This document shows positions 1 to 53,032 of a stretch of DNA of 53,032 nt, one piece after another. Source of the stretch: Plantactinospora mayteni (lineage in GTDB: Bacteria > Actinomycetota > Actinomycetes > Mycobacteriales > Micromonosporaceae). A program made the position numbers and the translations under genes. Where the stretch lies: positions 1 through 53,032 of the forward strand of contig NZ_BONX01000072.1 in NCBI RefSeq assembly GCF_016862935.1. Reading direction: 5' to 3'. The first letter of the stretch is position 1. Each line of letters begins with the position of its first letter. A model generated the notes under the pieces. It saw only the letters and a program-made list of their open reading frames with translations. It had not been told where the DNA came from and did no database searches.

Positions 1-28
1 CCCCCTGCCCCGGTGCAGCCTTGTACGT

Positions 29-1063
29 TTAGCCGTATCTGGTTCTGGGCTCCGAGCCGTGCCCGGACAGTGGGTGTGGTTGGCCGGTCATGGCGGCGAG
101 TGCGGTGGCGACGGCTTGTAGGTCGGCATTGATGTACGTGGTGGTGGCTGGGCCGGTGGAGTCGGTGTGTCCGGCGTAGGCGCGGGCGACGCCGTAGCCG
201 AAGTGGCGCTCGACCCAGGTCAGGGTGGTGTGGCGTAGCCAGTGAGTGGAGATGCCCTGGGCTGCCACCCACGGTAACTGTTCGCCGATGCGTTTCCACA
301 GGTGGTCGTAGCGGCGGCTGGTGATCGGCCGGCCGTTGCGGTAGCGCAGCAGCCGGTCGGTGGGCAGCGCCGCGCCACGGGCGCGGGCGTGTTCGTCGAG
401 GTGGGCGGCCAGGTCGAGGGTGATCGGTTGCCAGCGCAGGGTGGCACCCTTCTCAGTCAGTCGCACCAGCCCGCGGTCGGTGTTCAGGTCGTTCAGCCGT
501 AGCCCGAGCGCGCCGCCGCGGCGGCAGGCGGTCTCGGTGTGCAGACGCAGCACCAGGGCGTCAAGGATGACGTCGTTGCCGCTGGTACGAGCAGCAAGGT
601 TGATCGCCTCCAGTTCATCGGGGGTCAGGGCACGGCGGGTGCTCGGTAGTCGGCGGGGCTTGATCACCCGGTGGGCGGGGCTGGCAGCGGGATCGATGAG
701 CCTGTCGGCGATGGCCCGGTTGTAGATGGCGCGGGCGGCGGCGATCACGTGCTCGCCGGCGTGGCGGCCGTTGCGGCTGTTGCGCCGTGACCGGGCGGTC
801 GCGGCGATCTGTCGCTGCATGGCCTCGATGTCGCTGGCTGCGACAGCGTCCAAGGGACGGTCGCCCCACGCGGCGGCCATCCGCTGCCAGTAGGTGCCAT
901 AGGTACGGCGGGCACCCGGCCCGGCCGCGGCGACGACCTGGGGCAGGTACTCGGCCAGTGTCGGCAGGCCCGGACCGGGCTCGGCCTGCAGATCGGCGAC
1001 GGTGACGCCCAGATGGGCCAGCATTTGCCGCGCAGCAGCGACACGAGCGGGATTAGCCGACAT
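29..1063 (-). CDS. Tyrosine recombinase (phage/ICE-type integrase)
   Basis: This is a site-specific DNA strand-exchange enzyme. From the ATG at 1063 it is 344 residues. The N-terminal half looks like a SAM-like core-binding domain, and the C-terminal half carries the tyrosine-recombinase catalytic set: Arg in CRRGGAL (about residue 181), Lys in LTEKGA (about 205), HWLRH (His 274, Arg 277), His in AGHTD (299) and Tyr in TTTYI (310). All expected catalytic residues are visible, so it is probably active. A GTG nine bases upstream is an alternative start. The start overlaps the 3' end of the AbrB-like gene by 11 bases, so the two form an operon. It presumably belongs to an integrated element whose other end lies outside the window or is one of the degenerate repeats described here. 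Family confidence is high; the element it moves is unknown. Confidence 0.9.
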   Translation of the reverse strand: MSANPARVAAARQMLAHLGVTVADLQAEPGPGLPTLAEYLPQVVAAAGPGARRTYGTYWQRMAAAWGDRPLDAVAASDIEAMQRQIAATARSRRNSRNGRHAGEHVIAAARAIYNRAIADRLIDPAASPAHRVIKPRRLPSTRRALTPDELEAINLAARTSGNDVILDALVLRLHTETACRRGGALGLRLNDLNTDRGLVRLTEKGATLRWQPITLDLAAHLDEHARARGAALPTDRLLRYRNGRPITSRRYDHLWKRIGEQLPWVAAQGISTHWLRHTTLTWVERHFGYGVARAYAGHTDSTGPATTTYINADLQAVATALAAMTGQPHPLSGHGSEPRTRYG

Positions 1064-1538
1064 GATGACCACTGATCGCCTGCGCGTGAAGGTCGGCCAG
1101 CAGCCGTACGACGGTATTGGCCGGATGGATCACCAGCAGATCGTGGGCGACCAGGGCGGCGAGCAGCAGTGGCTGCCCCGGCACGATCGCGCACATCTGC
1201 CGTGCGCTGGCCGGTAACGGCAGTTCCCCTCGGCTGCCCACCACGTGTTGTCCGGCTGGCGCTGACGCGAGCACCAGCATCTCCCGCTGTGGGTGGATGT
1301 CGATGCGGTGGCCCGCCGGCCAGCGCAACGCTCCCAGCAGGCTGCGTTCTGTCACCCGACCGGACCGGTCCGGACGCGCCATACCGATCAAGACCTCGTC
1401 CAGTGAGGTGGCCCTTGGCGGACGTGGTGCGGGCAACGCCGGCATCGGCGCCGGACCGGGGCGCGGTCTGTCGGGAAGCGGGGCCGGAATGAGCACGCCG
1501 ATGAGTCGCTCGCGGTCGCGGCGGCGGGTTGGTGTCAT
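1053..1538 (-). CDS. AbrB/SpoVT-like DNA-binding protein paired with the integrase
   Basis: This 161-residue protein has a basic, Pro-rich N-terminus followed by a region from about residue 60 with a GRVTERSLLGAL segment and a second strand-rich segment, RGELPLPASARQMC. That pattern resembles the swapped-hairpin AbrB/MazE fold seen in actinobacterial proteins encoded next to tyrosine integrases. The likely role is transcriptional control of, or accessory function for, the integrase, with which it overlaps by 11 bases. The ATG at 1538 was chosen over an in-frame ATG at 1583; neither has a clear ribosome binding site. The family call rests on overall pattern and context, not on a catalytic motif. 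Confidence 0.55.
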   Translation of the reverse strand: MTPTRRRDRERLIGVLIPAPLPDRPRPGPAPMPALPAPRPPRATSLDEVLIGMARPDRSGRVTERSLLGALRWPAGHRIDIHPQREMLVLASAPAGQHVVGSRGELPLPASARQMCAIVPGQPLLLAALVAHDLLVIHPANTVVRLLADLHAQAISGHHVG

Positions 1539-1688
1539 GACCGGCCCAACCGCGGAACCGGCGCGACGCGCCGACGGCGACACACAACCCGCCGACGCAC
1601 AGAATCATGTGTTATTGCAGGTATGCAGGGCAGATGCCGGCACGGAATTGAATCTGGTTCATGTCTGGTGAAGCTCCACCAGGACTGG

Positions 1689-1780
1689 TGTCCGAGGATC
1701 GACACGAACCGATTCCCAACGGGGGCCACGGCTTTCCGGCGCTATCCCGCTCGGCTGATGGCCAGCCTACCTGGGCCATT
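1689..1780 (+). repeat. Copy A of a roughly 90-bp conserved element
   Basis: From TGTCCGAG at 1689 onward the sequence aligns with 13496-13583, sharing the blocks CCCAAC, CACGGCTTTCCGG, ATCCCGCT and GGCT with scattered substitutions and one five-base indel. A short inverted repeat (GTGTC ... GACAC) lies at its start. Both copies have the same orientation. It could be a recombination site, an old IS end or a gene remnant; no function is proven. Confidence 0.6.
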
Positions 1781-1849
1781 GTGGTCGCACCGTCCCATGC
1801 AGAGGTGACACGAGGTCTGGCGACGCCGCCGGGGCCGGAGCGACCAGGT

Positions 1850-1883
1850 GTCGCTTGCCACGAGGATGCTCGTGGCAAGCGAC
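1850..1883. terminator. Perfect 15-bp stem-loop
   Basis: The arms GTCGCTTGCCACGAG and CTCGTGGCAAGCGAC are perfect reverse complements around the loop GATG. No U-tract follows on either strand, which is common for actinobacterial terminators. The gene it served may have been lost, since only a pseudogene lies to the right and the integrase operon faces away to the left. A protein-binding site is the alternative. Confidence 0.5.
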
Positions 1884-1947
1884 TACCAAGCGGGCCATGA
1901 GATGTCGCTGCGCTGTGATCGAGGGTCGGGACACCAAGGCGGGGTGA

Positions 1948-2394
1948 CGTGGCTCAAGCGAGACCCTGCGCTCGCCGTACTACTCACCGGGTCTCACGCG
2001 GTTGGCCGCCCGGCTCGCCTCGGGACCGGCCGGACCGATCGCTGTCGCGGTGGCGAGCATGCACGGCGACGGGCGGGTGCGGGAACGAGCGGTTAGGGCG
2101 ACGCTGAAGCGGCCGGCGGGGGAGTTGGTGCCGTTGCTGGTGCTGCGCACTGCCGGCTGGGTGGCCCCGGTACGTGACCGGGCGCGGGCCGGGCTGGCGA
2201 TGCTGCTGGCGGGTGATCCGGGCGGCTGTCTTCGGGCGCTGCCCACCATTCTGGCGGGGGAGTCGCGGACCCGCGCCGGCTTCGCCGGGTGCCGGCGGGA
2301 GGGGTTGGTGAGCGTGCCGTCGCGGCGGCAGCGCGGCCCCGCGTCATGCCGCTTGGCTTGCCCGAGTTGTCGTGCGTGTTCTGCTGTGATGTAG
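1948..2394 (+). pseudogene. Truncated HEAT-repeat-like protein remnant
   Basis: An open frame beginning after a TGA at 1945 reads as a helical-repeat protein: it contains SPYYSPGLTRLAARLA, then MHGDGRVRERAV and LVLRTAGWVAPVRDRAR. This style is typical of large actinobacterial HEAT-repeat proteins of unknown function. After about residue 110 the frame degenerates into Arg/Cys-rich sequence and stops at 2394. No proper start or ribosome binding site is visible and normal homologues are far longer (from memory). I read it as a fragment left by rearrangement just upstream of the next gene. Confidence 0.45.
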
Positions 2395-2396
2395 CG

Positions 2397-3638
2397 GTGA
2401 GGGCGAAGGATACGAACGAGCTGACCGTGCTGGTGGACCGGTTGCGACGGGATCGTCGCCGTGACCCGTACGCGGGCCGGGATGCCTACTCCCGGGCCGC
2501 GCGTGAGGTCGCGGACCGCTGCCAGAGACTGATCGACGCGGGTGAGGCGGCGGTCGCGGTGCCCGTGCTGCGCAAGGCGGCCGACCGGATGACGAGCGCC
2601 CTGATGTACATGGACAGTTCCTCCGGGGTGCTCGGCAACGACCTGGCGAACCTGATGGAGGTGTACGCCCGGGCGTGCCGGGCCGCGCCGCCTCGGCCCG
2701 CTGGGCTGGCAGGGTGGCTGGTGAAGCTGGTGTGCGATGGCCCCGGCTGGCCGGCGGTGGTGCTGCGCGAGTGGGCATCGGCGTTGGGGGCGAAGGGCCT
2801 GACCGAGATGGCACGGTTGGTTGACGAGCGTGCCGCCGCGGCCGACCCCGATGACTGGCATCAGCAGTGGGCGGTGCGGTACCTGCGGGAGCAGTTGGCC
2901 GAGGTCTCCGGCGACGTGGACCGCCACGTGCGGGTACTGGCGGAGCACCTGGTCAGTGCCGACCAGTACGGGCGGATCGTACGGGTACTGGCGCAGGCGT
3001 ACCGGCTCGCCGAGGCGATCAACTGGGCCCGACGCGGGCTTGTTGAGTATCCGTCCGGCTACCAGTCGGTGAAGCTACGCGACCTGCTGGTGCGGCTGCT
3101 GATCGAGACTGGTGGACCTGAGGCGGCGGTGGCCGAACGCCGGGCGGCGTTCGGTGGCCGGCCGGCGATCGACAACTTCCGGTCGCTGCTGGCGACGGTG
3201 GCCGAGACCGACCGGGATGCCGCGCACACCGAGTGGGCGTTGGCGGTGGTGCGTGACCGCGCCGCACGGCAGGAGGTTTACCTGCCCGATCTGATCGACG
3301 TGCTGGTGCTGGCCGGTCGTGACGACGAGGCGTGGCACACCGGGCTGGCGCGCCTGGACGAGTTGCCCGCCCGGCAACGCGTCGAGCTGCTGGAGTTACG
3401 GCGGCGGACCCACCCGGCCGAGGTGCGGGAACCCTATCGGGCGCTCATCGACGCCCAACTGCTGGACTCGTACGACAAACGCCGCTACGACAAGGCGATC
3501 ACGCTGCTGTGCAGCCTACGCGAGGCGTACACGGCCACCAGCGAGACCGCGCGGTTCGACGCCTACCTGCGAGCGTTACGCGCAGAACACAAGCGTCGGC
3601 CGACGTTCCTGGCCAAGCTCGACGCCGCTCGGCTATGA
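2397..3638 (+). CDS. Helical-repeat partner of the SWIM zinc-finger protein
   Basis: This protein of about 413 residues is rich in Leu/Ala/Arg helices, with several TPR- or HEAT-like hairpins, for example around VRVLAEHLVSADQYGRI and RRYDKAITLLCSLREAY. The GTG at 2397 (VRAKDTNEL) was preferred because the upstream sequence looks non-coding, but no clear ribosome binding site supports it. Its TGA overlaps the ATG of the following SWIM protein as ATGA, so the two are translationally coupled. The C-terminal part resembles helical regions that accompany SWIM domains in actinobacterial proteins. The function is unknown; it is probably a scaffold or binding partner. Confidence 0.65.
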   Translation: MRAKDTNELTVLVDRLRRDRRRDPYAGRDAYSRAAREVADRCQRLIDAGEAAVAVPVLRKAADRMTSALMYMDSSSGVLGNDLANLMEVYARACRAAPPRPAGLAGWLVKLVCDGPGWPAVVLREWASALGAKGLTEMARLVDERAAAADPDDWHQQWAVRYLREQLAEVSGDVDRHVRVLAEHLVSADQYGRIVRVLAQAYRLAEAINWARRGLVEYPSGYQSVKLRDLLVRLLIETGGPEAAVAERRAAFGGRPAIDNFRSLLATVAETDRDAAHTEWALAVVRDRAARQEVYLPDLIDVLVLAGRDDEAWHTGLARLDELPARQRVELLELRRRTHPAEVREPYRALIDAQLLDSYDKRRYDKAITLLCSLREAYTATSETARFDAYLRALRAEHKRRPTFLAKLDAARL

Positions 3639-4552
3639 CCCGACCGGTAGGGTGTACGCCCGTGGCGGTCCGCATCGATGTTGAGGCGTTTCGTGATTCG
3701 ATCCCGACGGCCGTGGGTGAGGCTGCGGCACGGCTGTTGACCGACGACAGCGTTGGTGAGTTGGAGCCGGCCGGTGGCGGTTTCCAGGCGGTGATACGCG
3801 ACCGCAGTGCCGCCTTCCAGCCGTGGGTGGGCATCGTTGACGGGGTGTTTACCGACGATTGCGATTGCGGGATCATCGGGGATGAGCTTTGCGCGCATGC
3901 GGTCGCGACAGCGTTGACCGCGTTCACCGCGGGCGTCGCCTTCTCCGGCGCCGCAACCCCACCCGGCGCCGTCCCCGCGGAGCCCGAACGCGCCCAGTAC
4001 CTTGAGGCGGTGCAGCGCCTCTCGCCCCGCCAGTTGGCGGACCTGGTGGCGGGGTACGCGGTTCGGGACCGCCTGTTCGCCACCCTGTTGCTGGGCGAGG
4101 CCGGCATGCTCAACGGCGCCGACGAGTCCGGTCTCGCCGATTTCCGCGCTGCTGTCCGGGACGCGTCGAAGGTGACCACCGGTAGCAGGTGGCAGATTTC
4201 TGATGTGGAGGCCGCCGGGCACCGCTTGGCTGCCGAGGTCGAGATCCTGTGCGCCCGCCCCGCGACCCCTACTGCGCTTGAATTGGTCGAGGAGGCCATC
4301 CTCGTCTGGGACGAACTATCCGGACACCTCCGCGACGCCTACCACATCACCCGCACCGAACCGGAGGAGATCACTGAGCCGCTCGTGGGCGTACACCGTG
4401 ACCTGTGCGAACGCCTCGACCTTGACCCGGACGAGATCGCCGAGCGGCTCAACCGGATCGTCGAACGCTGCCACTACGACACCATGGACGTTGGTATGTA
4501 CGCCGACCTGCTCGGCGAGTACGCGGGCACGGTCACATCCGCCCGCTGGTAG
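3635..4552 (+). CDS. SWIM zinc-finger protein
   Basis: This 305-residue protein carries a SWIM zinc finger: Cys 76, Cys 78, Cys 86 and His 88 in the pattern CDC-x7-CAH. SWIM domains bind DNA or proteins and occur in bacterial SWI/SNF-associated proteins and in stand-alone actinobacterial proteins. The remainder is acidic and helical, with no catalytic motif that I recognise. The start overlaps the upstream stop codon (ATGA), so it is co-translated with the helical-repeat protein; a nearby GTG in front of AVRIDVEAF is an alternative start. No helicase gene is adjacent, so the pair acts either alone or with a partner encoded elsewhere. Confidence 0.75.
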   Translation: MTRPVGCTPVAVRIDVEAFRDSIPTAVGEAAARLLTDDSVGELEPAGGGFQAVIRDRSAAFQPWVGIVDGVFTDDCDCGIIGDELCAHAVATALTAFTAGVAFSGAATPPGAVPAEPERAQYLEAVQRLSPRQLADLVAGYAVRDRLFATLLLGEAGMLNGADESGLADFRAAVRDASKVTTGSRWQISDVEAAGHRLAAEVEILCARPATPTALELVEEAILVWDELSGHLRDAYHITRTEPEEITEPLVGVHRDLCERLDLDPDEIAERLNRIVERCHYDTMDVGMYADLLGEYAGTVTSARW

Positions 4553-4712
4553 CCCCGCTGCGCCACGAAGACGTACTCCCGTCCAGGACGGTCCGGCGTT
4601 TCTCGCGCGTCGAGGGTGGTGAAACCGTTGGCGACTTCCTACCCCTGCCGAGCCGGTTCGCGCCGTTCGCCCTTCCAGCCCCTCCGACACAACCCGCAAG
4701 CGATGAACAGAC

Positions 4713-5183
4713 TCAGTCGTCGTAGAACGTCAGGTCGCAGTGCCGGCACTTCCGTCCCCACCAATCCGTGTGCCAGTCGTGGTGCTCGTCGAGCCGGCGG
4801 ATGTCGCCGCAGACCACGCAGAGAAAGGCGTACTGGCAGTCGGAGATGTCGTAGCCCCGACGGCGGTGCGCCGGCACCTCCCGGAGCGGGACGGTACGCA
4901 GGCCCTGCGTCGTGTGCGTGAGCCACCGCTCCTCGATCCCGCACCGACCGCAGACCTTGACGCGCTCAGAGAGCCGGTCTCCGTCGCCGGCCTCGCCGTA
5001 GTCGTGCACGGTCCGGGCGGGCAGCAAGGTGCGACCACAGCCGCAGCGCGGCTGCCGGCCGCACGGGTTGGCGGGATCGGTCGCTGTCAGATGCGGCAAC
5101 TCCGCGTGGGAGTGCAGGGTGAGCAGGCACATCGTCCGGCGGATCCAGCCGAGAGACCGAGCCGGTGGTGCAGATGACGCCAT
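4713..5183 (-). CDS. Small multi-zinc-ribbon protein
   Basis: This 156-residue protein has three clear CxxC knuckles, CGRCG, CVVCG and CRHC, plus a Cys-rich CGRQPRCGCG segment. Together they could form two zinc ribbons. His- and Trp-rich stretches (DEHHDWHTDWWG) lie between the last knuckles. The ATG at 5183 has a good ribosome binding site (GGGAGG, six bases upstream), which supports it as a real gene. No enzyme motif is visible. A nucleic-acid or protein-binding role is the most that can be inferred. It stands alone, with neighbours in other orientations. Confidence 0.6.
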   Translation of the reverse strand: MASSAPPARSLGWIRRTMCLLTLHSHAELPHLTATDPANPCGRQPRCGCGRTLLPARTVHDYGEAGDGDRLSERVKVCGRCGIEERWLTHTTQGLRTVPLREVPAHRRRGYDISDCQYAFLCVVCGDIRRLDEHHDWHTDWWGRKCRHCDLTFYDD

Positions 5184-5392
5184 CGGCCGCCTCCCGACCG
5201 ACCGCCCGCTTCGAGGGGTCCCACCAGGATAGGTCGACTGACCGCGCCCGTACAGATTCGTACGGTGACGGTCGGGCTTGTCGAATCTGAGCAGCGATGT
5301 TGTTGACAGATCGCGCGGCCGGGGTGCGTTGTCGGAAGAGCGGGTGGCAACGTCGGCTCCGGCTGATTCGACCGTTCGGCCGGGTACCTCCG

Positions 5393-5653
5393 TCAGCCCG
5401 GGTACTTGCCGTCCGGCGAGCGGACGCAGGGGGACATCACGATCAGGGCGATCCAGACCCGGTCACCCGAGGTCGTCCAGGAGAACTGGAAGCCGTCGAC
5501 GGGGTTGACCAGATCCAACTCGGCACCGGCGCCCCCGGGCAGGACCCGGAAGTTCTTGAGCTCATACCCCTTCGCGGTCCACTCGTCGCGGAGCCGTTCC
5601 AGCACCACGGTGTGGCGCTCGACGGGGAGCGTCACGTGGCTGAACCGTGTCGA
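5393..5653 (-). pseudogene. 3' remnant of a small secreted/lipoprotein-like gene
   Basis: The minus-strand frame reads as a compact alpha/beta protein end, with RLRDEWTAKGYELKNF, VDGFQFSWTTSG and a terminal LIVMSPCVRSPDGKYPG. This style is typical of the C-terminus of small actinobacterial lipoproteins. There is no signal sequence: upstream the frame runs into transposase-derived DNA from about 5676, so the 5' end was lost by IS insertion or deletion. It is probably not expressed. Confidence 0.45.
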
Positions 5654-5675
5654 TCTTCCAGGGCACAGGCTGACG

Positions 5676-5864
5676 TTGCGTAGGGCTTTGAAGGTCATTG
5701 ACGAGTACGTCAGGCACTACAACGAGCATCGGTCGCACCAGGGCTGCGTTCAACGCCCTCCGGCCGTTGACTCGTCCCTGCCACCGGTGGCCGACCTGAC
5801 CGAGATCAGGGTACGCCGCTGGAAAATCCTGCACAGCATGATCAGCGAATACTCGCAGGCAGCG
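5676..5864 (+). pseudogene. Integrase-core (IS481/IS3-like) transposase 3' fragment
   Basis: The + frame contains VIDEYVRHYNEHRSHQG followed by a Pro-rich linker and RVRRWKILHSMISEYSQAA. This is the characteristic C-terminal end of rve-type transposases, whose last catalytic Glu lies upstream in the missing part. Everything 5' of the motif, including most of the DDE domain, is absent. It marks an IS that truncated the neighbouring minus-strand gene. A fragment from the opposite end of such a transposase lies at 10.0 kb. Confidence 0.7.
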
Positions 5865-6023
5865 CAGCCAGAGCCGGGTTTACGAACGGCACAAGCTGAC
5901 GGTGCCGGCCACCTGGCCGCGCCGCCAGCTCGTGCACTCGTCAGTCTCCCGCGCGGGTAGCGTACGGCCCGCCACCGTCTGACGTCGCCGCATTCACTTG
6001 ACCTGCCAGAGTACGAGTTCTTC

Positions 6024-6596
6024 TCAGGAGCAGGCAGCAACGACGGCTTTCTCGGCGCTTCGCATCGCGGGCAACTCGATCACGGCTTTAAGCTTCGCCT
6101 GATCACTGTCGGATCCTTCGACGGCGACGATCGCCTGCTCCACCGCCAGTTGGTACGCGGAGATCTTCGCCTTGAGCTGCGGGTCGCCGGTGAGTTCGGC
6201 GGCTGCGGCCACGTTAACATGCATGGCGGTGTAGGGCGCATTCAGGTCATTCGTGGCCTTGGCAAGGTCTTCCTTCGAAAGTCCGCTCTGGGAAAGAACC
6301 GCGGCCACCGGAGCAAGCGCCTCGAGGGCGGTCTTGCGAGCCTTCATCACGGCATCGCATGCGGGGGCGGTCTTCGGGTCGCGCGTTCCATCGGGCGAGG
6401 CTGGACCTGCGGACGTGCCCGCTTCAGCGGACACGGTGGGGCCCGTCGATGCGGTCGGGTCGGCCGGTATGCTCGGGCCGGTGGATGCGGTCGACCGTGA
6501 CGACGCGGTCGGAGTCGCTTCGCCGCATGCGGATGCACTCGCTAGCGTGAGAGCTACGAGAGCGGTGCCGAGCAGCCGTCCTGTTTCGAGTCGCAT
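6024..6596 (-). CDS. Secreted lipoprotein of unknown function
   Basis: This is a 190-residue lipoprotein. The ATG at 6596 has a GGAG ribosome binding site and is followed by MRLETGRLLGTALVALTLAS and a lipobox ending in SAC, so it should be lipidated and anchored outside the membrane. A Ser/Thr/Pro/Ala-rich linker of about 60 residues leads into a mostly helical domain with a conserved-looking Cys pair (one in APACDAVMKA, one at the C-terminus, VVAACS). No known ligand-binding signature was recognised. It lies just downstream of, and in the same direction as, the NicO-type metal exporter (65-base gap), so it may be cotranscribed and act in envelope metal handling, but this is inference. Confidence 0.75.
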   Translation of the reverse strand: MRLETGRLLGTALVALTLASASACGEATPTASSRSTASTGPSIPADPTASTGPTVSAEAGTSAGPASPDGTRDPKTAPACDAVMKARKTALEALAPVAAVLSQSGLSKEDLAKATNDLNAPYTAMHVNVAAAAELTGDPQLKAKISAYQLAVEQAIVAVEGSDSDQAKLKAVIELPAMRSAEKAVVAACS

Positions 6597-6661
6597 GGAA
6601 ACTCCATTCTGTCCGTTCAATGCGTCGGGCGGGGCGGGGTTCAAGTTGAAACGGATTGGGC

Positions 6662-7885
6662 TCAGAGAGCGAACACGGCTCGGGCGGCCAGGCCGAATCC
6701 CAACACGATGATGACCGAGCCGGTTGCTTCCGCCGGCACGGTAAGTCGGCCAAGCCATGCCCAGCGGTCGCGTACCCGCAGCAGCAACAGTCCCGCGGCG
6801 GTCAGCGCGCCAGCCATCCCTAAGCCATAGACGATTATCAGAATGATGCCGAGCCAGAGACGACCGAGCGCTGCCGCGCCGAGCAAGACGACCAAAGCGG
6901 TGGGGCTGGGTACGAGGCCACCGGCGATACCAAGGGCCGCGAGGCTGTTGGGGCGGCTGTCGTGGTGATGGTGATGGTCATGGTGGTGGTGATGCGGCCC
7001 GTGGTGGTGATGGGTATGCCGGTGGCGCAGACCGCTGATGAGGATGCCTGCTCCTATGGCGGTGATCAGGATACCGCTGGCCACGCCGAGCCATTTGAGC
7101 ACGGATTCGGCGGCCAGGCCGGCGAACGCGGTGGTGGCGATGCCGAGTATCAGCACGCTGGCGGTGTGGGTGAGGGTGACGGTCCCGCCGACGATGACCG
7201 CGTCGCGCCGTCGTCCTTGCCGGCCGGCCAGATACAGGGCCATCACGGTCTTGCCGTGCCCGGGAAGTGCTGCGTGCGCAGCGCCCAGAAGCGCCGCCAT
7301 GAGCACGGCGAGCAGCAGGACGTGCGGGGACGGGTCTCCGATGGCGCCGGCCAGCCAAGCCTCGCCGCGCTGCAGCCAGCCGCGTTGCGGCGTGGGAGCG
7401 GCGGCGGACGCGGTTGCGTCAGCTCCGGACTGCAAGGTCAGCTGCGCCGACCGCTCGTACGGCGGCAGGTCTGTCGGTAGGGAGACACCGGCGCCTGCCA
7501 CCACGATTTGGTTGGCGCCGACACGATCTGTCAGGTACCGGTTCACCACTGAGACGGTTGCCGGTGTGCCGAGTGTGGCCGGGGCCGACAGCCTGCATGT
7601 GAGCCGGCTGGTTTCGACGCCGGTGGCGCCTTGCCGCTTCAGCTCCCGTGATTGGACGGTCCATTGCAGAGGCGCGGCTCCGACGCGCGCCTCGAGTTTG
7701 GAGGCAAAGGTAGCGCAGTCCGGCGTAAGCTGCTTTGTCGCCACTTCGCCAACATCGAGCACGGCGACGACATCGATGCGATCCTTGTGCAGCGTCAGCT
7801 CGACCAGCTGGTCGACCGAGAACGGGGTCAGCGGGTGGGCGGCGATAGCCGCGCTGAGCAGGATCGTGGGGATCACGAGACACAC
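6662..7885 (-). CDS. NicO-family Ni/Co efflux protein with His-rich loop
   Basis: This 407-residue membrane protein has an N-terminal signal or TM segment, an extracytoplasmic domain of about 170 residues, and about six hydrophobic segments. It carries the NicO hallmark HAALPGHGKTVMALYL (about residue 205), where His and Asp/Gly positions form the metal path. Between two TM segments (about residues 287-312) is a stretch almost purely of His with Asp, typical of RcnA/NicO metal-sensing loops. The family exports Ni2+ or Co2+. The reported start is a GTG; another GTG at 7876 has a better-placed GGAG and may be the true one. A lipoprotein gene follows 65 bases downstream. No riboswitch or metal-responsive operator was recognised. 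Confidence 0.85.
   Translation of the reverse strand: MCLVIPTILLSAAIAAHPLTPFSVDQLVELTLHKDRIDVVAVLDVGEVATKQLTPDCATFASKLEARVGAAPLQWTVQSRELKRQGATGVETSRLTCRLSAPATLGTPATVSVVNRYLTDRVGANQIVVAGAGVSLPTDLPPYERSAQLTLQSGADATASAAAPTPQRGWLQRGEAWLAGAIGDPSPHVLLLAVLMAALLGAAHAALPGHGKTVMALYLAGRQGRRRDAVIVGGTVTLTHTASVLILGIATTAFAGLAAESVLKWLGVASGILITAIGAGILISGLRHRHTHHHHGPHHHHHDHHHHHDSRPNSLAALGIAGGLVPSPTALVVLLGAAALGRLWLGIILIIVYGLGMAGALTAAGLLLLRVRDRWAWLGRLTVPAEATGSVIIVLGFGLAARAVFAL
6962..7020. repeat. Low-complexity CAC/CAT (His codon) tract
   Basis: A run of GTG/ATG triplets on the + strand is the complement of the His-rich loop codons of the NicO gene. It explains spurious open frames on the + strand here and is a likely hot spot for length change by slippage. 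Confidence 0.8.
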
Positions 7886-7968
7886 TCCGTGGCGGTTGTT
7901 GGCTCACATGGTCGAGGGGAGGGGCGAGCCCGTCGTCGCGGATTCCGGTGAATGCAGCGGCGATGTTG

Positions 7969-7999
7969 GTGAAGGTGCGGCGGACCGCCGCACCTTCAC
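7969..7999 (-). terminator. Perfect 15-bp hairpin behind the metallophosphoesterase
   Basis: The arms GTGAAGGTGCGGCGG and CCGCCGCACCTTCAC are perfect reverse complements separated by one base. It lies 55 bases downstream of the stop of the minus-strand metallophosphoesterase gene and upstream of the NicO gene. There is no U-tract on the minus strand, as is usual for GC-rich actinobacterial terminators. It probably ends the phosphoesterase transcript. Confidence 0.75.
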
Positions 8000-8053
8000 A
8001 AAAGGGGCAGTGCGCTTCCAGGTTCGGACCATTTGTTGCAGGGACGCTGCTCT

Positions 8054-9394
8054 TCAGCTGATGCGGGTAATCTTCACTGCGTCGGCGATGACATATCCGG
8101 TGCCGGCGGTCCAGCGACTGACGCCCACCTTGTTGTCGTCACCGGCGGCCAACGTGAAGTTGCCGAGTGAAACCCACTTGCCGCCGTTAACGCGCTGGTT
8201 GACGTTTACGACTTGATTGCCGCTCGGCGTCACAATGACGTATGGGGTCGAGTCGTTGTAGCCGGCGTTGGCCGAATACCAGACCGCTACTTGATACGTT
8301 CCCGTCTCCGGGATGTTCACCTTGTACCAGGCGGAATCGCTGGCCAGGACCGGATCGGCGAAGCGATAGTCCGCGCCGTACCGCTGGCTCGAATACGAAG
8401 ACAACCCCCAGTTCGCGCTCGCGGTGAACCGGTCCGCGGTGGTGTTGTCGACGATGGTGCTCCACGCCGGAGGGACGGGTTTGATGTTGAGGGCGAACTG
8501 GTTCGCTGCGTCGGTCTTGTAGCTGTCGAGGAAGGGCGAGTAGGTCTTGATGTCCAAGCTGTTGGTGCTCGGATTGAACGTCATGACTCGCATGAAGCTG
8601 TTGGGGTCGCGTTGGGAAGCGTTCTGGTAGTCGGCCTGGATCTGGTGAACGGTGTTGCCGTTCACCCCCTGCTGGGTGATCACACCGGCGTTGACGTAGT
8701 GGCCGGAGAACGTGAGCCTGAAGTTGGCATGCTTGCTGACCAGCTTGGTCCACAGGTTGTTGCCATTGGTGTCCTTTGTAATGCCGTTCTGATAGGCGTG
8801 GGTGACCAAGATGGCGTTATGTTGGGGATGTGCCGACACCACCGAGTTCGCCCAGGCGATCTCTGCGTCGCTGGGCGCGTACTTCATCGCCACGACCAGC
8901 CAGTCCATTCCACCCGCGTTGAAGGTGTGGTAGGCGTTGTCGTTCTGGGTGGCGGGATATGTCGCACCGAACGACGGCAGCGCGGTGAAGGTGGATCGTG
9001 GATAGTGGGTGTTGTACCTTGTCGTCGCGCGGGTGGAAACCGAGTCCAAGTCGTGGTTGCCAGGGCCGATGATGTAGGGCACGTCATCGGTGGGCAGGCC
9101 CATCGCACTCTTGCTGTTGTTCCACTGGGCCAGCTGGTCGGAGTTGTCGATTACGTCACCGACGTGCAGCACGTACTTGATGTTCCTGGCGGTTTGCTGG
9201 TCGTCCACCCACTGCATCTGCGCCCTGTACACCTCGGGCCAGTACTCGGAGGCGTACTGGGTGTCCGGCAGCATCACGATGGTGAAGCTCTCCGCGGCTT
9301 CAGCCTGTGCCGCCGCCGCGGGGCCGCATAAGGCCGTCGCCAGGAGCATGGCGAACGTGGCACCGAGAACGCGGGTGGTCTTGGTGATCCTCAT
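8054..9394 (-). CDS. Secreted metallophosphoesterase with C-terminal golvesin-like domain
   Basis: This is a 446-residue exported protein. The ATG at 9394 has a strong ribosome binding site (AAGGAAGG) and begins a Sec-type signal peptide ending near AAAAQAEA. The catalytic domain shows the calcineurin-like motifs: MLPDTQ (metal Asp), HVGDVID, GPGNHDLD and, further on, VTHAYQNG and FSGHYVN. It therefore hydrolyses phosphomono- or diesters outside the cell; the substrate is unknown. The last 130 residues (SAWYKVNIPETGTYQVAVWY through GYVIADAVKITRI) match the golvesin C-terminal/xanthan-lyase-like beta domain, likely for carbohydrate or surface binding. A hairpin terminator follows. It is not obviously connected to the defence genes. 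Confidence 0.85.
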   Translation of the reverse strand: MRITKTTRVLGATFAMLLATALCGPAAAAQAEAAESFTIVMLPDTQYASEYWPEVYRAQMQWVDDQQTARNIKYVLHVGDVIDNSDQLAQWNNSKSAMGLPTDDVPYIIGPGNHDLDSVSTRATTRYNTHYPRSTFTALPSFGATYPATQNDNAYHTFNAGGMDWLVVAMKYAPSDAEIAWANSVVSAHPQHNAILVTHAYQNGITKDTNGNNLWTKLVSKHANFRLTFSGHYVNAGVITQQGVNGNTVHQIQADYQNASQRDPNSFMRVMTFNPSTNSLDIKTYSPFLDSYKTDAANQFALNIKPVPPAWSTIVDNTTADRFTASANWGLSSYSSQRYGADYRFADPVLASDSAWYKVNIPETGTYQVAVWYSANAGYNDSTPYVIVTPSGNQVVNVNQRVNGGKWVSLGNFTLAAGDDNKVGVSRWTAGTGYVIADAVKITRIS

Positions 9395-10000
9395 TCCTAC
9401 CTTCCTTTGTCGAATGGTGGAGCTGAACCGTGGCACGGCGAGGCTTATGGATCTGGGGCGGCGTGACCAGTCTTGCTCCTGGTGGTCGGAACCGTTGCGT
9501 CGTGTCGTCCCGGCAGATTTCCGTTGGCGTGCGACGCGGACGGTGCGGGTGGCGCAGCCGATGGTGTAGCCGCGGACCACGATCGCCGGGTTGGCGCCGT
9601 TAGTGGTGAACCGGTAGCGCACCTCCGACCCGGGGGGCCGGCGTAGTCACGCAGGCTCCGTCCCTGCAGCAGCGAGTGAAGTTATTTAACCAAACACAGG
9701 GCTCGATGGAAAGATAGCTCCATAGATTGCCATCTAAGGTATGTTTGCCGAGCAGCAAGGCGGCGTCCCCCGACGGACCACAGGATCGACCGGCCGGTGC
9801 GTCGTAGCAACGTGGCCAGGTGGCTGGCTTTTGGGATGACTTGCCTGTCATGTCAACGCAGCGTCGCCGTGAAGGACCGCCCGAAGCCCTGGGTGTCAGG
9901 GTTGGGTGAGACGAGCGGTTCAGAGCAAGTAGCCCTCCCGGGGCGAGGATGGATCTTCTCTCGATGACGATTTCCAGCGCGCAACTGTCCGTCGGGCACG
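9395..10000. other. Intergenic stretch without a recognised gene
   Basis: These 606 bases separate the phosphoesterase from IS debris. The part at 9666-9745 is clearly less GC-rich than its surroundings and contains short imperfect palindromes (such as TAGAT-TGCC-ATCTA), so it may hold the phosphoesterase promoter. Open frames here have no protein-like character. Confidence 0.5.
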
Positions 10001-10414
10001 ATGGGCACACGCGCTCTTGGCCGAGATCTCCGAGAGCGCAGACACCGACACCAAGCCGACCGGGCTCTGACCGATGCCTACACGGCGTTGCTGGCCGCGC
10101 AGACGTCGACCCGTACAGCGGCCCGGCTGACCGGGATCGCCCGCAGCACCGCCCACCGACGCTTCCGTACTCCGCAGGCATGCGCACCGACGTCTCGGCC
10201 GGCGCCGGCGAACCGGCTGTCCGACGCCGAACGCGCCCACGTGCTGGCCGTGCTCGACAGCGACCGGTTCGTTGACACCACCCCGACAGAGGCGTTCGCG
10301 ACGCTGCTCGACGAAGGCGTCTACCTGGCCTCGATCTCCACCCTCAGTCGTCGCGTTCCCCATGCTCGTCCGCGGGCTCCACCCGCTGCCCGGCGACACC
10401 GCGCGGGAGGCGGG
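10001..10414 (+). pseudogene. IS3-like transposase 5' fragment
   Basis: The + frame reads as the N-terminus of an integrase-type transposase: LTDAYTALLAAQTSTRTAAR, an HTH (LTGIARSTAHRRF), then LDSDRFVDTTPTEAFATLLD and GVYLASISTLSRRV. The catalytic DDE core that should follow is missing. At about 10360 the homology stops and the frame runs in phase into the JetD-like gene. The break between IS and jetD-like DNA suggests an IS-mediated deletion. Confidence 0.7.
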
Positions 10415-11737
10415 GTGACAGCACTCGACGGGACCTGTCCATGGTGCGGGGCGAACTGCGACGGGATCGACTTCCGGACGGTGCGCGGTCCACACATCGA
10501 CTGGATCTGGCAGCAGCTCGCGGACATCGGCGACCGACGCGGCTACCGAGATCTCGCGAGCGGCACCGCGACCGTCACCGCCCCCAGCAGCCGGGCGGAA
10601 CGCGCCGCCGCCCTCGGGCTGCTCGGCGGTCGAAGCCCTCGCAGCGGTCAGAAGATCAGAGTCAACCTCGCCGACCTCACCGCACGGCTGACGGCACACC
10701 ACCCCCGGCTCACACCGGGTATGGTCGCAGCCCACGTCATCGAACAAAGCCTTGGCGAGCGTGTTCGCGACAAGGCCAGACGCCACGACGCGCTTGCTCA
10801 GCTACGACAACAGGCGGTCGAGGCGTTCGACCGGATACCCGGCCCGGCACCGGTCCACCCCGACATGGCGATTGTGTGGCCGGCCCTGCAGCGCACGGGG
10901 TGGATCAGCCGGCTGATCGGCATGGACGACGGCCGGCTCCTCATCGACCAGGCCGCAGCCGTCATCGCAGCGCTTCCGGCCGGCGGTGAACGGGTCGACC
11001 GGCGTCGGCTCGCTGATGGGGTCACCCGCTTCCCGCACGCGCTCGACACCGGGCCATTGCCCGGGCTGGTGTTGGCCATTCTCACCGCAGCCGGCGCGGT
11101 GCAAGCCGGTCTGCCGCCCCGCGCAGCCTGGGCAGCCGTCGGTGTCGACTGCGACGACCTGACCGGTGGGCTCCTCGCGCTCGGGATCTACCCGGCCGGC
11201 TGGTCGATCCCTGCGGATGCCGTTGTCACCCTGCCACCCCGCGAACTTGCCCGCTGCGCCTGGCCGGCACCGTCCGGACCCGGAGGGTGCGTGTTCGTCA
11301 CGGAGAACCCGTCCGTCGTCACCGCAGCCGCCGACCGCGTTGCGGCGGCGGCCGAGACGGCAGATGCTGTCCGGTTGCTGTGCACCGTCGGGACACCGTC
11401 CGCGCTCGAAATCGCCGCTATCGGCAGGCTCGCGGACGCCGGTTGGCTGATCGCCGCGCGCGCGGACTTCGACCAGGCAGGCCTCCAGCATGTCGCCGCC
11501 CTCCTGAAGGGTGTACCGGCCGCTCGGCCGTGGCGCATGGGAGCCGCCGACTACGAGGCGAGTCTCGCCACCACGCCCGTCGATGACCGGACCCGGCTAC
11601 GACCCGGTGCGTTGCCGGCCACATCGTGGGACCCCGCACTTCGGCACGCCATGGAGTACTGCGGGCTGGCTGCCTACGAGGAGAGCCTCATCGAGACCCT
11701 CCTCGTGGACCTTACGAACGGAAGCACGCCGGAGTAG
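10415..11737 (+). CDS. jetD: Orphan Wadjet JetD-like protein (TIGR02679/DUF2399)
   Basis: This is a 440-residue protein starting at GTG 10415 behind GGGAGG. The N-terminal half (including RAERAAALGLLGGR and IRVNLADLTARLTAHHP) matches TIGR02679-type N-domains. The C-terminal half is DUF2399, a TOPRIM-like nuclease fold, with the acidic motif VFVTENPSVV (about residues 292-301) and LLCTVGTPSALEI. In Wadjet, JetD is the nuclease that cleaves circular plasmid DNA extruded by the JetABC SMC complex. No jetA, jetB or jetC gene is present here; upstream is an IS fragment. An extra N-terminal CPWCG motif may bind zinc. Either this is the survivor of a deleted Wadjet operon or it works alone. Family confidence is good, activity uncertain. 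Confidence 0.75.
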   Translation: MTALDGTCPWCGANCDGIDFRTVRGPHIDWIWQQLADIGDRRGYRDLASGTATVTAPSSRAERAAALGLLGGRSPRSGQKIRVNLADLTARLTAHHPRLTPGMVAAHVIEQSLGERVRDKARRHDALAQLRQQAVEAFDRIPGPAPVHPDMAIVWPALQRTGWISRLIGMDDGRLLIDQAAAVIAALPAGGERVDRRRLADGVTRFPHALDTGPLPGLVLAILTAAGAVQAGLPPRAAWAAVGVDCDDLTGGLLALGIYPAGWSIPADAVVTLPPRELARCAWPAPSGPGGCVFVTENPSVVTAAADRVAAAAETADAVRLLCTVGTPSALEIAAIGRLADAGWLIAARADFDQAGLQHVAALLKGVPAARPWRMGAADYEASLATTPVDDRTRLRPGALPATSWDPALRHAMEYCGLAAYEESLIETLLVDLTNGSTPE

Positions 11738-12017
11738 CCGTGATGTAGCCAGATTTCGATGTGTTCAAAGTCGGGTAGGGCGGTGGGGGTCTCGTAGACG
11801 CCGAGGCCGCCGAGTTGCCGAAGCCCGTCGTTGATCGCGGTGGCGCAGCGGTGGATGGTGCCCCGGTTTCGCGCCGAGTCAGTCAACCCCATTTATGGTC
11901 AACTCTACGTCACCGGTTGACAACTTGATGTGCCTCCCGGTTCGGCTGGTCCGGCCACGTCATCGCTACCTTCCTGGTTCGTTGGACAGGCTGAGGTATT
12001 GCAGCGAGGTGATCTCC

Positions 12018-13493
12018 ATGGGCAGTGCGGCAGGCGTCAATCAGCCCGATCTCCTGGCCGGGTGGCTGCACTCCTCACAAGCCGAGCCCAGAGTTCGAGG
12101 GCACCGACCACCACCTGCTGTCGGTCTCCTGCGATTCGCGTTCTATGGACGGATCTCCACCGCCGAGTATCAGGACGCTGTCTCGTCGCGGGCCTGGCAA
12201 CTCGACTTGGCGAACCGGACCGTGGCCGAGCAGGGTGAGATCGTCAGCGAGTACTTCGACATCGGCTGCTCGCGTCGTCTGCCGTGGCATGCCCGCCCGC
12301 AAGCCGCCGCACTGCTGGCCGCCGCCACCCAGCAGTGCCGGGTGTTCGACGCGGTGATCGTCGGCGAGTACGAGCGAGCTTTCCACGGTGACCAGTTCAT
12401 CCCCGTCGCCGCAGTATTGGCCGTTCACGGGGTTCGCCTGTGGCTTCCCGAGACCTGCGGGCCCGTCGACCTGAACGATCCCACCCATCAGGCCCTGGTC
12501 ATGCTGCTTGGGCACCAGTCGAAACGGGAAGTCCTCCGTGCCCGGTTCCGCACCACGATGGCCATGCGCGCGCAGGTCCGCGATCAGGGCCGGCACCTGG
12601 GCGGGCGACCACCCTACGGCTACCGCCTCGTCGACGCCGGACCCCACCCGAACACCGCCGACGCCCGCTGGGGACGCCGACTGCATCGACTCGCCCCCGA
12701 CCCGGTCACCGCACGACACGTGCAGTGGATCTTCGCGCAGCGGATTGCCGGAACCAGTGCCGGCGGCATCGCCCGTACCCTGAACCACCTGGGCGTGCCG
12801 TCACCATCGGAGTACGACCGCAGCCGCAACTGGCACCGGACAGCGGAAGGGTGGACGGTGCGGACGGTCGCGGAGATCCTCGCCAACCCCCGCTACACGG
12901 GGCGGCAGGTGTGGAACCGGCAGTACACCGACCATCAGGAAACCGAGCCGGGGGACCGGCGCACCAGTCGAGGATCGGTACGGCGGTGGAATCCACGGGA
13001 CCAGTGGGTGCTGTCCGCCCGGTCGGTGCACCGGCCGCTGGTGAGCGAGGCGGATTTCGTCAAGGCCCAAACGGTGAACGCAATCGCCACGCCGGAGGAC
13101 GGCCAGCCGCGCCGGTACCTGCTCACCGGACTGGTCATCTGCCGTACCTGCGGCCGACGAGCCGACGCGCACTGGTGCACGGACGGCCCGGATATCGGTG
13201 CCGACATGGCCACACCAGCGCCAGCCCGCCGCTACCCGGCCGACCGAAACCGCTGTACCTACGCGAAGACCTGCTCCTCGCCCGCGTCGCACGGCAACTC
13301 GACCAGCGAACGACGGAAGTCCGCGACGACGCGCGAGCTACCGCCGCGTACCTGCGGGCGAACCAGATCACCATCACCTGCGACGCCGACACAATCACCC
13401 TCGACCGGCAGCCGTCGACGGCACGAATTCCAGGCCAGAAGCAACGACCCCCACCCGAACCGCTCGAACATGAACGGCTTTGGTGGGGGTTAA
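12018..13493 (+). pseudogene. Large serine recombinase with a one-base deletion
   Basis: The ATG at 12018 follows GAGGTG and starts a protein paralogous to the intact recombinase at 27958. It has the resolvase catalytic domain (FAFYGRISTAE, Ser about 47), the recombinase domain (GGRPPYGYRLV, VAEILANPRYTGRQVWNR) and the first half of the zinc ribbon (LTGLVICRTCGRRADAHW). Between that Trp and YRCRHGH the intact paralogue has 18 bases but this gene has 17, near 13175-13190. The expected continuation (YRCRHGHTSAS ... LYLREDLLLARVARQL) is therefore in another frame, and the open frame ends in random Arg/Ser/Pro sequence. Unless this is a sequencing error, the DNA-binding C-terminus is lost. The neighbours are the orphan jetD-like gene upstream and a conserved element directly behind its end. 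Confidence 0.8.
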
Positions 13494-13583
13494 CGTGTCC
13501 GAGACACAAACCGATACCCAACATGGGTCACGGCTTTCCGGTGTCATCCCGCTTGGCTAAATGTCAGGCTATCAGGACAAATG
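13482..13583 (+). repeat. Copy B of the conserved element, directly behind a serine recombinase
   Basis: It starts with GTGGGGGTTAACGTGTCCGA, identical to the sequence at the end of the second recombinase (29426 onward). From 13496 it continues with about 90 bases related to 1689-1780. A compact palindrome, GTGTC-CGA-GACAC, lies at its left side. Large serine recombinases often have their attachment site next to their gene, so an att half-site is one reading. Confidence 0.6.
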
Positions 13584-13965
13584 CGGTGAGGCCCGTCGTT
13601 GGTTGTGGGGCGACGTCGGGTCGTCGACAGACGACCCGACGGCACTGAGCATAGTCGGCCGTGGTTCGAGCGGCGAGCCATCACCGCGTCCTGATCCTGG
13701 CCATCGACTTCGGCTACCGCTATGGATCCCATGGTCCGGGGGCGGCGGTTGGCTGCCTGCCGGGCGTTCGGCGACTCGCTGGTTGATGTCCGTCGGGCAG
13801 TCGGCTGCAGCGAGGATTTCCGCGAGGCCCTGACCTTCTGGCCGGCGGTGTACACGCCCGGCATGCCCTTCGTGACGTCGGCGGCATCCGCACTCGCTAC
13901 GGACCCTCGCCAAGGGTTACCTCCTCACCGATCTGGGAACTCGGCGGTTGCAGTTCGGAGTATGG
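13584..13965. other. Gene-free stretch
   Basis: Nothing convincing is seen between the conserved element and the 3' end of the minus-strand nuclease gene. Open frames on both strands are Arg/Gly/Pro-rich shadows. Confidence 0.5.
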
Positions 13966-15237
13966 TCACTCCACCGAGGCCGAGAGCATGCACCCGTCGG
14001 GTGATGTCAGCACCATCAGTTCTCGACCATCGGCGGTCTGGGCAGGGACGAGCCGATACCCGTGTCCGTTACGCCCACGGCGGTAGTACTCACGGCGCGC
14101 GGTCAGATCGCGCTCGGGGAACTTCTCGGGCGATACCAGCAGTTCGTCGGCGACGCCCGTCCGCAGTCGGAGAGTTTGCTGGCCCAGCGCGATCCGGGTG
14201 CTTTCGCACCTGAACGTCGCGCCCTGTGCGTACACCGGTTCGAGCGACCTCGTTCTCGCCCTGACCGACTGCGAATCGGCACGGAGGGTGTGTCTCGTTA
14301 CCGGTTGCCCGGCGAAGTTGTGGAGCCGTACTTGGTCCTCGATTAGGGCTTCCCGGGCGGCGTCGCCAGCATCGACCGCAGCGGAGTAGGCCGCGTCGTC
14401 CTCGTCGAACTGGCGGTGCCTTCGCGCGGACACCGAGCTCTCCCTCTCTCGGATGACAGCCACGACATCCTGCTGTGTGCTGACGGTCGGGGCGCCTACC
14501 TCCACCGCGTAGGCGCAGATGCGGCGCCCCTTGAAGCCCGCGCCGACTACGATCCTGCGCATCGGCACCCCGGGGATCTGACTCGGGACGAGCACCTGCT
14601 CCACCCCGCGGGCCAGTTGCCCGATCGTTTTGCGGGGACCGGACGTCGTACCTTTCGCCTCGACCACAACGACCTGTGATAGCCGGTTGTCTTCATGGCA
14701 GTACCAGAAGTAGTCGGGCTTGTGCGACCTCAGCCCACTCATCGAAATCCCCAAAACTGGATCATACGAGACAGCATCGGCGTCGACGACCGACGCCGGC
14801 TTGTCGAGGATCAGCTGTTCGACCACGTCGGTTGCGATAGCGATGCCGAACTGCTCGGAGAGGATGGTTCGCTGGTGGAACCGCACCTGGTCGGTCAACG
14901 CGGACAAGCAGAGGTCCGGCCGATGGTCGGAGAACGCCCAGAGGTATCGCGTGATTGCCCAGCGGCTCGCGGTCCGTAGAGCAGTCAGCCCAGCCATGCC
15001 CGCAGCCCCGGCGGTACCGAGACCGGGCAGGGCGCTGGTGGTCTTGCCGAGGGCGAGCAGGATCTCAAGAGGCCGGACATCCTTGCGCAACGTCAAGGAC
15101 ATCAGCTCGGGCACCGGTCGGACGTCGACCTCGGCTCGCAAGGAACTGTTCGACAGCTCCTTGCGGACCGAGTCCACAAGGTCCCACGTCGACAAGATTT
15201 CGTACGCACCCGGCTCGGCCAGCGTTTCTGGCAGCAA
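13966..15237 (-). CDS. Putative PD-(D/E)XK nuclease-like protein
   Basis: This 423-residue protein starts at a TTG (15237) with an AAGGGGG Shine-Dalgarno sequence upstream. A helical Ala/Gly-rich N-terminal third is followed by a core with SHKPDYFWYC (Pro-Asp at about 174-175) and QVVVVEAKGTT (Glu 193, Lys 195). The spacing and strand pattern fit a PD-(D/E)XK restriction-type nuclease; the following TIGQLARGVEQVLV helix also fits. The C-terminal 200 residues are unassigned. It lies directly downstream of the phosphorothioate-dependent SBD-HNH endonuclease gene (67-base gap, same strand), suggesting joint expression and a role in restriction. No methyltransferase is adjacent. I do not recognise the exact family. 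Confidence 0.65.
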   Translation of the reverse strand: MLPETLAEPGAYEILSTWDLVDSVRKELSNSSLRAEVDVRPVPELMSLTLRKDVRPLEILLALGKTTSALPGLGTAGAAGMAGLTALRTASRWAITRYLWAFSDHRPDLCLSALTDQVRFHQRTILSEQFGIAIATDVVEQLILDKPASVVDADAVSYDPVLGISMSGLRSHKPDYFWYCHEDNRLSQVVVVEAKGTTSGPRKTIGQLARGVEQVLVPSQIPGVPMRRIVVGAGFKGRRICAYAVEVGAPTVSTQQDVVAVIRERESSVSARRHRQFDEDDAAYSAAVDAGDAAREALIEDQVRLHNFAGQPVTRHTLRADSQSVRARTRSLEPVYAQGATFRCESTRIALGQQTLRLRTGVADELLVSPEKFPERDLTARREYYRRGRNGHGYRLVPAQTADGRELMVLTSPDGCMLSASVE

Positions 15238-15304
15238 CTGCGCGATCCCCCTTCAGTGGTGATGACCTACTCCGATACCGTGAGGAGAAGCGGCGGTATC
15301 GGGG

Positions 15305-16237
15305 CTATCCGGTCAGTGGTAGTCCTTTGAACACCCAGCGGCGGTGCCATTCCAGATGCTCGTTCGCCGGCATGGCAGTTCCGGGCCTCGGCTTGAGGGA
15401 CCTGCCGTGTAGGTCGTGAATCGCACGGCCGGCGTCGGTGCGGGAACTGTAGATCGCGGAGACGTGGATGCATAGGTTCAGGTCGACGCCGAGGGCTCCA
15501 TGATCAAAGAGCTTGTGGTGCAGCGCGCAGAGCGCCAGCCCGTTGTCCGGATCGTCAGGACCCTCCAGAGCGAACCAGCGCACGTGGGCAGCGTCGATGC
15601 CCACGGTGGCACCGTGTAGCTGCCCGTCGAACCCGCAGAAAGCGCACTGCCGGTCCCATGCCTGGATGATCAGCTCCCGCCAACTCGGGTCACGTCGCCG
15701 CTTGGATGCACCCATTGGGTCGGGCACGGTGTCAGCGGCGTGGAGCACCGTGGCCGGCTCAAGGCCGACCGCGCTGAGTAGGTCCGGGGCGATCGTGTCC
15801 GGGAAATAGCTTTCGACCAGCGCACGAGCAACCGAGGCAACCAATCCAGGGTCACCGGCCAGCGCCTCCTCCACGCCAGGAGCAAACCGTCCGGTGATTG
15901 ACCCAGCAGCCAGCGTGCCAACGGTGTCCATCGGGACATCACGGTCAAGAACCCAGATGCCGTCCGACCGGAGCCGGGTGAACGGGTATGCCACACTCTG
16001 GGCCCGACTCGTCTTCGACGCCGGACCGAACTCCGCGATCAAACCTCCCAGCTGGGTCTGTGCATCTCGCCATGGCAACGCACTGGAGCCGGTGGTCGCC
16101 AACCGCCCCAACGCCAGCAAGACCAGCAGCGGCTTGTGGGGAGCCCGACGTCCATCACGTTGGTGGAGCCGAAGCGTGGCAATCCGAGCCAGCAGTCCGA
16201 CGCGACTCTCCGCCACCAGCCCATCGTTGTTCGTCAT
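15305..16237 (-). CDS. Phosphorothioated-DNA-dependent restriction endonuclease (SBD-HNH)
   Basis: This 310-residue protein has the architecture of the ScoMcrA-like type IV enzymes. The N-terminal sulfur-binding domain contains RRAPHKPLLVLLALGRL (about residues 30-46). The C-terminal HNH domain contains QCAFCGFDG, GIDAAHVRWFALEGPD, NGLALCALHHKLFDHGAL and the final LEWHRRWVF. HNH catalytic His and zinc Cys residues are all present. Such enzymes bind Dnd-type phosphorothioate DNA and cut nearby, blocking incoming PT-modified DNA. No dnd modification genes are present in this window, as expected for a host that excludes PT-DNA. The start is taken at the ATG at 16237, close to the SBD; upstream in-frame ATGs lack better support. 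It probably forms a unit with the downstream PD-(D/E)XK-type gene. Confidence 0.85.
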   Translation of the reverse strand: MTNNDGLVAESRVGLLARIATLRLHQRDGRRAPHKPLLVLLALGRLATTGSSALPWRDAQTQLGGLIAEFGPASKTSRAQSVAYPFTRLRSDGIWVLDRDVPMDTVGTLAAGSITGRFAPGVEEALAGDPGLVASVARALVESYFPDTIAPDLLSAVGLEPATVLHAADTVPDPMGASKRRRDPSWRELIIQAWDRQCAFCGFDGQLHGATVGIDAAHVRWFALEGPDDPDNGLALCALHHKLFDHGALGVDLNLCIHVSAIYSSRTDAGRAIHDLHGRSLKPRPGTAMPANEHLEWHRRWVFKGLPLTG

Positions 16238-16631
16238 CGCCGCCGATTCTCGCATCCGGGTATGTCGAGGCAAGCTCGCGCCGGGTCCACTCGCGATCCG
16301 CGCCGTATAGGCATCGACCTTGGCCGAGGTGGCGTGCCGACGGCGGCTCATCGCCGCCAGCGAGGCGCCCGGCGCGCTCATCGTTGACGTCCTCGACGAG
16401 ACCGCCAGTTCGCCCTGGCTCGACCTGCGGGTTTGCCTTACCAGCAGTTAATCGGTGCGTCGGCCGACCACCGGAAGTCCGGCGCTAGCGCGGACGCCGC
16501 CGGACCGGCGATACACCGCCTGCATCTGCGCCGGTAACGCATGCGGCAACAACCTGTTCAAGAGCAGCACCTTCAGGCGCTGCGCAACGTACCCTCTACG
16601 TCGAGCACCAGCGAACAAATGAGAGCAGACA
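16238..16631. other. Intergenic region
   Basis: These 394 bases lie between the end of the STAND ATPase gene and the start of the SBD-HNH gene, both on the minus strand. No gene, IS remnant or clear hairpin was recognised. It must contain the promoter of the restriction genes if they are transcribed separately. Confidence 0.45.
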
Positions 16632-19265
16632 CTACACAACGTCACCTTCGCGTTGTCTCGAATGGCTTAGTGAGCTGCGGAGATTGTCGACCGCCGGGGT
16701 CAGGCGTGCGCGCTCGTCATCGTCGGCGGCGATGGTCTCGAGCAGAAAGGTCATCAGCCGGGTGAGTGCGGGTGCCGGTTCGGCGTGCGGGTGCCGGGCG
16801 CGGGTGAATTTGTCGAGCGCGGGCTTCGTCGATCCGGTCGGAGTGTCGAGGGCTTGGGCGCACCGGGCGATCCCCATCAGGGTCCAGGCGGCGAAGTCCC
16901 GGTCGTTAAGCCCGGTGCGGAGGTCAGCTTGGTCGACGAGGTCGGCGAACAGATCTCGGGCCGCGCTCGGTCCCTTGGCACGCCGGACGGCGACACCCTG
17001 GAGGGCCAGGACGATTAGCGCGTCGGTGCCGCTGTACCGCCGGGCCATCGTGGCCTCGCGGGCAGCGTGGTCGAACCGGCCCTCGTGCATCCGAACCACG
17101 CTGAGGGTCGAGCGGGCCTGGAGGGCTACGACTGAGTCGTGGGCGGGAAGGGCCAGCGAAACCGCCTCGCGTGCGAGTCGTTTCGCCTGGTCGTAGTGCC
17201 CCTGAGCCAGTCGCAGGTCTGCCTGTACGTCCAGATAGGCTGCCCGCAGAGACCCAACTTCCTCGGTTTCGTCGCGGACGGCATCGAGCAGCGCCTCGGC
17301 TTCCCGGAACTGCTCGGTCTCGACGTGCAGGCGTGCCAGCCGCAACTCGAGCGGGATCCGGCGACCGGGATGCGGCCCTGCGGCGCGCAGCGCCTGGGCC
17401 AGGTACTGCCGCGCGAGGGTGTACTGGCCGTCGCGTCGGTGGCACCGGGCCATCCCAGCGAGCGATCCAGCACGCACCACCGGATCCTCCGGCGCCATCT
17501 TGAGTGCCTTCTCAAAGTCGGTGAACGCGTCCCCCACGTTCCCCTGTGCCCACTTCAGGCCGGCGAGATTTACCAGGATCCTGGCTCGCCAGACCGGATT
17601 GTCGTCACCGGCGCGTGTCAAAGCGGTCTGGAAAAATTCCGTCGCGCGCCCGAAGTGGCCGCTGGCGTGGTGCAGGTAGCCGAGCACGTTGTAGTTGGCC
17701 GATTGTTCGGTATCCCCAATCTGATCTGCGACGACCCGCCGTGGCCTCCGAAACAGCATAAGGGGATTACCGTCTGCGGACGTGGCTTCGATATCCTCGA
17801 TCGACCGGAAGGCCCCGTCTGCCCGTTCGGCACGCAGCCAGGCGTCGACCTCGGCCAGGTACGACTGCGGATTGGCCCAGTCACAATGGCGGTCGGCCTG
17901 GCGTCGCGCCCGCAACAGCCAGGCGGCGTCGATCAGCAGCCGCCGATCAGCCGCGATGCCCTCCCGATCGATCTTTTCTCGCCAGATCAGCACCTGGCCT
18001 GCCTCGGCCGGTCCGAGAAAGAAGGTCTGCTGGTAGCGGTCGGCGTGGATAGCGTGTCGACTCAGCCCGACCAACTCGTCGCGGACGACGTCCAACCTGA
18101 GCTCGTAGCCGCGTGGGCGGAACTTGTTGACCAATGCCCGGACCATCGCGGCGTCGACCGGCGTAGCGAACGAGGCGACGGCTCGGTAAATGTCCCGACG
18201 GTCGGAGTCGAACGCTGCAGTCATCCGACTCCGCAGACGGTCACCGACACCGTCCACGCCGGTCCGGGCAGCCCAGCGGTGCACTTCGCCGGCCAGGGCG
18301 AGCGGCGTCGTGTCCCGGTCCGATTCCAGGACCGAGTCGAACAGCTGGGCGAGGCGCGGTCTGCCGCCGAGATCCCTACGGACCTCATCAAGCCGGCGGT
18401 CGTCGAGCGATGACAGCAGCCCGCTGCGGCCACCCGCGCTCCGCTCGACGAACTTGCGGAAGAAATCAAGCGGTAGGCCGTCCACCGCGATCCTGCAGGC
18501 CGAGTCGGCCCAGGTCCCGCCGGCCCCCGCCACTGGCAATACTTCGGAGATCACCACGACCTTGATACCGTGCCGCGGACCAGTGGCAATCAAGTCGAGG
18601 GCCTCGTCGAGGGCGAGGTCGGTCAGCTTGTGGTCGTCATCGAGTAATCGTTCGACCGAGTCAAGCACGATGACGTGCCGCTTCTTCGTCCGGCCACGCA
18701 GAATGGCCTCCAGTTGCCCGAGTGGCGAACTGTCCAGTGGTAGATCCCTCCCGACGTCCACCCCACCCAAGTTCAGGGCGTGCACCAGGGTGTCCACGGT
18801 CGGAGAGAACGCCGGTGTCACCAGATACCAATCGTGGTCGATCTTTGCGTCGGCGAGGACACGCCCAACAAGCTCGGTCTTGCCGACTCCGGCCGGGCCA
18901 TGCACCACGATCAACCGCGACCGCAGGTCACCCAAAGCCCACCGGAACCGGAACCGCTCGCCGCGACGATCCACGAAAAACCCGAACACCTGCCGCGCCT
19001 GCTCAGCCACCGTCGAGGTAGACCCGGTCACCCGACCGTCCTGGCGGCGCTGTGAGAACGCCACCCGCAGGGCAGCGATCCCGACCAGCAACGACAAGAC
19101 GCTGGCGAACTTGTCACTGCGGTCGAGCGCCCGCAGTAGCCAGTTGTCCTGCTCGTCGCTAATCAGACTCCACCATCGGGGCACGTCACCGACCATCAGT
19201 ACCATGCCCGAGGCGAGCGCCATCGCCCCTACCCAGAGTGATCGGGATCTGACTAGACGCACCAT
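16632..19265 (-). CDS. Membrane-anchored STAND NTPase with TPR repeats
   Basis: This 877-residue protein begins with two hydrophobic segments (about residues 10-28 and 53-70), predicting a hairpin anchor. An NTPase module follows, with Walker A GPAGVGKT (123-130) and Walker B HVIVLDSVERLL (about 197-208), then a winged-helix-like region and a long C-terminal array of TPR helices (for example YNVLGYLHHASGHFGRATEF and ARILVNLAGLKWAQGNVGDA). This layout is that of STAND/NLR-like signalling ATPases, where the TPRs sense a ligand and the N-terminus is the effector; here the effector would be the membrane segment. The start ATG lacks a close Shine-Dalgarno sequence. A 95-aa gene lies 71 bases upstream on the same strand. 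The ligand is unknown; a defence role is inferred from domain type and location. Confidence 0.75.
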   Translation of the reverse strand: MVRLVRSRSLWVGAMALASGMVLMVGDVPRWWSLISDEQDNWLLRALDRSDKFASVLSLLVGIAALRVAFSQRRQDGRVTGSTSTVAEQARQVFGFFVDRRGERFRFRWALGDLRSRLIVVHGPAGVGKTELVGRVLADAKIDHDWYLVTPAFSPTVDTLVHALNLGGVDVGRDLPLDSSPLGQLEAILRGRTKKRHVIVLDSVERLLDDDHKLTDLALDEALDLIATGPRHGIKVVVISEVLPVAGAGGTWADSACRIAVDGLPLDFFRKFVERSAGGRSGLLSSLDDRRLDEVRRDLGGRPRLAQLFDSVLESDRDTTPLALAGEVHRWAARTGVDGVGDRLRSRMTAAFDSDRRDIYRAVASFATPVDAAMVRALVNKFRPRGYELRLDVVRDELVGLSRHAIHADRYQQTFFLGPAEAGQVLIWREKIDREGIAADRRLLIDAAWLLRARRQADRHCDWANPQSYLAEVDAWLRAERADGAFRSIEDIEATSADGNPLMLFRRPRRVVADQIGDTEQSANYNVLGYLHHASGHFGRATEFFQTALTRAGDDNPVWRARILVNLAGLKWAQGNVGDAFTDFEKALKMAPEDPVVRAGSLAGMARCHRRDGQYTLARQYLAQALRAAGPHPGRRIPLELRLARLHVETEQFREAEALLDAVRDETEEVGSLRAAYLDVQADLRLAQGHYDQAKRLAREAVSLALPAHDSVVALQARSTLSVVRMHEGRFDHAAREATMARRYSGTDALIVLALQGVAVRRAKGPSAARDLFADLVDQADLRTGLNDRDFAAWTLMGIARCAQALDTPTGSTKPALDKFTRARHPHAEPAPALTRLMTFLLETIAADDDERARLTPAVDNLRSSLSHSRQREGDVV

Positions 19266-19336
19266 AGTGTCATCATGAGGGTCTGGATCGCCACCGGAAC
19301 TCCTCCTATGCGCCGGAAATCCGCTGGACGCCGTCG

Positions 19337-19624
19337 CTACGAGAGGTGACCGGCGCGCAGGGCGGCCATGACCACCCGGACGTCTAGGAGCGACGGCGCG
19401 GCCCGGGGATACCTCAGGACCGCGACCTCGTCGAAAACCCGCTGGTCAAAGTCCGCGTCCGACAGGTGCTGCCAGTCTGTGTGCTGCTGGGCGACGGCCA
19501 GGATGTCGTCCCGTTCCTGCGGGGCGACCCGGATATGGAGCATCTTGGCCTGCCTGACGATCTCCCGGTCCTCCTCGGTGATCGGGAGAAACGACCCGAG
19601 CCCGAGTTCATTGTCGACGACCAT
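19337..19624 (-). CDS. Small protein preceding the STAND ATPase
   Basis: This is a 95-residue, acidic, soluble protein, mostly helical with a central HIRVAPQERDDILAVA segment. No known domain was recognised. It is encoded 71 bases upstream of the membrane STAND ATPase on the same strand, so it is likely cotranscribed with it and could be a regulator or effector-associated partner. The ribosome binding site is weak. It faces away from the response-regulator gene at 19730, with about 100 bases of shared promoter region. Confidence 0.55.
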   Translation of the reverse strand: MVVDNELGLGSFLPITEEDREIVRQAKMLHIRVAPQERDDILAVAQQHTDWQHLSDADFDQRVFDEVAVLRYPRAAPSLLDVRVVMAALRAGHLS

Positions 19625-19729
19625 ACTTCGACGCTAGGACTGACTGGCCGGGCAGTTCCATGACATGAATCCGGCGGGCTCCCGCCGCGTTCGCGCCGGT
19701 ATCGCGCCTTGCTCCTTACCCTCGTCGCC

Positions 19730-20338
19730 ATGGATCTCGCGGTGATCGACCCTCTGCCGATGTACCGGCACGGGGTCATCGCCGTGCTCTCTGCAGCCGG
19801 ATACCAGGTCGGCATTCCGGCGGATCCTCTGAAGTGGGCGCGTCAGAGTGATGGCGGCCTGATGCTGCTGACACTGGCCACCGCGACGGACTGGAACCTG
19901 CTCGATCGACTACGGCAGGAAGCTCCGCAGCAGCGCGTTATCGCAGTGCTGAGCGAGGAGGCGGCAGGCCTGGGCGCGCGGGCGGTACGTGCCGGAGCAC
20001 GGTCGGTACTACCCCGCGAGGTCACCGCGGCTGCCCTCCGACGTACCGTGGAGGCGACGATTGATGGGCAAACGGTCCTGCCCGCTGCAGTGGCCGCCGC
20101 TCTCACGGGTACGGAGACTGAGCCCATAGTCACGGCGGATCAGCTGGCCTGGCTACGCCACCTCGCGGCCGGAATGACGGTCGCCGAACTGGCCCGATTG
20201 GCCGGCTATTCCGAGCGCGCGATGTTCCGCCTATTGCAAAGCCTGTACCGACGGCTCGGCGCCCGCACACGGATCGAGGCGATCGTCCGCGCCCAGGAAC
20301 GAGGGTGGTTGCTCCCCAGTGGGCCTGACCCGGTTTGA
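19730..20338 (+). CDS. Atypical NarL/LuxR-type response regulator
   Basis: This 202-residue protein starts with a receiver-like fold (MDLAVIDPLPMYRHGVIAVL) and ends with a LuxR/NarL HTH (VTADQLAWLRHLAAGMTVAE, then YSERAMFRLLQSLYRRLG). The position where a phospho-accepting Asp is expected reads GLMLLTLATATDW, with no Asp at the strand end, so it is probably a pseudo-receiver not controlled by phosphorylation. No histidine kinase is adjacent. It likely acts as a DNA-binding transcription factor, divergent from the small STAND-associated gene. The ATG at 19730 fits the domain boundary; a start seven codons upstream is possible. Confidence 0.75.
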   Translation: MDLAVIDPLPMYRHGVIAVLSAAGYQVGIPADPLKWARQSDGGLMLLTLATATDWNLLDRLRQEAPQQRVIAVLSEEAAGLGARAVRAGARSVLPREVTAAALRRTVEATIDGQTVLPAAVAAALTGTETEPIVTADQLAWLRHLAAGMTVAELARLAGYSERAMFRLLQSLYRRLGARTRIEAIVRAQERGWLLPSGPDPV

Positions 20339-20388
20339 CGGACATCCGAGATCAGGGGGCTGTGGGCCCTCGGGAGGATGTTCATCAT

Positions 20389-20505
20389 GGAAGGCATGGG
20401 GAAGAAGCCGCGCCGCCGCGTCGGGCGTTTACGCCGGGGTTCAAGGCGGAAATCGTTGAGGTGTGCCGGCGGGGTGACTGCACGATTGGTCAGTTAGCGG
20501 TATTG
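20389..20505 (+). pseudogene. IS3-family OrfA remnant
   Basis: The sequence reads FTPGFKAEIVEVCRRGDCTI, then GQLA, in one frame; this is the HTH start of IS3-family OrfA transposases. The preceding start region (MEGMGKKPRRR) is in a different frame, so a frameshift separates them, and homology ends after GQLA. It is non-functional. Confidence 0.65.
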
Positions 20506-21002
20506 GCGCTTGGCCGGTTGCCTCGCCGCGCACTGTCGCGGGCAGGCGTGGTGCCAGTGGGGTGATCGATCGAGCCCGCTGCTCTTCGTCTGGCTCCAAT
20601 CGGGCGAACTGCACCAGCCGGCGCAACGCCCTCTGGTCCTCGGCGGGCGGCCGCCTCGGCGGCGCGCCGGCGTTGGCTCCTTCCCGGCGTAAGTGGTAGG
20701 CAGCTCAGCTGCCGGCGCCGGCGGTCGTGGTCCGGGTCGGCCGGATCGAGCTCCCCGGAGCTGGCCTCGGGATGACCTCCACGATGGCCGGGCCTGGTGG
20801 TAGCCGTTGCTCGCTCGGGACGTACGCGGCACCCTCGGCAAGAAGCGACTCGACGGCGCGCGACGTCATATCGGTATGATTGTGCCAGGACACCCGCCTG
20901 CAGCGCGTTGCGCTGGTCCGGTCCGAACAGCGCGCTCACCAACAGCGCGTCGGTCTGTCCTGGTGGCGCTGGACCGAGACCACCCCATTCGTTGGCCCTG
21001 AG
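20506..21002. other. Degenerate DNA, possible gene remnant on the minus strand
   Basis: No intact gene is seen. On the minus strand two overlapping frames look like pieces of one protein joined by a frameshift: SALFGPDQRNALQAGV in one frame, and MTSRAVESLLAEGAAYVPSE with GPAIVEVIPRPAPGSSIRP in another (20705-20893). I do not recognise the family. The block lies downstream of the CBASS effector gene. Confidence 0.35.
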
Positions 21003-22484
21003 TTATGCGTCGACCTCGAATGCCGGGACATACCCGTGCCCGGCGCCGAGGTCTTCATAGATCTTTGTCGGGGCGACTCTGTTCCAGCGGTGTCCGAGGA
21101 GCAGTGCGAGGCCGCCCGGTCCGGCGAGGAAGAGGTGGACGCGACTGGCGGGTTTGCGTTCTAGGTCTTGGCGGATGGCGTTACGTAGTGCCTGGGCGTA
21201 GGCGACGGCCTCGCCAGGGCCGGCGACGGACTGGTCGTGGGCGCCGTCGGCGGGTAGGAGGGTGAGGATTCTGTCGATCGGGAGGTCCGCGTCGGTGACG
21301 TATCGGGTGACTGCGGTCGTGGGGTCGAGACTCATGCCGATGGCCACGGCCAGTTCTTTGCCGGCGCCGACGATGGTGCTGGCGTTGTTGGGGGCGGGGA
21401 CCGGTAGGTGTTTCGCATTCGATGCCCAGGCGACGCCGTTCTGCAGGTAGGTGATGGTGTTGCCGGTGACCTGGGCGAGGCGGGCGCCGACGGTGAAGAA
21501 GGTGGCCTGGCGCATGAAGCCGCGCAGGACGATATTGGTGTGGCCCTGGGCAGTGAGGGTGTCGACGGCTTGGTCGATGTCGTCGCTCATGGTGGCCCAA
21601 TCCGCCGGGTCGCGGGGTTGGCGTCGCAGCGGTGGCGTGTCGCCGTCATACAGGTCGACCCAGTCGAGGACGACGGCGGCGTCGTCCGGGTGCGGTTCGC
21701 GCTTGATCGCCTGGACGAGAAGTACGGCGCGAGGATCGTCGGCGTGCAGGTCCACTCGCTCCACTTCCTTGCGGATGTCCTCGGGGGTGAGGATCCGCCT
21801 GCCTTCGCGTACCCATTTGTCGATGAGGGCAACACCGCAGTCGAGGGCCTCCTTGTCGGCTAGCAGCCCGTTGGCGAGCATGAGGGCCTGTGCTCGGTCC
21901 TGTTCGCTGCTGACGGTCAGGCCGACCTTGAAGAGGAGGCCGTCGAGCATGGCGAGCACGTCATCGCGGTTGCATTGCAGGTGTGTCGCCCATTCATCGA
22001 CGCGGAGTCCCGCCGGGGTGGTGAGACCTGCGAGGCGTGCCGCCGGGTTGAGGCAGTCGGAGCGTCCGTCAACGAGGCTCAGCAGCGGGTCGGCGGGGTC
22101 GAGCGCCCGGTTGGTGGTCAGTTCCAGGCTCGGTGGGACGTCGTCACGGTGGCGCAGCAGTTTCCAGCTCCCGTGGAACTTTTGCAGCAGCGACTTGCCC
22201 TTCTTCGGCACGTCGGTGAGGTAGGCGTCGTTGATGAGGTCGGCGGTCTTGGCCGCCCACTTCACCTGCGCATGTCGGTGTCGACCGGCGCTGGCGCGCA
22301 GGATGACGTCGTCCACGTTGCCGGCGCCGTTGACTTCGATCTCCAGTTGGTTGTACCCGCTCCCGGCTTGGAGGACGCGCAGAGCGGCTGACCAGGCGAT
22401 GAGGTCCTGGTAGTAGAACCCGGATCGCAAGGCTCCCACCCGGGACAGCGAGCCGGCGGCAGGTTCGGGTTCGGGCGAGGTCAT
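21003..22484 (-). CDS. cap4: CBASS effector Cap4: DUF4297 nuclease fused to SAVED sensor
   Basis: This is a 493-residue protein. The N-terminus is a DUF4297-type PD-(D/E)XK endonuclease: RSGFYYQDLIAWSAALRVL, LEIEVNGAGNVDDVIL (Glu 48/50, Asp 58/59) and HAQVKWA (Gln 73, Lys 75 of the QxK motif). The C-terminus is a SAVED domain, recognisable by HLFLAGPGGLALLLGHR and the final KIYEDLGAG and YVPAFEVDA. In characterised Cap4 proteins SAVED binds a cyclic oligonucleotide and triggers promiscuous dsDNA cleavage, killing the infected cell. The ATG at 22484 overlaps the JAB gene's stop (ATGA) and has GGAGGA seven bases upstream. It is the last gene of the CBASS operon. The signal molecule cannot be read from sequence. 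Confidence 0.9.
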   Translation of the reverse strand: MTSPEPEPAAGSLSRVGALRSGFYYQDLIAWSAALRVLQAGSGYNQLEIEVNGAGNVDDVILRASAGRHRHAQVKWAAKTADLINDAYLTDVPKKGKSLLQKFHGSWKLLRHRDDVPPSLELTTNRALDPADPLLSLVDGRSDCLNPAARLAGLTTPAGLRVDEWATHLQCNRDDVLAMLDGLLFKVGLTVSSEQDRAQALMLANGLLADKEALDCGVALIDKWVREGRRILTPEDIRKEVERVDLHADDPRAVLLVQAIKREPHPDDAAVVLDWVDLYDGDTPPLRRQPRDPADWATMSDDIDQAVDTLTAQGHTNIVLRGFMRQATFFTVGARLAQVTGNTITYLQNGVAWASNAKHLPVPAPNNASTIVGAGKELAVAIGMSLDPTTAVTRYVTDADLPIDRILTLLPADGAHDQSVAGPGEAVAYAQALRNAIRQDLERKPASRVHLFLAGPGGLALLLGHRWNRVAPTKIYEDLGAGHGYVPAFEVDA

Positions 22485-22993
22485 CGGCGGTCCTCCGTTG
22501 AGGTCGGGCATTGGTCGTCGGTGGTCAGGATCAGAGGTACGGCGACCGCCTGGTTACCGAAGCAGGTCCAGGCGTACGCCGCCGGGCGGTCCCACTCCGG
22601 GTTCGCGACGGCGATGATCGCGACGATGGTCTCGAAGCCGAGGTCGGGGTCCGCGAGCAGCCGCGCATACGTGGCAAGATCGCGTTCGCTCGGGACCGGG
22701 GCTGCGGCGAGGTGGGTGTGCCATTCGCCGACCCAGATGCTGCCGTCGTGGGTGAAAGCGTCGTGAGCGAGCTGCTGGGCGTGCCCGAGGTCGCGAAGGA
22801 AGAAGGCGGGCTGCCGCACGGCCGCTGGCCCAGGGCGGCCGGCGACCCGGACTTCCGCCACGCCGTCGTGAAGGTGGCCGAGCAGGATGCCTCCCGTCTC
22901 GTTGCCGTCCTGGGAGCGACCGCACTCCCGGCCGATGACGGCGTGGGCGGCGGCCGTGAGGTGGACTCGCTGGATCGGCGGGTCGGCCGTCAC
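22481..22993 (-). CDS. cap3: CBASS Cap3-like JAB/JAMM isopeptidase
   Basis: This 170-residue protein has an intact JAMM zinc-protease site: Glu 32 in ETGGILLG and the HxH-x7-S-x2-D motif (His 92, His 94, Ser 102, Asp 105) in WHTHLAAAPVPSERD. In type II CBASS, Cap3 removes the CD-NTase from the targets to which Cap2 has joined it, restraining the response. The GTG at 22993 was chosen because it overlaps the E1 stop as GTGA and has GAGGAA upstream; an ATG at 23014 is possible but lacks a Shine-Dalgarno sequence. It overlaps the start of cap4 by four bases. No domain other than JAB is present. Confidence 0.9.
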   Translation of the reverse strand: MTADPPIQRVHLTAAAHAVIGRECGRSQDGNETGGILLGHLHDGVAEVRVAGRPGPAAVRQPAFFLRDLGHAQQLAHDAFTHDGSIWVGEWHTHLAAAPVPSERDLATYARLLADPDLGFETIVAIIAVANPEWDRPAAYAWTCFGNQAVAVPLILTTDDQCPTSTEDRR

Positions 22994-24273
22994 GGTTCCT
23001 CGCAGGTGGGACATCCGGGTACGGGCGGGCGGGCATCCAGCCAGCGCAGTTCTCCTACGCGTGTCAGGTCGAACGGCGGCGGCCAGCCCAGTTGCGGGCG
23101 TAGCGCAAGCAGTCCGTGATCGCCGGGCAGCCGCTGGTCCGGGTGGCCGGCGCGTTCCAGCAGCGTGGCGACGGCGGCCTTGGCCGCGAGTTGACCGACC
23201 AGGTGGAGGTCTGACCCGACCGCAGTCATGGGCCGGTGGCGGGTGCCGTTGCCGTAGCCGGCGTCCAGGGCAGGTTCGGGATCGATCGCTCCGGCATCGG
23301 TGAGTGCCTGTCGTTGGCAGACCAGGCATCCCCGGTCCGGCCACGGCCGTAGCCGCAGGATCTCACCGATACCGCCGTCTTCCAGCACGCAGGCGAGCAC
23401 GGCGTCCAGCCCGGCGCGACGGGCCAGGTGGCTGATGACCCGGCGCGGCGCGACGCCGTCGGCGGTGCACACGACGAGGTCGCTGCGAGCCAGCAGCGGC
23501 CGCACCTTGTCGGCGTCACGGATGACATCGAGGGCGTACGGCTCGATGCTCGTGCCGGGGCGCAGTTGTTCAAGATCGTCCCGCAGGGCGAAAGCCTTCA
23601 TCTTGCCGACCTGCGCCGGGCCGCTAACGTGGCGCACGAGGTTGTGCCACAGCAGGCGGTCCGGGTCGACGAGCAACAACCGGCCCACCCCGTAGTCCGC
23701 GAGGGCGTGCACCGTGGCGCCGCCGATGCTGCCGGCCCCGACTACGGTCACCGTTGCTGCGGCCAGGGCCTCGACCGGCCAATGCGGGGCGAGTTGCACG
23801 TTGCCGACGACCTGCGGCTCGCACGCCACGTCCAGAGGGTTGACGCCGCCGGCGGTCACCTGCCAGGCCGCGAACTCGGCGATCCCGACCCCTGGATGGC
23901 CGGTTTCTGCGTCGGGCGCGTAGGTCAGCGCGATGTAGCCGCCGCCGCCCGGGTGTTTGAATCCGGACGGCACCAGTTCGGCGAACGCGGACACCGGCAG
24001 CGCGCCGTTACGACACCGCGCGTATTCCCAGGCAACGTGCAGGTCGGTGGCCACCCGGTACCAGTAGCCGACCGGGCGGGCGTCTCCGAAGTTGAGGAAG
24101 TGCGTGGGAGGTGTCATCCGCACCGGCGAGATCGATCCCTCCTTCACCGAGATGGCGCACAGGAAGCCTGCGTTCTGAGGGCCGGAGACCTTGAAGGTCG
24201 CGCTACCGTGGCTGCCCGCACTCCTCAGCAATTCGGCGCCCTCGCGCGGGACGATGACCAGGAGCCGACTCAC
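22990..24273 (-). CDS. CBASS E1-like ThiF adenylyltransferase (E1 half of a split Cap2)
   Basis: This 427-residue protein starts at a GTG that overlaps the E2 stop (GTGA). Residues 1-160 form an unassigned N-terminal domain. From about 171 there is a ThiF/E1 Rossmann domain with TVTVVGAGSIGG (GxGxxG at 179-184), LLLVDPDRLLWHNLVRH and VGKMKAFALRDDL. Two CxxC pairs (CLVC at 316-319, CPTC at 421-424) likely bind structural zinc, as in MoeB/ThiF. In type II CBASS this activity adenylates the C-terminus of the CD-NTase and passes it through a thioester to a target Lys. Usually E2 and E1 are one Cap2 polypeptide; here they are separate genes, as in Bil-type operons, but linked to a CD-NTase and SAVED effector. 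Confidence 0.85.
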   Translation of the reverse strand: MSRLLVIVPREGAELLRSAGSHGSATFKVSGPQNAGFLCAISVKEGSISPVRMTPPTHFLNFGDARPVGYWYRVATDLHVAWEYARCRNGALPVSAFAELVPSGFKHPGGGGYIALTYAPDAETGHPGVGIAEFAAWQVTAGGVNPLDVACEPQVVGNVQLAPHWPVEALAAATVTVVGAGSIGGATVHALADYGVGRLLLVDPDRLLWHNLVRHVSGPAQVGKMKAFALRDDLEQLRPGTSIEPYALDVIRDADKVRPLLARSDLVVCTADGVAPRRVISHLARRAGLDAVLACVLEDGGIGEILRLRPWPDRGCLVCQRQALTDAGAIDPEPALDAGYGNGTRHRPMTAVGSDLHLVGQLAAKAAVATLLERAGHPDQRLPGDHGLLALRPQLGWPPPFDLTRVGELRWLDARPPVPGCPTCEEP

Positions 24274-24833
24274 GGGACGCCGTCCGGGTTCGCTTGTTGC
24301 TCAGGGGAACCGCCGGTGCTTTCCGCGGCCACGGCGACCAGGTGATCAGACTGCTCGTCGTCGACGATGCCGCGCAGAGTCATCGCCTCGATCACGCCCG
24401 CCCTCATCAGTGCGTACTCGAGCCGCCAGCCGGCCGCTTTCAGCAGCAGGTCAGTCACGGAGCCGCGGCCGTTCCAGGTCGCATCGTCCTGCAACAGGCA
24501 CAGGCTGCCGTCGCCGTTGACGTGCCACTTGTGATCCGTCCGCTCGGCGATACCGGGTTCCGGATCCTGCGGGTAGATCAACGGAGCGACCATCGGGTAG
24601 GCGTGCCCGTACACGAGGGCAACCTCCAGACCCTCCTCGCCGACCAGCGTCCGTAGGCCGGCTGGCTCCGGCCGGTCGAACGGCCACCGAGGCAGCCGCC
24701 CAATCCATCCGCCCGCGCCTTGACCAACCCACTGCAATCCGGGAAACCGTTCGCCGACCTCGGCCTGGTCACGGGCGAGCCGGCGCGGCTCGCACTGCCA
24801 CCAGGTCACCGCGTCGCCGTCGTCAGATGTCAT
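24270..24833 (-). CDS. CBASS E2-like conjugation protein (E2 half of a split Cap2)
   Basis: This 187-residue protein carries the bacterial E2-like pattern: YPMVAPLIYPQDPEP, then His 101/His 104 in DHKWHVNGDGSLCLL with the predicted catalytic Cys 112, then TWNGRGSVTDLLLKAAGW. Its role would be thioester transfer of the activated CD-NTase onto targets. The ATG at 24833 lies three bases after the CD-NTase stop, and its own stop overlaps the E1 start. Its separation from E1 is the notable point. No ubiquitin-like protein gene is nearby, so the CD-NTase C-terminus is the expected substrate. Confidence 0.85.
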   Translation of the reverse strand: MTSDDGDAVTWWQCEPRRLARDQAEVGERFPGLQWVGQGAGGWIGRLPRWPFDRPEPAGLRTLVGEEGLEVALVYGHAYPMVAPLIYPQDPEPGIAERTDHKWHVNGDGSLCLLQDDATWNGRGSVTDLLLKAAGWRLEYALMRAGVIEAMTLRGIVDDEQSDHLVAVAAESTGGSPEQQANPDGVP

Positions 24834-24836
24834 CGC

Positions 24837-25808
24837 TCAGCCTTGCGGAGCGTCCTTGATCGGCCGGGGCAGGATGAGCGCCGGTCCGGTCACCGCCGGG
24901 CTGACCTTCTTCTTCACCGGTGCCGGGAAGTCCTCGCCGAAGACTTCCTGCCAGGCCCGCAGCGCCTCGTCCGTGTCGCCGTCCGCAGCGTGGGCGCACG
25001 CCCGCGTAGCGATCTCCGACGCCTCTTCCAGCGCGGTCCGTAATCCGACCTTGTCCAGATCCGGCTGGATCAGGCCGCAGTGGCCTGCCGGGTCCTCGAT
25101 CGGTGTGTTGACCCGAACGGCCGCAGCCGTGAAGAACGCCCGCAGCGCCTCCGCCCGGCTCCCGGAGCGGGGCATGCATTCGAGCGCCAAGACCTCGATC
25201 AGCAGCGACTTGATCTTGCCCTCGACCTTCACGGAGCGCCGCCAGTCCTTGAGAACGCGCACGATAGGCCGGAAGTACGACCAGTCCGCCTGGTGGTCGG
25301 CCACGCGCCGGATCAGGTCTTCCGGGTCCGCGGTCACCCACCTGTGCGACAGCGCCTCCGGGATCAGCAGCGTGCCGTCCGCCTGCCGAAGCGCCGGCAT
25401 CGTGTCGACCGTGAACGCCTCCGGGTCGTCCGGGTCGTCGATGAAGCACTTCACAGCGTGGTTGCGCCAGCGCGCGAGCCGGACCAGCCTATCGACGGTG
25501 CCGTTGGTCGCCCCCAGCAACGCGTTGACCCGTCCTCGGGTGTAGTCCAAGGCCTCCTCGGCAGAATCGCCGGGCAGTCCCCAATCCGAGTGGTCGTCCT
25601 CCGCGTACACGACCACTAGGTCCACGTCGTGGATCGGCTTGAGTTGCGTGCTGCGTCGCAGCGAACCCGAACCGAAGACCCCCACCACGTCACTCTCGGC
25701 TCCGAGCGCCTTCTTGAAGATGTCGCGTCGAGCGCGGGCGAGCAACACCTGTGCCGGGTCGGCGTCCACCGCCTTCTGAAGGGCATCGAAAGCTTCGTTA
25801 ACTCCCAT
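24837..25808 (-). CDS. CD-NTase (CBASS cyclic-nucleotide synthase)
   Basis: This 323-residue protein shows the CD-NTase active site: GVFGSGSLRRSTQ (Gly-Ser at 46-47), HDVDLVVVY (Asp 61, Asp 63) and the third Asp 135 in FTVDTMPAL. A helical C-terminal lobe with DWSYFRPIVRVLKDWR follows, as in OAS-like synthases. It should make a cyclic di- or trinucleotide on infection; the clade and product were not assigned. The protein ends in ...IKDAPQG: a terminal Gly on a flexible tail is what Cap2-type enzymes need for C-terminal conjugation. The ATG at 25808 has AGAGGA five to ten bases upstream and begins right before the catalytic fold; a longer frame exists upstream but looks non-coding. It is the first gene of a five-gene CBASS operon. 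Confidence 0.9.
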   Translation of the reverse strand: MGVNEAFDALQKAVDADPAQVLLARARRDIFKKALGAESDVVGVFGSGSLRRSTQLKPIHDVDLVVVYAEDDHSDWGLPGDSAEEALDYTRGRVNALLGATNGTVDRLVRLARWRNHAVKCFIDDPDDPEAFTVDTMPALRQADGTLLIPEALSHRWVTADPEDLIRRVADHQADWSYFRPIVRVLKDWRRSVKVEGKIKSLLIEVLALECMPRSGSRAEALRAFFTAAAVRVNTPIEDPAGHCGLIQPDLDKVGLRTALEEASEIATRACAHAADGDTDEALRAWQEVFGEDFPAPVKKKVSPAVTGPALILPRPIKDAPQG

Positions 25809-26207
25809 TTGTCCTCTTCTGATCAAACTGGCATGGAGCGTAAGTAAGTGGTACTGCCGGTACAGGTACGTCGGCCGAGGGGGTAACCCGCCGTAACCAA
25901 CCGCCTCGCCGAGCCGCCAATTCCCGGAGGCGCCGAACTTACCGCTGGGGTGTGACACTTCGGCCATCGAGACGGATGCACGCGGGAAGCCCGCAGGCCG
26001 GCTCTCGGACCCGGTCGGGCTGCCATGGTTGACGGCGGATCGAGGCCCAGTGCGCCCTCTCATTGATCTTGACAGGTTCCGGAGTAGCGTCACGTTCCGC
26101 GCAGCGCAGGTCAGCGATCGCCACTCTGTAAGCTGCGCAAGGCCGGTCGATTGAATCGCGGCCCATTGCTCCGCCGGCTTACTCCGGCTCGGTGTGCAGC
26201 GGATACC
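25809..26207. other. Upstream region of the CBASS operon
   Basis: These 399 bases lie between the CD-NTase start and the end of the Shedu-like gene. No gene was recognised; the in-frame extension of the CD-NTase frame is compositionally unlike protein. The CBASS promoter should be here, but I cannot identify its -35/-10 elements with confidence. Confidence 0.45.
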
Positions 26208-27161
26208 TCACAGCCAGCGCGCCCTGAGCGTCCGAAACCCTCCGCTATGGATCTCGTAGTAGGCGTCGGGCTCCTCCACCAGCAGGGCGAGCTGTTCCTT
26301 CAGGTACTCGCGCCGGCTGACCGCCATGTCGGCGCAGGTGTCAAGCGCCTCATGCCATCCAGCCGCAGGCTGGTACCCATCGCCGAAGTTGAAGATCGTC
26401 AGACTCGGCGGCACGGCGATGACTCGATAGCCGTCCGCCTCCCGTCGGACGCAGGAGTAGAGCACGCTGTTCTTGCAGGGCGTCAGTCGATCAAAGGACA
26501 TGATGCGCTCGTGGTTCCGCGCCAGCTGAGCCTGCTTCTGCCGCCGCAATTTGCTACTGGTGTAGTTCTCACTTCGACCGTGGATCAGCACGAACCGCGG
26601 ACTGAGCTTCCTGTCCTCGATGAAGCTCCGGAGCCCGTACTGATCAATGAACAGGTCGCGGTTGTATCCCGCGTCGAACCAGGCCCGCCATTCGGCGAGC
26701 TGCCCTTGGGCGTGCGCCAGGTCGCTGTGGATCTCGGCTCGATCACCGTAGAGCCACTGCTTGTGCGGTGTCTCGATCTCGATCAAGATCGGGAATACCT
26801 CGGTACTGTGCACAGCGATCCACATGAAGTCCGGATGGCGGTCGCTCAGTCCGGGAAGCTTCGGCTGCGAGATGACGGCCATCGGGTACGGCGAGTGTCC
26901 GGAGTCGCCATCAACCGTATGGCTGCCTGGCAGCAGGCACGGGTGCCGCTCCAGAAACGCTTGAACAAGGCGCTCGTCTCGTGACTCCTCGCTGTCGATG
27001 AACTGCCGCCATCGCTCCAACAGCAGCCTGCTGTAGACCTCCTCGACCGGGCGCCCAGGCGCCGTGCGCTCATTCTCCGCAGGGTATCCGGGCAAGTGGC
27101 CAACAAACGGGGTCCGGAAGTCCGTCTCGGTCACGCGGGCAGCGTACGCTGGCGCGCCCAT
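26208..27161 (-). CDS. Shedu-like (DUF4263) nuclease
   Basis: This protein of about 317 residues has a central DUF4263-type PD-(D/E)XK core: DERLVQAFLERHPCLLPGS, then KLPGLSDRHPDFMWIA (Asp 111) and FPILIEIETPHKQW (Glu 128, Glu 130). Shedu (SduA) is a single-gene anti-phage nuclease, and this length fits the family's compact members. The expected ExK Lys is replaced by Glu in IEIET, with a Lys four residues on, so catalysis may use a shifted Lys or be impaired. The C-terminal 150 residues are basic and helical. The ATG at 27161 has no clear Shine-Dalgarno sequence; a GTG at 27134 (VTETDFRTPF) is equally plausible. It lies upstream of CBASS on the same strand, 400 bases away, and is likely independent. 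Confidence 0.7.
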   Translation of the reverse strand: MGAPAYAARVTETDFRTPFVGHLPGYPAENERTAPGRPVEEVYSRLLLERWRQFIDSEESRDERLVQAFLERHPCLLPGSHTVDGDSGHSPYPMAVISQPKLPGLSDRHPDFMWIAVHSTEVFPILIEIETPHKQWLYGDRAEIHSDLAHAQGQLAEWRAWFDAGYNRDLFIDQYGLRSFIEDRKLSPRFVLIHGRSENYTSSKLRRQKQAQLARNHERIMSFDRLTPCKNSVLYSCVRREADGYRVIAVPPSLTIFNFGDGYQPAAGWHEALDTCADMAVSRREYLKEQLALLVEEPDAYYEIHSGGFRTLRARWL

Positions 27162-27957
27162 ATGCGGTCGAGGATGGGCGGCTCAACGCGGTCAGCTCGG
27201 TCTCGTGGGAGCCATCCCCAACGGGCCAGTCGACATGGCCCAGTCAGGACTCGGCCCACACGGGAACGAGTGGTTTCGGCTCCCCGAACTCGATCCGGTC
27301 GACATGGTTCCAGGAGACCTGTGCCCAGAACACCGCCTTGAAGACGACATGCCCGATGGCAGCCGTCCAGTTGAACGCCGCGACCTCAAGGCCGGTCAGC
27401 GAGTCCTGACACCGCCGCTGACTGGTGTGGCGACCTTGCCGACACCGACGTAGCCCAGCGCCCTGCAGAGGTCCGCGAGGCGTTGACTCGGGCGGGGCCT
27501 GTGAGGATAGCCACCTTGACGCCGACATCTCCCGCAGAGCGCCGCAGCAGCCCGGCGGGCAGGCTTCAACTCTTCATACAGACCGGACTTCTTGCGCTAC
27601 GGCGACCGGCTCGATCTGCCCGACGACCGGACGGCACTGGCGGCATGGATCCTTGAGGGGATCATGGTTGCGGATTCCGAGTGGCACGGCCTGTCGCAGG
27701 ACGCCGCGGGGGCGTCAACCCAGCCTGCGACGCCGTCTGCGGCCTACGCAGAGCCCTGATGGCGTAGTGGCGGCTGGTGCCGCGCCGGAGATACCTCGCG
27801 CCCTTCCTTCATCACTCTCGATGCACAACCCCCTCTGATCGGGGGAGGTCAGGTCGACAAATGTGCAAGTGGCCGAGTCTTGCGGAGGGCCGCATCGTTG
27901 TCCATCCATATTGACGGCTACGACTGTTAACGAAGCCTCGACATGGGGAGGGTCCTG
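27162..27957. other. Gene-poor stretch with one remnant
   Basis: About 800 bases separate the Shedu-like gene from the second serine recombinase. Apart from the remnant at 27565-27759, I see no protein-like frame. The first 200 bases contain the region upstream of the Shedu-like gene. Confidence 0.5.
27565..27759 (+). pseudogene. 3' remnant of an unknown gene
   Basis: A + frame ending in TGA at 27759 reads SSYRPDFLRYGDRLDLPDD followed by a helix, RTALAAWILEGIMVADSEW, which is clearly protein-like. No start codon with context is visible upstream and the frame degenerates before 27560. The family is not recognised. Confidence 0.35.
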
Positions 27958-29436
27958 ATGCAGTATGCGCCGGAGTTGAACGGTCCTGACCTGCTCGGCT
28001 GGTGGCTCCAGCAGCCGGACCGGCGAGGCCGCCTGCGGGCGCGGCGCCCGACACCACCAGATCCCGTGGGCATACGGTTCGCCTTCTATGGGCGGATGTC
28101 GACCCGGGAGTTCCAGGATCGGCTGTCGTCGGCGCGGTGGCAGCGCGACTTCGCCGAGGAGGTGATCGACGGGCGGGGCGTGATCGTGGCCGAGTTCTTC
28201 GACGTCGGCTATTCCCGGCAGGTGCCCTGGCCACGTCGCCCGCAAGCCGCGCGGTTGCTGGCAGCCCTGGCCGATCCCGGCCGCAGGTTCGATGCGGTGG
28301 TCGTGGGCGAGTTCGAGCGGGCCTTCTACGGCAACCAGTTCCGCGACCTCGCGCCGCTGTTCAAGCTGTACGGCGTGCAGCTGTGGCTGCCCGAGCTCAA
28401 CGGCCCGGTCGACACCGGCAACGAGCATCACCTGTCACTACTGGCCCTGCTCGGCGTGCACTCGAAACGGGAGGTCCAGCGCTCCCGGTTTCGGGCGAAG
28501 GCGGCCATGTGCGCCCAGGTGATCGAGCAAGGCCGTCATCTCGGCGGCCGGCCGCCGTACGGATACCGCCTCGTTGCGGTGGGACCGCACCCGAACCCGG
28601 CCCACGCCAAGTGGGGACGCGTGGCCCACCGACTGGAACCCGACCCATCCACCGCGCCGCACGTGCAGTGGATGTTCGCCCAACGCCTCAGCGGGCGCAG
28701 CGTCGCCGGGATCACCCGCGACCTCAACCACCGGCGCGTCCCATGCCCGTCCAGCGTTGACCCCGGCCGCAACCCGCACCGCAGCGGCGCGGGATGGACC
28801 CTGCGCACGGTGGCGTCGATCCTGGCCAACCCTCGCTACACCGGCCGGCAAGTCTGGAACCGGCAGCACACCGACCGCGGCCCGCTCGACGCCGCCGATG
28901 ATCTTCTTGGTCAATCGGAGGTACGCCGCTGGAACCTGATGCAACAGTGGGTCATCTCCCGGGACATCGCGCATCCGCCGCTGGTCAGCGAACACGACTT
29001 CGTCGCCGCCCAACAGGCAAACGCCCGGCCTGCACCGGCCGACAACGAAAGCGGACGCTACCTGCTCACCGGACTGATCCGCTGCCAGGAATGCGACCGG
29101 ATCCTCGACGCCCACTGGGTCAACAAGCACGCCGCCTACCGCTGCCGCCACGGCCATCGCAGCTCAACGGCAGATGGGATGGCCCGCCCGCGCAACGTCT
29201 ACATCCACGAAGCCAAAGCGATCAAGCAAGTTGCCCAATGGCTCGGCATCCCGGCCGCCGACCCCAACGCCGTTGTAGCCGCGCTACTCGAACACGATGT
29301 CCACGTCACCTGCGCCATTGGCGGAACGCTGACCATCACCAAGGTCCCCACCTGGTCGGCGATACACGATCACCCGCGATCCCGCACCAGCGCCGAGTCA
29401 CCCTTAGCAACCGTGAAGACCACCCGTGGGGGTTAA
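27958..29436 (+). CDS. Large serine recombinase (intact paralogue)
   Basis: This 492-residue site-specific recombinase starts at ATG 27958 behind GGGAGG. It has the resolvase catalytic domain (RFAFYGRMSTREF, catalytic Ser 49, and VVVGEFERAFYGNQF), the recombinase domain (QGRHLGGRPPYGYRLV, ASILANPRYTGRQVWNR) and a zinc ribbon (CQECDRI ... YRCRHGH) followed by a DNA-binding tail. All modules of a large serine integrase are present, so it is probably active. It is about 50-60% similar by eye to the broken gene at 12018, and both end in the same sequence, GTGGGGGTTAACGTGTCCGA. An IS630 remnant follows. It may mobilise the interval between the two paralogues or an element ending at its 3' side. 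Confidence 0.9.
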   Translation: MQYAPELNGPDLLGWWLQQPDRRGRLRARRPTPPDPVGIRFAFYGRMSTREFQDRLSSARWQRDFAEEVIDGRGVIVAEFFDVGYSRQVPWPRRPQAARLLAALADPGRRFDAVVVGEFERAFYGNQFRDLAPLFKLYGVQLWLPELNGPVDTGNEHHLSLLALLGVHSKREVQRSRFRAKAAMCAQVIEQGRHLGGRPPYGYRLVAVGPHPNPAHAKWGRVAHRLEPDPSTAPHVQWMFAQRLSGRSVAGITRDLNHRRVPCPSSVDPGRNPHRSGAGWTLRTVASILANPRYTGRQVWNRQHTDRGPLDAADDLLGQSEVRRWNLMQQWVISRDIAHPPLVSEHDFVAAQQANARPAPADNESGRYLLTGLIRCQECDRILDAHWVNKHAAYRCRHGHRSSTADGMARPRNVYIHEAKAIKQVAQWLGIPAADPNAVVAALLEHDVHVTCAIGGTLTITKVPTWSAIHDHPRSRTSAESPLATVKTTRGG

Positions 29437-29446
29437 CGTGTCCGAG
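29426..29446 (+). repeat. Short copy C of the recombinase-end element
   Basis: These 21 bases are identical to 13482-13502 at the end of the other serine recombinase gene and include the stop codon (TTAACG). Homology then stops abruptly and IS630 DNA begins nearby. An att core, or simply conserved coding-end sequence, would explain it. Confidence 0.55.
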
Positions 29447-29544
29447 CCTCGATGAATTTCGGCCTTTCTCATCGACTCTGCACACAAAGTACCCTTCCAC
29501 CGTTCATGGTGTCCATTTTGTCACCCTACCGGGTAGCCGCAATC

Positions 29545-29811
29545 CACACCAGCGCGGCGATGCGCCAGCTCATCGCCGCCCGCCACCGCTGGATGACCGT
29601 GGTCCAACTACCCGCGTATGCACCCGACCTCACTCCCGTCGAGGGCCTGTGGTCAACGATGAAGTCCAGGCTGGGAAACCTCGCCGTCGACGGGGTGGAC
29701 CACCTCGCCGCGATCATCCGCAACCGCCTCAAACGCATCCAATACCGACCCGATCTGGTCCCCGGATTCCTCGTCCAGGCCGGACTCAGCCGGGAACCAG
29801 AACCACCATGA
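29545..29811 (+). pseudogene. IS630-family transposase 3' fragment
   Basis: The frame reads HTSAAMRQLIAARHRWM, VVQLPAYAPDLTPVEGLWS and DHLAAIIRNRLKRIQYRPD, the conserved C-terminal DDE region of IS630 transposases including the PDLxPVE motif with the last catalytic Glu. The first two catalytic Asp residues and the N-terminal HTH are missing, so it is a dead fragment between the recombinase and Gabija. Confidence 0.8.
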
Positions 29812-29841
29812 CCGAAACAGACATCAGACTTTTAACCGCTG

Positions 29842-29847
29842 TAGACT
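29842..29847 (+). promoter_or_regulatory. Candidate -10 element for a leaderless gajA transcript
   Basis: TAGACT (consensus TANNNT) lies six bases before the GTG start of gajA, and no Shine-Dalgarno sequence precedes that GTG. This spacing is the signature of leaderless mRNAs in actinobacteria. No convincing -35 was identified. Confidence 0.45.
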
Positions 29848-29853
29848 GCTCCG

Positions 29854-31632
29854 GTGCAGATCCGGCGGGTGACCGCGCGAAACTTTCGGGGTATCCGCCA
29901 AACCGAGTGGCGGCTGCCCTGCCAGCGCTTTCTCTGTCTGGTGGGAGCCGGGGACAGCACCAAGACCACGCTGCTAGACGCGATTGCATTGGTGCTGACT
30001 TCTCGTCCGAACGTCACCTTCAGCGACGCCGACTTCTACAACTGCGATGTGAGTCAGCCGATCGTGCTGCGCGTGCTCATCGGTGACCTCACAACCGCAT
30101 TGCTCGACGCTGAGGCGGGCTTCGGCATGTGGTTGACCGGGCTGACCCCAAGCGGCGAGCTCGAACATGACCCCGCACCTGCCTCCGAGGAGTGCGTCAT
30201 GCTCCAGCTCACCGTCGACGCCGACCTCGAGCCGTCGTGGACGGTGGTTCGGCACGGCGCGTATGACGACGGGATGCCGTTGACCAGCGGGCGGCGACGC
30301 GCGCTCGGCCTGTTCCGAGTTGACGAGCGGGTCGACACCCACCTTCGGTGGGGGCGCGGCTCAGCACTGGCGAGGCTCACGGATGGCGGCGCAGACGCTG
30401 CCGTTACTGCCGTACGTCGCACATCACGTGAAACCGTATTCAACAACGTAGGTGCGGATCTGCAGGCCACCGCCAGCCAGGTCGCGACTGCTGCCGGGAC
30501 CATTGGCGGTGGGAAGTTTACGGACTTGAGGCCGGGTTGGGATCCGGTCGCCTCCGCGTCGCCGTCGGCTCTCCTACTCCACGAGGGCACGGTTCCACTG
30601 ACCCACGCCGGGCTGGGTAGCAGGCGGCTGATCAGCATCGCCGCCCAGGAACTGGCGACCCAAGACGGCAACATCTTGCTGGTAGATGAGATCGAACACG
30701 GGCTTGAACCTCACCGGCTGCTCCATGTGCTACATGAGCTGCGCAAACGCTCAGACCAGCGGTGCGGCCAGGTCATCGTCACCACGCATTCGCCGATCGC
30801 CGTGCAGGCCATGGTAGCGACGGATATCAGCGTCGTACGCAACGACAGGGACAGCGGCGTCACCGAGGTTACGCCGGTACCGGAAGAGATCAATGAGGCG
30901 CAGGGCGCCTTACGGGCGGGCCCGTCGGCAATCCTCGCCCGCAAGGTCGTCGTCGGGGAAGGCGCCACCGAGGCCGGAATCCTCCGAGCCTTGATCCGCC
31001 GCTGGGACGACGAGCGCATCATGGGCAACGTGCCCACTCACGCGGCGCTAGGCGTGGCGTTCCTTAACGGAGGCGGCGCCAACGCTGCCATCCGAGCCAA
31101 GGTCTACCACGAACTCGGCGTAACGGCGGCGCTGCTAGTCGACAACGACGATCGCGGCGTCGACAAGAACATCGACGCCGCCGAAGGCGCCGGCGTATCC
31201 ATCGCCCGCTGGCAACACGGCAACTCGACCGAGGCAGAGATCATCTCCGTCTTGGCCGAGGTTGCAGAGCTGCGCGAGATCGTAGAGTTGGCCGCCAACC
31301 ACAAGAGCAGCGAGGCAGTGTGCAGTCACCTATGCACTGAACTGCCAAAGCTCTCAGCGCAGGAAGATCCTTGCAGTCCCGATGCGTGGACGGCCGCGGG
31401 CTGCACACTTGACGAGGTTCGAGCAGCGATCATCGCCGCTGCTGGCGGTGGCTCCAAGAGGAAGAACAGCGACAAGGCTTGGTTCAAGCGCGAGGACGCT
31501 GGCGAAACCCTCGGCGAGTTCATCTACCGGCACTGGAACCACTACCGAAGCACCCATCTCGGGGCCGAGCTGATCAAAGTCCGGCAGTTCATCTATGGCG
31601 ACAAGGAGCCCACCGATACCCCCAAGCCCTAG
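29854..31632 (+). CDS. gajA: Gabija GajA: OLD-family ATPase with TOPRIM nuclease
   Basis: This is a 592-residue protein. The N-terminal ABC-type ATPase has RNFRGIRQ, Walker A GAGDSTKTT (31-39), Walker B ILLVDEIEHGLEP (about 273-285) and the switch TTHSPIAV. The C-terminal TOPRIM domain has VVVGEGATEAGIL (Glu about 369) and ALLVDNDDRG (DxD about 431-433). In Gabija, GajA nicks or cuts DNA when nucleotide levels fall and assembles with GajB. The GTG start has no Shine-Dalgarno sequence but has a -10-like TAGACT just upstream. The last 38 bases overlap the gajB start. An OLD nuclease outside Gabija is the alternative, but the adjacent UvrD-like helicase argues for Gabija. Confidence 0.9.
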   Translation: MQIRRVTARNFRGIRQTEWRLPCQRFLCLVGAGDSTKTTLLDAIALVLTSRPNVTFSDADFYNCDVSQPIVLRVLIGDLTTALLDAEAGFGMWLTGLTPSGELEHDPAPASEECVMLQLTVDADLEPSWTVVRHGAYDDGMPLTSGRRRALGLFRVDERVDTHLRWGRGSALARLTDGGADAAVTAVRRTSRETVFNNVGADLQATASQVATAAGTIGGGKFTDLRPGWDPVASASPSALLLHEGTVPLTHAGLGSRRLISIAAQELATQDGNILLVDEIEHGLEPHRLLHVLHELRKRSDQRCGQVIVTTHSPIAVQAMVATDISVVRNDRDSGVTEVTPVPEEINEAQGALRAGPSAILARKVVVGEGATEAGILRALIRRWDDERIMGNVPTHAALGVAFLNGGGANAAIRAKVYHELGVTAALLVDNDDRGVDKNIDAAEGAGVSIARWQHGNSTEAEIISVLAEVAELREIVELAANHKSSEAVCSHLCTELPKLSAQEDPCSPDAWTAAGCTLDEVRAAIIAAAGGGSKRKNSDKAWFKREDAGETLGEFIYRHWNHYRSTHLGAELIKVRQFIYGDKEPTDTPKP

Positions 31633-33136
31633 CGCCCACGCCGATGCGCTGCTCGTCCGCAAGGCGATGCCCTGCTCCGTGACAATGCCCGCCGGCACGG
31701 GCAAGACCGAGATCATCGCAGCAATGACGCATCTCGCCGCCGACGCGCACGAGCGAGCGTTGATCCTTACTCACACCCATGCGGGCATGGACGCCCTTCG
31801 TCGACGGATCAAAGCGATGGGTGTTCAATCCCGCACAGTCCGCATCGACACGATTGCGAGCTGGTCGCATCGGCTGGTTCGCCAATATCCATACCTGGCG
31901 GGTGTCACGGTTCCAGCCGAGCCGGACTGGGCGGCGTCGGCCCTCTACTACGAGGGCGCTACCCACGTAGTCCAAGCCCCCAGCTTGCAAAAGGTTCTCG
32001 CCGCGACGTACGCGTTCGCGATCGTCGACGAGTACCAGGACTGCACAATGCGACAGCATGCCCTCACCACGGCGGTCGCCGCTGCAGTGCCCGTGGCGGT
32101 GTTTGGCGATCCTCTTCAGGCGATCTTCGGTTGGGACCATGACGACCCACTTCCGTCATGGCGCGACGAGATTCAATCTCTCTGGCCTGACTTGCGGATC
32201 GAGGCTTATCCCTGGCGCTGGCAGGGCCACAACCGACAGCTCGGGCAGTGGCTTCTCACCGTCCGCGATGACTTCAGCCAGCAGCGTCCGCTCCGCATCG
32301 GCGACGAGACGCCGGTACGGTGGGTCCAGTCGGAGCAGTACCGCGCGATGGTCCGGGCCTGCCGCGACTTGCGTGCCCAATTCCCGAACGACTCGATCGT
32401 CGCAATCGGAATTCGCGACCACGACTGCCACGGCGTTGCTCGCACTCTCAACGGCTCCTACAGCGTTATGGAGACCATCGAGGGACAAGACATGGTCAAC
32501 TTTGCTCGAATCGTGGATGAGGGTGATGCACCCCGTATCGCCGCCGCGACGGCCAAGTGGGGCAAGACCTGCACCAGCGGCATCTCGAAACTGATCAACA
32601 GCGACGACGTTCGGAAGCTAGAAAGTGGTAGGCCGATCACGGGGCTGCGCCGACCTGGAGCAGAGCGTGCCCAGAAGCACCTATCCGCACTTCTTACCGA
32701 CCCCTCACCGGCTGCCGTCCGCGAGGCGCTAGATACCATCGGCCGGCTCCCCGGCGGTGCCACTTACCGGCACGATGCCTGGTACACAGTGCTGAGTGCC
32801 TTGCGCACAGCAGAGGTCAATGGCCAGTCCGTCGCCGACGCTGCGATCCAGCATCGCAACCGCACTCGCGCGACGGGCCGAAGGGCCAGCCACCACACGA
32901 TCTCCCGACCCACGCTGATCAAGGGGCTGGAGTACGACCACGCGATCATCCTCGATGCCGACCAGCATGACCCCACGAGCCTCTACGTGGCACTAACTCG
33001 CGCACGCAAGACACTCACAGTCATCAGTGCACAGCCCGAGCTGCGTACCCGCCCACGTCAACCGGTCGGCGGCGGCTCCGGTCGAACTCCCGGGCGCCGT
33101 CGAGGTTCCGCTGTGCAGCAACCCATGCTGCTTTGA
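31595..33136 (+). CDS. gajB: Gabija GajB: UvrD-like helicase
   Basis: This 513-residue SF1 helicase has Walker A VTMPAGTGKTEII (about 29-41), Walker B AFAIVDEYQDC (about 138-148, the DExxD form typical of UvrD), VFGDPLQAIFGW, and late motifs IKGLEYDHAIILDAD and LYVALTRARKTL. These are the motifs of GajB, which senses DNA ends and activates GajA. It overlaps gajA by 38 bases, an unusually long overlap, and has no obvious Shine-Dalgarno sequence, so translation is probably coupled. The final 30 residues are Arg/Gly/Pro-rich and probably disordered. Confidence 0.9.
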   Translation: MATRSPPIPPSPSAHADALLVRKAMPCSVTMPAGTGKTEIIAAMTHLAADAHERALILTHTHAGMDALRRRIKAMGVQSRTVRIDTIASWSHRLVRQYPYLAGVTVPAEPDWAASALYYEGATHVVQAPSLQKVLAATYAFAIVDEYQDCTMRQHALTTAVAAAVPVAVFGDPLQAIFGWDHDDPLPSWRDEIQSLWPDLRIEAYPWRWQGHNRQLGQWLLTVRDDFSQQRPLRIGDETPVRWVQSEQYRAMVRACRDLRAQFPNDSIVAIGIRDHDCHGVARTLNGSYSVMETIEGQDMVNFARIVDEGDAPRIAAATAKWGKTCTSGISKLINSDDVRKLESGRPITGLRRPGAERAQKHLSALLTDPSPAAVREALDTIGRLPGGATYRHDAWYTVLSALRTAEVNGQSVADAAIQHRNRTRATGRRASHHTISRPTLIKGLEYDHAIILDADQHDPTSLYVALTRARKTLTVISAQPELRTRPRQPVGGGSGRTPGRRRGSAVQQPMLL

Positions 33137-33253
33137 TGGCAATGTGGACGACTAGCAGCGGAGCTGAACTTGAACGCCGCTACCCGTCGTGTCCTTCGCC
33201 CGAGGCAGGCTGACGCCAATCGGGACGGTATTGTCACGGACGTGGCAGACCCG

Positions 33254-34108
33254 ATGCGCGTTGCGCTCGTGACTTTTGGCGCCGATGAGTTTTCCGCCCT
33301 GCATTACACGTGCGTTGCGGCGGGCCATGAACCTGTTGCCTATGTGTATTGTCGCTCGATGAAGCCGAAGAGTCGGACGGACGCTCACGCGGCTGCGGTT
33401 GCTGGTCGTCTACTTGAGGCGTTGCCGCCGGGCATGGATCTGCTGCTGCCCGGTACTGCGGAGGGGCTGGCCGAAGCCCTTGCTGGTTACCGTTTGGATC
33501 TCTTGGTGGTCTACGGCTTCAACTGGAAGCTGCCGGCGTCCGTACTGGGCACTCCTCAGTTTGGTGTGGTCAACGTGCACTCGTCGCTGTTGCCCAGGTA
33601 TCGAGGTCCGGCGCCGGTGCTGTGGGCGATCCGCAACGGTGACGCGGAGATCGGGTTGACGGTCCACCGGATGGATGAGCACTTCGACACCGGTGCGATC
33701 CTCGCCCAGCGGGGTGGGGTCCCGCTCGACGAGGATGTCACCCCGCAAGGGTTGTGGAAGCGGATCCGCCCCGTCCTCGGTGACGTGCTGATGGCCGCCC
33801 TCGACAAGGTGGCGAGGGGTGCGCCGGGAGTGCCGCAAGGCGAGGCGGGCGCCTCGTATGCGGGGTTCATGGAGCCGGAGTTTTCCGTGGTGGACTGGTC
33901 GCGGACCTCGGCTGAGGTGCACAACCAGGTGCGGATGTTCCGGTTCATGGGTCCTGGCCACGCTCCCGTCGCGCGGGTCGGTGACCGCTGGCTGAAGGTG
34001 TTGCGGACACGTATGCAGCCGGCAGAGGGGATCCGGGTGGAGTGTGCTGATGGCCCGATCTGGATTGTTGAATCGGCGCTGGCGCAGCCGCCTGCTACCC
34101 GTTCGTGA
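33254..34108 (+). CDS. Formyltransferase-fold enzyme (Fmt-like)
   Basis: This 284-residue protein has the formyltransferase catalytic triad: Asn 107 and His 109 in VVNVHSSLLPRYRGPAPVLW, and Asp 145 in HFDTGAIL. It uses 10-formyl-THF in known relatives. It is somewhat shorter than housekeeping methionyl-tRNA formyltransferase (about 310), and its C-terminal domain is small. It is therefore more likely a specialised paralogue acting on an amino-sugar, a nucleotide or an amino-acyl substrate than the cell's Fmt. The ATG at 33254 starts at the fold (MRVALVTFG); upstream GTG/ATG codons lack support. Its 3' end overlaps the convergent STAND gene by 14 bases. A connection to defence is not shown. 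Confidence 0.75.
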   Translation: MRVALVTFGADEFSALHYTCVAAGHEPVAYVYCRSMKPKSRTDAHAAAVAGRLLEALPPGMDLLLPGTAEGLAEALAGYRLDLLVVYGFNWKLPASVLGTPQFGVVNVHSSLLPRYRGPAPVLWAIRNGDAEIGLTVHRMDEHFDTGAILAQRGGVPLDEDVTPQGLWKRIRPVLGDVLMAALDKVARGAPGVPQGEAGASYAGFMEPEFSVVDWSRTSAEVHNQVRMFRFMGPGHAPVARVGDRWLKVLRTRMQPAEGIRVECADGPIWIVESALAQPPATRS

Positions 34109-36512
34109 GTGCCTCGGTGATCCGCTGGCGTAGCGTGTTGGCCTCGGGGTCGTCGAAGTCGGCGAGCAATGGCAGCGCCTGCTCCCAGTACGACCTGGCC
34201 TGCGCCGGGTAGTCCTGCTGGTCGAGGGCGCTCGCGAGGTGGTGCAGGCTCTGCGCCAGGCCCCATCGGTCGTTGAGTTCGCGGTGGGTGTCGGCAGCTG
34301 CGCGGTAGAAGTCCGTGGCTTCAGCGACGCGGCCCAGCTGCTCATATGCCTGGCCGGCGCCCTCGATCGCGAAGGCTTCGCGGCTGCGGTCGCCGAGCTG
34401 TCGCTGGATCGAGGCTGCCCGCTGGTAGGAGATCAGCGCGTCGGCGGGTTGCCCGGCGGCGCGCTGGGCTTTACCCAGTTCGACCAGCCAGTGCGCCTGC
34501 CATACCTGGTTCTCGTCATCGTCGGCGATGGTGAGGGCCTGATCGATGGCGGCACGTGCGCGGGTGAGGTCGCCGAGCCTCCGCTGTGCCCAGCTGAGCA
34601 GGAACAACGCGTTGCCCTCGCCAAAGCGGTCACCGAGTTCGCGGAACACCGCCAGCGCCGCGTTAAGGATCTCAGCCGCGGCCTGGGGCTGTTGTAGCTC
34701 GCAGAGCGTTTCGGCGAGGTTGCTCTGCATGAGTGCTTCCCAGCGGCGTTCGCCGAGGTCATGGAAGATTGCCCGGCTCTGGCCGAAGGACGCCCGGGCG
34801 TCGGCGAGCCGGCGGCGGCGCAGGCCGATCAGGCCCAGCGCGTTGATGGATTTGGCTTCCCCGAACCGGTCGCCGAGGCTCCGGCGGATGGCCAACGCGG
34901 CGCGGTGACTGGTCTCCGCCTCGTCGAGCCGGCGGGACTGGAAGCATGCCTTGCCGGCGCTTTCCAGCGCTTCGGCCTGCCCGGCGCGGTTACCGGTGCG
35001 GGCTGCGGAGTCGACGCCGATGCGGCTGGTAGCCAGCCAGTCGTCGAAGGCGTTCTGGTGGATGTAGATGGCGCGCAGCACGGCGGCGAGTTGCCAGGCG
35101 AACGTGTGCAGGTCCGCCTCGGCGGCGGCCCGGGTCGCGCCGACGAGGTTGGTGGCCTCAGTCTGGTACCACCGCAGGGCGCTCTCGTAGCTGTCGAAGG
35201 TGAGGGGGCGTACGTCTGTCGGGACCGGTTCGGTCAGACGGTAGCGGTCGAAGGGGGCGATGCGGGACTGGGCGGCGTCAGCGGTGTGCAGGTACCAGCC
35301 AAGGACTCGATGCAGCGCCTCGGCCTGGGCGTCCGGGGGTTCGAGGAGGCGGATCTGATCGAGTGCGTAAGCGCGCAGCAGGTCGTGGAACTGGTAGCGG
35401 CCTGGTGCGGGTTGTTCGAGCAGGTGTGCGCCGACCAGGACGTCCAGTTGCTGGCGCACCCGTTTGGTGTCGGTGTCGGCGAGTGCCGCCGCTGCGGGGA
35501 GGCCGAAGTCGTTGCCAGGGTGCAGGCCGAGGAGGCGAAACAGCCGCGCGGCGGGTTCTGGCAGGGCCCGGTAGGACCAGGCGAACACGGTGCGGACGGC
35601 GTCGCTGTCGTCGTCCTCGGCGGTCAACGCGTCCCAGAGTCCTGACTCGTCGCGCAGGTCGGCGATGAGTTCGTCGAGGCGCATCATGGGCCGGCTGGCG
35701 GCGCGTTCGGCGGCGATCCGCAACGCCAGCGGCAGCCGGGCGCAAAGCCGGGCCAACTCCACCAGTTCGTGGCGTTGGTCGTGGACTCTGTACCGGGTGG
35801 TCACGTTCCCCAGTAAAGCAACGGCGTCGTCCTCTTGCAGGATTTCCACGCCGACCCGAAGGGCGCCGTGACGGGCGATGAGGCCGGAGAGTCGGCTGCG
35901 GCTGGTAACCACGGCCAGGGAACTGGCGGTTCCTGGTAGGAGTGGCCGGACCTGGCCGGCGGTCGCGGCGTTGTCAAGGATCACCAGCATCCGGCGATCG
36001 GCCAGCAGCGAGCGGTACAGCGACGCGCGGTCGTCCAGGTGGGCCGGAATGGCCGTCGCCGGGACGCCGAGGTCGCGCAGGAACCGGTCCAGGACCTGCT
36101 CGGGTGTGGCGGGCATGCCCGGGTCGTAGCCGCGCAGGTTCACGTACAACTGGCCATCCGGGAACTGGTGGCGGACGCCGTGTGCCCAGTGCAGTGCCAG
36201 GGAGGTCTTGCCAACCCCGGCCGTGCCGGTGATGACCGTGACGGCGGCGGCCAGCGGTTCCTCGGGGTCGCCGGTCAGGGCGCTGGTGAGGTCCGCCAAC
36301 TCGGTGTGCCGGTTGACGAATCCCCGGACGTCGCCGGGAAGCTGCGACGGCGTTACCGCGAATGTGACGTCGGTCCTGGGTTCTGACCGGTGGAAGTGCA
36401 CGCCGCCGTGCACATCGCGGGCCTGGACGACATCGCCCGTGGTGCCGGATGCCGCCATGCGATTGCCGTGCCACACCGTGTCGTCCCGGTCGGCGGGCTC
36501 ATCGGTGGGCAT
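34095..36512 (-). CDS. NLR-like NB-ARC/TPR receptor with N-terminal amyloid-type motif
   Basis: This 805-residue protein starts at ATG 36512 with GGAAAAG upstream. Residues 25-40 contain TGDVVQARDVHGGVHFH, a motif of the BASS/RHIM-like class described for bacterial NLRs. The NB-ARC ATPase follows: Walker A GTAGVGKT (96-103), Walker B RMLVILDN (174-181) and the RLPLALR motif. About 350 residues of TPR hairpins follow (for example AKSINALGLIGLRRRRLADA). The layout is motif-NB-ARC-TPR, that is a receptor without its own effector domain. The same ten-residue motif core occurs at the C-terminus of the small helical protein at 37812, the likely executioner. DUF6879-type genes lie 30 bases upstream on the same strand. 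The TPR ligand is unknown. Confidence 0.8.
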   Translation of the reverse strand: MPTDEPADRDDTVWHGNRMAASGTTGDVVQARDVHGGVHFHRSEPRTDVTFAVTPSQLPGDVRGFVNRHTELADLTSALTGDPEEPLAAAVTVITGTAGVGKTSLALHWAHGVRHQFPDGQLYVNLRGYDPGMPATPEQVLDRFLRDLGVPATAIPAHLDDRASLYRSLLADRRMLVILDNAATAGQVRPLLPGTASSLAVVTSRSRLSGLIARHGALRVGVEILQEDDAVALLGNVTTRYRVHDQRHELVELARLCARLPLALRIAAERAASRPMMRLDELIADLRDESGLWDALTAEDDDSDAVRTVFAWSYRALPEPAARLFRLLGLHPGNDFGLPAAAALADTDTKRVRQQLDVLVGAHLLEQPAPGRYQFHDLLRAYALDQIRLLEPPDAQAEALHRVLGWYLHTADAAQSRIAPFDRYRLTEPVPTDVRPLTFDSYESALRWYQTEATNLVGATRAAAEADLHTFAWQLAAVLRAIYIHQNAFDDWLATSRIGVDSAARTGNRAGQAEALESAGKACFQSRRLDEAETSHRAALAIRRSLGDRFGEAKSINALGLIGLRRRRLADARASFGQSRAIFHDLGERRWEALMQSNLAETLCELQQPQAAAEILNAALAVFRELGDRFGEGNALFLLSWAQRRLGDLTRARAAIDQALTIADDDENQVWQAHWLVELGKAQRAAGQPADALISYQRAASIQRQLGDRSREAFAIEGAGQAYEQLGRVAEATDFYRAAADTHRELNDRWGLAQSLHHLASALDQQDYPAQARSYWEQALPLLADFDDPEANTLRQRITEALTNG

Positions 36513-36542
36513 CGCCGCTTTTCCGATCAGCTGGAACGACGA

Positions 36543-37154
36543 CTACGGCTGGCGTGGCGGTGGGAGTACCGCGACGTGCTCGGCGAAGAACGGCTCCAAC
36601 GGCTGGCCGATCTCGTACAGGTTCTGGATGAACCGTTGGCAGCGCGCCACGAGGTCACGGTCGACGAACCGGCGAGCGGACTCCAGCACCCCGTCGTCGT
36701 CATAGACGGCCTGGTACATGACTGTCGTGCCGAGGGTGTAGATCTCCGGTAGCGGGGCGTCGTGCTCAAAGTCCGCGACCTGCTCCCCGTCGACGATCCG
36801 CACGCTCCCGCCGTACTGGTCTCGCATCCGCAAGATCTGCAATTCCCACTGAAGGTAGGGGATGATGGGCTGCTCCACGACGCGGACCCGTCGGGTGACG
36901 AATCCGCGTTCCTCGACTTTTCGGTAATAGTCGATCATGGCGGGTCGGCCGGCTTCGATGATGCGCAACGACTCTTGCCAATCGCCTTTCGCGAAGGCTT
37001 GCCAGCTCTCGAGGTCCGGTTCTTTGAAAAACTGCTGCCGTTCCAGTTTCCAGAAGCCTGGCTCAGTAGTCGCCCAGAATTTCTCTTCGAAGTCGGCGTA
37101 GTAGGCTTTCAATTCCATCCGCTCGCCCACTGCGCCGTCAAGAAGATCACGCAT
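36543..37154 (-). CDS. DUF6879-like protein
   Basis: This 203-residue soluble protein has WQAFAKGDWQESLRIIEAG, an aromatic-rich middle (PYLQWELQILRMRDQYGGSV) and GTTVMYQAVYDDDG, the pattern of actinobacterial DUF6879 proteins. Their biochemical role is unknown; they often sit beside WhiJ-like or XRE regulators and a short partner. Here the short partner overlaps its start by eight bases, and the NB-ARC receptor gene starts 30 bases downstream, so the three genes are likely one transcript. It has no catalytic signature that I can defend. Confidence 0.65.
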   Translation of the reverse strand: MRDLLDGAVGERMELKAYYADFEEKFWATTEPGFWKLERQQFFKEPDLESWQAFAKGDWQESLRIIEAGRPAMIDYYRKVEERGFVTRRVRVVEQPIIPYLQWELQILRMRDQYGGSVRIVDGEQVADFEHDAPLPEIYTLGTTVMYQAVYDDDGVLESARRFVDRDLVARCQRFIQNLYEIGQPLEPFFAEHVAVLPPPRQP

Positions 37155-37416
37155 CTGGAATGTCCGCCTTGGCTGCGAGGATCGTCCCTCGGGGGATCAC
37201 GACGAGACGCTCGCCGGGGTCGATGCTGACGCCGTCTGGCAGCCTGGCCTCGTACGACGCGGTCAGGTCTGCCCCGATGACTGCGACATCGCCGTTGTCG
37301 AGTTCCCAGATATCTGGGCAGCTGCCGTCTCCGGAGGTTTGCCCAAGCTCGTGGGACGACCTCCCCAGCCGTCGCAAGAATGACGCCGAGGAGTCGGGCT
37401 CCCACTTTTGAGTCAT
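37147..37416 (-). CDS. Short partner of the DUF6879 protein
   Basis: This is an 89-residue acidic protein. The ATG at 37416 has GAGGGA upstream and begins MTQKWEPDSSASFLRRLGRS. It is followed by a small beta domain (CPDIWELDNGDVAVIGADL, LVVIPRGTILAAK). Proteins of this type are found immediately upstream of DUF6879 genes in actinomycetes; the function is unknown. It is the first gene of the minus-strand unit leading to the NB-ARC receptor. A TAGGAT box about 50 bases upstream on the minus strand could be its -10. Confidence 0.6.
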   Translation of the reverse strand: MTQKWEPDSSASFLRRLGRSSHELGQTSGDGSCPDIWELDNGDVAVIGADLTASYEARLPDGVSIDPGERLVVIPRGTILAAKADIPDA

Positions 37417-37811
37417 GCTTTCCCTCACCATTCGAGAGGCAATGTCACTCTGAGTAATCCTAACATGACCGATGATTGGGGGTCAAACACATTGGCGGCG
37501 ACGTGGTCGTGACAGGTTTTCCATTGCCAGCCAAACCGATCCGCACACCCAGAGTATCTACCGCAGGCCCATTGACCACCCTGGGCTGCCACGATGGCAA
37601 TGGGGCTCCGGCCTCGACGGTTACTCCGCGTGCAAGGCCAACTGGCCGGCGGCCGGAGCCTGGGCACGGGAAGCCGAGCAGCGCGGCTCCGAGGTCGGGA
37701 TGTTGACCGGAGCACCCCATCGCGATGGGTGGACATCTATGCTCACGTATGTCGTTGGGCCTCGCAGGGCAGGCGCGTCGACTCGACTGGCGTGAGGGAA
37801 AACGGGAAGCC
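37417..37811. other. Divergent intergenic region of the receptor/effector pair
   Basis: These 395 bases lie between the divergent short-partner gene and the small helical effector-like gene. No convincing gene was seen. It should contain promoters for both directions, so receptor and effector could be co-regulated from here. Confidence 0.5.
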
Positions 37812-38234
37812 ATGGTCGCGGACGAGGATATTTTGACCGCAGTTGCGCTCACCTTGGCGGCCAAGGCCGTCGAAGGGCTGACCGAGGGCGGCAAGGCGGC
37901 GTTCGCCGCGCTCGCACGGCTGGTCAAGCGCCGATTCCAGGGACACGGATCGTCGCAGGCGGCGCTCGCCGAAGCCGAGGCTGACCCGGCGGACGACACC
38001 CGCATCCAGTCCCTTCGGGAAGAACTCGCACAGGCAACGGCCGAAGACCCGACGTTCGGTCATGAGCTCCAACGTCTCTGGCGAGACCTCGTCCCTCACC
38101 TGGTAGCTGGCACCGACGGTATCGTCAACCACTTCTCCGGCTCGGTCGGAGGCAATGTAGTGCAGGCTCGCGACGTACATGGCGGCATCTCGTTCGGCGA
38201 TGCCAGCCCACGCAACCCCGAGGCGAGGCACTGA
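37812..38234 (+). CDS. Small Bell-like effector with C-terminal amyloid-type motif
   Basis: This 140-residue protein starts at ATG 37812 with GGGAAG close upstream. Residues 1-100 are predicted all-helical, beginning with the amphipathic Ala-rich helix DILTAVALTLAAKAVEGL and a basic helix (ALARLVKRRF). This fits the Bell domains of bacterial amyloid-signalling effectors, thought to damage membranes like HeLo/4HB domains. Residues 113-128 read GGNVVQARDVHGGISF, matching the N-terminal motif of the NB-ARC receptor at 34095-36512. The ten shared core residues are identical although six of the ten codons differ, all at synonymous positions, so the protein motif is selected. Family naming is by pattern, not search. 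Confidence 0.7.
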   Translation: MVADEDILTAVALTLAAKAVEGLTEGGKAAFAALARLVKRRFQGHGSSQAALAEAEADPADDTRIQSLREELAQATAEDPTFGHELQRLWRDLVPHLVAGTDGIVNHFSGSVGGNVVQARDVHGGISFGDASPRNPEARH

Positions 38235-38592
38235 CCGTCACCGGCTGGTAGGACACGAGCAGGTCAACGACACCCGGGAGGGGCGTCCCGGAGCTCACTA
38301 CGTAGCCTCGGTCGGGTCGCCCGCCGACATCACCGGCGCCGTGTTGGCTTGATCGACGTATGGGATTCGGGTCCTCTTGAGCGGGCCGCTCTGAGTGAGT
38401 AGCGCGCCGTTTGTGACGTTATGTAATGATCGCATTTTTACTGAACTGAGGTTGCTACTGCTAGGTTGCAGCCGTTCCGGCCGAGACCTGGGCGGCACAC
38501 TCCTTGCTCATCACTCGCTACCCTTTGCCACTGGGTTGTGCGCCGTTTGATCCAATGGGCCTCTCGGCATCGGTGCGGATGGAAGGTGAGCG
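38235..38592. other. Upstream region of the helicase-methylase operon
   Basis: These 358 bases are gene-free. A markedly AT-rich patch at about 38408-38460 (TTGTGACGTTATGTAATGAT and after), in otherwise GC-rich DNA, is the best place for the operon promoter and operator, but no clean -35/-10 pair is claimed. Confidence 0.5.
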
Positions 38593-41500
38593 TTGGACGC
38601 GTTCGAGGTGCATCGGCGGCTGATCGACGACTATCGCACCTTCACCGAGGGTTTCGTGGATGTCCACGACGAGCGGATCCGCGCCCGGGTTGAGGCGGAG
38701 AGCGCTCGGGGCGCGCAGTGGCCAGCGCCGTGGTCGTCGTTGAACCCGTCGTTCGAGCCTGGTGGCCGGGTCGATGACCTGGTTCGTGAGGGCTTGCTAC
38801 AACAGGAGTGCGCGCGGATCTTCCGGGTGAAGAAGGCTCCGGATGATGCCGGCACGACGCCGATCACCCTGCACCGGCACCAGAGCGAGGCGGTGCGGGT
38901 TGCCCGTACCGGAGCGTCGTACGTGCTGACCACGGGAACGGGCTCCGGTAAGTCGCTGGCCTACATGGTGCCGATCGTGGACCGGGTGCTGCGGGAGGGG
39001 CCCGGACAGGGCGTCCGGGCGATCGTCGTGTACCCGATGAACGCGTTGGCGAACAGCCAGCAGGAGGAGATGCGTAAGTTCCTGGAGTTCGGCTACAACG
39101 GTCAACCTCCGGTGACGTTCGCCCGGTACACGGGTCAGGAGAGCGAGGAGGAGCGGCGGGCGATCCTGAAGCATCCGCCGGACATCCTGCTGACGAACTA
39201 CGTGATGCTGGAGCTGGTGCTGACCCGCCCGGATGAGCGGCGTCCGTTGGTGGAGGCGGCGCACGGGCTGCGGTTCCTGGTGCTGGACGAACTGCACACC
39301 TACCGGGGCAGGCAGGGCGCGGATGTGGCGATGCTGGTGCGCCGGGTCCGGGACGCGTGCGGCGCCGGGGAGACGTTGCAGTGCGTCGGGACGTCGGCGA
39401 CGATGGCCAACGCGGGCACCGTGGCCCAGCAGCAGGTCGAGGTCGCCGATGTCGCATCGCGGATCTTCGGCGTGGACGTGACGCCGGAGCACGTCATCAC
39501 CGAGACCCTGGTGCGCGCGACGACTGCTCGGAACGTCGAGCCGGCACGGTTGGCGGCGGTTGTCGCCGCGCGCGGTGACGCCGAAGCGGACGACCCGGCG
39601 CTGCGTGCGGGCTACGCGCAGCTCAGCGCGGATCCGCTGGCGTCGTGGATCGAGGACACGTTCGGGGTTGTGGCGGAGCCTGATAGTGGCCGGCTGGTAC
39701 GGCAGCAGCCGACGAAGGTCAATGACGCGGCGGTGACACTGGCCGCAGTGACGGGGCGCTCGGCGGACGAATGCGCGACGGCTATCCGGGCGACTCTGTT
39801 GGCGGGTTCCCGTGCCCGTGACGAGGAGACCGGGCGGCCGTTGTTCGCGTTTCGGCTGCATCAGTTCTTGTCCAAGGGCGGCACGGTCTACAGCACCTTG
39901 GAGCCCGTGGCGTCTCGGGCAATCGAGACGACGTTCCAGGTGGTGCTGCCTGGTCAGCCGGAGCGGCGGCTGTACCCGTTGGCGTTCTGCCGGGAGTGCG
40001 GCCAGGAGTATCTGATCGCCCGTCGGGAAAATCATGTGCAGACGGCGGTCTTCCGGGCGCGTCACGGGCTGCGGATCACCGACAGCGATGACGGTTACCT
40101 GTTCGTCTCGGCGGACCGGGAGTGGCCGGCTGATCCGGTTGCCGAGGGCCGCCTGCCCGGCTCGTGGTTGTCGGCCGATGGCGCGGGTTCCCAGGTGGTG
40201 CCGGCGAGACGCCGCGATGTCCCGATCCGCTATCGCGCGGAGCCGGACGGCACCGCCACCATGGTAGGCACGGCGGGTGAGCCGGTCGAGGGTGGCGTGG
40301 TCGCGGCGTGGATGCCGGGGACGTTCCGGTTCTGCCTGCGATGTGGTGTGTCCTATGAGCAGGTCCGCAGCAACGAGTTCAGCAAGCTGGTCACCCTTGA
40401 TCGGGAGGGCCGAAGCAGCGCCATGACCGTGGTGGCGTCCAGCATTGTGCGGGCGTTGCGGAGCCAGCCGGAGGTGGCGCTGGGCGCGGATGCCCGCAAG
40501 CTGCTGACGTTCGTCGACAACCGGCAGGATGCCAGCTTGCAGGCGGGGCACTTCAACGACTTCGCGTTGGTGGTGCAGCTGCGGGCAGCGCTGTACCGGG
40601 CCACCGTGGACGCGCAGGCGGACGGCGACGACGGGTTGGATCCCCTCGACATCGGCCAGGCGGTAAGCCGCCGGCTCGGTCTGCAGCCCCGCGACTTCGC
40701 GCAGGCGCCGAAGGCACTGGACCTGCGAGCGGCGGAGCGTGCGCTGCGCGGTGTGGTCGAGTTCCGGGTGCTACGGGACCTGCAACGCGGCTGGCGAGTC
40801 ACGCTGCCCAACCTCGAACAGTCCGGGCTGATGGTGGTCGACTACCCACTTCTGGTGACGCTGTCCCAGCGCGATGAGGAGTGGAACGGTACCCACAAGC
40901 TGCTGGTCGATGCTGAGCCGGGCCAGCGGTATGAGATCACTCGCGTGCTGCTGGACGAGATGCGGCGCGTCCTGGCGGTCGACGCGGAGGCGTTGACCCC
41001 GGAGTTCGTGGACCGGCTGCGCAGGCTGAGCCGGGAGCACCTGACCGGGCTGTGGACTGTTCCGGAGACCGAGCCGGATCCGGTGATCGGGTTGGCCATC
41101 GCGGGTCGTGGTGGCCAGTACCGGCCTCGGCACGCGCTCTATCTGTCCGGGCTGGGCAGCTACGGGCGGTGGCTGCGGCACCGGGACCGGTTTGGGCGGC
41201 CGTTGTCGCCGGCCGAGGCGGACGACGTCATCGGCGCCCTGGTGAAACTGCTGGAAACCCACGGTGTACTGGCGAAGGTGGTGGAGAAAGGCGAAACGGG
41301 CTACCGGGTGAAGTCGTCGGCGATGTCGCTACGGGCTGGCGACGGTACGGCGGGCGCACCGGATCCGGTACGTCGCCGGTTCGAAGCCGATCAGCGTCCA
41401 CGGGTGGTGCCGTTCTTCCGCGACCTGTACTTGGACGTCGGGTCGCAGCTGGCGGGGCTACGGGCCGCCGAGCACACCGCACAGGTGCGCGCGGAGGAGC

Positions 41501-43761
41501 GGGAGGAGCGCGAGCAGGCGTTCCGGGAGGGAACCCAGCTGCCGCTGCTGTTCTGCTCGCCCACCATGGAGTTGGGAGTGGATATCTCCTCGCTGAACGC
41601 GGTGGGGATGCGTAACGTGCCGCCGACCCCGGCGAACTACGCGCAACGCAGCGGACGTGCGGGCCGCTCGGGGCAGCCGGCGTTGGTCGTGACCTACTGC
41701 GCCAGCGGCAACAGCCATGACTCGTACTACTTCGAGCGGTCGCAGCTGATGGTGTCCGGCCAGGTGCAGGCGCCCCGGCTCGACCTGGCCAACGAGGACC
41801 TGGTTCGCTCGCACATCCATGCGGTATGGCTGGCGGAGACGGGTGTCCGGTTGGAGCGCTCGATGGCCGACGTGCTGGCGTTGAACCTGCCCGGCCAGCC
41901 GGTGCAGCCAGAGCTGGCCGAAAAGCTTCGGCGGCCCGAGGCAGCCGCCGCGGCGACCCAGGCGGCGCAGGCCCTACTTCGGCCACTGCATCCGGTGCTG
42001 GAAGGCTCGGCCTGGTGGACGCCGCAATGGGTGACCGGCGTGGTGGACGCGGCATTCGAGACCTTTGACCTAGCCTGTGGCCGCTGGCGGGACCTCTACA
42101 CCACCGCCGACGCAGAACGGCAGGCGGCGGCGGACCTGGCGGCCGACGCGACGGTCGGGCGGCAGAATCGTGAGGACGCCGACCAGCGGTACCGTGAGGC
42201 GAGGCAGCGCATTGAGTTGCTGCTCAACCAGTCCGACGACGCCGGACAGAGCGACTTCTACACCTACCGATACTTGGCATCGGAGGGCTTCCTGCCGGGC
42301 TACTCCTTCCCCCGGCTGCCGCTGGCCGCGTACGTGCCGGGCAGCAGGGGGAGGGGTAACACCTGGTTGCAACGGCCGCGGTTCCTGGCGATCTCCGAGT
42401 TCGGACCGGGTGCGCTCATCTATCACGAGGGCGCCCGATACCAGGTGAGCCGAATCAGTCTGCCGCGCGGCAGCGACGAGCAGGTCAGCGGTGAGGTGGT
42501 CCGCACCTCGGCGCGGGTGTGTGAGGCGTGCGGGTACCACCATCCCCGCCAGGTTGGTGTCGATGTCTGTGAGAACTGTGGGCAGCGGCTCGACACCACC
42601 TGGAAGAACCTGTTGCAGATGCAGACGGTGATCACCAGGCGGCGGGAGCGGATCAGCGCCGACGAGGAGGAGCGCAACCGGATCGGTTTCGAGTTGCGCA
42701 CCACGTACCGGTTCGTGTTTCGCGGTGGGCGGCCGGGCCGGTTCGTCGCCGAGGTGCTCGCCGCCGATGGGGTGCCGCTGGCCGGGATGGCGTACGGCGA
42801 CGCCGCCGAGATCCGCGTAACGAACCTCGGCCGCCGTACACGCAAGAACAAGGACACGCACGGCTTCTGGCTCGACCTGGTGAAGGGCCGCTGGCTGTCG
42901 GAGAAAGAAGGCAAGGAAGGCGCCGGCACCGACGATGGGGCAGACGAGGATCTTGAGGCCAAGTTCGAGGACGTGAACCGCAAGGACCTGGTCACACCGT
43001 ATGTGGAGGACCGCCGCAATATCCTGGTCCTACGCTGGCCCGAGCCAGTCAGCGTCGAGGAGGCGACCACGCTCCAGTACGCCATTGAGCGGGGCATCGA
43101 GGCCGTGTTCCAGCTGGAGGACTCCGAACTGTCCAGCGAGCTGCTTCCTGACGGCGACGACCGCGGCCGGGTGCTGCTGGTGGAGGCGGCCGAGGGCGGG
43201 GCGGGTGTGCTGCGCCGGTTGCAGTCTGAGCATGACGCGCTGGCGAGGGTCGCCGCCGAGGCGCTACGGATCATCCACATCGATCCGGACAGCGGCGAGG
43301 AGGATGACACCGCCTGCGTGCGCGGCTGCTACCGATGCCTGCTGTCTTACGGCAACCAGCTCGTGCACGAGCTGATCGACCGTCGGCTGGTCGCGCCGAC
43401 CCTTCAGGAACTCGCCACGGCAACAACCCACCCCGTGAACGACCCGGCACCGCAGGTCGCCCACGACGAACACCCTCTCGAAGCGTCCGGCCCCACCGCC
43501 ACCCTGCTGCGGCTGCTACGCGAGCACGGCCACCGGCTGCCCAGCCGAATCGGCGTTGAGGTCGAGGGCATCCGCATCGACTTGGTCTACGACAATGCCG
43601 ATGTGCCCACCGTCGTCCTCATCGACGACGACGGCGGCCATAAGCAGGACACCACACCACTCATCTTCGGAGGCTGGAACGTGATTCAGATCGGCGCCAC
43701 CGAGGACATACTCACCGCAGTAGCCGCACACCCCGGCGTCTTCGGCGAGGCGACCCGATGA
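38593..43761 (+). CDS. Giant DEAD-box helicase with DUF1998/MZB and nuclease-like tail
   Basis: This is a 1722-residue protein with a TTG start behind GGAAGGTGAG. The SF2 helicase core has TTGTGSGKS (113-121), DELH (about 232) and SGRAGRSGQ (about 1020). Several zinc knuckles are present (FCRECG about 465, FCLRCG about 579, CEACG...CENCG about 1310), and an MZB/DUF1998 signature ACVRGCYRCLLSYGNQ lies at about 1575. The tail (1645-1705: GIRIDLVYDNADVPTVVLID, then GGH and GGWNVIQIG) resembles a Vsr/DUF559 nuclease fold. Similar domains make up DISARM DrmA plus DrmB, whose combined length is comparable, and Druantia DruE. It is the first gene of a four-gene, ATGA-coupled operon with SNF2, methylase and McrB-like genes, so it is probably the translocating core of a restriction-like defence. 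Confidence 0.85.
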   Translation: MDAFEVHRRLIDDYRTFTEGFVDVHDERIRARVEAESARGAQWPAPWSSLNPSFEPGGRVDDLVREGLLQQECARIFRVKKAPDDAGTTPITLHRHQSEAVRVARTGASYVLTTGTGSGKSLAYMVPIVDRVLREGPGQGVRAIVVYPMNALANSQQEEMRKFLEFGYNGQPPVTFARYTGQESEEERRAILKHPPDILLTNYVMLELVLTRPDERRPLVEAAHGLRFLVLDELHTYRGRQGADVAMLVRRVRDACGAGETLQCVGTSATMANAGTVAQQQVEVADVASRIFGVDVTPEHVITETLVRATTARNVEPARLAAVVAARGDAEADDPALRAGYAQLSADPLASWIEDTFGVVAEPDSGRLVRQQPTKVNDAAVTLAAVTGRSADECATAIRATLLAGSRARDEETGRPLFAFRLHQFLSKGGTVYSTLEPVASRAIETTFQVVLPGQPERRLYPLAFCRECGQEYLIARRENHVQTAVFRARHGLRITDSDDGYLFVSADREWPADPVAEGRLPGSWLSADGAGSQVVPARRRDVPIRYRAEPDGTATMVGTAGEPVEGGVVAAWMPGTFRFCLRCGVSYEQVRSNEFSKLVTLDREGRSSAMTVVASSIVRALRSQPEVALGADARKLLTFVDNRQDASLQAGHFNDFALVVQLRAALYRATVDAQADGDDGLDPLDIGQAVSRRLGLQPRDFAQAPKALDLRAAERALRGVVEFRVLRDLQRGWRVTLPNLEQSGLMVVDYPLLVTLSQRDEEWNGTHKLLVDAEPGQRYEITRVLLDEMRRVLAVDAEALTPEFVDRLRRLSREHLTGLWTVPETEPDPVIGLAIAGRGGQYRPRHALYLSGLGSYGRWLRHRDRFGRPLSPAEADDVIGALVKLLETHGVLAKVVEKGETGYRVKSSAMSLRAGDGTAGAPDPVRRRFEADQRPRVVPFFRDLYLDVGSQLAGLRAAEHTAQVRAEEREEREQAFREGTQLPLLFCSPTMELGVDISSLNAVGMRNVPPTPANYAQRSGRAGRSGQPALVVTYCASGNSHDSYYFERSQLMVSGQVQAPRLDLANEDLVRSHIHAVWLAETGVRLERSMADVLALNLPGQPVQPELAEKLRRPEAAAAATQAAQALLRPLHPVLEGSAWWTPQWVTGVVDAAFETFDLACGRWRDLYTTADAERQAAADLAADATVGRQNREDADQRYREARQRIELLLNQSDDAGQSDFYTYRYLASEGFLPGYSFPRLPLAAYVPGSRGRGNTWLQRPRFLAISEFGPGALIYHEGARYQVSRISLPRGSDEQVSGEVVRTSARVCEACGYHHPRQVGVDVCENCGQRLDTTWKNLLQMQTVITRRRERISADEEERNRIGFELRTTYRFVFRGGRPGRFVAEVLAADGVPLAGMAYGDAAEIRVTNLGRRTRKNKDTHGFWLDLVKGRWLSEKEGKEGAGTDDGADEDLEAKFEDVNRKDLVTPYVEDRRNILVLRWPEPVSVEEATTLQYAIERGIEAVFQLEDSELSSELLPDGDDRGRVLLVEAAEGGAGVLRRLQSEHDALARVAAEALRIIHIDPDSGEEDDTACVRGCYRCLLSYGNQLVHELIDRRLVAPTLQELATATTHPVNDPAPQVAHDEHPLEASGPTATLLRLLREHGHRLPSRIGVEVEGIRIDLVYDNADVPTVVLIDDDGGHKQDTTPLIFGGWNVIQIGATEDILTAVAAHPGVFGEATR

Positions 43762-46649
43762 CCGCCCCGACACAGCAGACCCGACCGGCCTTCCCGGTCG
43801 GGTCCCTTGTCACCGCCCGAGGCCGGGATTGGGTCGTCCTACCCGGCAGCGACACCGACTTCCTGGTGCTGCGACCGCTGGCTGGCGGCGATGACGACGT
43901 GGCCGGGGTGTTCATCGACGAAGGCGTCACCCACGCCACATTCACTACACCCAACCCGGACGACCTCGGCGACGACCGCAGCGCCCGCCTGCTGCGCGAC
44001 GCGCTCCGGATCGGCTTCCGGGCCAGCGGCGGCCCGTTCCGCAGCCTCGCCGGCCTCGCCGTCGACCCACGCCCCTACCAGCTCGTGCCACTGCTGCTCG
44101 CGCTGCGCCAGGAGACCACCCGGCTGCTGATCGCCGACGACGTGGGCATCGGCAAGACCGTCGAGGCCAGCCTGGTCGCCGCCGAACTACTCGCACAAGG
44201 CAGCGCCCGGCGGCTGACCGTGCTGTGCCCGCCCAGCCTCGCCGAACAGTGGCAAACGGAGCTGCAGGCGAAGTTCGGCATCCAAGCCGAACCGGTACTG
44301 CCCGGCACCGTCCGCCGCCTGGAACGTGGCCTGGAGTACGGCCAGTCGATCTTCGAACGGTACCCGTTCACGATCGTGTCGACCGACTACATCAAGTCCG
44401 ACATGCGCCGCGACGACTTCCTGCGGGCCGCACCAGAGCTGGTCATCGTCGACGAGGCGCACGCGTGCGTCAGCGACGAGACCGGTGCCGGCGGGCGAGG
44501 CCGCACCCAGCGTTACCGGCTACTCAAAGACCTCGCCACCGACGCCGAGCGGCATCTGATCCTCGTGACCGCGACGCCGCACAGCGGAAAGGAAGAAACG
44601 TTCCGCAACCTGATCGGTCTGCTCGACCCGAGCCTGCGGGACACGAACCTCGCCGCCGAAGCCGGCCGCCGACGGTTGGCCGCCCACCTGGTGCAGCGCC
44701 GGCGCGCCGACATCCGCGACTACCTCGGCGCCGACACGAAGTTCCCGTCCGACCGGGCCACCGACGAACGGACCTACCAGCTGTCCCCGGCCTACCGGGG
44801 CCTGCTCGATGACGTCCTGGCCTACGTCCAGGGCCAGATCACCGACCGCAGCGGCAGCCGAGTCCAGCAACGCGTCCGGTGGTGGTCGGCGCTGTCGCTG
44901 CTGCGTTCCCTCGCCTCCTCTCCCGCCGCCGCCGCGGCGACCCTCGCCACCCGAGCCGCCTCGGCGGGTGCTGCGTCGGAGCAGGCCGCCGACACCGCCG
45001 GCGCCGCCGGAGTCCTCGACCTCGTTGACGACGACGCCTTGGACACCGCGGACGCCGTGCCCGGAGCGCTGTTCGACGACGAATCCGCAATGAGCGACAG
45101 CGACGCCGCGAGACTGCACGAACTCCGCCGCCGCGCCCTGGCCATCGCCGAGGAACCGGACGCCAAACAGCGCACCGCACACGACACCAAACTGGCCCTG
45201 GTCGCCACCACCGTCCAGCGGCTATTGAAGGACGGCTTCCACCCGATCGTGTTTTGCCGCTTCATCCCGACCGCCCACTACCTCGCCAACCACCTCGCCT
45301 CCGCCTTCCCCAAAGCGGTCGTGGAAGTGGTCACCGGCGAACTACCGCCGGAAGACCGCGCCGCCCGAGTCCGTGACCTCGCCAACCGCGCCGGCGCCAC
45401 CAACAAGATCCTGGTCGCCACCGACTGCCTCTCCGAAGGCGTCAACCTCCAACACGACTTCCAGGCAGTAGTCCATTACGACCTGGCCTGGAACCCGACT
45501 CGACACGAACAGCGCGAAGGCCGCGTCGACCGCTTCGGCCAGCCCCGCGACGTCGTCCGCGCCGTCACCCTCTACGGCTCGGACAACGTCATCGACCGCA
45601 TTGTCATGGACGTCCTAATCCGCAAGCACGAGGCGATCCGCCGCGACCTCGGCATCAGTGTCCCGGTGCCGGACACCAGCGACCAGGTCCTCACCGCCCT
45701 CATGGACGGGGTCATGAAACGGGGCAGCACCTACGTGCAAGAGACCCTCGACATCGGCCTCCCCGCGGAGGCCCAGCAACTGGAATTCGACTGGCAGAGC
45801 ACTGCCGAAGCCGAACGACGCAGCCGAAGCCGCTACGCCCACCACACCATTCGCCCCGAAGAGGTACGCCGCGAGGTTGAAGCCATGCGGTCCGCGCTCG
45901 GCAGCCCCGACAACGTCGCCGGGTTCGTCGCCACCGCCCTGCAGGAGTGCGGCGGCATCCTGACCAACGAACCGTACGGCTTCACCGTCGAAGCCGTCGG
46001 CCTGCCCGTCGGACTCCGCGACGCCCTCGGCAACCCGACCAAACCGCTCGCGTTCCACCGAGACCTGCCCGCGCCACGCGGCGCGGCGGTACTGGCCCGC
46101 ACCGACACCGCCTCAGCCTCGGTCGCCCGCTACGTCCTGGACGCCGCACTCGACTCAGCCCTGCCCACCGCCGCCCGGCCAGCCCGGCGATGCGGGGTCA
46201 TCGTCACCAACGCCGTCACCACAGCGACAGTGCTGCTGCTGACCAGAGTCCGCGCCAACCTCACCCTCCCCGGACGGTACGGCCCCCACGCCCAGGTCGC
46301 TGAAGAAGCCCGACCTCTCGCATTCACCGGCACCCCGGCGAACCCGCACTGGCTGGAAGCCGACGAGGTCGAAGCACTCCTGGCGGCACAACCCGACCGC
46401 AACCTCAGCGCGGACATCGCCCGCAACATCATGAAGGGAGTCCTCGGCGCGATGCCCGCCATCACCAGCCACCTCGACCGCTTCGCCCACGAACTCGCCG
46501 AGTCACTACGCGACGCCCACGTCCGCGTCCGCACCGCTGCGCGAGGCGACCGCGCAGGCGCACTCGGCATCCGCGGGCTGACCGTCGAACCACAGTTACC
46601 TGTCGACGTACTCGGCGTCTACCTCTACCGACCGGCGGCCCACCCATGA
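43758..46649 (+). CDS. SNF2-type helicase (DISARM DrmD-like)
   Basis: This 963-residue protein starts in an ATGA overlap with the upstream helicase. It has LLIADDVGIGKTVEA (Walker A, about 124-138), LVIVDEAHAC (DEAH, about 229-238), LILVTATPHSG, LVATDCLSEGVNLQ and the closing WNPTRHEQREGRVDRFGQP (about 578-596). These are SWI2/SNF2-family motifs of the bacterial DEAH type seen in DrmD of class 1 DISARM and in DpdE-like proteins. The insertion between the lobes (about 385-450) is Ala-rich and low-complexity. The last 300 residues are unassigned. The role would be DNA translocation or remodelling, in a complex with the flanking gene products. Confidence 0.85.
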   Translation: MTAPTQQTRPAFPVGSLVTARGRDWVVLPGSDTDFLVLRPLAGGDDDVAGVFIDEGVTHATFTTPNPDDLGDDRSARLLRDALRIGFRASGGPFRSLAGLAVDPRPYQLVPLLLALRQETTRLLIADDVGIGKTVEASLVAAELLAQGSARRLTVLCPPSLAEQWQTELQAKFGIQAEPVLPGTVRRLERGLEYGQSIFERYPFTIVSTDYIKSDMRRDDFLRAAPELVIVDEAHACVSDETGAGGRGRTQRYRLLKDLATDAERHLILVTATPHSGKEETFRNLIGLLDPSLRDTNLAAEAGRRRLAAHLVQRRRADIRDYLGADTKFPSDRATDERTYQLSPAYRGLLDDVLAYVQGQITDRSGSRVQQRVRWWSALSLLRSLASSPAAAAATLATRAASAGAASEQAADTAGAAGVLDLVDDDALDTADAVPGALFDDESAMSDSDAARLHELRRRALAIAEEPDAKQRTAHDTKLALVATTVQRLLKDGFHPIVFCRFIPTAHYLANHLASAFPKAVVEVVTGELPPEDRAARVRDLANRAGATNKILVATDCLSEGVNLQHDFQAVVHYDLAWNPTRHEQREGRVDRFGQPRDVVRAVTLYGSDNVIDRIVMDVLIRKHEAIRRDLGISVPVPDTSDQVLTALMDGVMKRGSTYVQETLDIGLPAEAQQLEFDWQSTAEAERRSRSRYAHHTIRPEEVRREVEAMRSALGSPDNVAGFVATALQECGGILTNEPYGFTVEAVGLPVGLRDALGNPTKPLAFHRDLPAPRGAAVLARTDTASASVARYVLDAALDSALPTAARPARRCGVIVTNAVTTATVLLLTRVRANLTLPGRYGPHAQVAEEARPLAFTGTPANPHWLEADEVEALLAAQPDRNLSADIARNIMKGVLGAMPAITSHLDRFAHELAESLRDAHVRVRTAARGDRAGALGIRGLTVEPQLPVDVLGVYLYRPAAHP

Positions 46650-49600
46650 GCGGCCCCGGACTCCAAGGCATCCACGCCGTCGGCGGTGTCGTACCACCCG
46701 GCCTGCTTGCCCGCATCCAGGCCGGCGAACTCAAGGACCCCACCGGCCTCGCACCCGCCTCCTATCACCTTGTCGGCCGCGAAACCGTCCGCGACGCCGC
46801 CAGCCGAGCCTGGTCCTACCTGCGCAGCGCGTGGACCGCCTGGCGCGAGCACACCGCCACCCAACCACCCGGCACCCATGGCATCGCCGCAGCCCGGGAA
46901 CGGTGGCTGCTGGTCCTGCTCCGCGAACTCGGCTACGGACAGGTCCCCGCACTACCCGCCGGCTACACCATCGACGACCGGCGCTACCCCGTCTCCCACG
47001 CCTGGCAACACGTACCGATCCACCTCCTCGGCCCCGGCGTCGACCTCAACCACCGCAACCCCGACGTCCCCGGCGCCGCCCGCGCCCCCCAGGCCATGCT
47101 GCAAGAGCTACTCAACCGCAGTGACGCCCACCTGTGGGGCATCCTGTCCAACGGGCTACGCCTACGGCTGCTCCGCGACTCCACCGCCCTCGCCGGCTCC
47201 GCTTACCTCGAATTCGACCTCGAAACGATCTTCGACGGCGAGCTCTACCCCGAGTTCCTCCTCATGTGGCAGCTCTGCCACGTCTCCCGGCTGGAACAAC
47301 GACCCGGCGCCGGCGACCTCGATGTTGCCACCCCTACCGGCTGCTGGCTGGAGACCTGGCGCGGCGAAGCCGCCGAAGCCGGAACCCGAATGCTCGACCG
47401 GCTCCGCGACGGTGTCGCCGACGCCATCGCCGCGCTCGGCACCGGATTCATCCGGCACCCCACGAACCGGCCCCTCGTCGAGGCCTTACGTGACGGCACC
47501 CTCAGCACCACCCAATACCACCGCGCACTGCTGCGGCTGGTCTACCGACTGCTGTTCTGCTTCGTCGCCGAAGACCGCGACGCGCTGCTCCACCCAAGCG
47601 CCACCACCCAGGCACGGGACCGATACAGCCGATACTTCTCCACCGCACGCCTGCGCAGGCTGTCCCGCAGCCGCGCCGGCAGCCCACACCCAGACCTCTG
47701 GCAAGCACAGACGATCGTCCTACGCGCCCTCGGCGGCCACGGACATCCCGGCCTCGGACTACCACCACTGGCCGGACTCTTCGACCCCGACCCGCACCTA
47801 CCGACCATCGACCGGCTCCCCGCAGACCCGCTACTCGGCTGCGAACTGACCAACGAAGACCTACTCACCGCCATCCGCAAACTCGCCTGGGTAGCTCTGC
47901 CAGGGCAACGAGTGCAGCCCGTCGACTACCGCAACCTCGGCGCCGAAGAACTCGGCAGCGTCTACGAGTCGCTCCTCGAGCTCGTACCCCGCGTCGACTT
48001 GGACGATCGCACCTTCCGGCTCGTCACCGTCTCCGGCAACGACCGCAAAACCACCGGTTCCTACTACACCCCACCCAGCCTGGTCTCTGCGCTCCTCGAT
48101 ACCGCGCTCGATCCGCTGCTCGACGAAGCCATCGCCGGCGCGTCCAGCCCCGCTGACGCCGAAACCCGCCTGCTTGCCCTGACCGTCTGTGACCCCGCCT
48201 GCGGCTCGGGCCACTTCCTCGTCGCCGCCGCCCGCCGCATCGCACGCCGGCTGGCGCAAGTCCGCTCCGGCGACGACGAACCCACCCCCACGCAGATCCA
48301 ACACGCCCTGCGCGACGTCGTCGGACACTGCATCTACGGCGTAGACCTCAACGACCTCGCCGCCGAACTGGCCAAAGTGTCGCTCTGGATGGAAGCCCTG
48401 GAACCGGGCAAGCCCCTCGGCTTCCTCGACGCCCGCATCCGCATCGGCAACTCCCTACTCGGAGTAACCCCCACCCTGCTGCACGGCGACCTGCCCGACG
48501 CCGCTTTCAAAGAACTCGAAGGCGACGACAAAAAGAGCGCCGCCACCGCCCGCAGGAACAACAAGGCACAGGCCACGGTCGAGGTTGCGATCCAATCCGC
48601 CACCAAGCGCGGATACGCCCAGGATGCGCTCATTTTCGCCACCGGCCCGAACGTCTCGAACGCCGCGCTCGCCGCCCAGCGCACGGCGCTGCTCAGCCTC
48701 CCCGACGACGTCGACGCGATCCGCGCTCAAGCAGACCGATGGGAAAAGCACGAGCAGTCGCCCGAATACCGCGCGCAACGCCTCCGAGCCGATACCTGGT
48801 GCGCTGCGTTCGTATGGCCCATGCCTCCAGCAGGAACGAATTCGGCACCCGAGCCACCAACTAACGCAATCATGCGAGCCATCACTGACAGCCCACTGAG
48901 CATGACACACGCTCACCTGACCGAGTACGCGGAGAAAATCGCAGCCCAATACAGATTCTTCCACTGGCACCTGGAGTTCCCCGAGATCTTCCATGTCGAT
49001 GAGGCGACGGTCGACGCGACGCCGCAGGGCTGGAGCGGCGGTTTCTCATGCATCCTCGGAAACCCGCCATGGGAGCGAGTCAAGCTTCAGGAGAAAGAGT
49101 TCTTCGCCGCACGCCATCCCGAGATCACGAAAGCCGCTACGGCGGCTGCGAGGAAGAAGCTCATAGCGGCTCTCAAGAACTCCGAAAGCACCGCCGACCG
49201 CGCCCTGCACAGAGAGTGGACAGCAGCCTTACGGATGTCCGACGGCGTCAGCGCGCTGATTCGGGAGTCGGGCCGCTATCCACTGACCGCCACCGGCGAC
49301 ATCAACACCTATGCGATCTTCGCGGAGGCCGCTCGCTCTATCATGAGCCCAACCGGACGGCTCGGCATCATCGTCCCGACCGGCATCGCCACCGACTCGA
49401 CCACGCAGCGGTTCTTCCGCGATCTAGTCGAACGGCAGCACCTGGTCACACTCCACGATTTCGAGAATGAAGACAAAGTCTTCCCGAGTGTTCACCATTC
49501 GTACAGGTTTGCATTGCTCGCGCTATCCGGGCGGCCATCTAAGCAGGTTTTATTGGCGTTCCGCGTGCGCCAAGCCGCACAGATCACCGAGCGAGCCTAC

Positions 49601-50779
49601 GCAATCACGCCAGACGAGATCTTGCTATTGAACCCCAATACCGGTACGTGCCCCGTGTTCGTTTCCCGGCGCGATGCTGAGACCACCATCGGTATCTACC
49701 GCCGAATTCCGGTGCTATGGCGAGACGGTGGGGCAGAAGGAAATCCGTGGGAATTGTCATTCATGGCGATGCTCCACATGGCCAATGACTCAGGACACTT
49801 CATAACCGCAGACAAGGCGGATGCAGACGGCTGGTCTCGGCAAGGGAACCGCTACCACCGCAGTCAAGAGCAACTGCTGCCGCTGTACGAGGCAAAAATG
49901 GCACATCACTACGACCACCGCTTCTCCACATACGAAGGGGCCACGCAGGCGCAGCTCAACGTCGGCACGCTGCCTCGGCTCGATGACGTAGCGCATGGCG
50001 ATCCGGCGCTCGGCGCACTACCACGTTACTGGGTGTCCGAGAGTCTCGTCGACGACAAGTTGGCAGGCGACCCAGATCGAGGCAAGCCAGACTGGCCATA
50101 TAGCTGGCTTCTTGGTTGGAGAGACATCGCGCGCAGTGTTGATGAGCGGACGCTGATTTCTTCCATCATCCCTCGGGCCGCTGTGGGGCACACAAATCCA
50201 CTGGCTCTCCCAGCACAAGCCCCATCTCTCGTTGCTTGCCTGGCGGCCAATCTATCTGCCTTTTGCATCGACTACGTCACTCGGCAGAATTTGTCCGGCG
50301 CCCACGTTACGTACACCGTGATGAAGCAGCTTCCGGTTCTGCCACCCGAGGTCTACGGCCGGGAGGTGCCCTGGGATGCAACCGGTCGCAACCTGGATGA
50401 GTGGGTCATGGTACGGGTGCTGGAACTGAGCTACACGGCGTACGACCTGGAGGGATTCGCCCGCGACCTGGAAGATCAAGGCCCCCCGTTCGTTTGGGAT
50501 AGTGGCCGACGAGCGTTGTTGCGCGCCGAACTAGACTCCGCGTATTTCCACCTCTATGGCGTGGCCCGTGTGGACGTGGACTACATCATGGACACTTTCA
50601 AGGTAGTCCGTGAGCGTGACGAGAAAACCTATGGCGAGTACCGCACCAAGCGGATGATCCTGGAGATCTACGACGCGATGCAGCACGCGATCGACAGCGG
50701 CAAGCCGTACACCACAATCGTGGATCCGCCACCCGGTCAGGGTGCGCGTCACCCGGCACGGGATGAGGTGCTTGCATGA
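46646..50779 (+). CDS. Large N6-adenine DNA methyltransferase (DrmMI/Eco57I-like)
   Basis: This 1377-residue protein starts in an ATGA overlap with the SNF2 gene. The N-terminal 460 residues are a helical region seen in type IIG/PglX/DrmMI-like enzymes. The catalytic part has [16 protein letters not shown] (about 470), motif [17 protein letters not shown] (about 513-528) and motif [12 protein letters not shown] (NPPW about 806-809), so it methylates adenine N6. C-terminal parts ([33 protein letters not shown]) form the target-recognition region. No nuclease domain was recognised, so it probably marks self DNA while other subunits restrict. From about 48.8 kb to 50.3 kb codon use is less GC-biased, suggesting that the specificity region was exchanged. 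Confidence 0.88.
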
Positions 50780-53032
50780 GTGACAGCCAGGTACTCATCC
50801 CGTCGCGTAATGACGAGTTGGTCCGGCAGGTCGGTCGGGAGCTCATCGAGCAGGGCCTTCAACATGGTCGGTCGCTGTTCACGCCTGAGCGGTCGGTGTG
50901 GAACCCTGACACGGCAGGCGAGCTGCACCGCCGCTACAACGAGCAGCCGGACCTTGGCGGGGACCCGTTCCTGGTCAAGCTACGTCGTCAGCTTGGCTCC
51001 GCCTCCGATGATGCCATCCAGCTCGCGGCGGAGTTGTTGACGCTGCAAGGGCTTCCTCTGATCAACCTGACGACCGCAACGCTTCATACTCGTGTCACCA
51101 CTGTGTTGAGCTGGATGCGCGAGCCGGTTACCGTTCCCGACCGTGTCCTCGCTGCGTTTACTCAGGGAACGTGGAACGGCGGGACCGGCGCGCACACGAT
51201 GTTGTGGAAATGGCTGGTGGACGCGGTCGAGTTTGTCTGCGGCTGGTGGTCGCTGCCGCAGGATCAGCGGGAGCAGGCGTTCACCGGCCCGTGGGCGTGG
51301 CAGGACGCCGTCTACCAGTACAAGCTCATGCCGTCGCTGCGCGAAGAGCTGCTGTACCTGGGATTCCCTTCATACTTCCTGCCGATCCTCAACATGGCGC
51401 ACAAGAAGGCGATCCGCGACGCGTTCGCCGATCCATCCATGGAGTCGACCGGTGATCTCAACCGGGATCTCTTCGCCACCACGGTCAGGATTCAGGGGCA
51501 GGTCGGGCAGCCGGTCGACTTCTACCAGCAGCCGTTCGTGGCGCAGTGGCGTAAGCAGGCCGAGAGGCCGCCAGGCGAGCGTCGGGCCTGGCTGATCCGA
51601 CCCCGGCAAGGCGGCCATGACTTGGTGGCGCGCTGGAGGGCGGAGTCGTTTGTCTCGCTCGCTGCTTCCCACCTGGGCGAGGTCTCCCCAGGCGCGTCCA
51701 GGGCTGAGGTCCGCGCCGCCGTCGAGGCAGGCTACCAGCATCTGGACTACGCCCAGCGGGTGAGCCTGGCCAACGAGTACCACGCGTTCCTGTCACAGAT
51801 GGACAGCGACGACATCGTCGTGACGCTGGTCGACGACCAGTTGTATGTCGGTGTTCTCGATGGCGATCCGGAGTACAGTCCGACCGATGGCGGCGCGCGC
51901 CTGCGTCGGGCCGCTGGGTGGCTGACGAGCGCCCCGATCGCGGTGGACGTGCTGCCGGCGCCGTTGCCGGCCGAGCTGGATCAGCAGGGCACGGTGGTCG
52001 ACCTGACCGGCGCGTTGGACGTGTTGGCCGCCCTCGTCGAGGTGGACACGGAGACCCCGGAGGCGCCGAGCCCGCCGGACCGAGTCCAGGCGACCGTGCG
52101 CGTTGTCCCGAAGCTGCCGGCGGTGACGGATGCCCTGGCCACGCGGCTGTACATCAACCGACAATGGTTGCAGGACCTCCTGGAGTTATGGCAGGAACGT
52201 TTACAGATCGTCCTCTACGGGCCACCGGGCACCGGCAAGACCTACCTCGCGCGGGCGCTCGCGGCGCACGTCGCCGAGCGCGACGCGGTCCGCTTGGTGC
52301 AGTTCCACCCGTCGTACGCCTACGAGGACTTCTTCGAGGGGTTCCGCCCCATCGAAGGCGCCGACGGCGGACCGGTGAGCTTCGCCAAGGCACCCGGTCC
52401 ACTGCGGGAGATCGCCGCCGAGGCCAGGAACAATCCTGAGAAGCCGTACGTCCTAATCGTTGACGAGATCAACCGGGCGAACCTGGCGAAGGTCTTCGGC
52501 GAGCTGTACTTCCTGCTGGAGTACCGCGAGGCCACCATTCGCCTGCAATACTCGCCGTCCGAGGCGTTCAACCTGCCGCCCAACGTCTTCATCATCGGCA
52601 CGATGAACACCGCCGACCGCTCGATCGCGTTGGTGGACGCTGCGATCCGGCGCCGGTTCGCGTTCATCGAGCTGCATCCCGACGATCCGCCTGTGCGTGA
52701 TGTGCTCGGCAACTGGTTGACGGCGAACGACAAGGACGGTGACGAGCGGGCCGCGTTGCTCGCTGCGCTCAACGAGTCGATCGGTGAGGAGGACCACGAC
52801 TTCAAGATCGGCCCGTCATACCTCATGAAGCCGAACCTCGACAGCGAGGCCGCACTCGACCGGGTATGGCGGTACGACCTGATGCCGTTGCTGGAGGAGC
52901 ACTACTACGGCCGGCTCACCCGGACCCAGATCCGCAACCGATTCGGACTCGCGGCCATCCGCGCCCGGATTACCCAGGCGGCTAGGGCCTGTGTCGAAGT
53001 CGGTTATAGCCACTCGTTGATGGCGGCGAGGT
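50776..53032 (+). CDS. McrB-like AAA+ NTPase (cut by window end)
   Basis: The ATG overlaps the methylase stop (ATGA). The 752 residues present consist of a unique N-terminal region of about 460 residues (with YLGFPSYFLPILNMAHKKAI) and a McrB-type AAA+ domain: Walker A GPPGTGKTYLARALA (482 onward), VLIVDEINRANLAKVFGEL (about 560-578) and GTMNTADRSIALVDAAIRRR (about 608-627). The last two are the McrB hallmarks. McrB hydrolyses GTP and drives the McrC nuclease, which binds modified DNA; an McrC-like gene is expected just beyond the window. Combined with a methylase and two helicases in one operon, this is not a standard McrBC. The reading frame is open at the window edge. Confidence 0.88.
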   Translation, partial: MSDSQVLIPSRNDELVRQVGRELIEQGLQHGRSLFTPERSVWNPDTAGELHRRYNEQPDLGGDPFLVKLRRQLGSASDDAIQLAAELLTLQGLPLINLTTATLHTRVTTVLSWMREPVTVPDRVLAAFTQGTWNGGTGAHTMLWKWLVDAVEFVCGWWSLPQDQREQAFTGPWAWQDAVYQYKLMPSLREELLYLGFPSYFLPILNMAHKKAIRDAFADPSMESTGDLNRDLFATTVRIQGQVGQPVDFYQQPFVAQWRKQAERPPGERRAWLIRPRQGGHDLVARWRAESFVSLAASHLGEVSPGASRAEVRAAVEAGYQHLDYAQRVSLANEYHAFLSQMDSDDIVVTLVDDQLYVGVLDGDPEYSPTDGGARLRRAAGWLTSAPIAVDVLPAPLPAELDQQGTVVDLTGALDVLAALVEVDTETPEAPSPPDRVQATVRVVPKLPAVTDALATRLYINRQWLQDLLELWQERLQIVLYGPPGTGKTYLARALAAHVAERDAVRLVQFHPSYAYEDFFEGFRPIEGADGGPVSFAKAPGPLREIAAEARNNPEKPYVLIVDEINRANLAKVFGELYFLLEYREATIRLQYSPSEAFNLPPNVFIIGTMNTADRSIALVDAAIRRRFAFIELHPDDPPVRDVLGNWLTANDKDGDERAALLAALNESIGEEDHDFKIGPSYLMKPNLDSEAALDRVWRYDLMPLLEEHYYGRLTRTQIRNRFGLAAIRARITQAARACVEVGYSHSLMAAR

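Follow-up and report, generated by a model that had tools for sequence, protein, structure and literature searches.

ARMADA Type I systems comprise a YprA/DUF1998 helicase, a BrxHII/RapA-like ATPase and a PglX-like methylase in this order and, as described in the relevant sections of a recent preprint, are abundant in Actinomycetota and carry a helicase closest to that of Druantia (Bell et al. 2025, bioRxiv, PMC12458937). For ARMADA I as well as II, the same sections predict this helicase to have an active C-terminal nuclease, with the cutting step given as a prediction rather than an experimental assignment, and they describe Druantia Types I and II and Type IV CoCoNuT as having a YprA helicase whose C-terminal Vsr domain is inactivated and as being tied to McrB-like proteins (PMC12458937). 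From the side of type IV restriction, NxxD-type McrB proteins have been associated with YprA, DUF1998, SWI2/SNF2 and PglX genes (Bell et al. 2024, eLife, PMC11090510); this group, shown in green in the McrB tree of that paper, is referred to there as a DISARM-like cassette with details deferred to a later publication, and McrBC beside an ARMADA-type cassette is also mentioned in the introduction of PMC12458937. Matched by description, the association in PMC11090510 is very probably the one that we analyze here, and the combination of McrBC with such a cassette, for which a preliminary description of our locus knew no standard name, is not new but already in print in these two papers. As far as the literature was searched, what appears to be new is the co-divergence of ARMADA and McrBC and the pairing of a degenerate helicase nuclease with McrBC.

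The window, i.e., the whole stretch of 53,032 nt of Plantactinospora mayteni that was analyzed (NZ_BONX01000072.1), ends in four overlapping open reading frames that were all confirmed on the plus strand and are listed here together with their junctions and internal features:

38593..43761, plus strand: gene 1, 1722 aa, TTG start; SF2 helicase of the YprA family that carries a DUF1998/MZB zinc module and corresponds to the YprA subunit of ARMADA
43450..43758, plus strand: remnant of an EDxHD/Vsr-type nuclease, degenerate, at the C-terminal end of the gene 1 product (residues ca. 1620-1722)
43758..43761, plus strand: ATGA overlap of genes 1 and 2 (ORF listing)
43758..46649, plus strand: gene 2, 963 aa, ATG start; SNF2/RapA (BrxHII/DrmD-like) ATPase
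46646..46649, plus strand: ATGA overlap of genes 2 and 3 (ORF listing)
46646..50779, plus strand: gene 3, 1377 aa, ATG start; PglX/DrmMI-like N6-adenine methylase
50776..50779, plus strand: ATGA overlap of genes 3 and 4 (ORF listing)
50776..53032, plus strand: open reading frame of gene 4, ATG start, open at the window end
50776..52977, plus strand: the mcrB part of gene 4, encoding a McrB-type AAA+ motor and truncated at its 3' end by an insertion
52982..53032, minus strand: terminal stretch of an insertion element with DDE_Tnp_4 transposase, present in several copies, lying within the 3' end of mcrB

At each junction the downstream ATG begins three bases ahead of the last base of the preceding frame, which ends in TGA. 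Both the four gene identities of the preliminary description (by Pfam and PADLOC) and its ATGA overlaps at 43758, 46646 and 50776 (by ORF coordinates) were borne out, and relative G007 retains the same three overlaps along with a similar one between mcrB and mcrC. Gene 3 is followed by mcrB, mcrC and then an ORF on the opposite strand.

Judged by Pfam and PADLOC matches, the helicase type, ATPase, methylase and gene order of genes 1 to 3 fit ARMADA Type I. Gene 1 matches the Pfam families DEAD, Helicase_C and MZB, is 45-62% identical to 11 aligned relatives and resembles PADLOC models of DruE (best DruE3, 5.9e-107) far more strongly than DrmA (2e-16). ARMADA Type I helicases are characterized by a BrxA-like helical insert behind RecA1 and by a domain opening RecA2 that bears two or more CxxC pairs; the latter are matched at sequence level in the window helicase by C466/C469 and C581/C584, both invariant in 12 of 12 aligned sequences. 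Gene 2 matches SNF2-rel_dom and Helicase_C in Pfam and PDLC02853 (2.4e-293, labelled DpdE), DrmD (4.4e-83) and BrxHI/HII (9.9e-58) in PADLOC, and its DpdE label depends mainly on the single model PDLC02853. Gene 3 matches Eco57I (9.1e-20) and N6_Mtase in Pfam as well as DrmMI in PADLOC (3.3e-65), with the NPPW motif at residues 806-809 (N806, P807, P808, W809) invariant in ten aligned sequences, namely that of the window and nine others. The window system differs from ARMADA Type I in that a McrBC pair completes the operon and in that the C-terminal nuclease, described as predicted active there, is degenerate here, though such an active nuclease seems typical of ARMADA I rather than name-giving, with 59 of 114 scored loci sharing the loss.

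The DrmD-like and DrmMI-like subunits had led the preliminary description to liken the locus to class 1 DISARM, and genes 2 and 3 are indeed kin to DISARM parts, but the set as a whole is not DISARM. Where class 1 DISARM has separate drmA and drmB genes plus drmC, the operon has helicase and DUF1998 fused in one chain with DruE models as its closest matches, and its five genes include neither a separate drmB nor a drmC. The absence of drmC had been noted correctly, but McrB, proposed to take its place, is followed by mcrC and does not stand in by itself. We thus rejected class 1 DISARM, and a variant of it with a McrB-type motor in place of drmC seems extremely improbable to us.

The AAA+ part of gene 4 (residues 452-712, Pfam AAA_5) matches E. 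coli McrB in sequence (5.6e-46) and in fold (6.6e-16; structure model with a mean pLDDT of 81) and aligns N611-T-A-D614 as an NxxD-type signature, so that the motor type proposed earlier holds and gene 4 is a true McrB. It is preceded by an N-terminal helical part (about residues 14-262) and a middle alpha/beta part (about 270-415), for which we found no Pfam family above cut-off and, for the middle part in a PDB profile search, a single match at E 0.63. Similarity of gene 4 to the mcrB of G007 ends near 52977, and positions 52982-53030 are repeated in other contigs, two of which (C84 and C102) begin with the repeat within two bases; another copy, in C38, carries the transposase ORF. The last ca. 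17 codons of gene 4 in the window are therefore not mcrB, and, going by these comparisons, the insertion element shortens mcrB by about that number and accounts for the contig break. An unbroken continuation of gene 4 beyond the contig end was rejected, the last codons belonging to the element.

The seeming lack of a nuclease gene up to the window edge was likewise an effect of the contig end. As the preliminary description had considered, McrC lies beyond it: mcrC occupies the first bases of another contig of the same genome (G000:C6:43-1239), where it is the genome's sole McrC match, 92% identical to mcrC of G007, with a match to PF10117 (DUF2357, 9.5e-55) and an intact PD-(D/E)xK nuclease motif (D...DAK), and the idea of an operon missing its nuclease was dropped. 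We infer that mcrC adjoins mcrB across the insertion element, which would give the locus both hallmarks of McrBC type IV restriction, the NxxD-bearing AAA+ motor and the DUF2357/PD-(D/E)xK McrC. With some 17 codons missing from mcrB and mcrC split off from it, the cutting arm may be weakened in this strain. The McrB homologue of Druantia I/II and CoCoNuT is said to be inactivated in PMC12458937, whereas the window McrB keeps its motor motifs and its McrC the nuclease motif.

The five genes form one operon in relatives G007, G023 and G063. Many other ARMADA loci lack McrBC in their vicinity. Among 62 loci with genes 1 to 3 present and at least 9 kb downstream, drawn from the best 80 of at least 481 relatives so that the fractions are not population rates, McrBC directly followed genes 1 to 3 in 17, lay no more than 10 kb away in 12 and was not seen in 33. 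At 15 of these 33, the contig holds a McrC on the strand of the locus, 11-29 kb downstream; in many Streptomyces, McrBC is found at this distance outside of the operon. (Left out of the best-80 set for want of a gene 1 match were L082, L087, L103, L119, L125, L127, L132 and L133; L022, L023, L024 and L052 were excluded for sharing contigs with L102, L128 and L084.) Distances in the McrC and SNF2 trees correlate (Mantel r 0.80 for 38 pairs, 0 of 2000 permutations as high; the McrC tree leaves out L166-L171, all six of which have a short McrC, and the repeats L049 and L149), and hosts of the same family split into different clades that are alike in both trees. Nearly all linked McrC were long enough to judge (38 of 39), and D...D(A/T)K is kept in all 38. 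An initial view of McrBC as only an occasional neighbor (3 of 13 other methylase genomes, with G031 left out and G078 cut at a contig end) was given up after the wider locus survey and the finding of far McrC. McrBC of the same family also occurs without ARMADA in G030, G090 and G026 (the latter with an in-frame stop), so that the case which the preliminary description had named as speaking against it, McrB as a separate unit only now and then beside the other three genes, holds by half; the co-divergence of linked pairs makes it more than an occasional neighbor. In an even draw of 296 genomes across the phylum (truncated G273 and G275 left out), the SNF2 gene was present in 18, McrC in 29 and both in only two, so it is particular lineages that show the association.

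In an alignment of 120 helicase tails, the window tail departs from the nuclease motif at five positions (E to T, G to D, H to a gap, R to G and the last D to H), and we conclude from this alignment that the Vsr-type nuclease is degenerate. The gene 1 tail has no nuclease match in Pfam and no fold match at E 0.001 or better, the best being a weak one to the I-Bth0305I catalytic domain at E 0.1; of two intact tails of relatives, L061 matches Pfam DUF559 just above and L066 only below cut-off. Across the 114 scored loci, McrBC lies within 30 kb, a limit set after the first sample was seen and when McrC status but not yet helicase tails of the phylum sample were known, at 57 of 59 loci with a lost motif and at 14 of 55 with an intact one. 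A conserved E outside the motif definition is present in all 57 intact tails (two of them unscored for linkage), in 13 of the 57 lost-and-linked tails and in both unlinked loci with lost motif (L021 and L028). Unscored are L084, L099, L109, L131, L232 and L251; two of these have lost the nuclease, L109 with McrC about 258 kb away and another, linked ARMADA copy in the genome and L131 with McrC 21 kb upstream on the other strand, and counting them would raise the lost-and-unlinked loci from two to four.

A second sample, from which L255, where a gene 1 was not detected, and five repeats of first-sample contigs (L229, L238, L239, L249, L252) had been dropped, repeated the pattern: with the motif as first written, 15 of 22 lost but 3 of 14 intact loci were linked, leaving seven lost-unlinked and 11 intact-unlinked. 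These seven read CDGSVH and prompted us to loosen the motif after scoring, with any residue allowed at the three positions ahead of [DE]G..H and a wider spacer, which left first-sample calls unchanged and gave linkage for 15 of 15 lost and 3 of 21 intact loci. On the tree, linkage goes with a loss rate about 13 times higher (p 0.003 at a likelihood ratio of 8.9, whichever of two roots is used). A sign test over six to seven independent pairs was not significant (on average 3.0-3.8 as predicted, 0-0.2 against, the rest without difference), and it cannot reach significance because independent trait changes are few. With only about seven changes of each trait, the data are suggestive of a nuclease decay almost confined to McrBC-linked loci.

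From the gene set and order, mcrC on its other contig, the co-divergence, the helicase nuclease decay and the intact PD-(D/E)xK motif of McrC, all of them read from sequence, we lean towards the view that the window holds an anti-phage operon of ARMADA Type I to which a co-inherited McrBC pair has been added and in which McrC took over cutting from the helicase nuclease. The methylase would mark host DNA, and helicase and SNF2 ATPase would engage unmarked or replicating invader DNA; cutting would then fall to the built-in helicase nuclease in other ARMADA I systems and to McrC, with the McrB ring as its motor, in operons of the window type. The inactivated Vsr domain and McrB link of Druantia I/II and Type IV CoCoNuT, as described in PMC12458937, parallel this pattern.

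The few independent changes and the non-significant sign test could also mean that McrBC merely travels with ARMADA in defence islands, its match with an unrelated nuclease decay in a few old lineages reflecting shared ancestry. The window is indeed a defence island that also contains CBASS and Gabija, and McrC occurs in only 2 of 18 SNF2-gene genomes of the even phylum draw, but such hitch-hiking seems improbable to us given the repeated pattern in the second sample, the likelihood ratio and the fact that McrBC is downstream and co-directional in all 15 far first-sample cases counted as linked (L131 being left unscored). The main rival to a nuclease hand-over, though we think it rather unlikely, has two independent layers, with ARMADA acting against unmarked DNA and McrBC against phages that evade it with modified bases. 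BREX is a methylase-bearing defence. On one plasmid island it is accompanied, as reported for that island, by the type IV enzyme BrxU, a precedent for two layers even though BrxU is of the GmrSD family and not McrBC (Picton et al. 2021, PMC8565348), and GmrSD enzymes also adjoin ARMADA directly downstream (L026), ca. 7 kb downstream (L118) or just upstream (L052/L084). Two layers would further agree with the stand-alone occurrence of the same McrBC family and with the helicase motif kept in 14 linked loci but offer no reason why the nuclease should decay almost only beside McrBC.

Points against a hand-over are the 14 linked loci with intact motif, the unlinked losses at L021 and L028 and at seven second-sample loci under the original motif, McrBC standing alone or, in Streptomyces, often 11-29 kb from the operon, and the weak fold and marginal Pfam evidence for the helicase nuclease. 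That the hand-over extends to a large part of actinobacterial ARMADA I, with McrBC made an effector triggered by ARMADA and not by modified DNA, is a possibility we raise tentatively. If true, type IV restriction would be modular, with a nuclease that depends on modification recruited as the effector of a system guarded by a methylase. The newly described ARMADA offers a natural split between loci with intact nuclease and loci with dead nuclease plus McrBC, so that its cutting step is directly testable by single active-site mutants. With regard to the wider surroundings and to the genes for 7-deazaguanine insertion of Dpd systems, to which the DpdE label of gene 2 would point, a PTPS and a radical SAM gene lie ca. 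13 kb beyond mcrC on the opposite strand, and a plasmid search comprised 81 records.

The putative anti-phage operon starts at 38593 and comprises four plus-strand ORFs that reach the window end; neighbouring ORFs overlap by four bases at 43758, 46646 and 50776, as expected from the ATGA-coupled layout proposed in the preliminary description:

from 38593, + strand: gene 1, SF2 helicase with an MZB/DUF1998 zinc module
43758-46649, + strand: gene 2, SNF2/RapA ATPase
from 46646, + strand: gene 3, Eco57I/N6 adenine methylase, NPPW present
50776 to the window end, + strand: gene 4, AAA_5 ATPase

Domain matches agree with the identities given there (DUF1998 helicase, SNF2 protein, adenine methylase and McrB-like motor), and gene 4, with a structure model of mean pLDDT 81, matches E. 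coli McrB in sequence (5.6e-46, residues 452-712) and fold (6.6e-16). The suggested likeness of gene 1 to DrmA holds in part, as this PADLOC model is matched (2e-16) but DruE far more strongly (5.9e-107). Among the same models, gene 3 matches DrmMI (3.3e-65) and gene 2 matches PDLC02853, labelled DpdE (2.4e-293), with DrmD next at 4.4e-83; PDLC02853 covers the SNF2 ATPase nearly full length, and its label may mislead automated annotation. A 169-aa ORF ahead of gene 1 (37725-38234, + strand) has no match in Pfam or PADLOC.

Genes 1 to 3 fit the published ARMADA Type I cassette, for which Bell et al. (PMC12458937) give the order YprA helicase, then BrxHII-like ATPase, then PglX-like methylase. 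Passages of PMC11090510 place McrBC beside such a cassette as one branch of a McrB tree, deferring detail to a later publication. The combination, first taken to lack a name, is thus not new. Our literature search found no further paper joining ARMADA and McrBC, and a 2026 preprint mentioning ARMADA (PMC13192584) contains neither McrBC nor Vsr.

The nuclease partner that seemed absent after the McrB-like gene lies on another contig. The window makes up all of contig C72, in an assembly of 9.84 Mb. McrC of the related genome G007 matches that assembly at a single place (C6:43-1239, 92% identity) at the very start of contig C6, also the only place found with PF10117. The resemblance of gene 4 to G007 stops near 52977, and the segment 52982-53030 recurs elsewhere (at the start of contigs C84 and C102 and, in C38, where a DDE_Tnp_4 transposase ORF ends). 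The first bases of C6, in turn, resemble the G007 mcrB tail. Most likely, therefore, the 3' end of mcrB is interrupted by an insertion element that separates it from mcrC. Relative to the 751-residue G007 protein, mcrB loses ca. 17 C-terminal residues, and the mcrB-mcrC overlap present in G007 is broken; a candidate mcrC start with a four-base overlap into mcrB was found at 22 of 35 linked loci examined. The next called ORF lies on the opposite strand in both C6 and G007, so mcrC is probably the last gene of the operon. Some 13 kb past mcrC, a 6-pyruvoyl-tetrahydropterin synthase-like gene and a radical SAM gene (L054:13787-15270, contig C6, - strand), with kinase, epimerase and TPR genes nearby, may belong to a 7-deazaguanine-type or specialised-metabolite cluster.

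In a set of 151 genomes, comprising the window's own and its relatives, 14 have the methylase and 16 have gene 4. The five-gene set is present in G007, G023 and G063; McrBC of close kin also occurs without ARMADA (G030, G090 and G026, with N-terminal 450 residues 61-67% identical; mcrB of G026 carries an in-frame stop), and no McrBC was seen near the remaining ARMADA loci fetched from this set. From a scan of named genomes, the best 80 of at least 481 relatives were kept as loci; 62 of these include genes 1-3 and extend 9 kb or more beyond them, and here McrBC adjoins the methylase in 17, lies within 10 kb in 12 and was not seen in 33. For 15 of the 33, McrC is located further downstream (11-29 kb), co-directional with the cassette and on one contig with it, the lengths of the contigs being in agreement. 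McrC is present in 22/45 genomes whose loci have no McrBC within 10 kb. An even draw of 296 genomes across the phylum contains the SNF2 gene in 18, McrC in 29 and both in two. Seven genomes (G441, G442, G444, G445, G446, G447 and G659) carry a second, lower-scoring McrC ca. 5-11 kb from the ARMADA-linked one, the first six at Streptomyces loci L088, L089, L097, L098, L100 and L101. At Glycomyces arizonensis loci L022 and L102, an extra methylase paralogue lies immediately upstream of the cassette.

In many ARMADA loci, the tail of gene 1 bears the motif E...PDF.Y...DG..H...RD. Following in part PMC12458937, we group this tail, DUF559 and I-Bth0305I as EDxHD or Vsr-like nucleases. The intact tail of locus L061 scores just above the DUF559 cut-off (21.4 against 20.6 bits), and the match of the L066 tail is sub-threshold. 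No nuclease family in Pfam matched the window's tail, and structural matches of its model to nuclease folds were weak, led by the I-Bth0305I catalytic domain at E 0.1; in the motif, E is replaced by T and G by D, H is missing, and other residues stand in for R and the final D.

Loss of this motif tends to go with McrBC within 30 kb. A first sample gave 42 lost-linked, 2 lost-unlinked, 11 intact-linked and 23 intact-unlinked loci, with 4 unscored. For a second sample of 44 stretches, the prediction was fixed before fetching, with the McrC status of the phylum part already known; the motif as originally defined gave 15, 7, 3 and 11 in the same order. As seven divergent loci scored lost read CDGSVH, we loosened the motif after scoring by freeing the three residues before [DE]G..H, which gave 15, 0, 3 and 18 with 2 unscored and left first-sample scores unchanged. 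The conserved E, outside the scoring, is present in 57/57 intact tails (including 2 without a linkage score), both lost-unlinked tails and 13/57 lost-linked tails. All 38 linked McrC proteins that could be judged retain D...D(A/T)K (39 linked in all; one too short), and 14 linked loci still have an intact helicase motif. The sections of PMC12458937 consulted do not mention helicase nuclease loss for ARMADA Type I, but do describe a parallel: Druantia I and II helicases have inactivated Vsr domains, and both systems are tied to McrB-like proteins.

Related loci are not independent, and a quickly made tree of 121 rows has ca. 7 changes for each trait. Independent pairs averaged 3.1-3.5 as predicted and 0-0.2 opposite, the others being uninformative, so few that a sign test is unable to reach 0.05. 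A linkage-dependent loss rate fits better (0.97 vs 0.07 per unit length, likelihood ratio 8.9, p 0.003; same result with two roots), though few events can mislead likelihood tests of this kind.

The modules also diverge together. Loci group by direct McrBC linkage on the SNF2 tree (9 changes, where shuffling gives 22.3 on average), and on the McrC tree the 39 linked rows form one supported clade (99/96) with 8 alone rows, one of which (G173) lies ca. 16 kb from an ARMADA locus; the remaining 24 alone rows fall outside. SNF2 and McrC distances of linked loci correlate (Mantel r 0.80, 38 pairs, 0/2000 permutations as high). Hosts from a single family are split between clades in the same way on the two trees (the window, G007 and G023 against G063; Knoellia against Kribbia), which favours joint transfer of both modules over descent with the host alone. 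Even inside the window's clade, the N-terminal parts of McrB vary, ca. 260 N-terminal residues shared by the window and G007 being missing from G023.

Most likely, the methylase would mark self DNA, the two ATPases would engage invader DNA that is unmarked or replicating, and cutting would fall to McrC in place of the helicase tail that would cut in other ARMADA loci. The main rival is that ARMADA and McrBC may form two layers by analogy to BREX and BrxU, a precedent described in PMC8565348; in favour of such layering, GmrSD enzymes adjoin some ARMADA loci, with a GmrSD-type gene by Pfam directly downstream of the cassette in genome G012 (L026:12624-15149) and others, by similarity to it, ca. 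7 kb downstream (L118) or just upstream (L052/L084).

With ARMADA-McrBC, a Gabija pair (29854-33136, + strand; GajA 29854-31632 overlaps GajB 31595-33136) and a CBASS-type set (21006-26093, - strand), the window is a defence island. The CBASS genes are:

24840-26093, - strand: cyclase
22993-24273, - strand: E1-E2 fusion
21006-22511, - strand: SAVED-PD(D/E)xK effector

Between CBASS and Gabija lies a large serine recombinase (27943-29436, + strand; Recombinase, Zn_ribbon_recom and Resolvase domains); the island may be, or may once have been, mobile.
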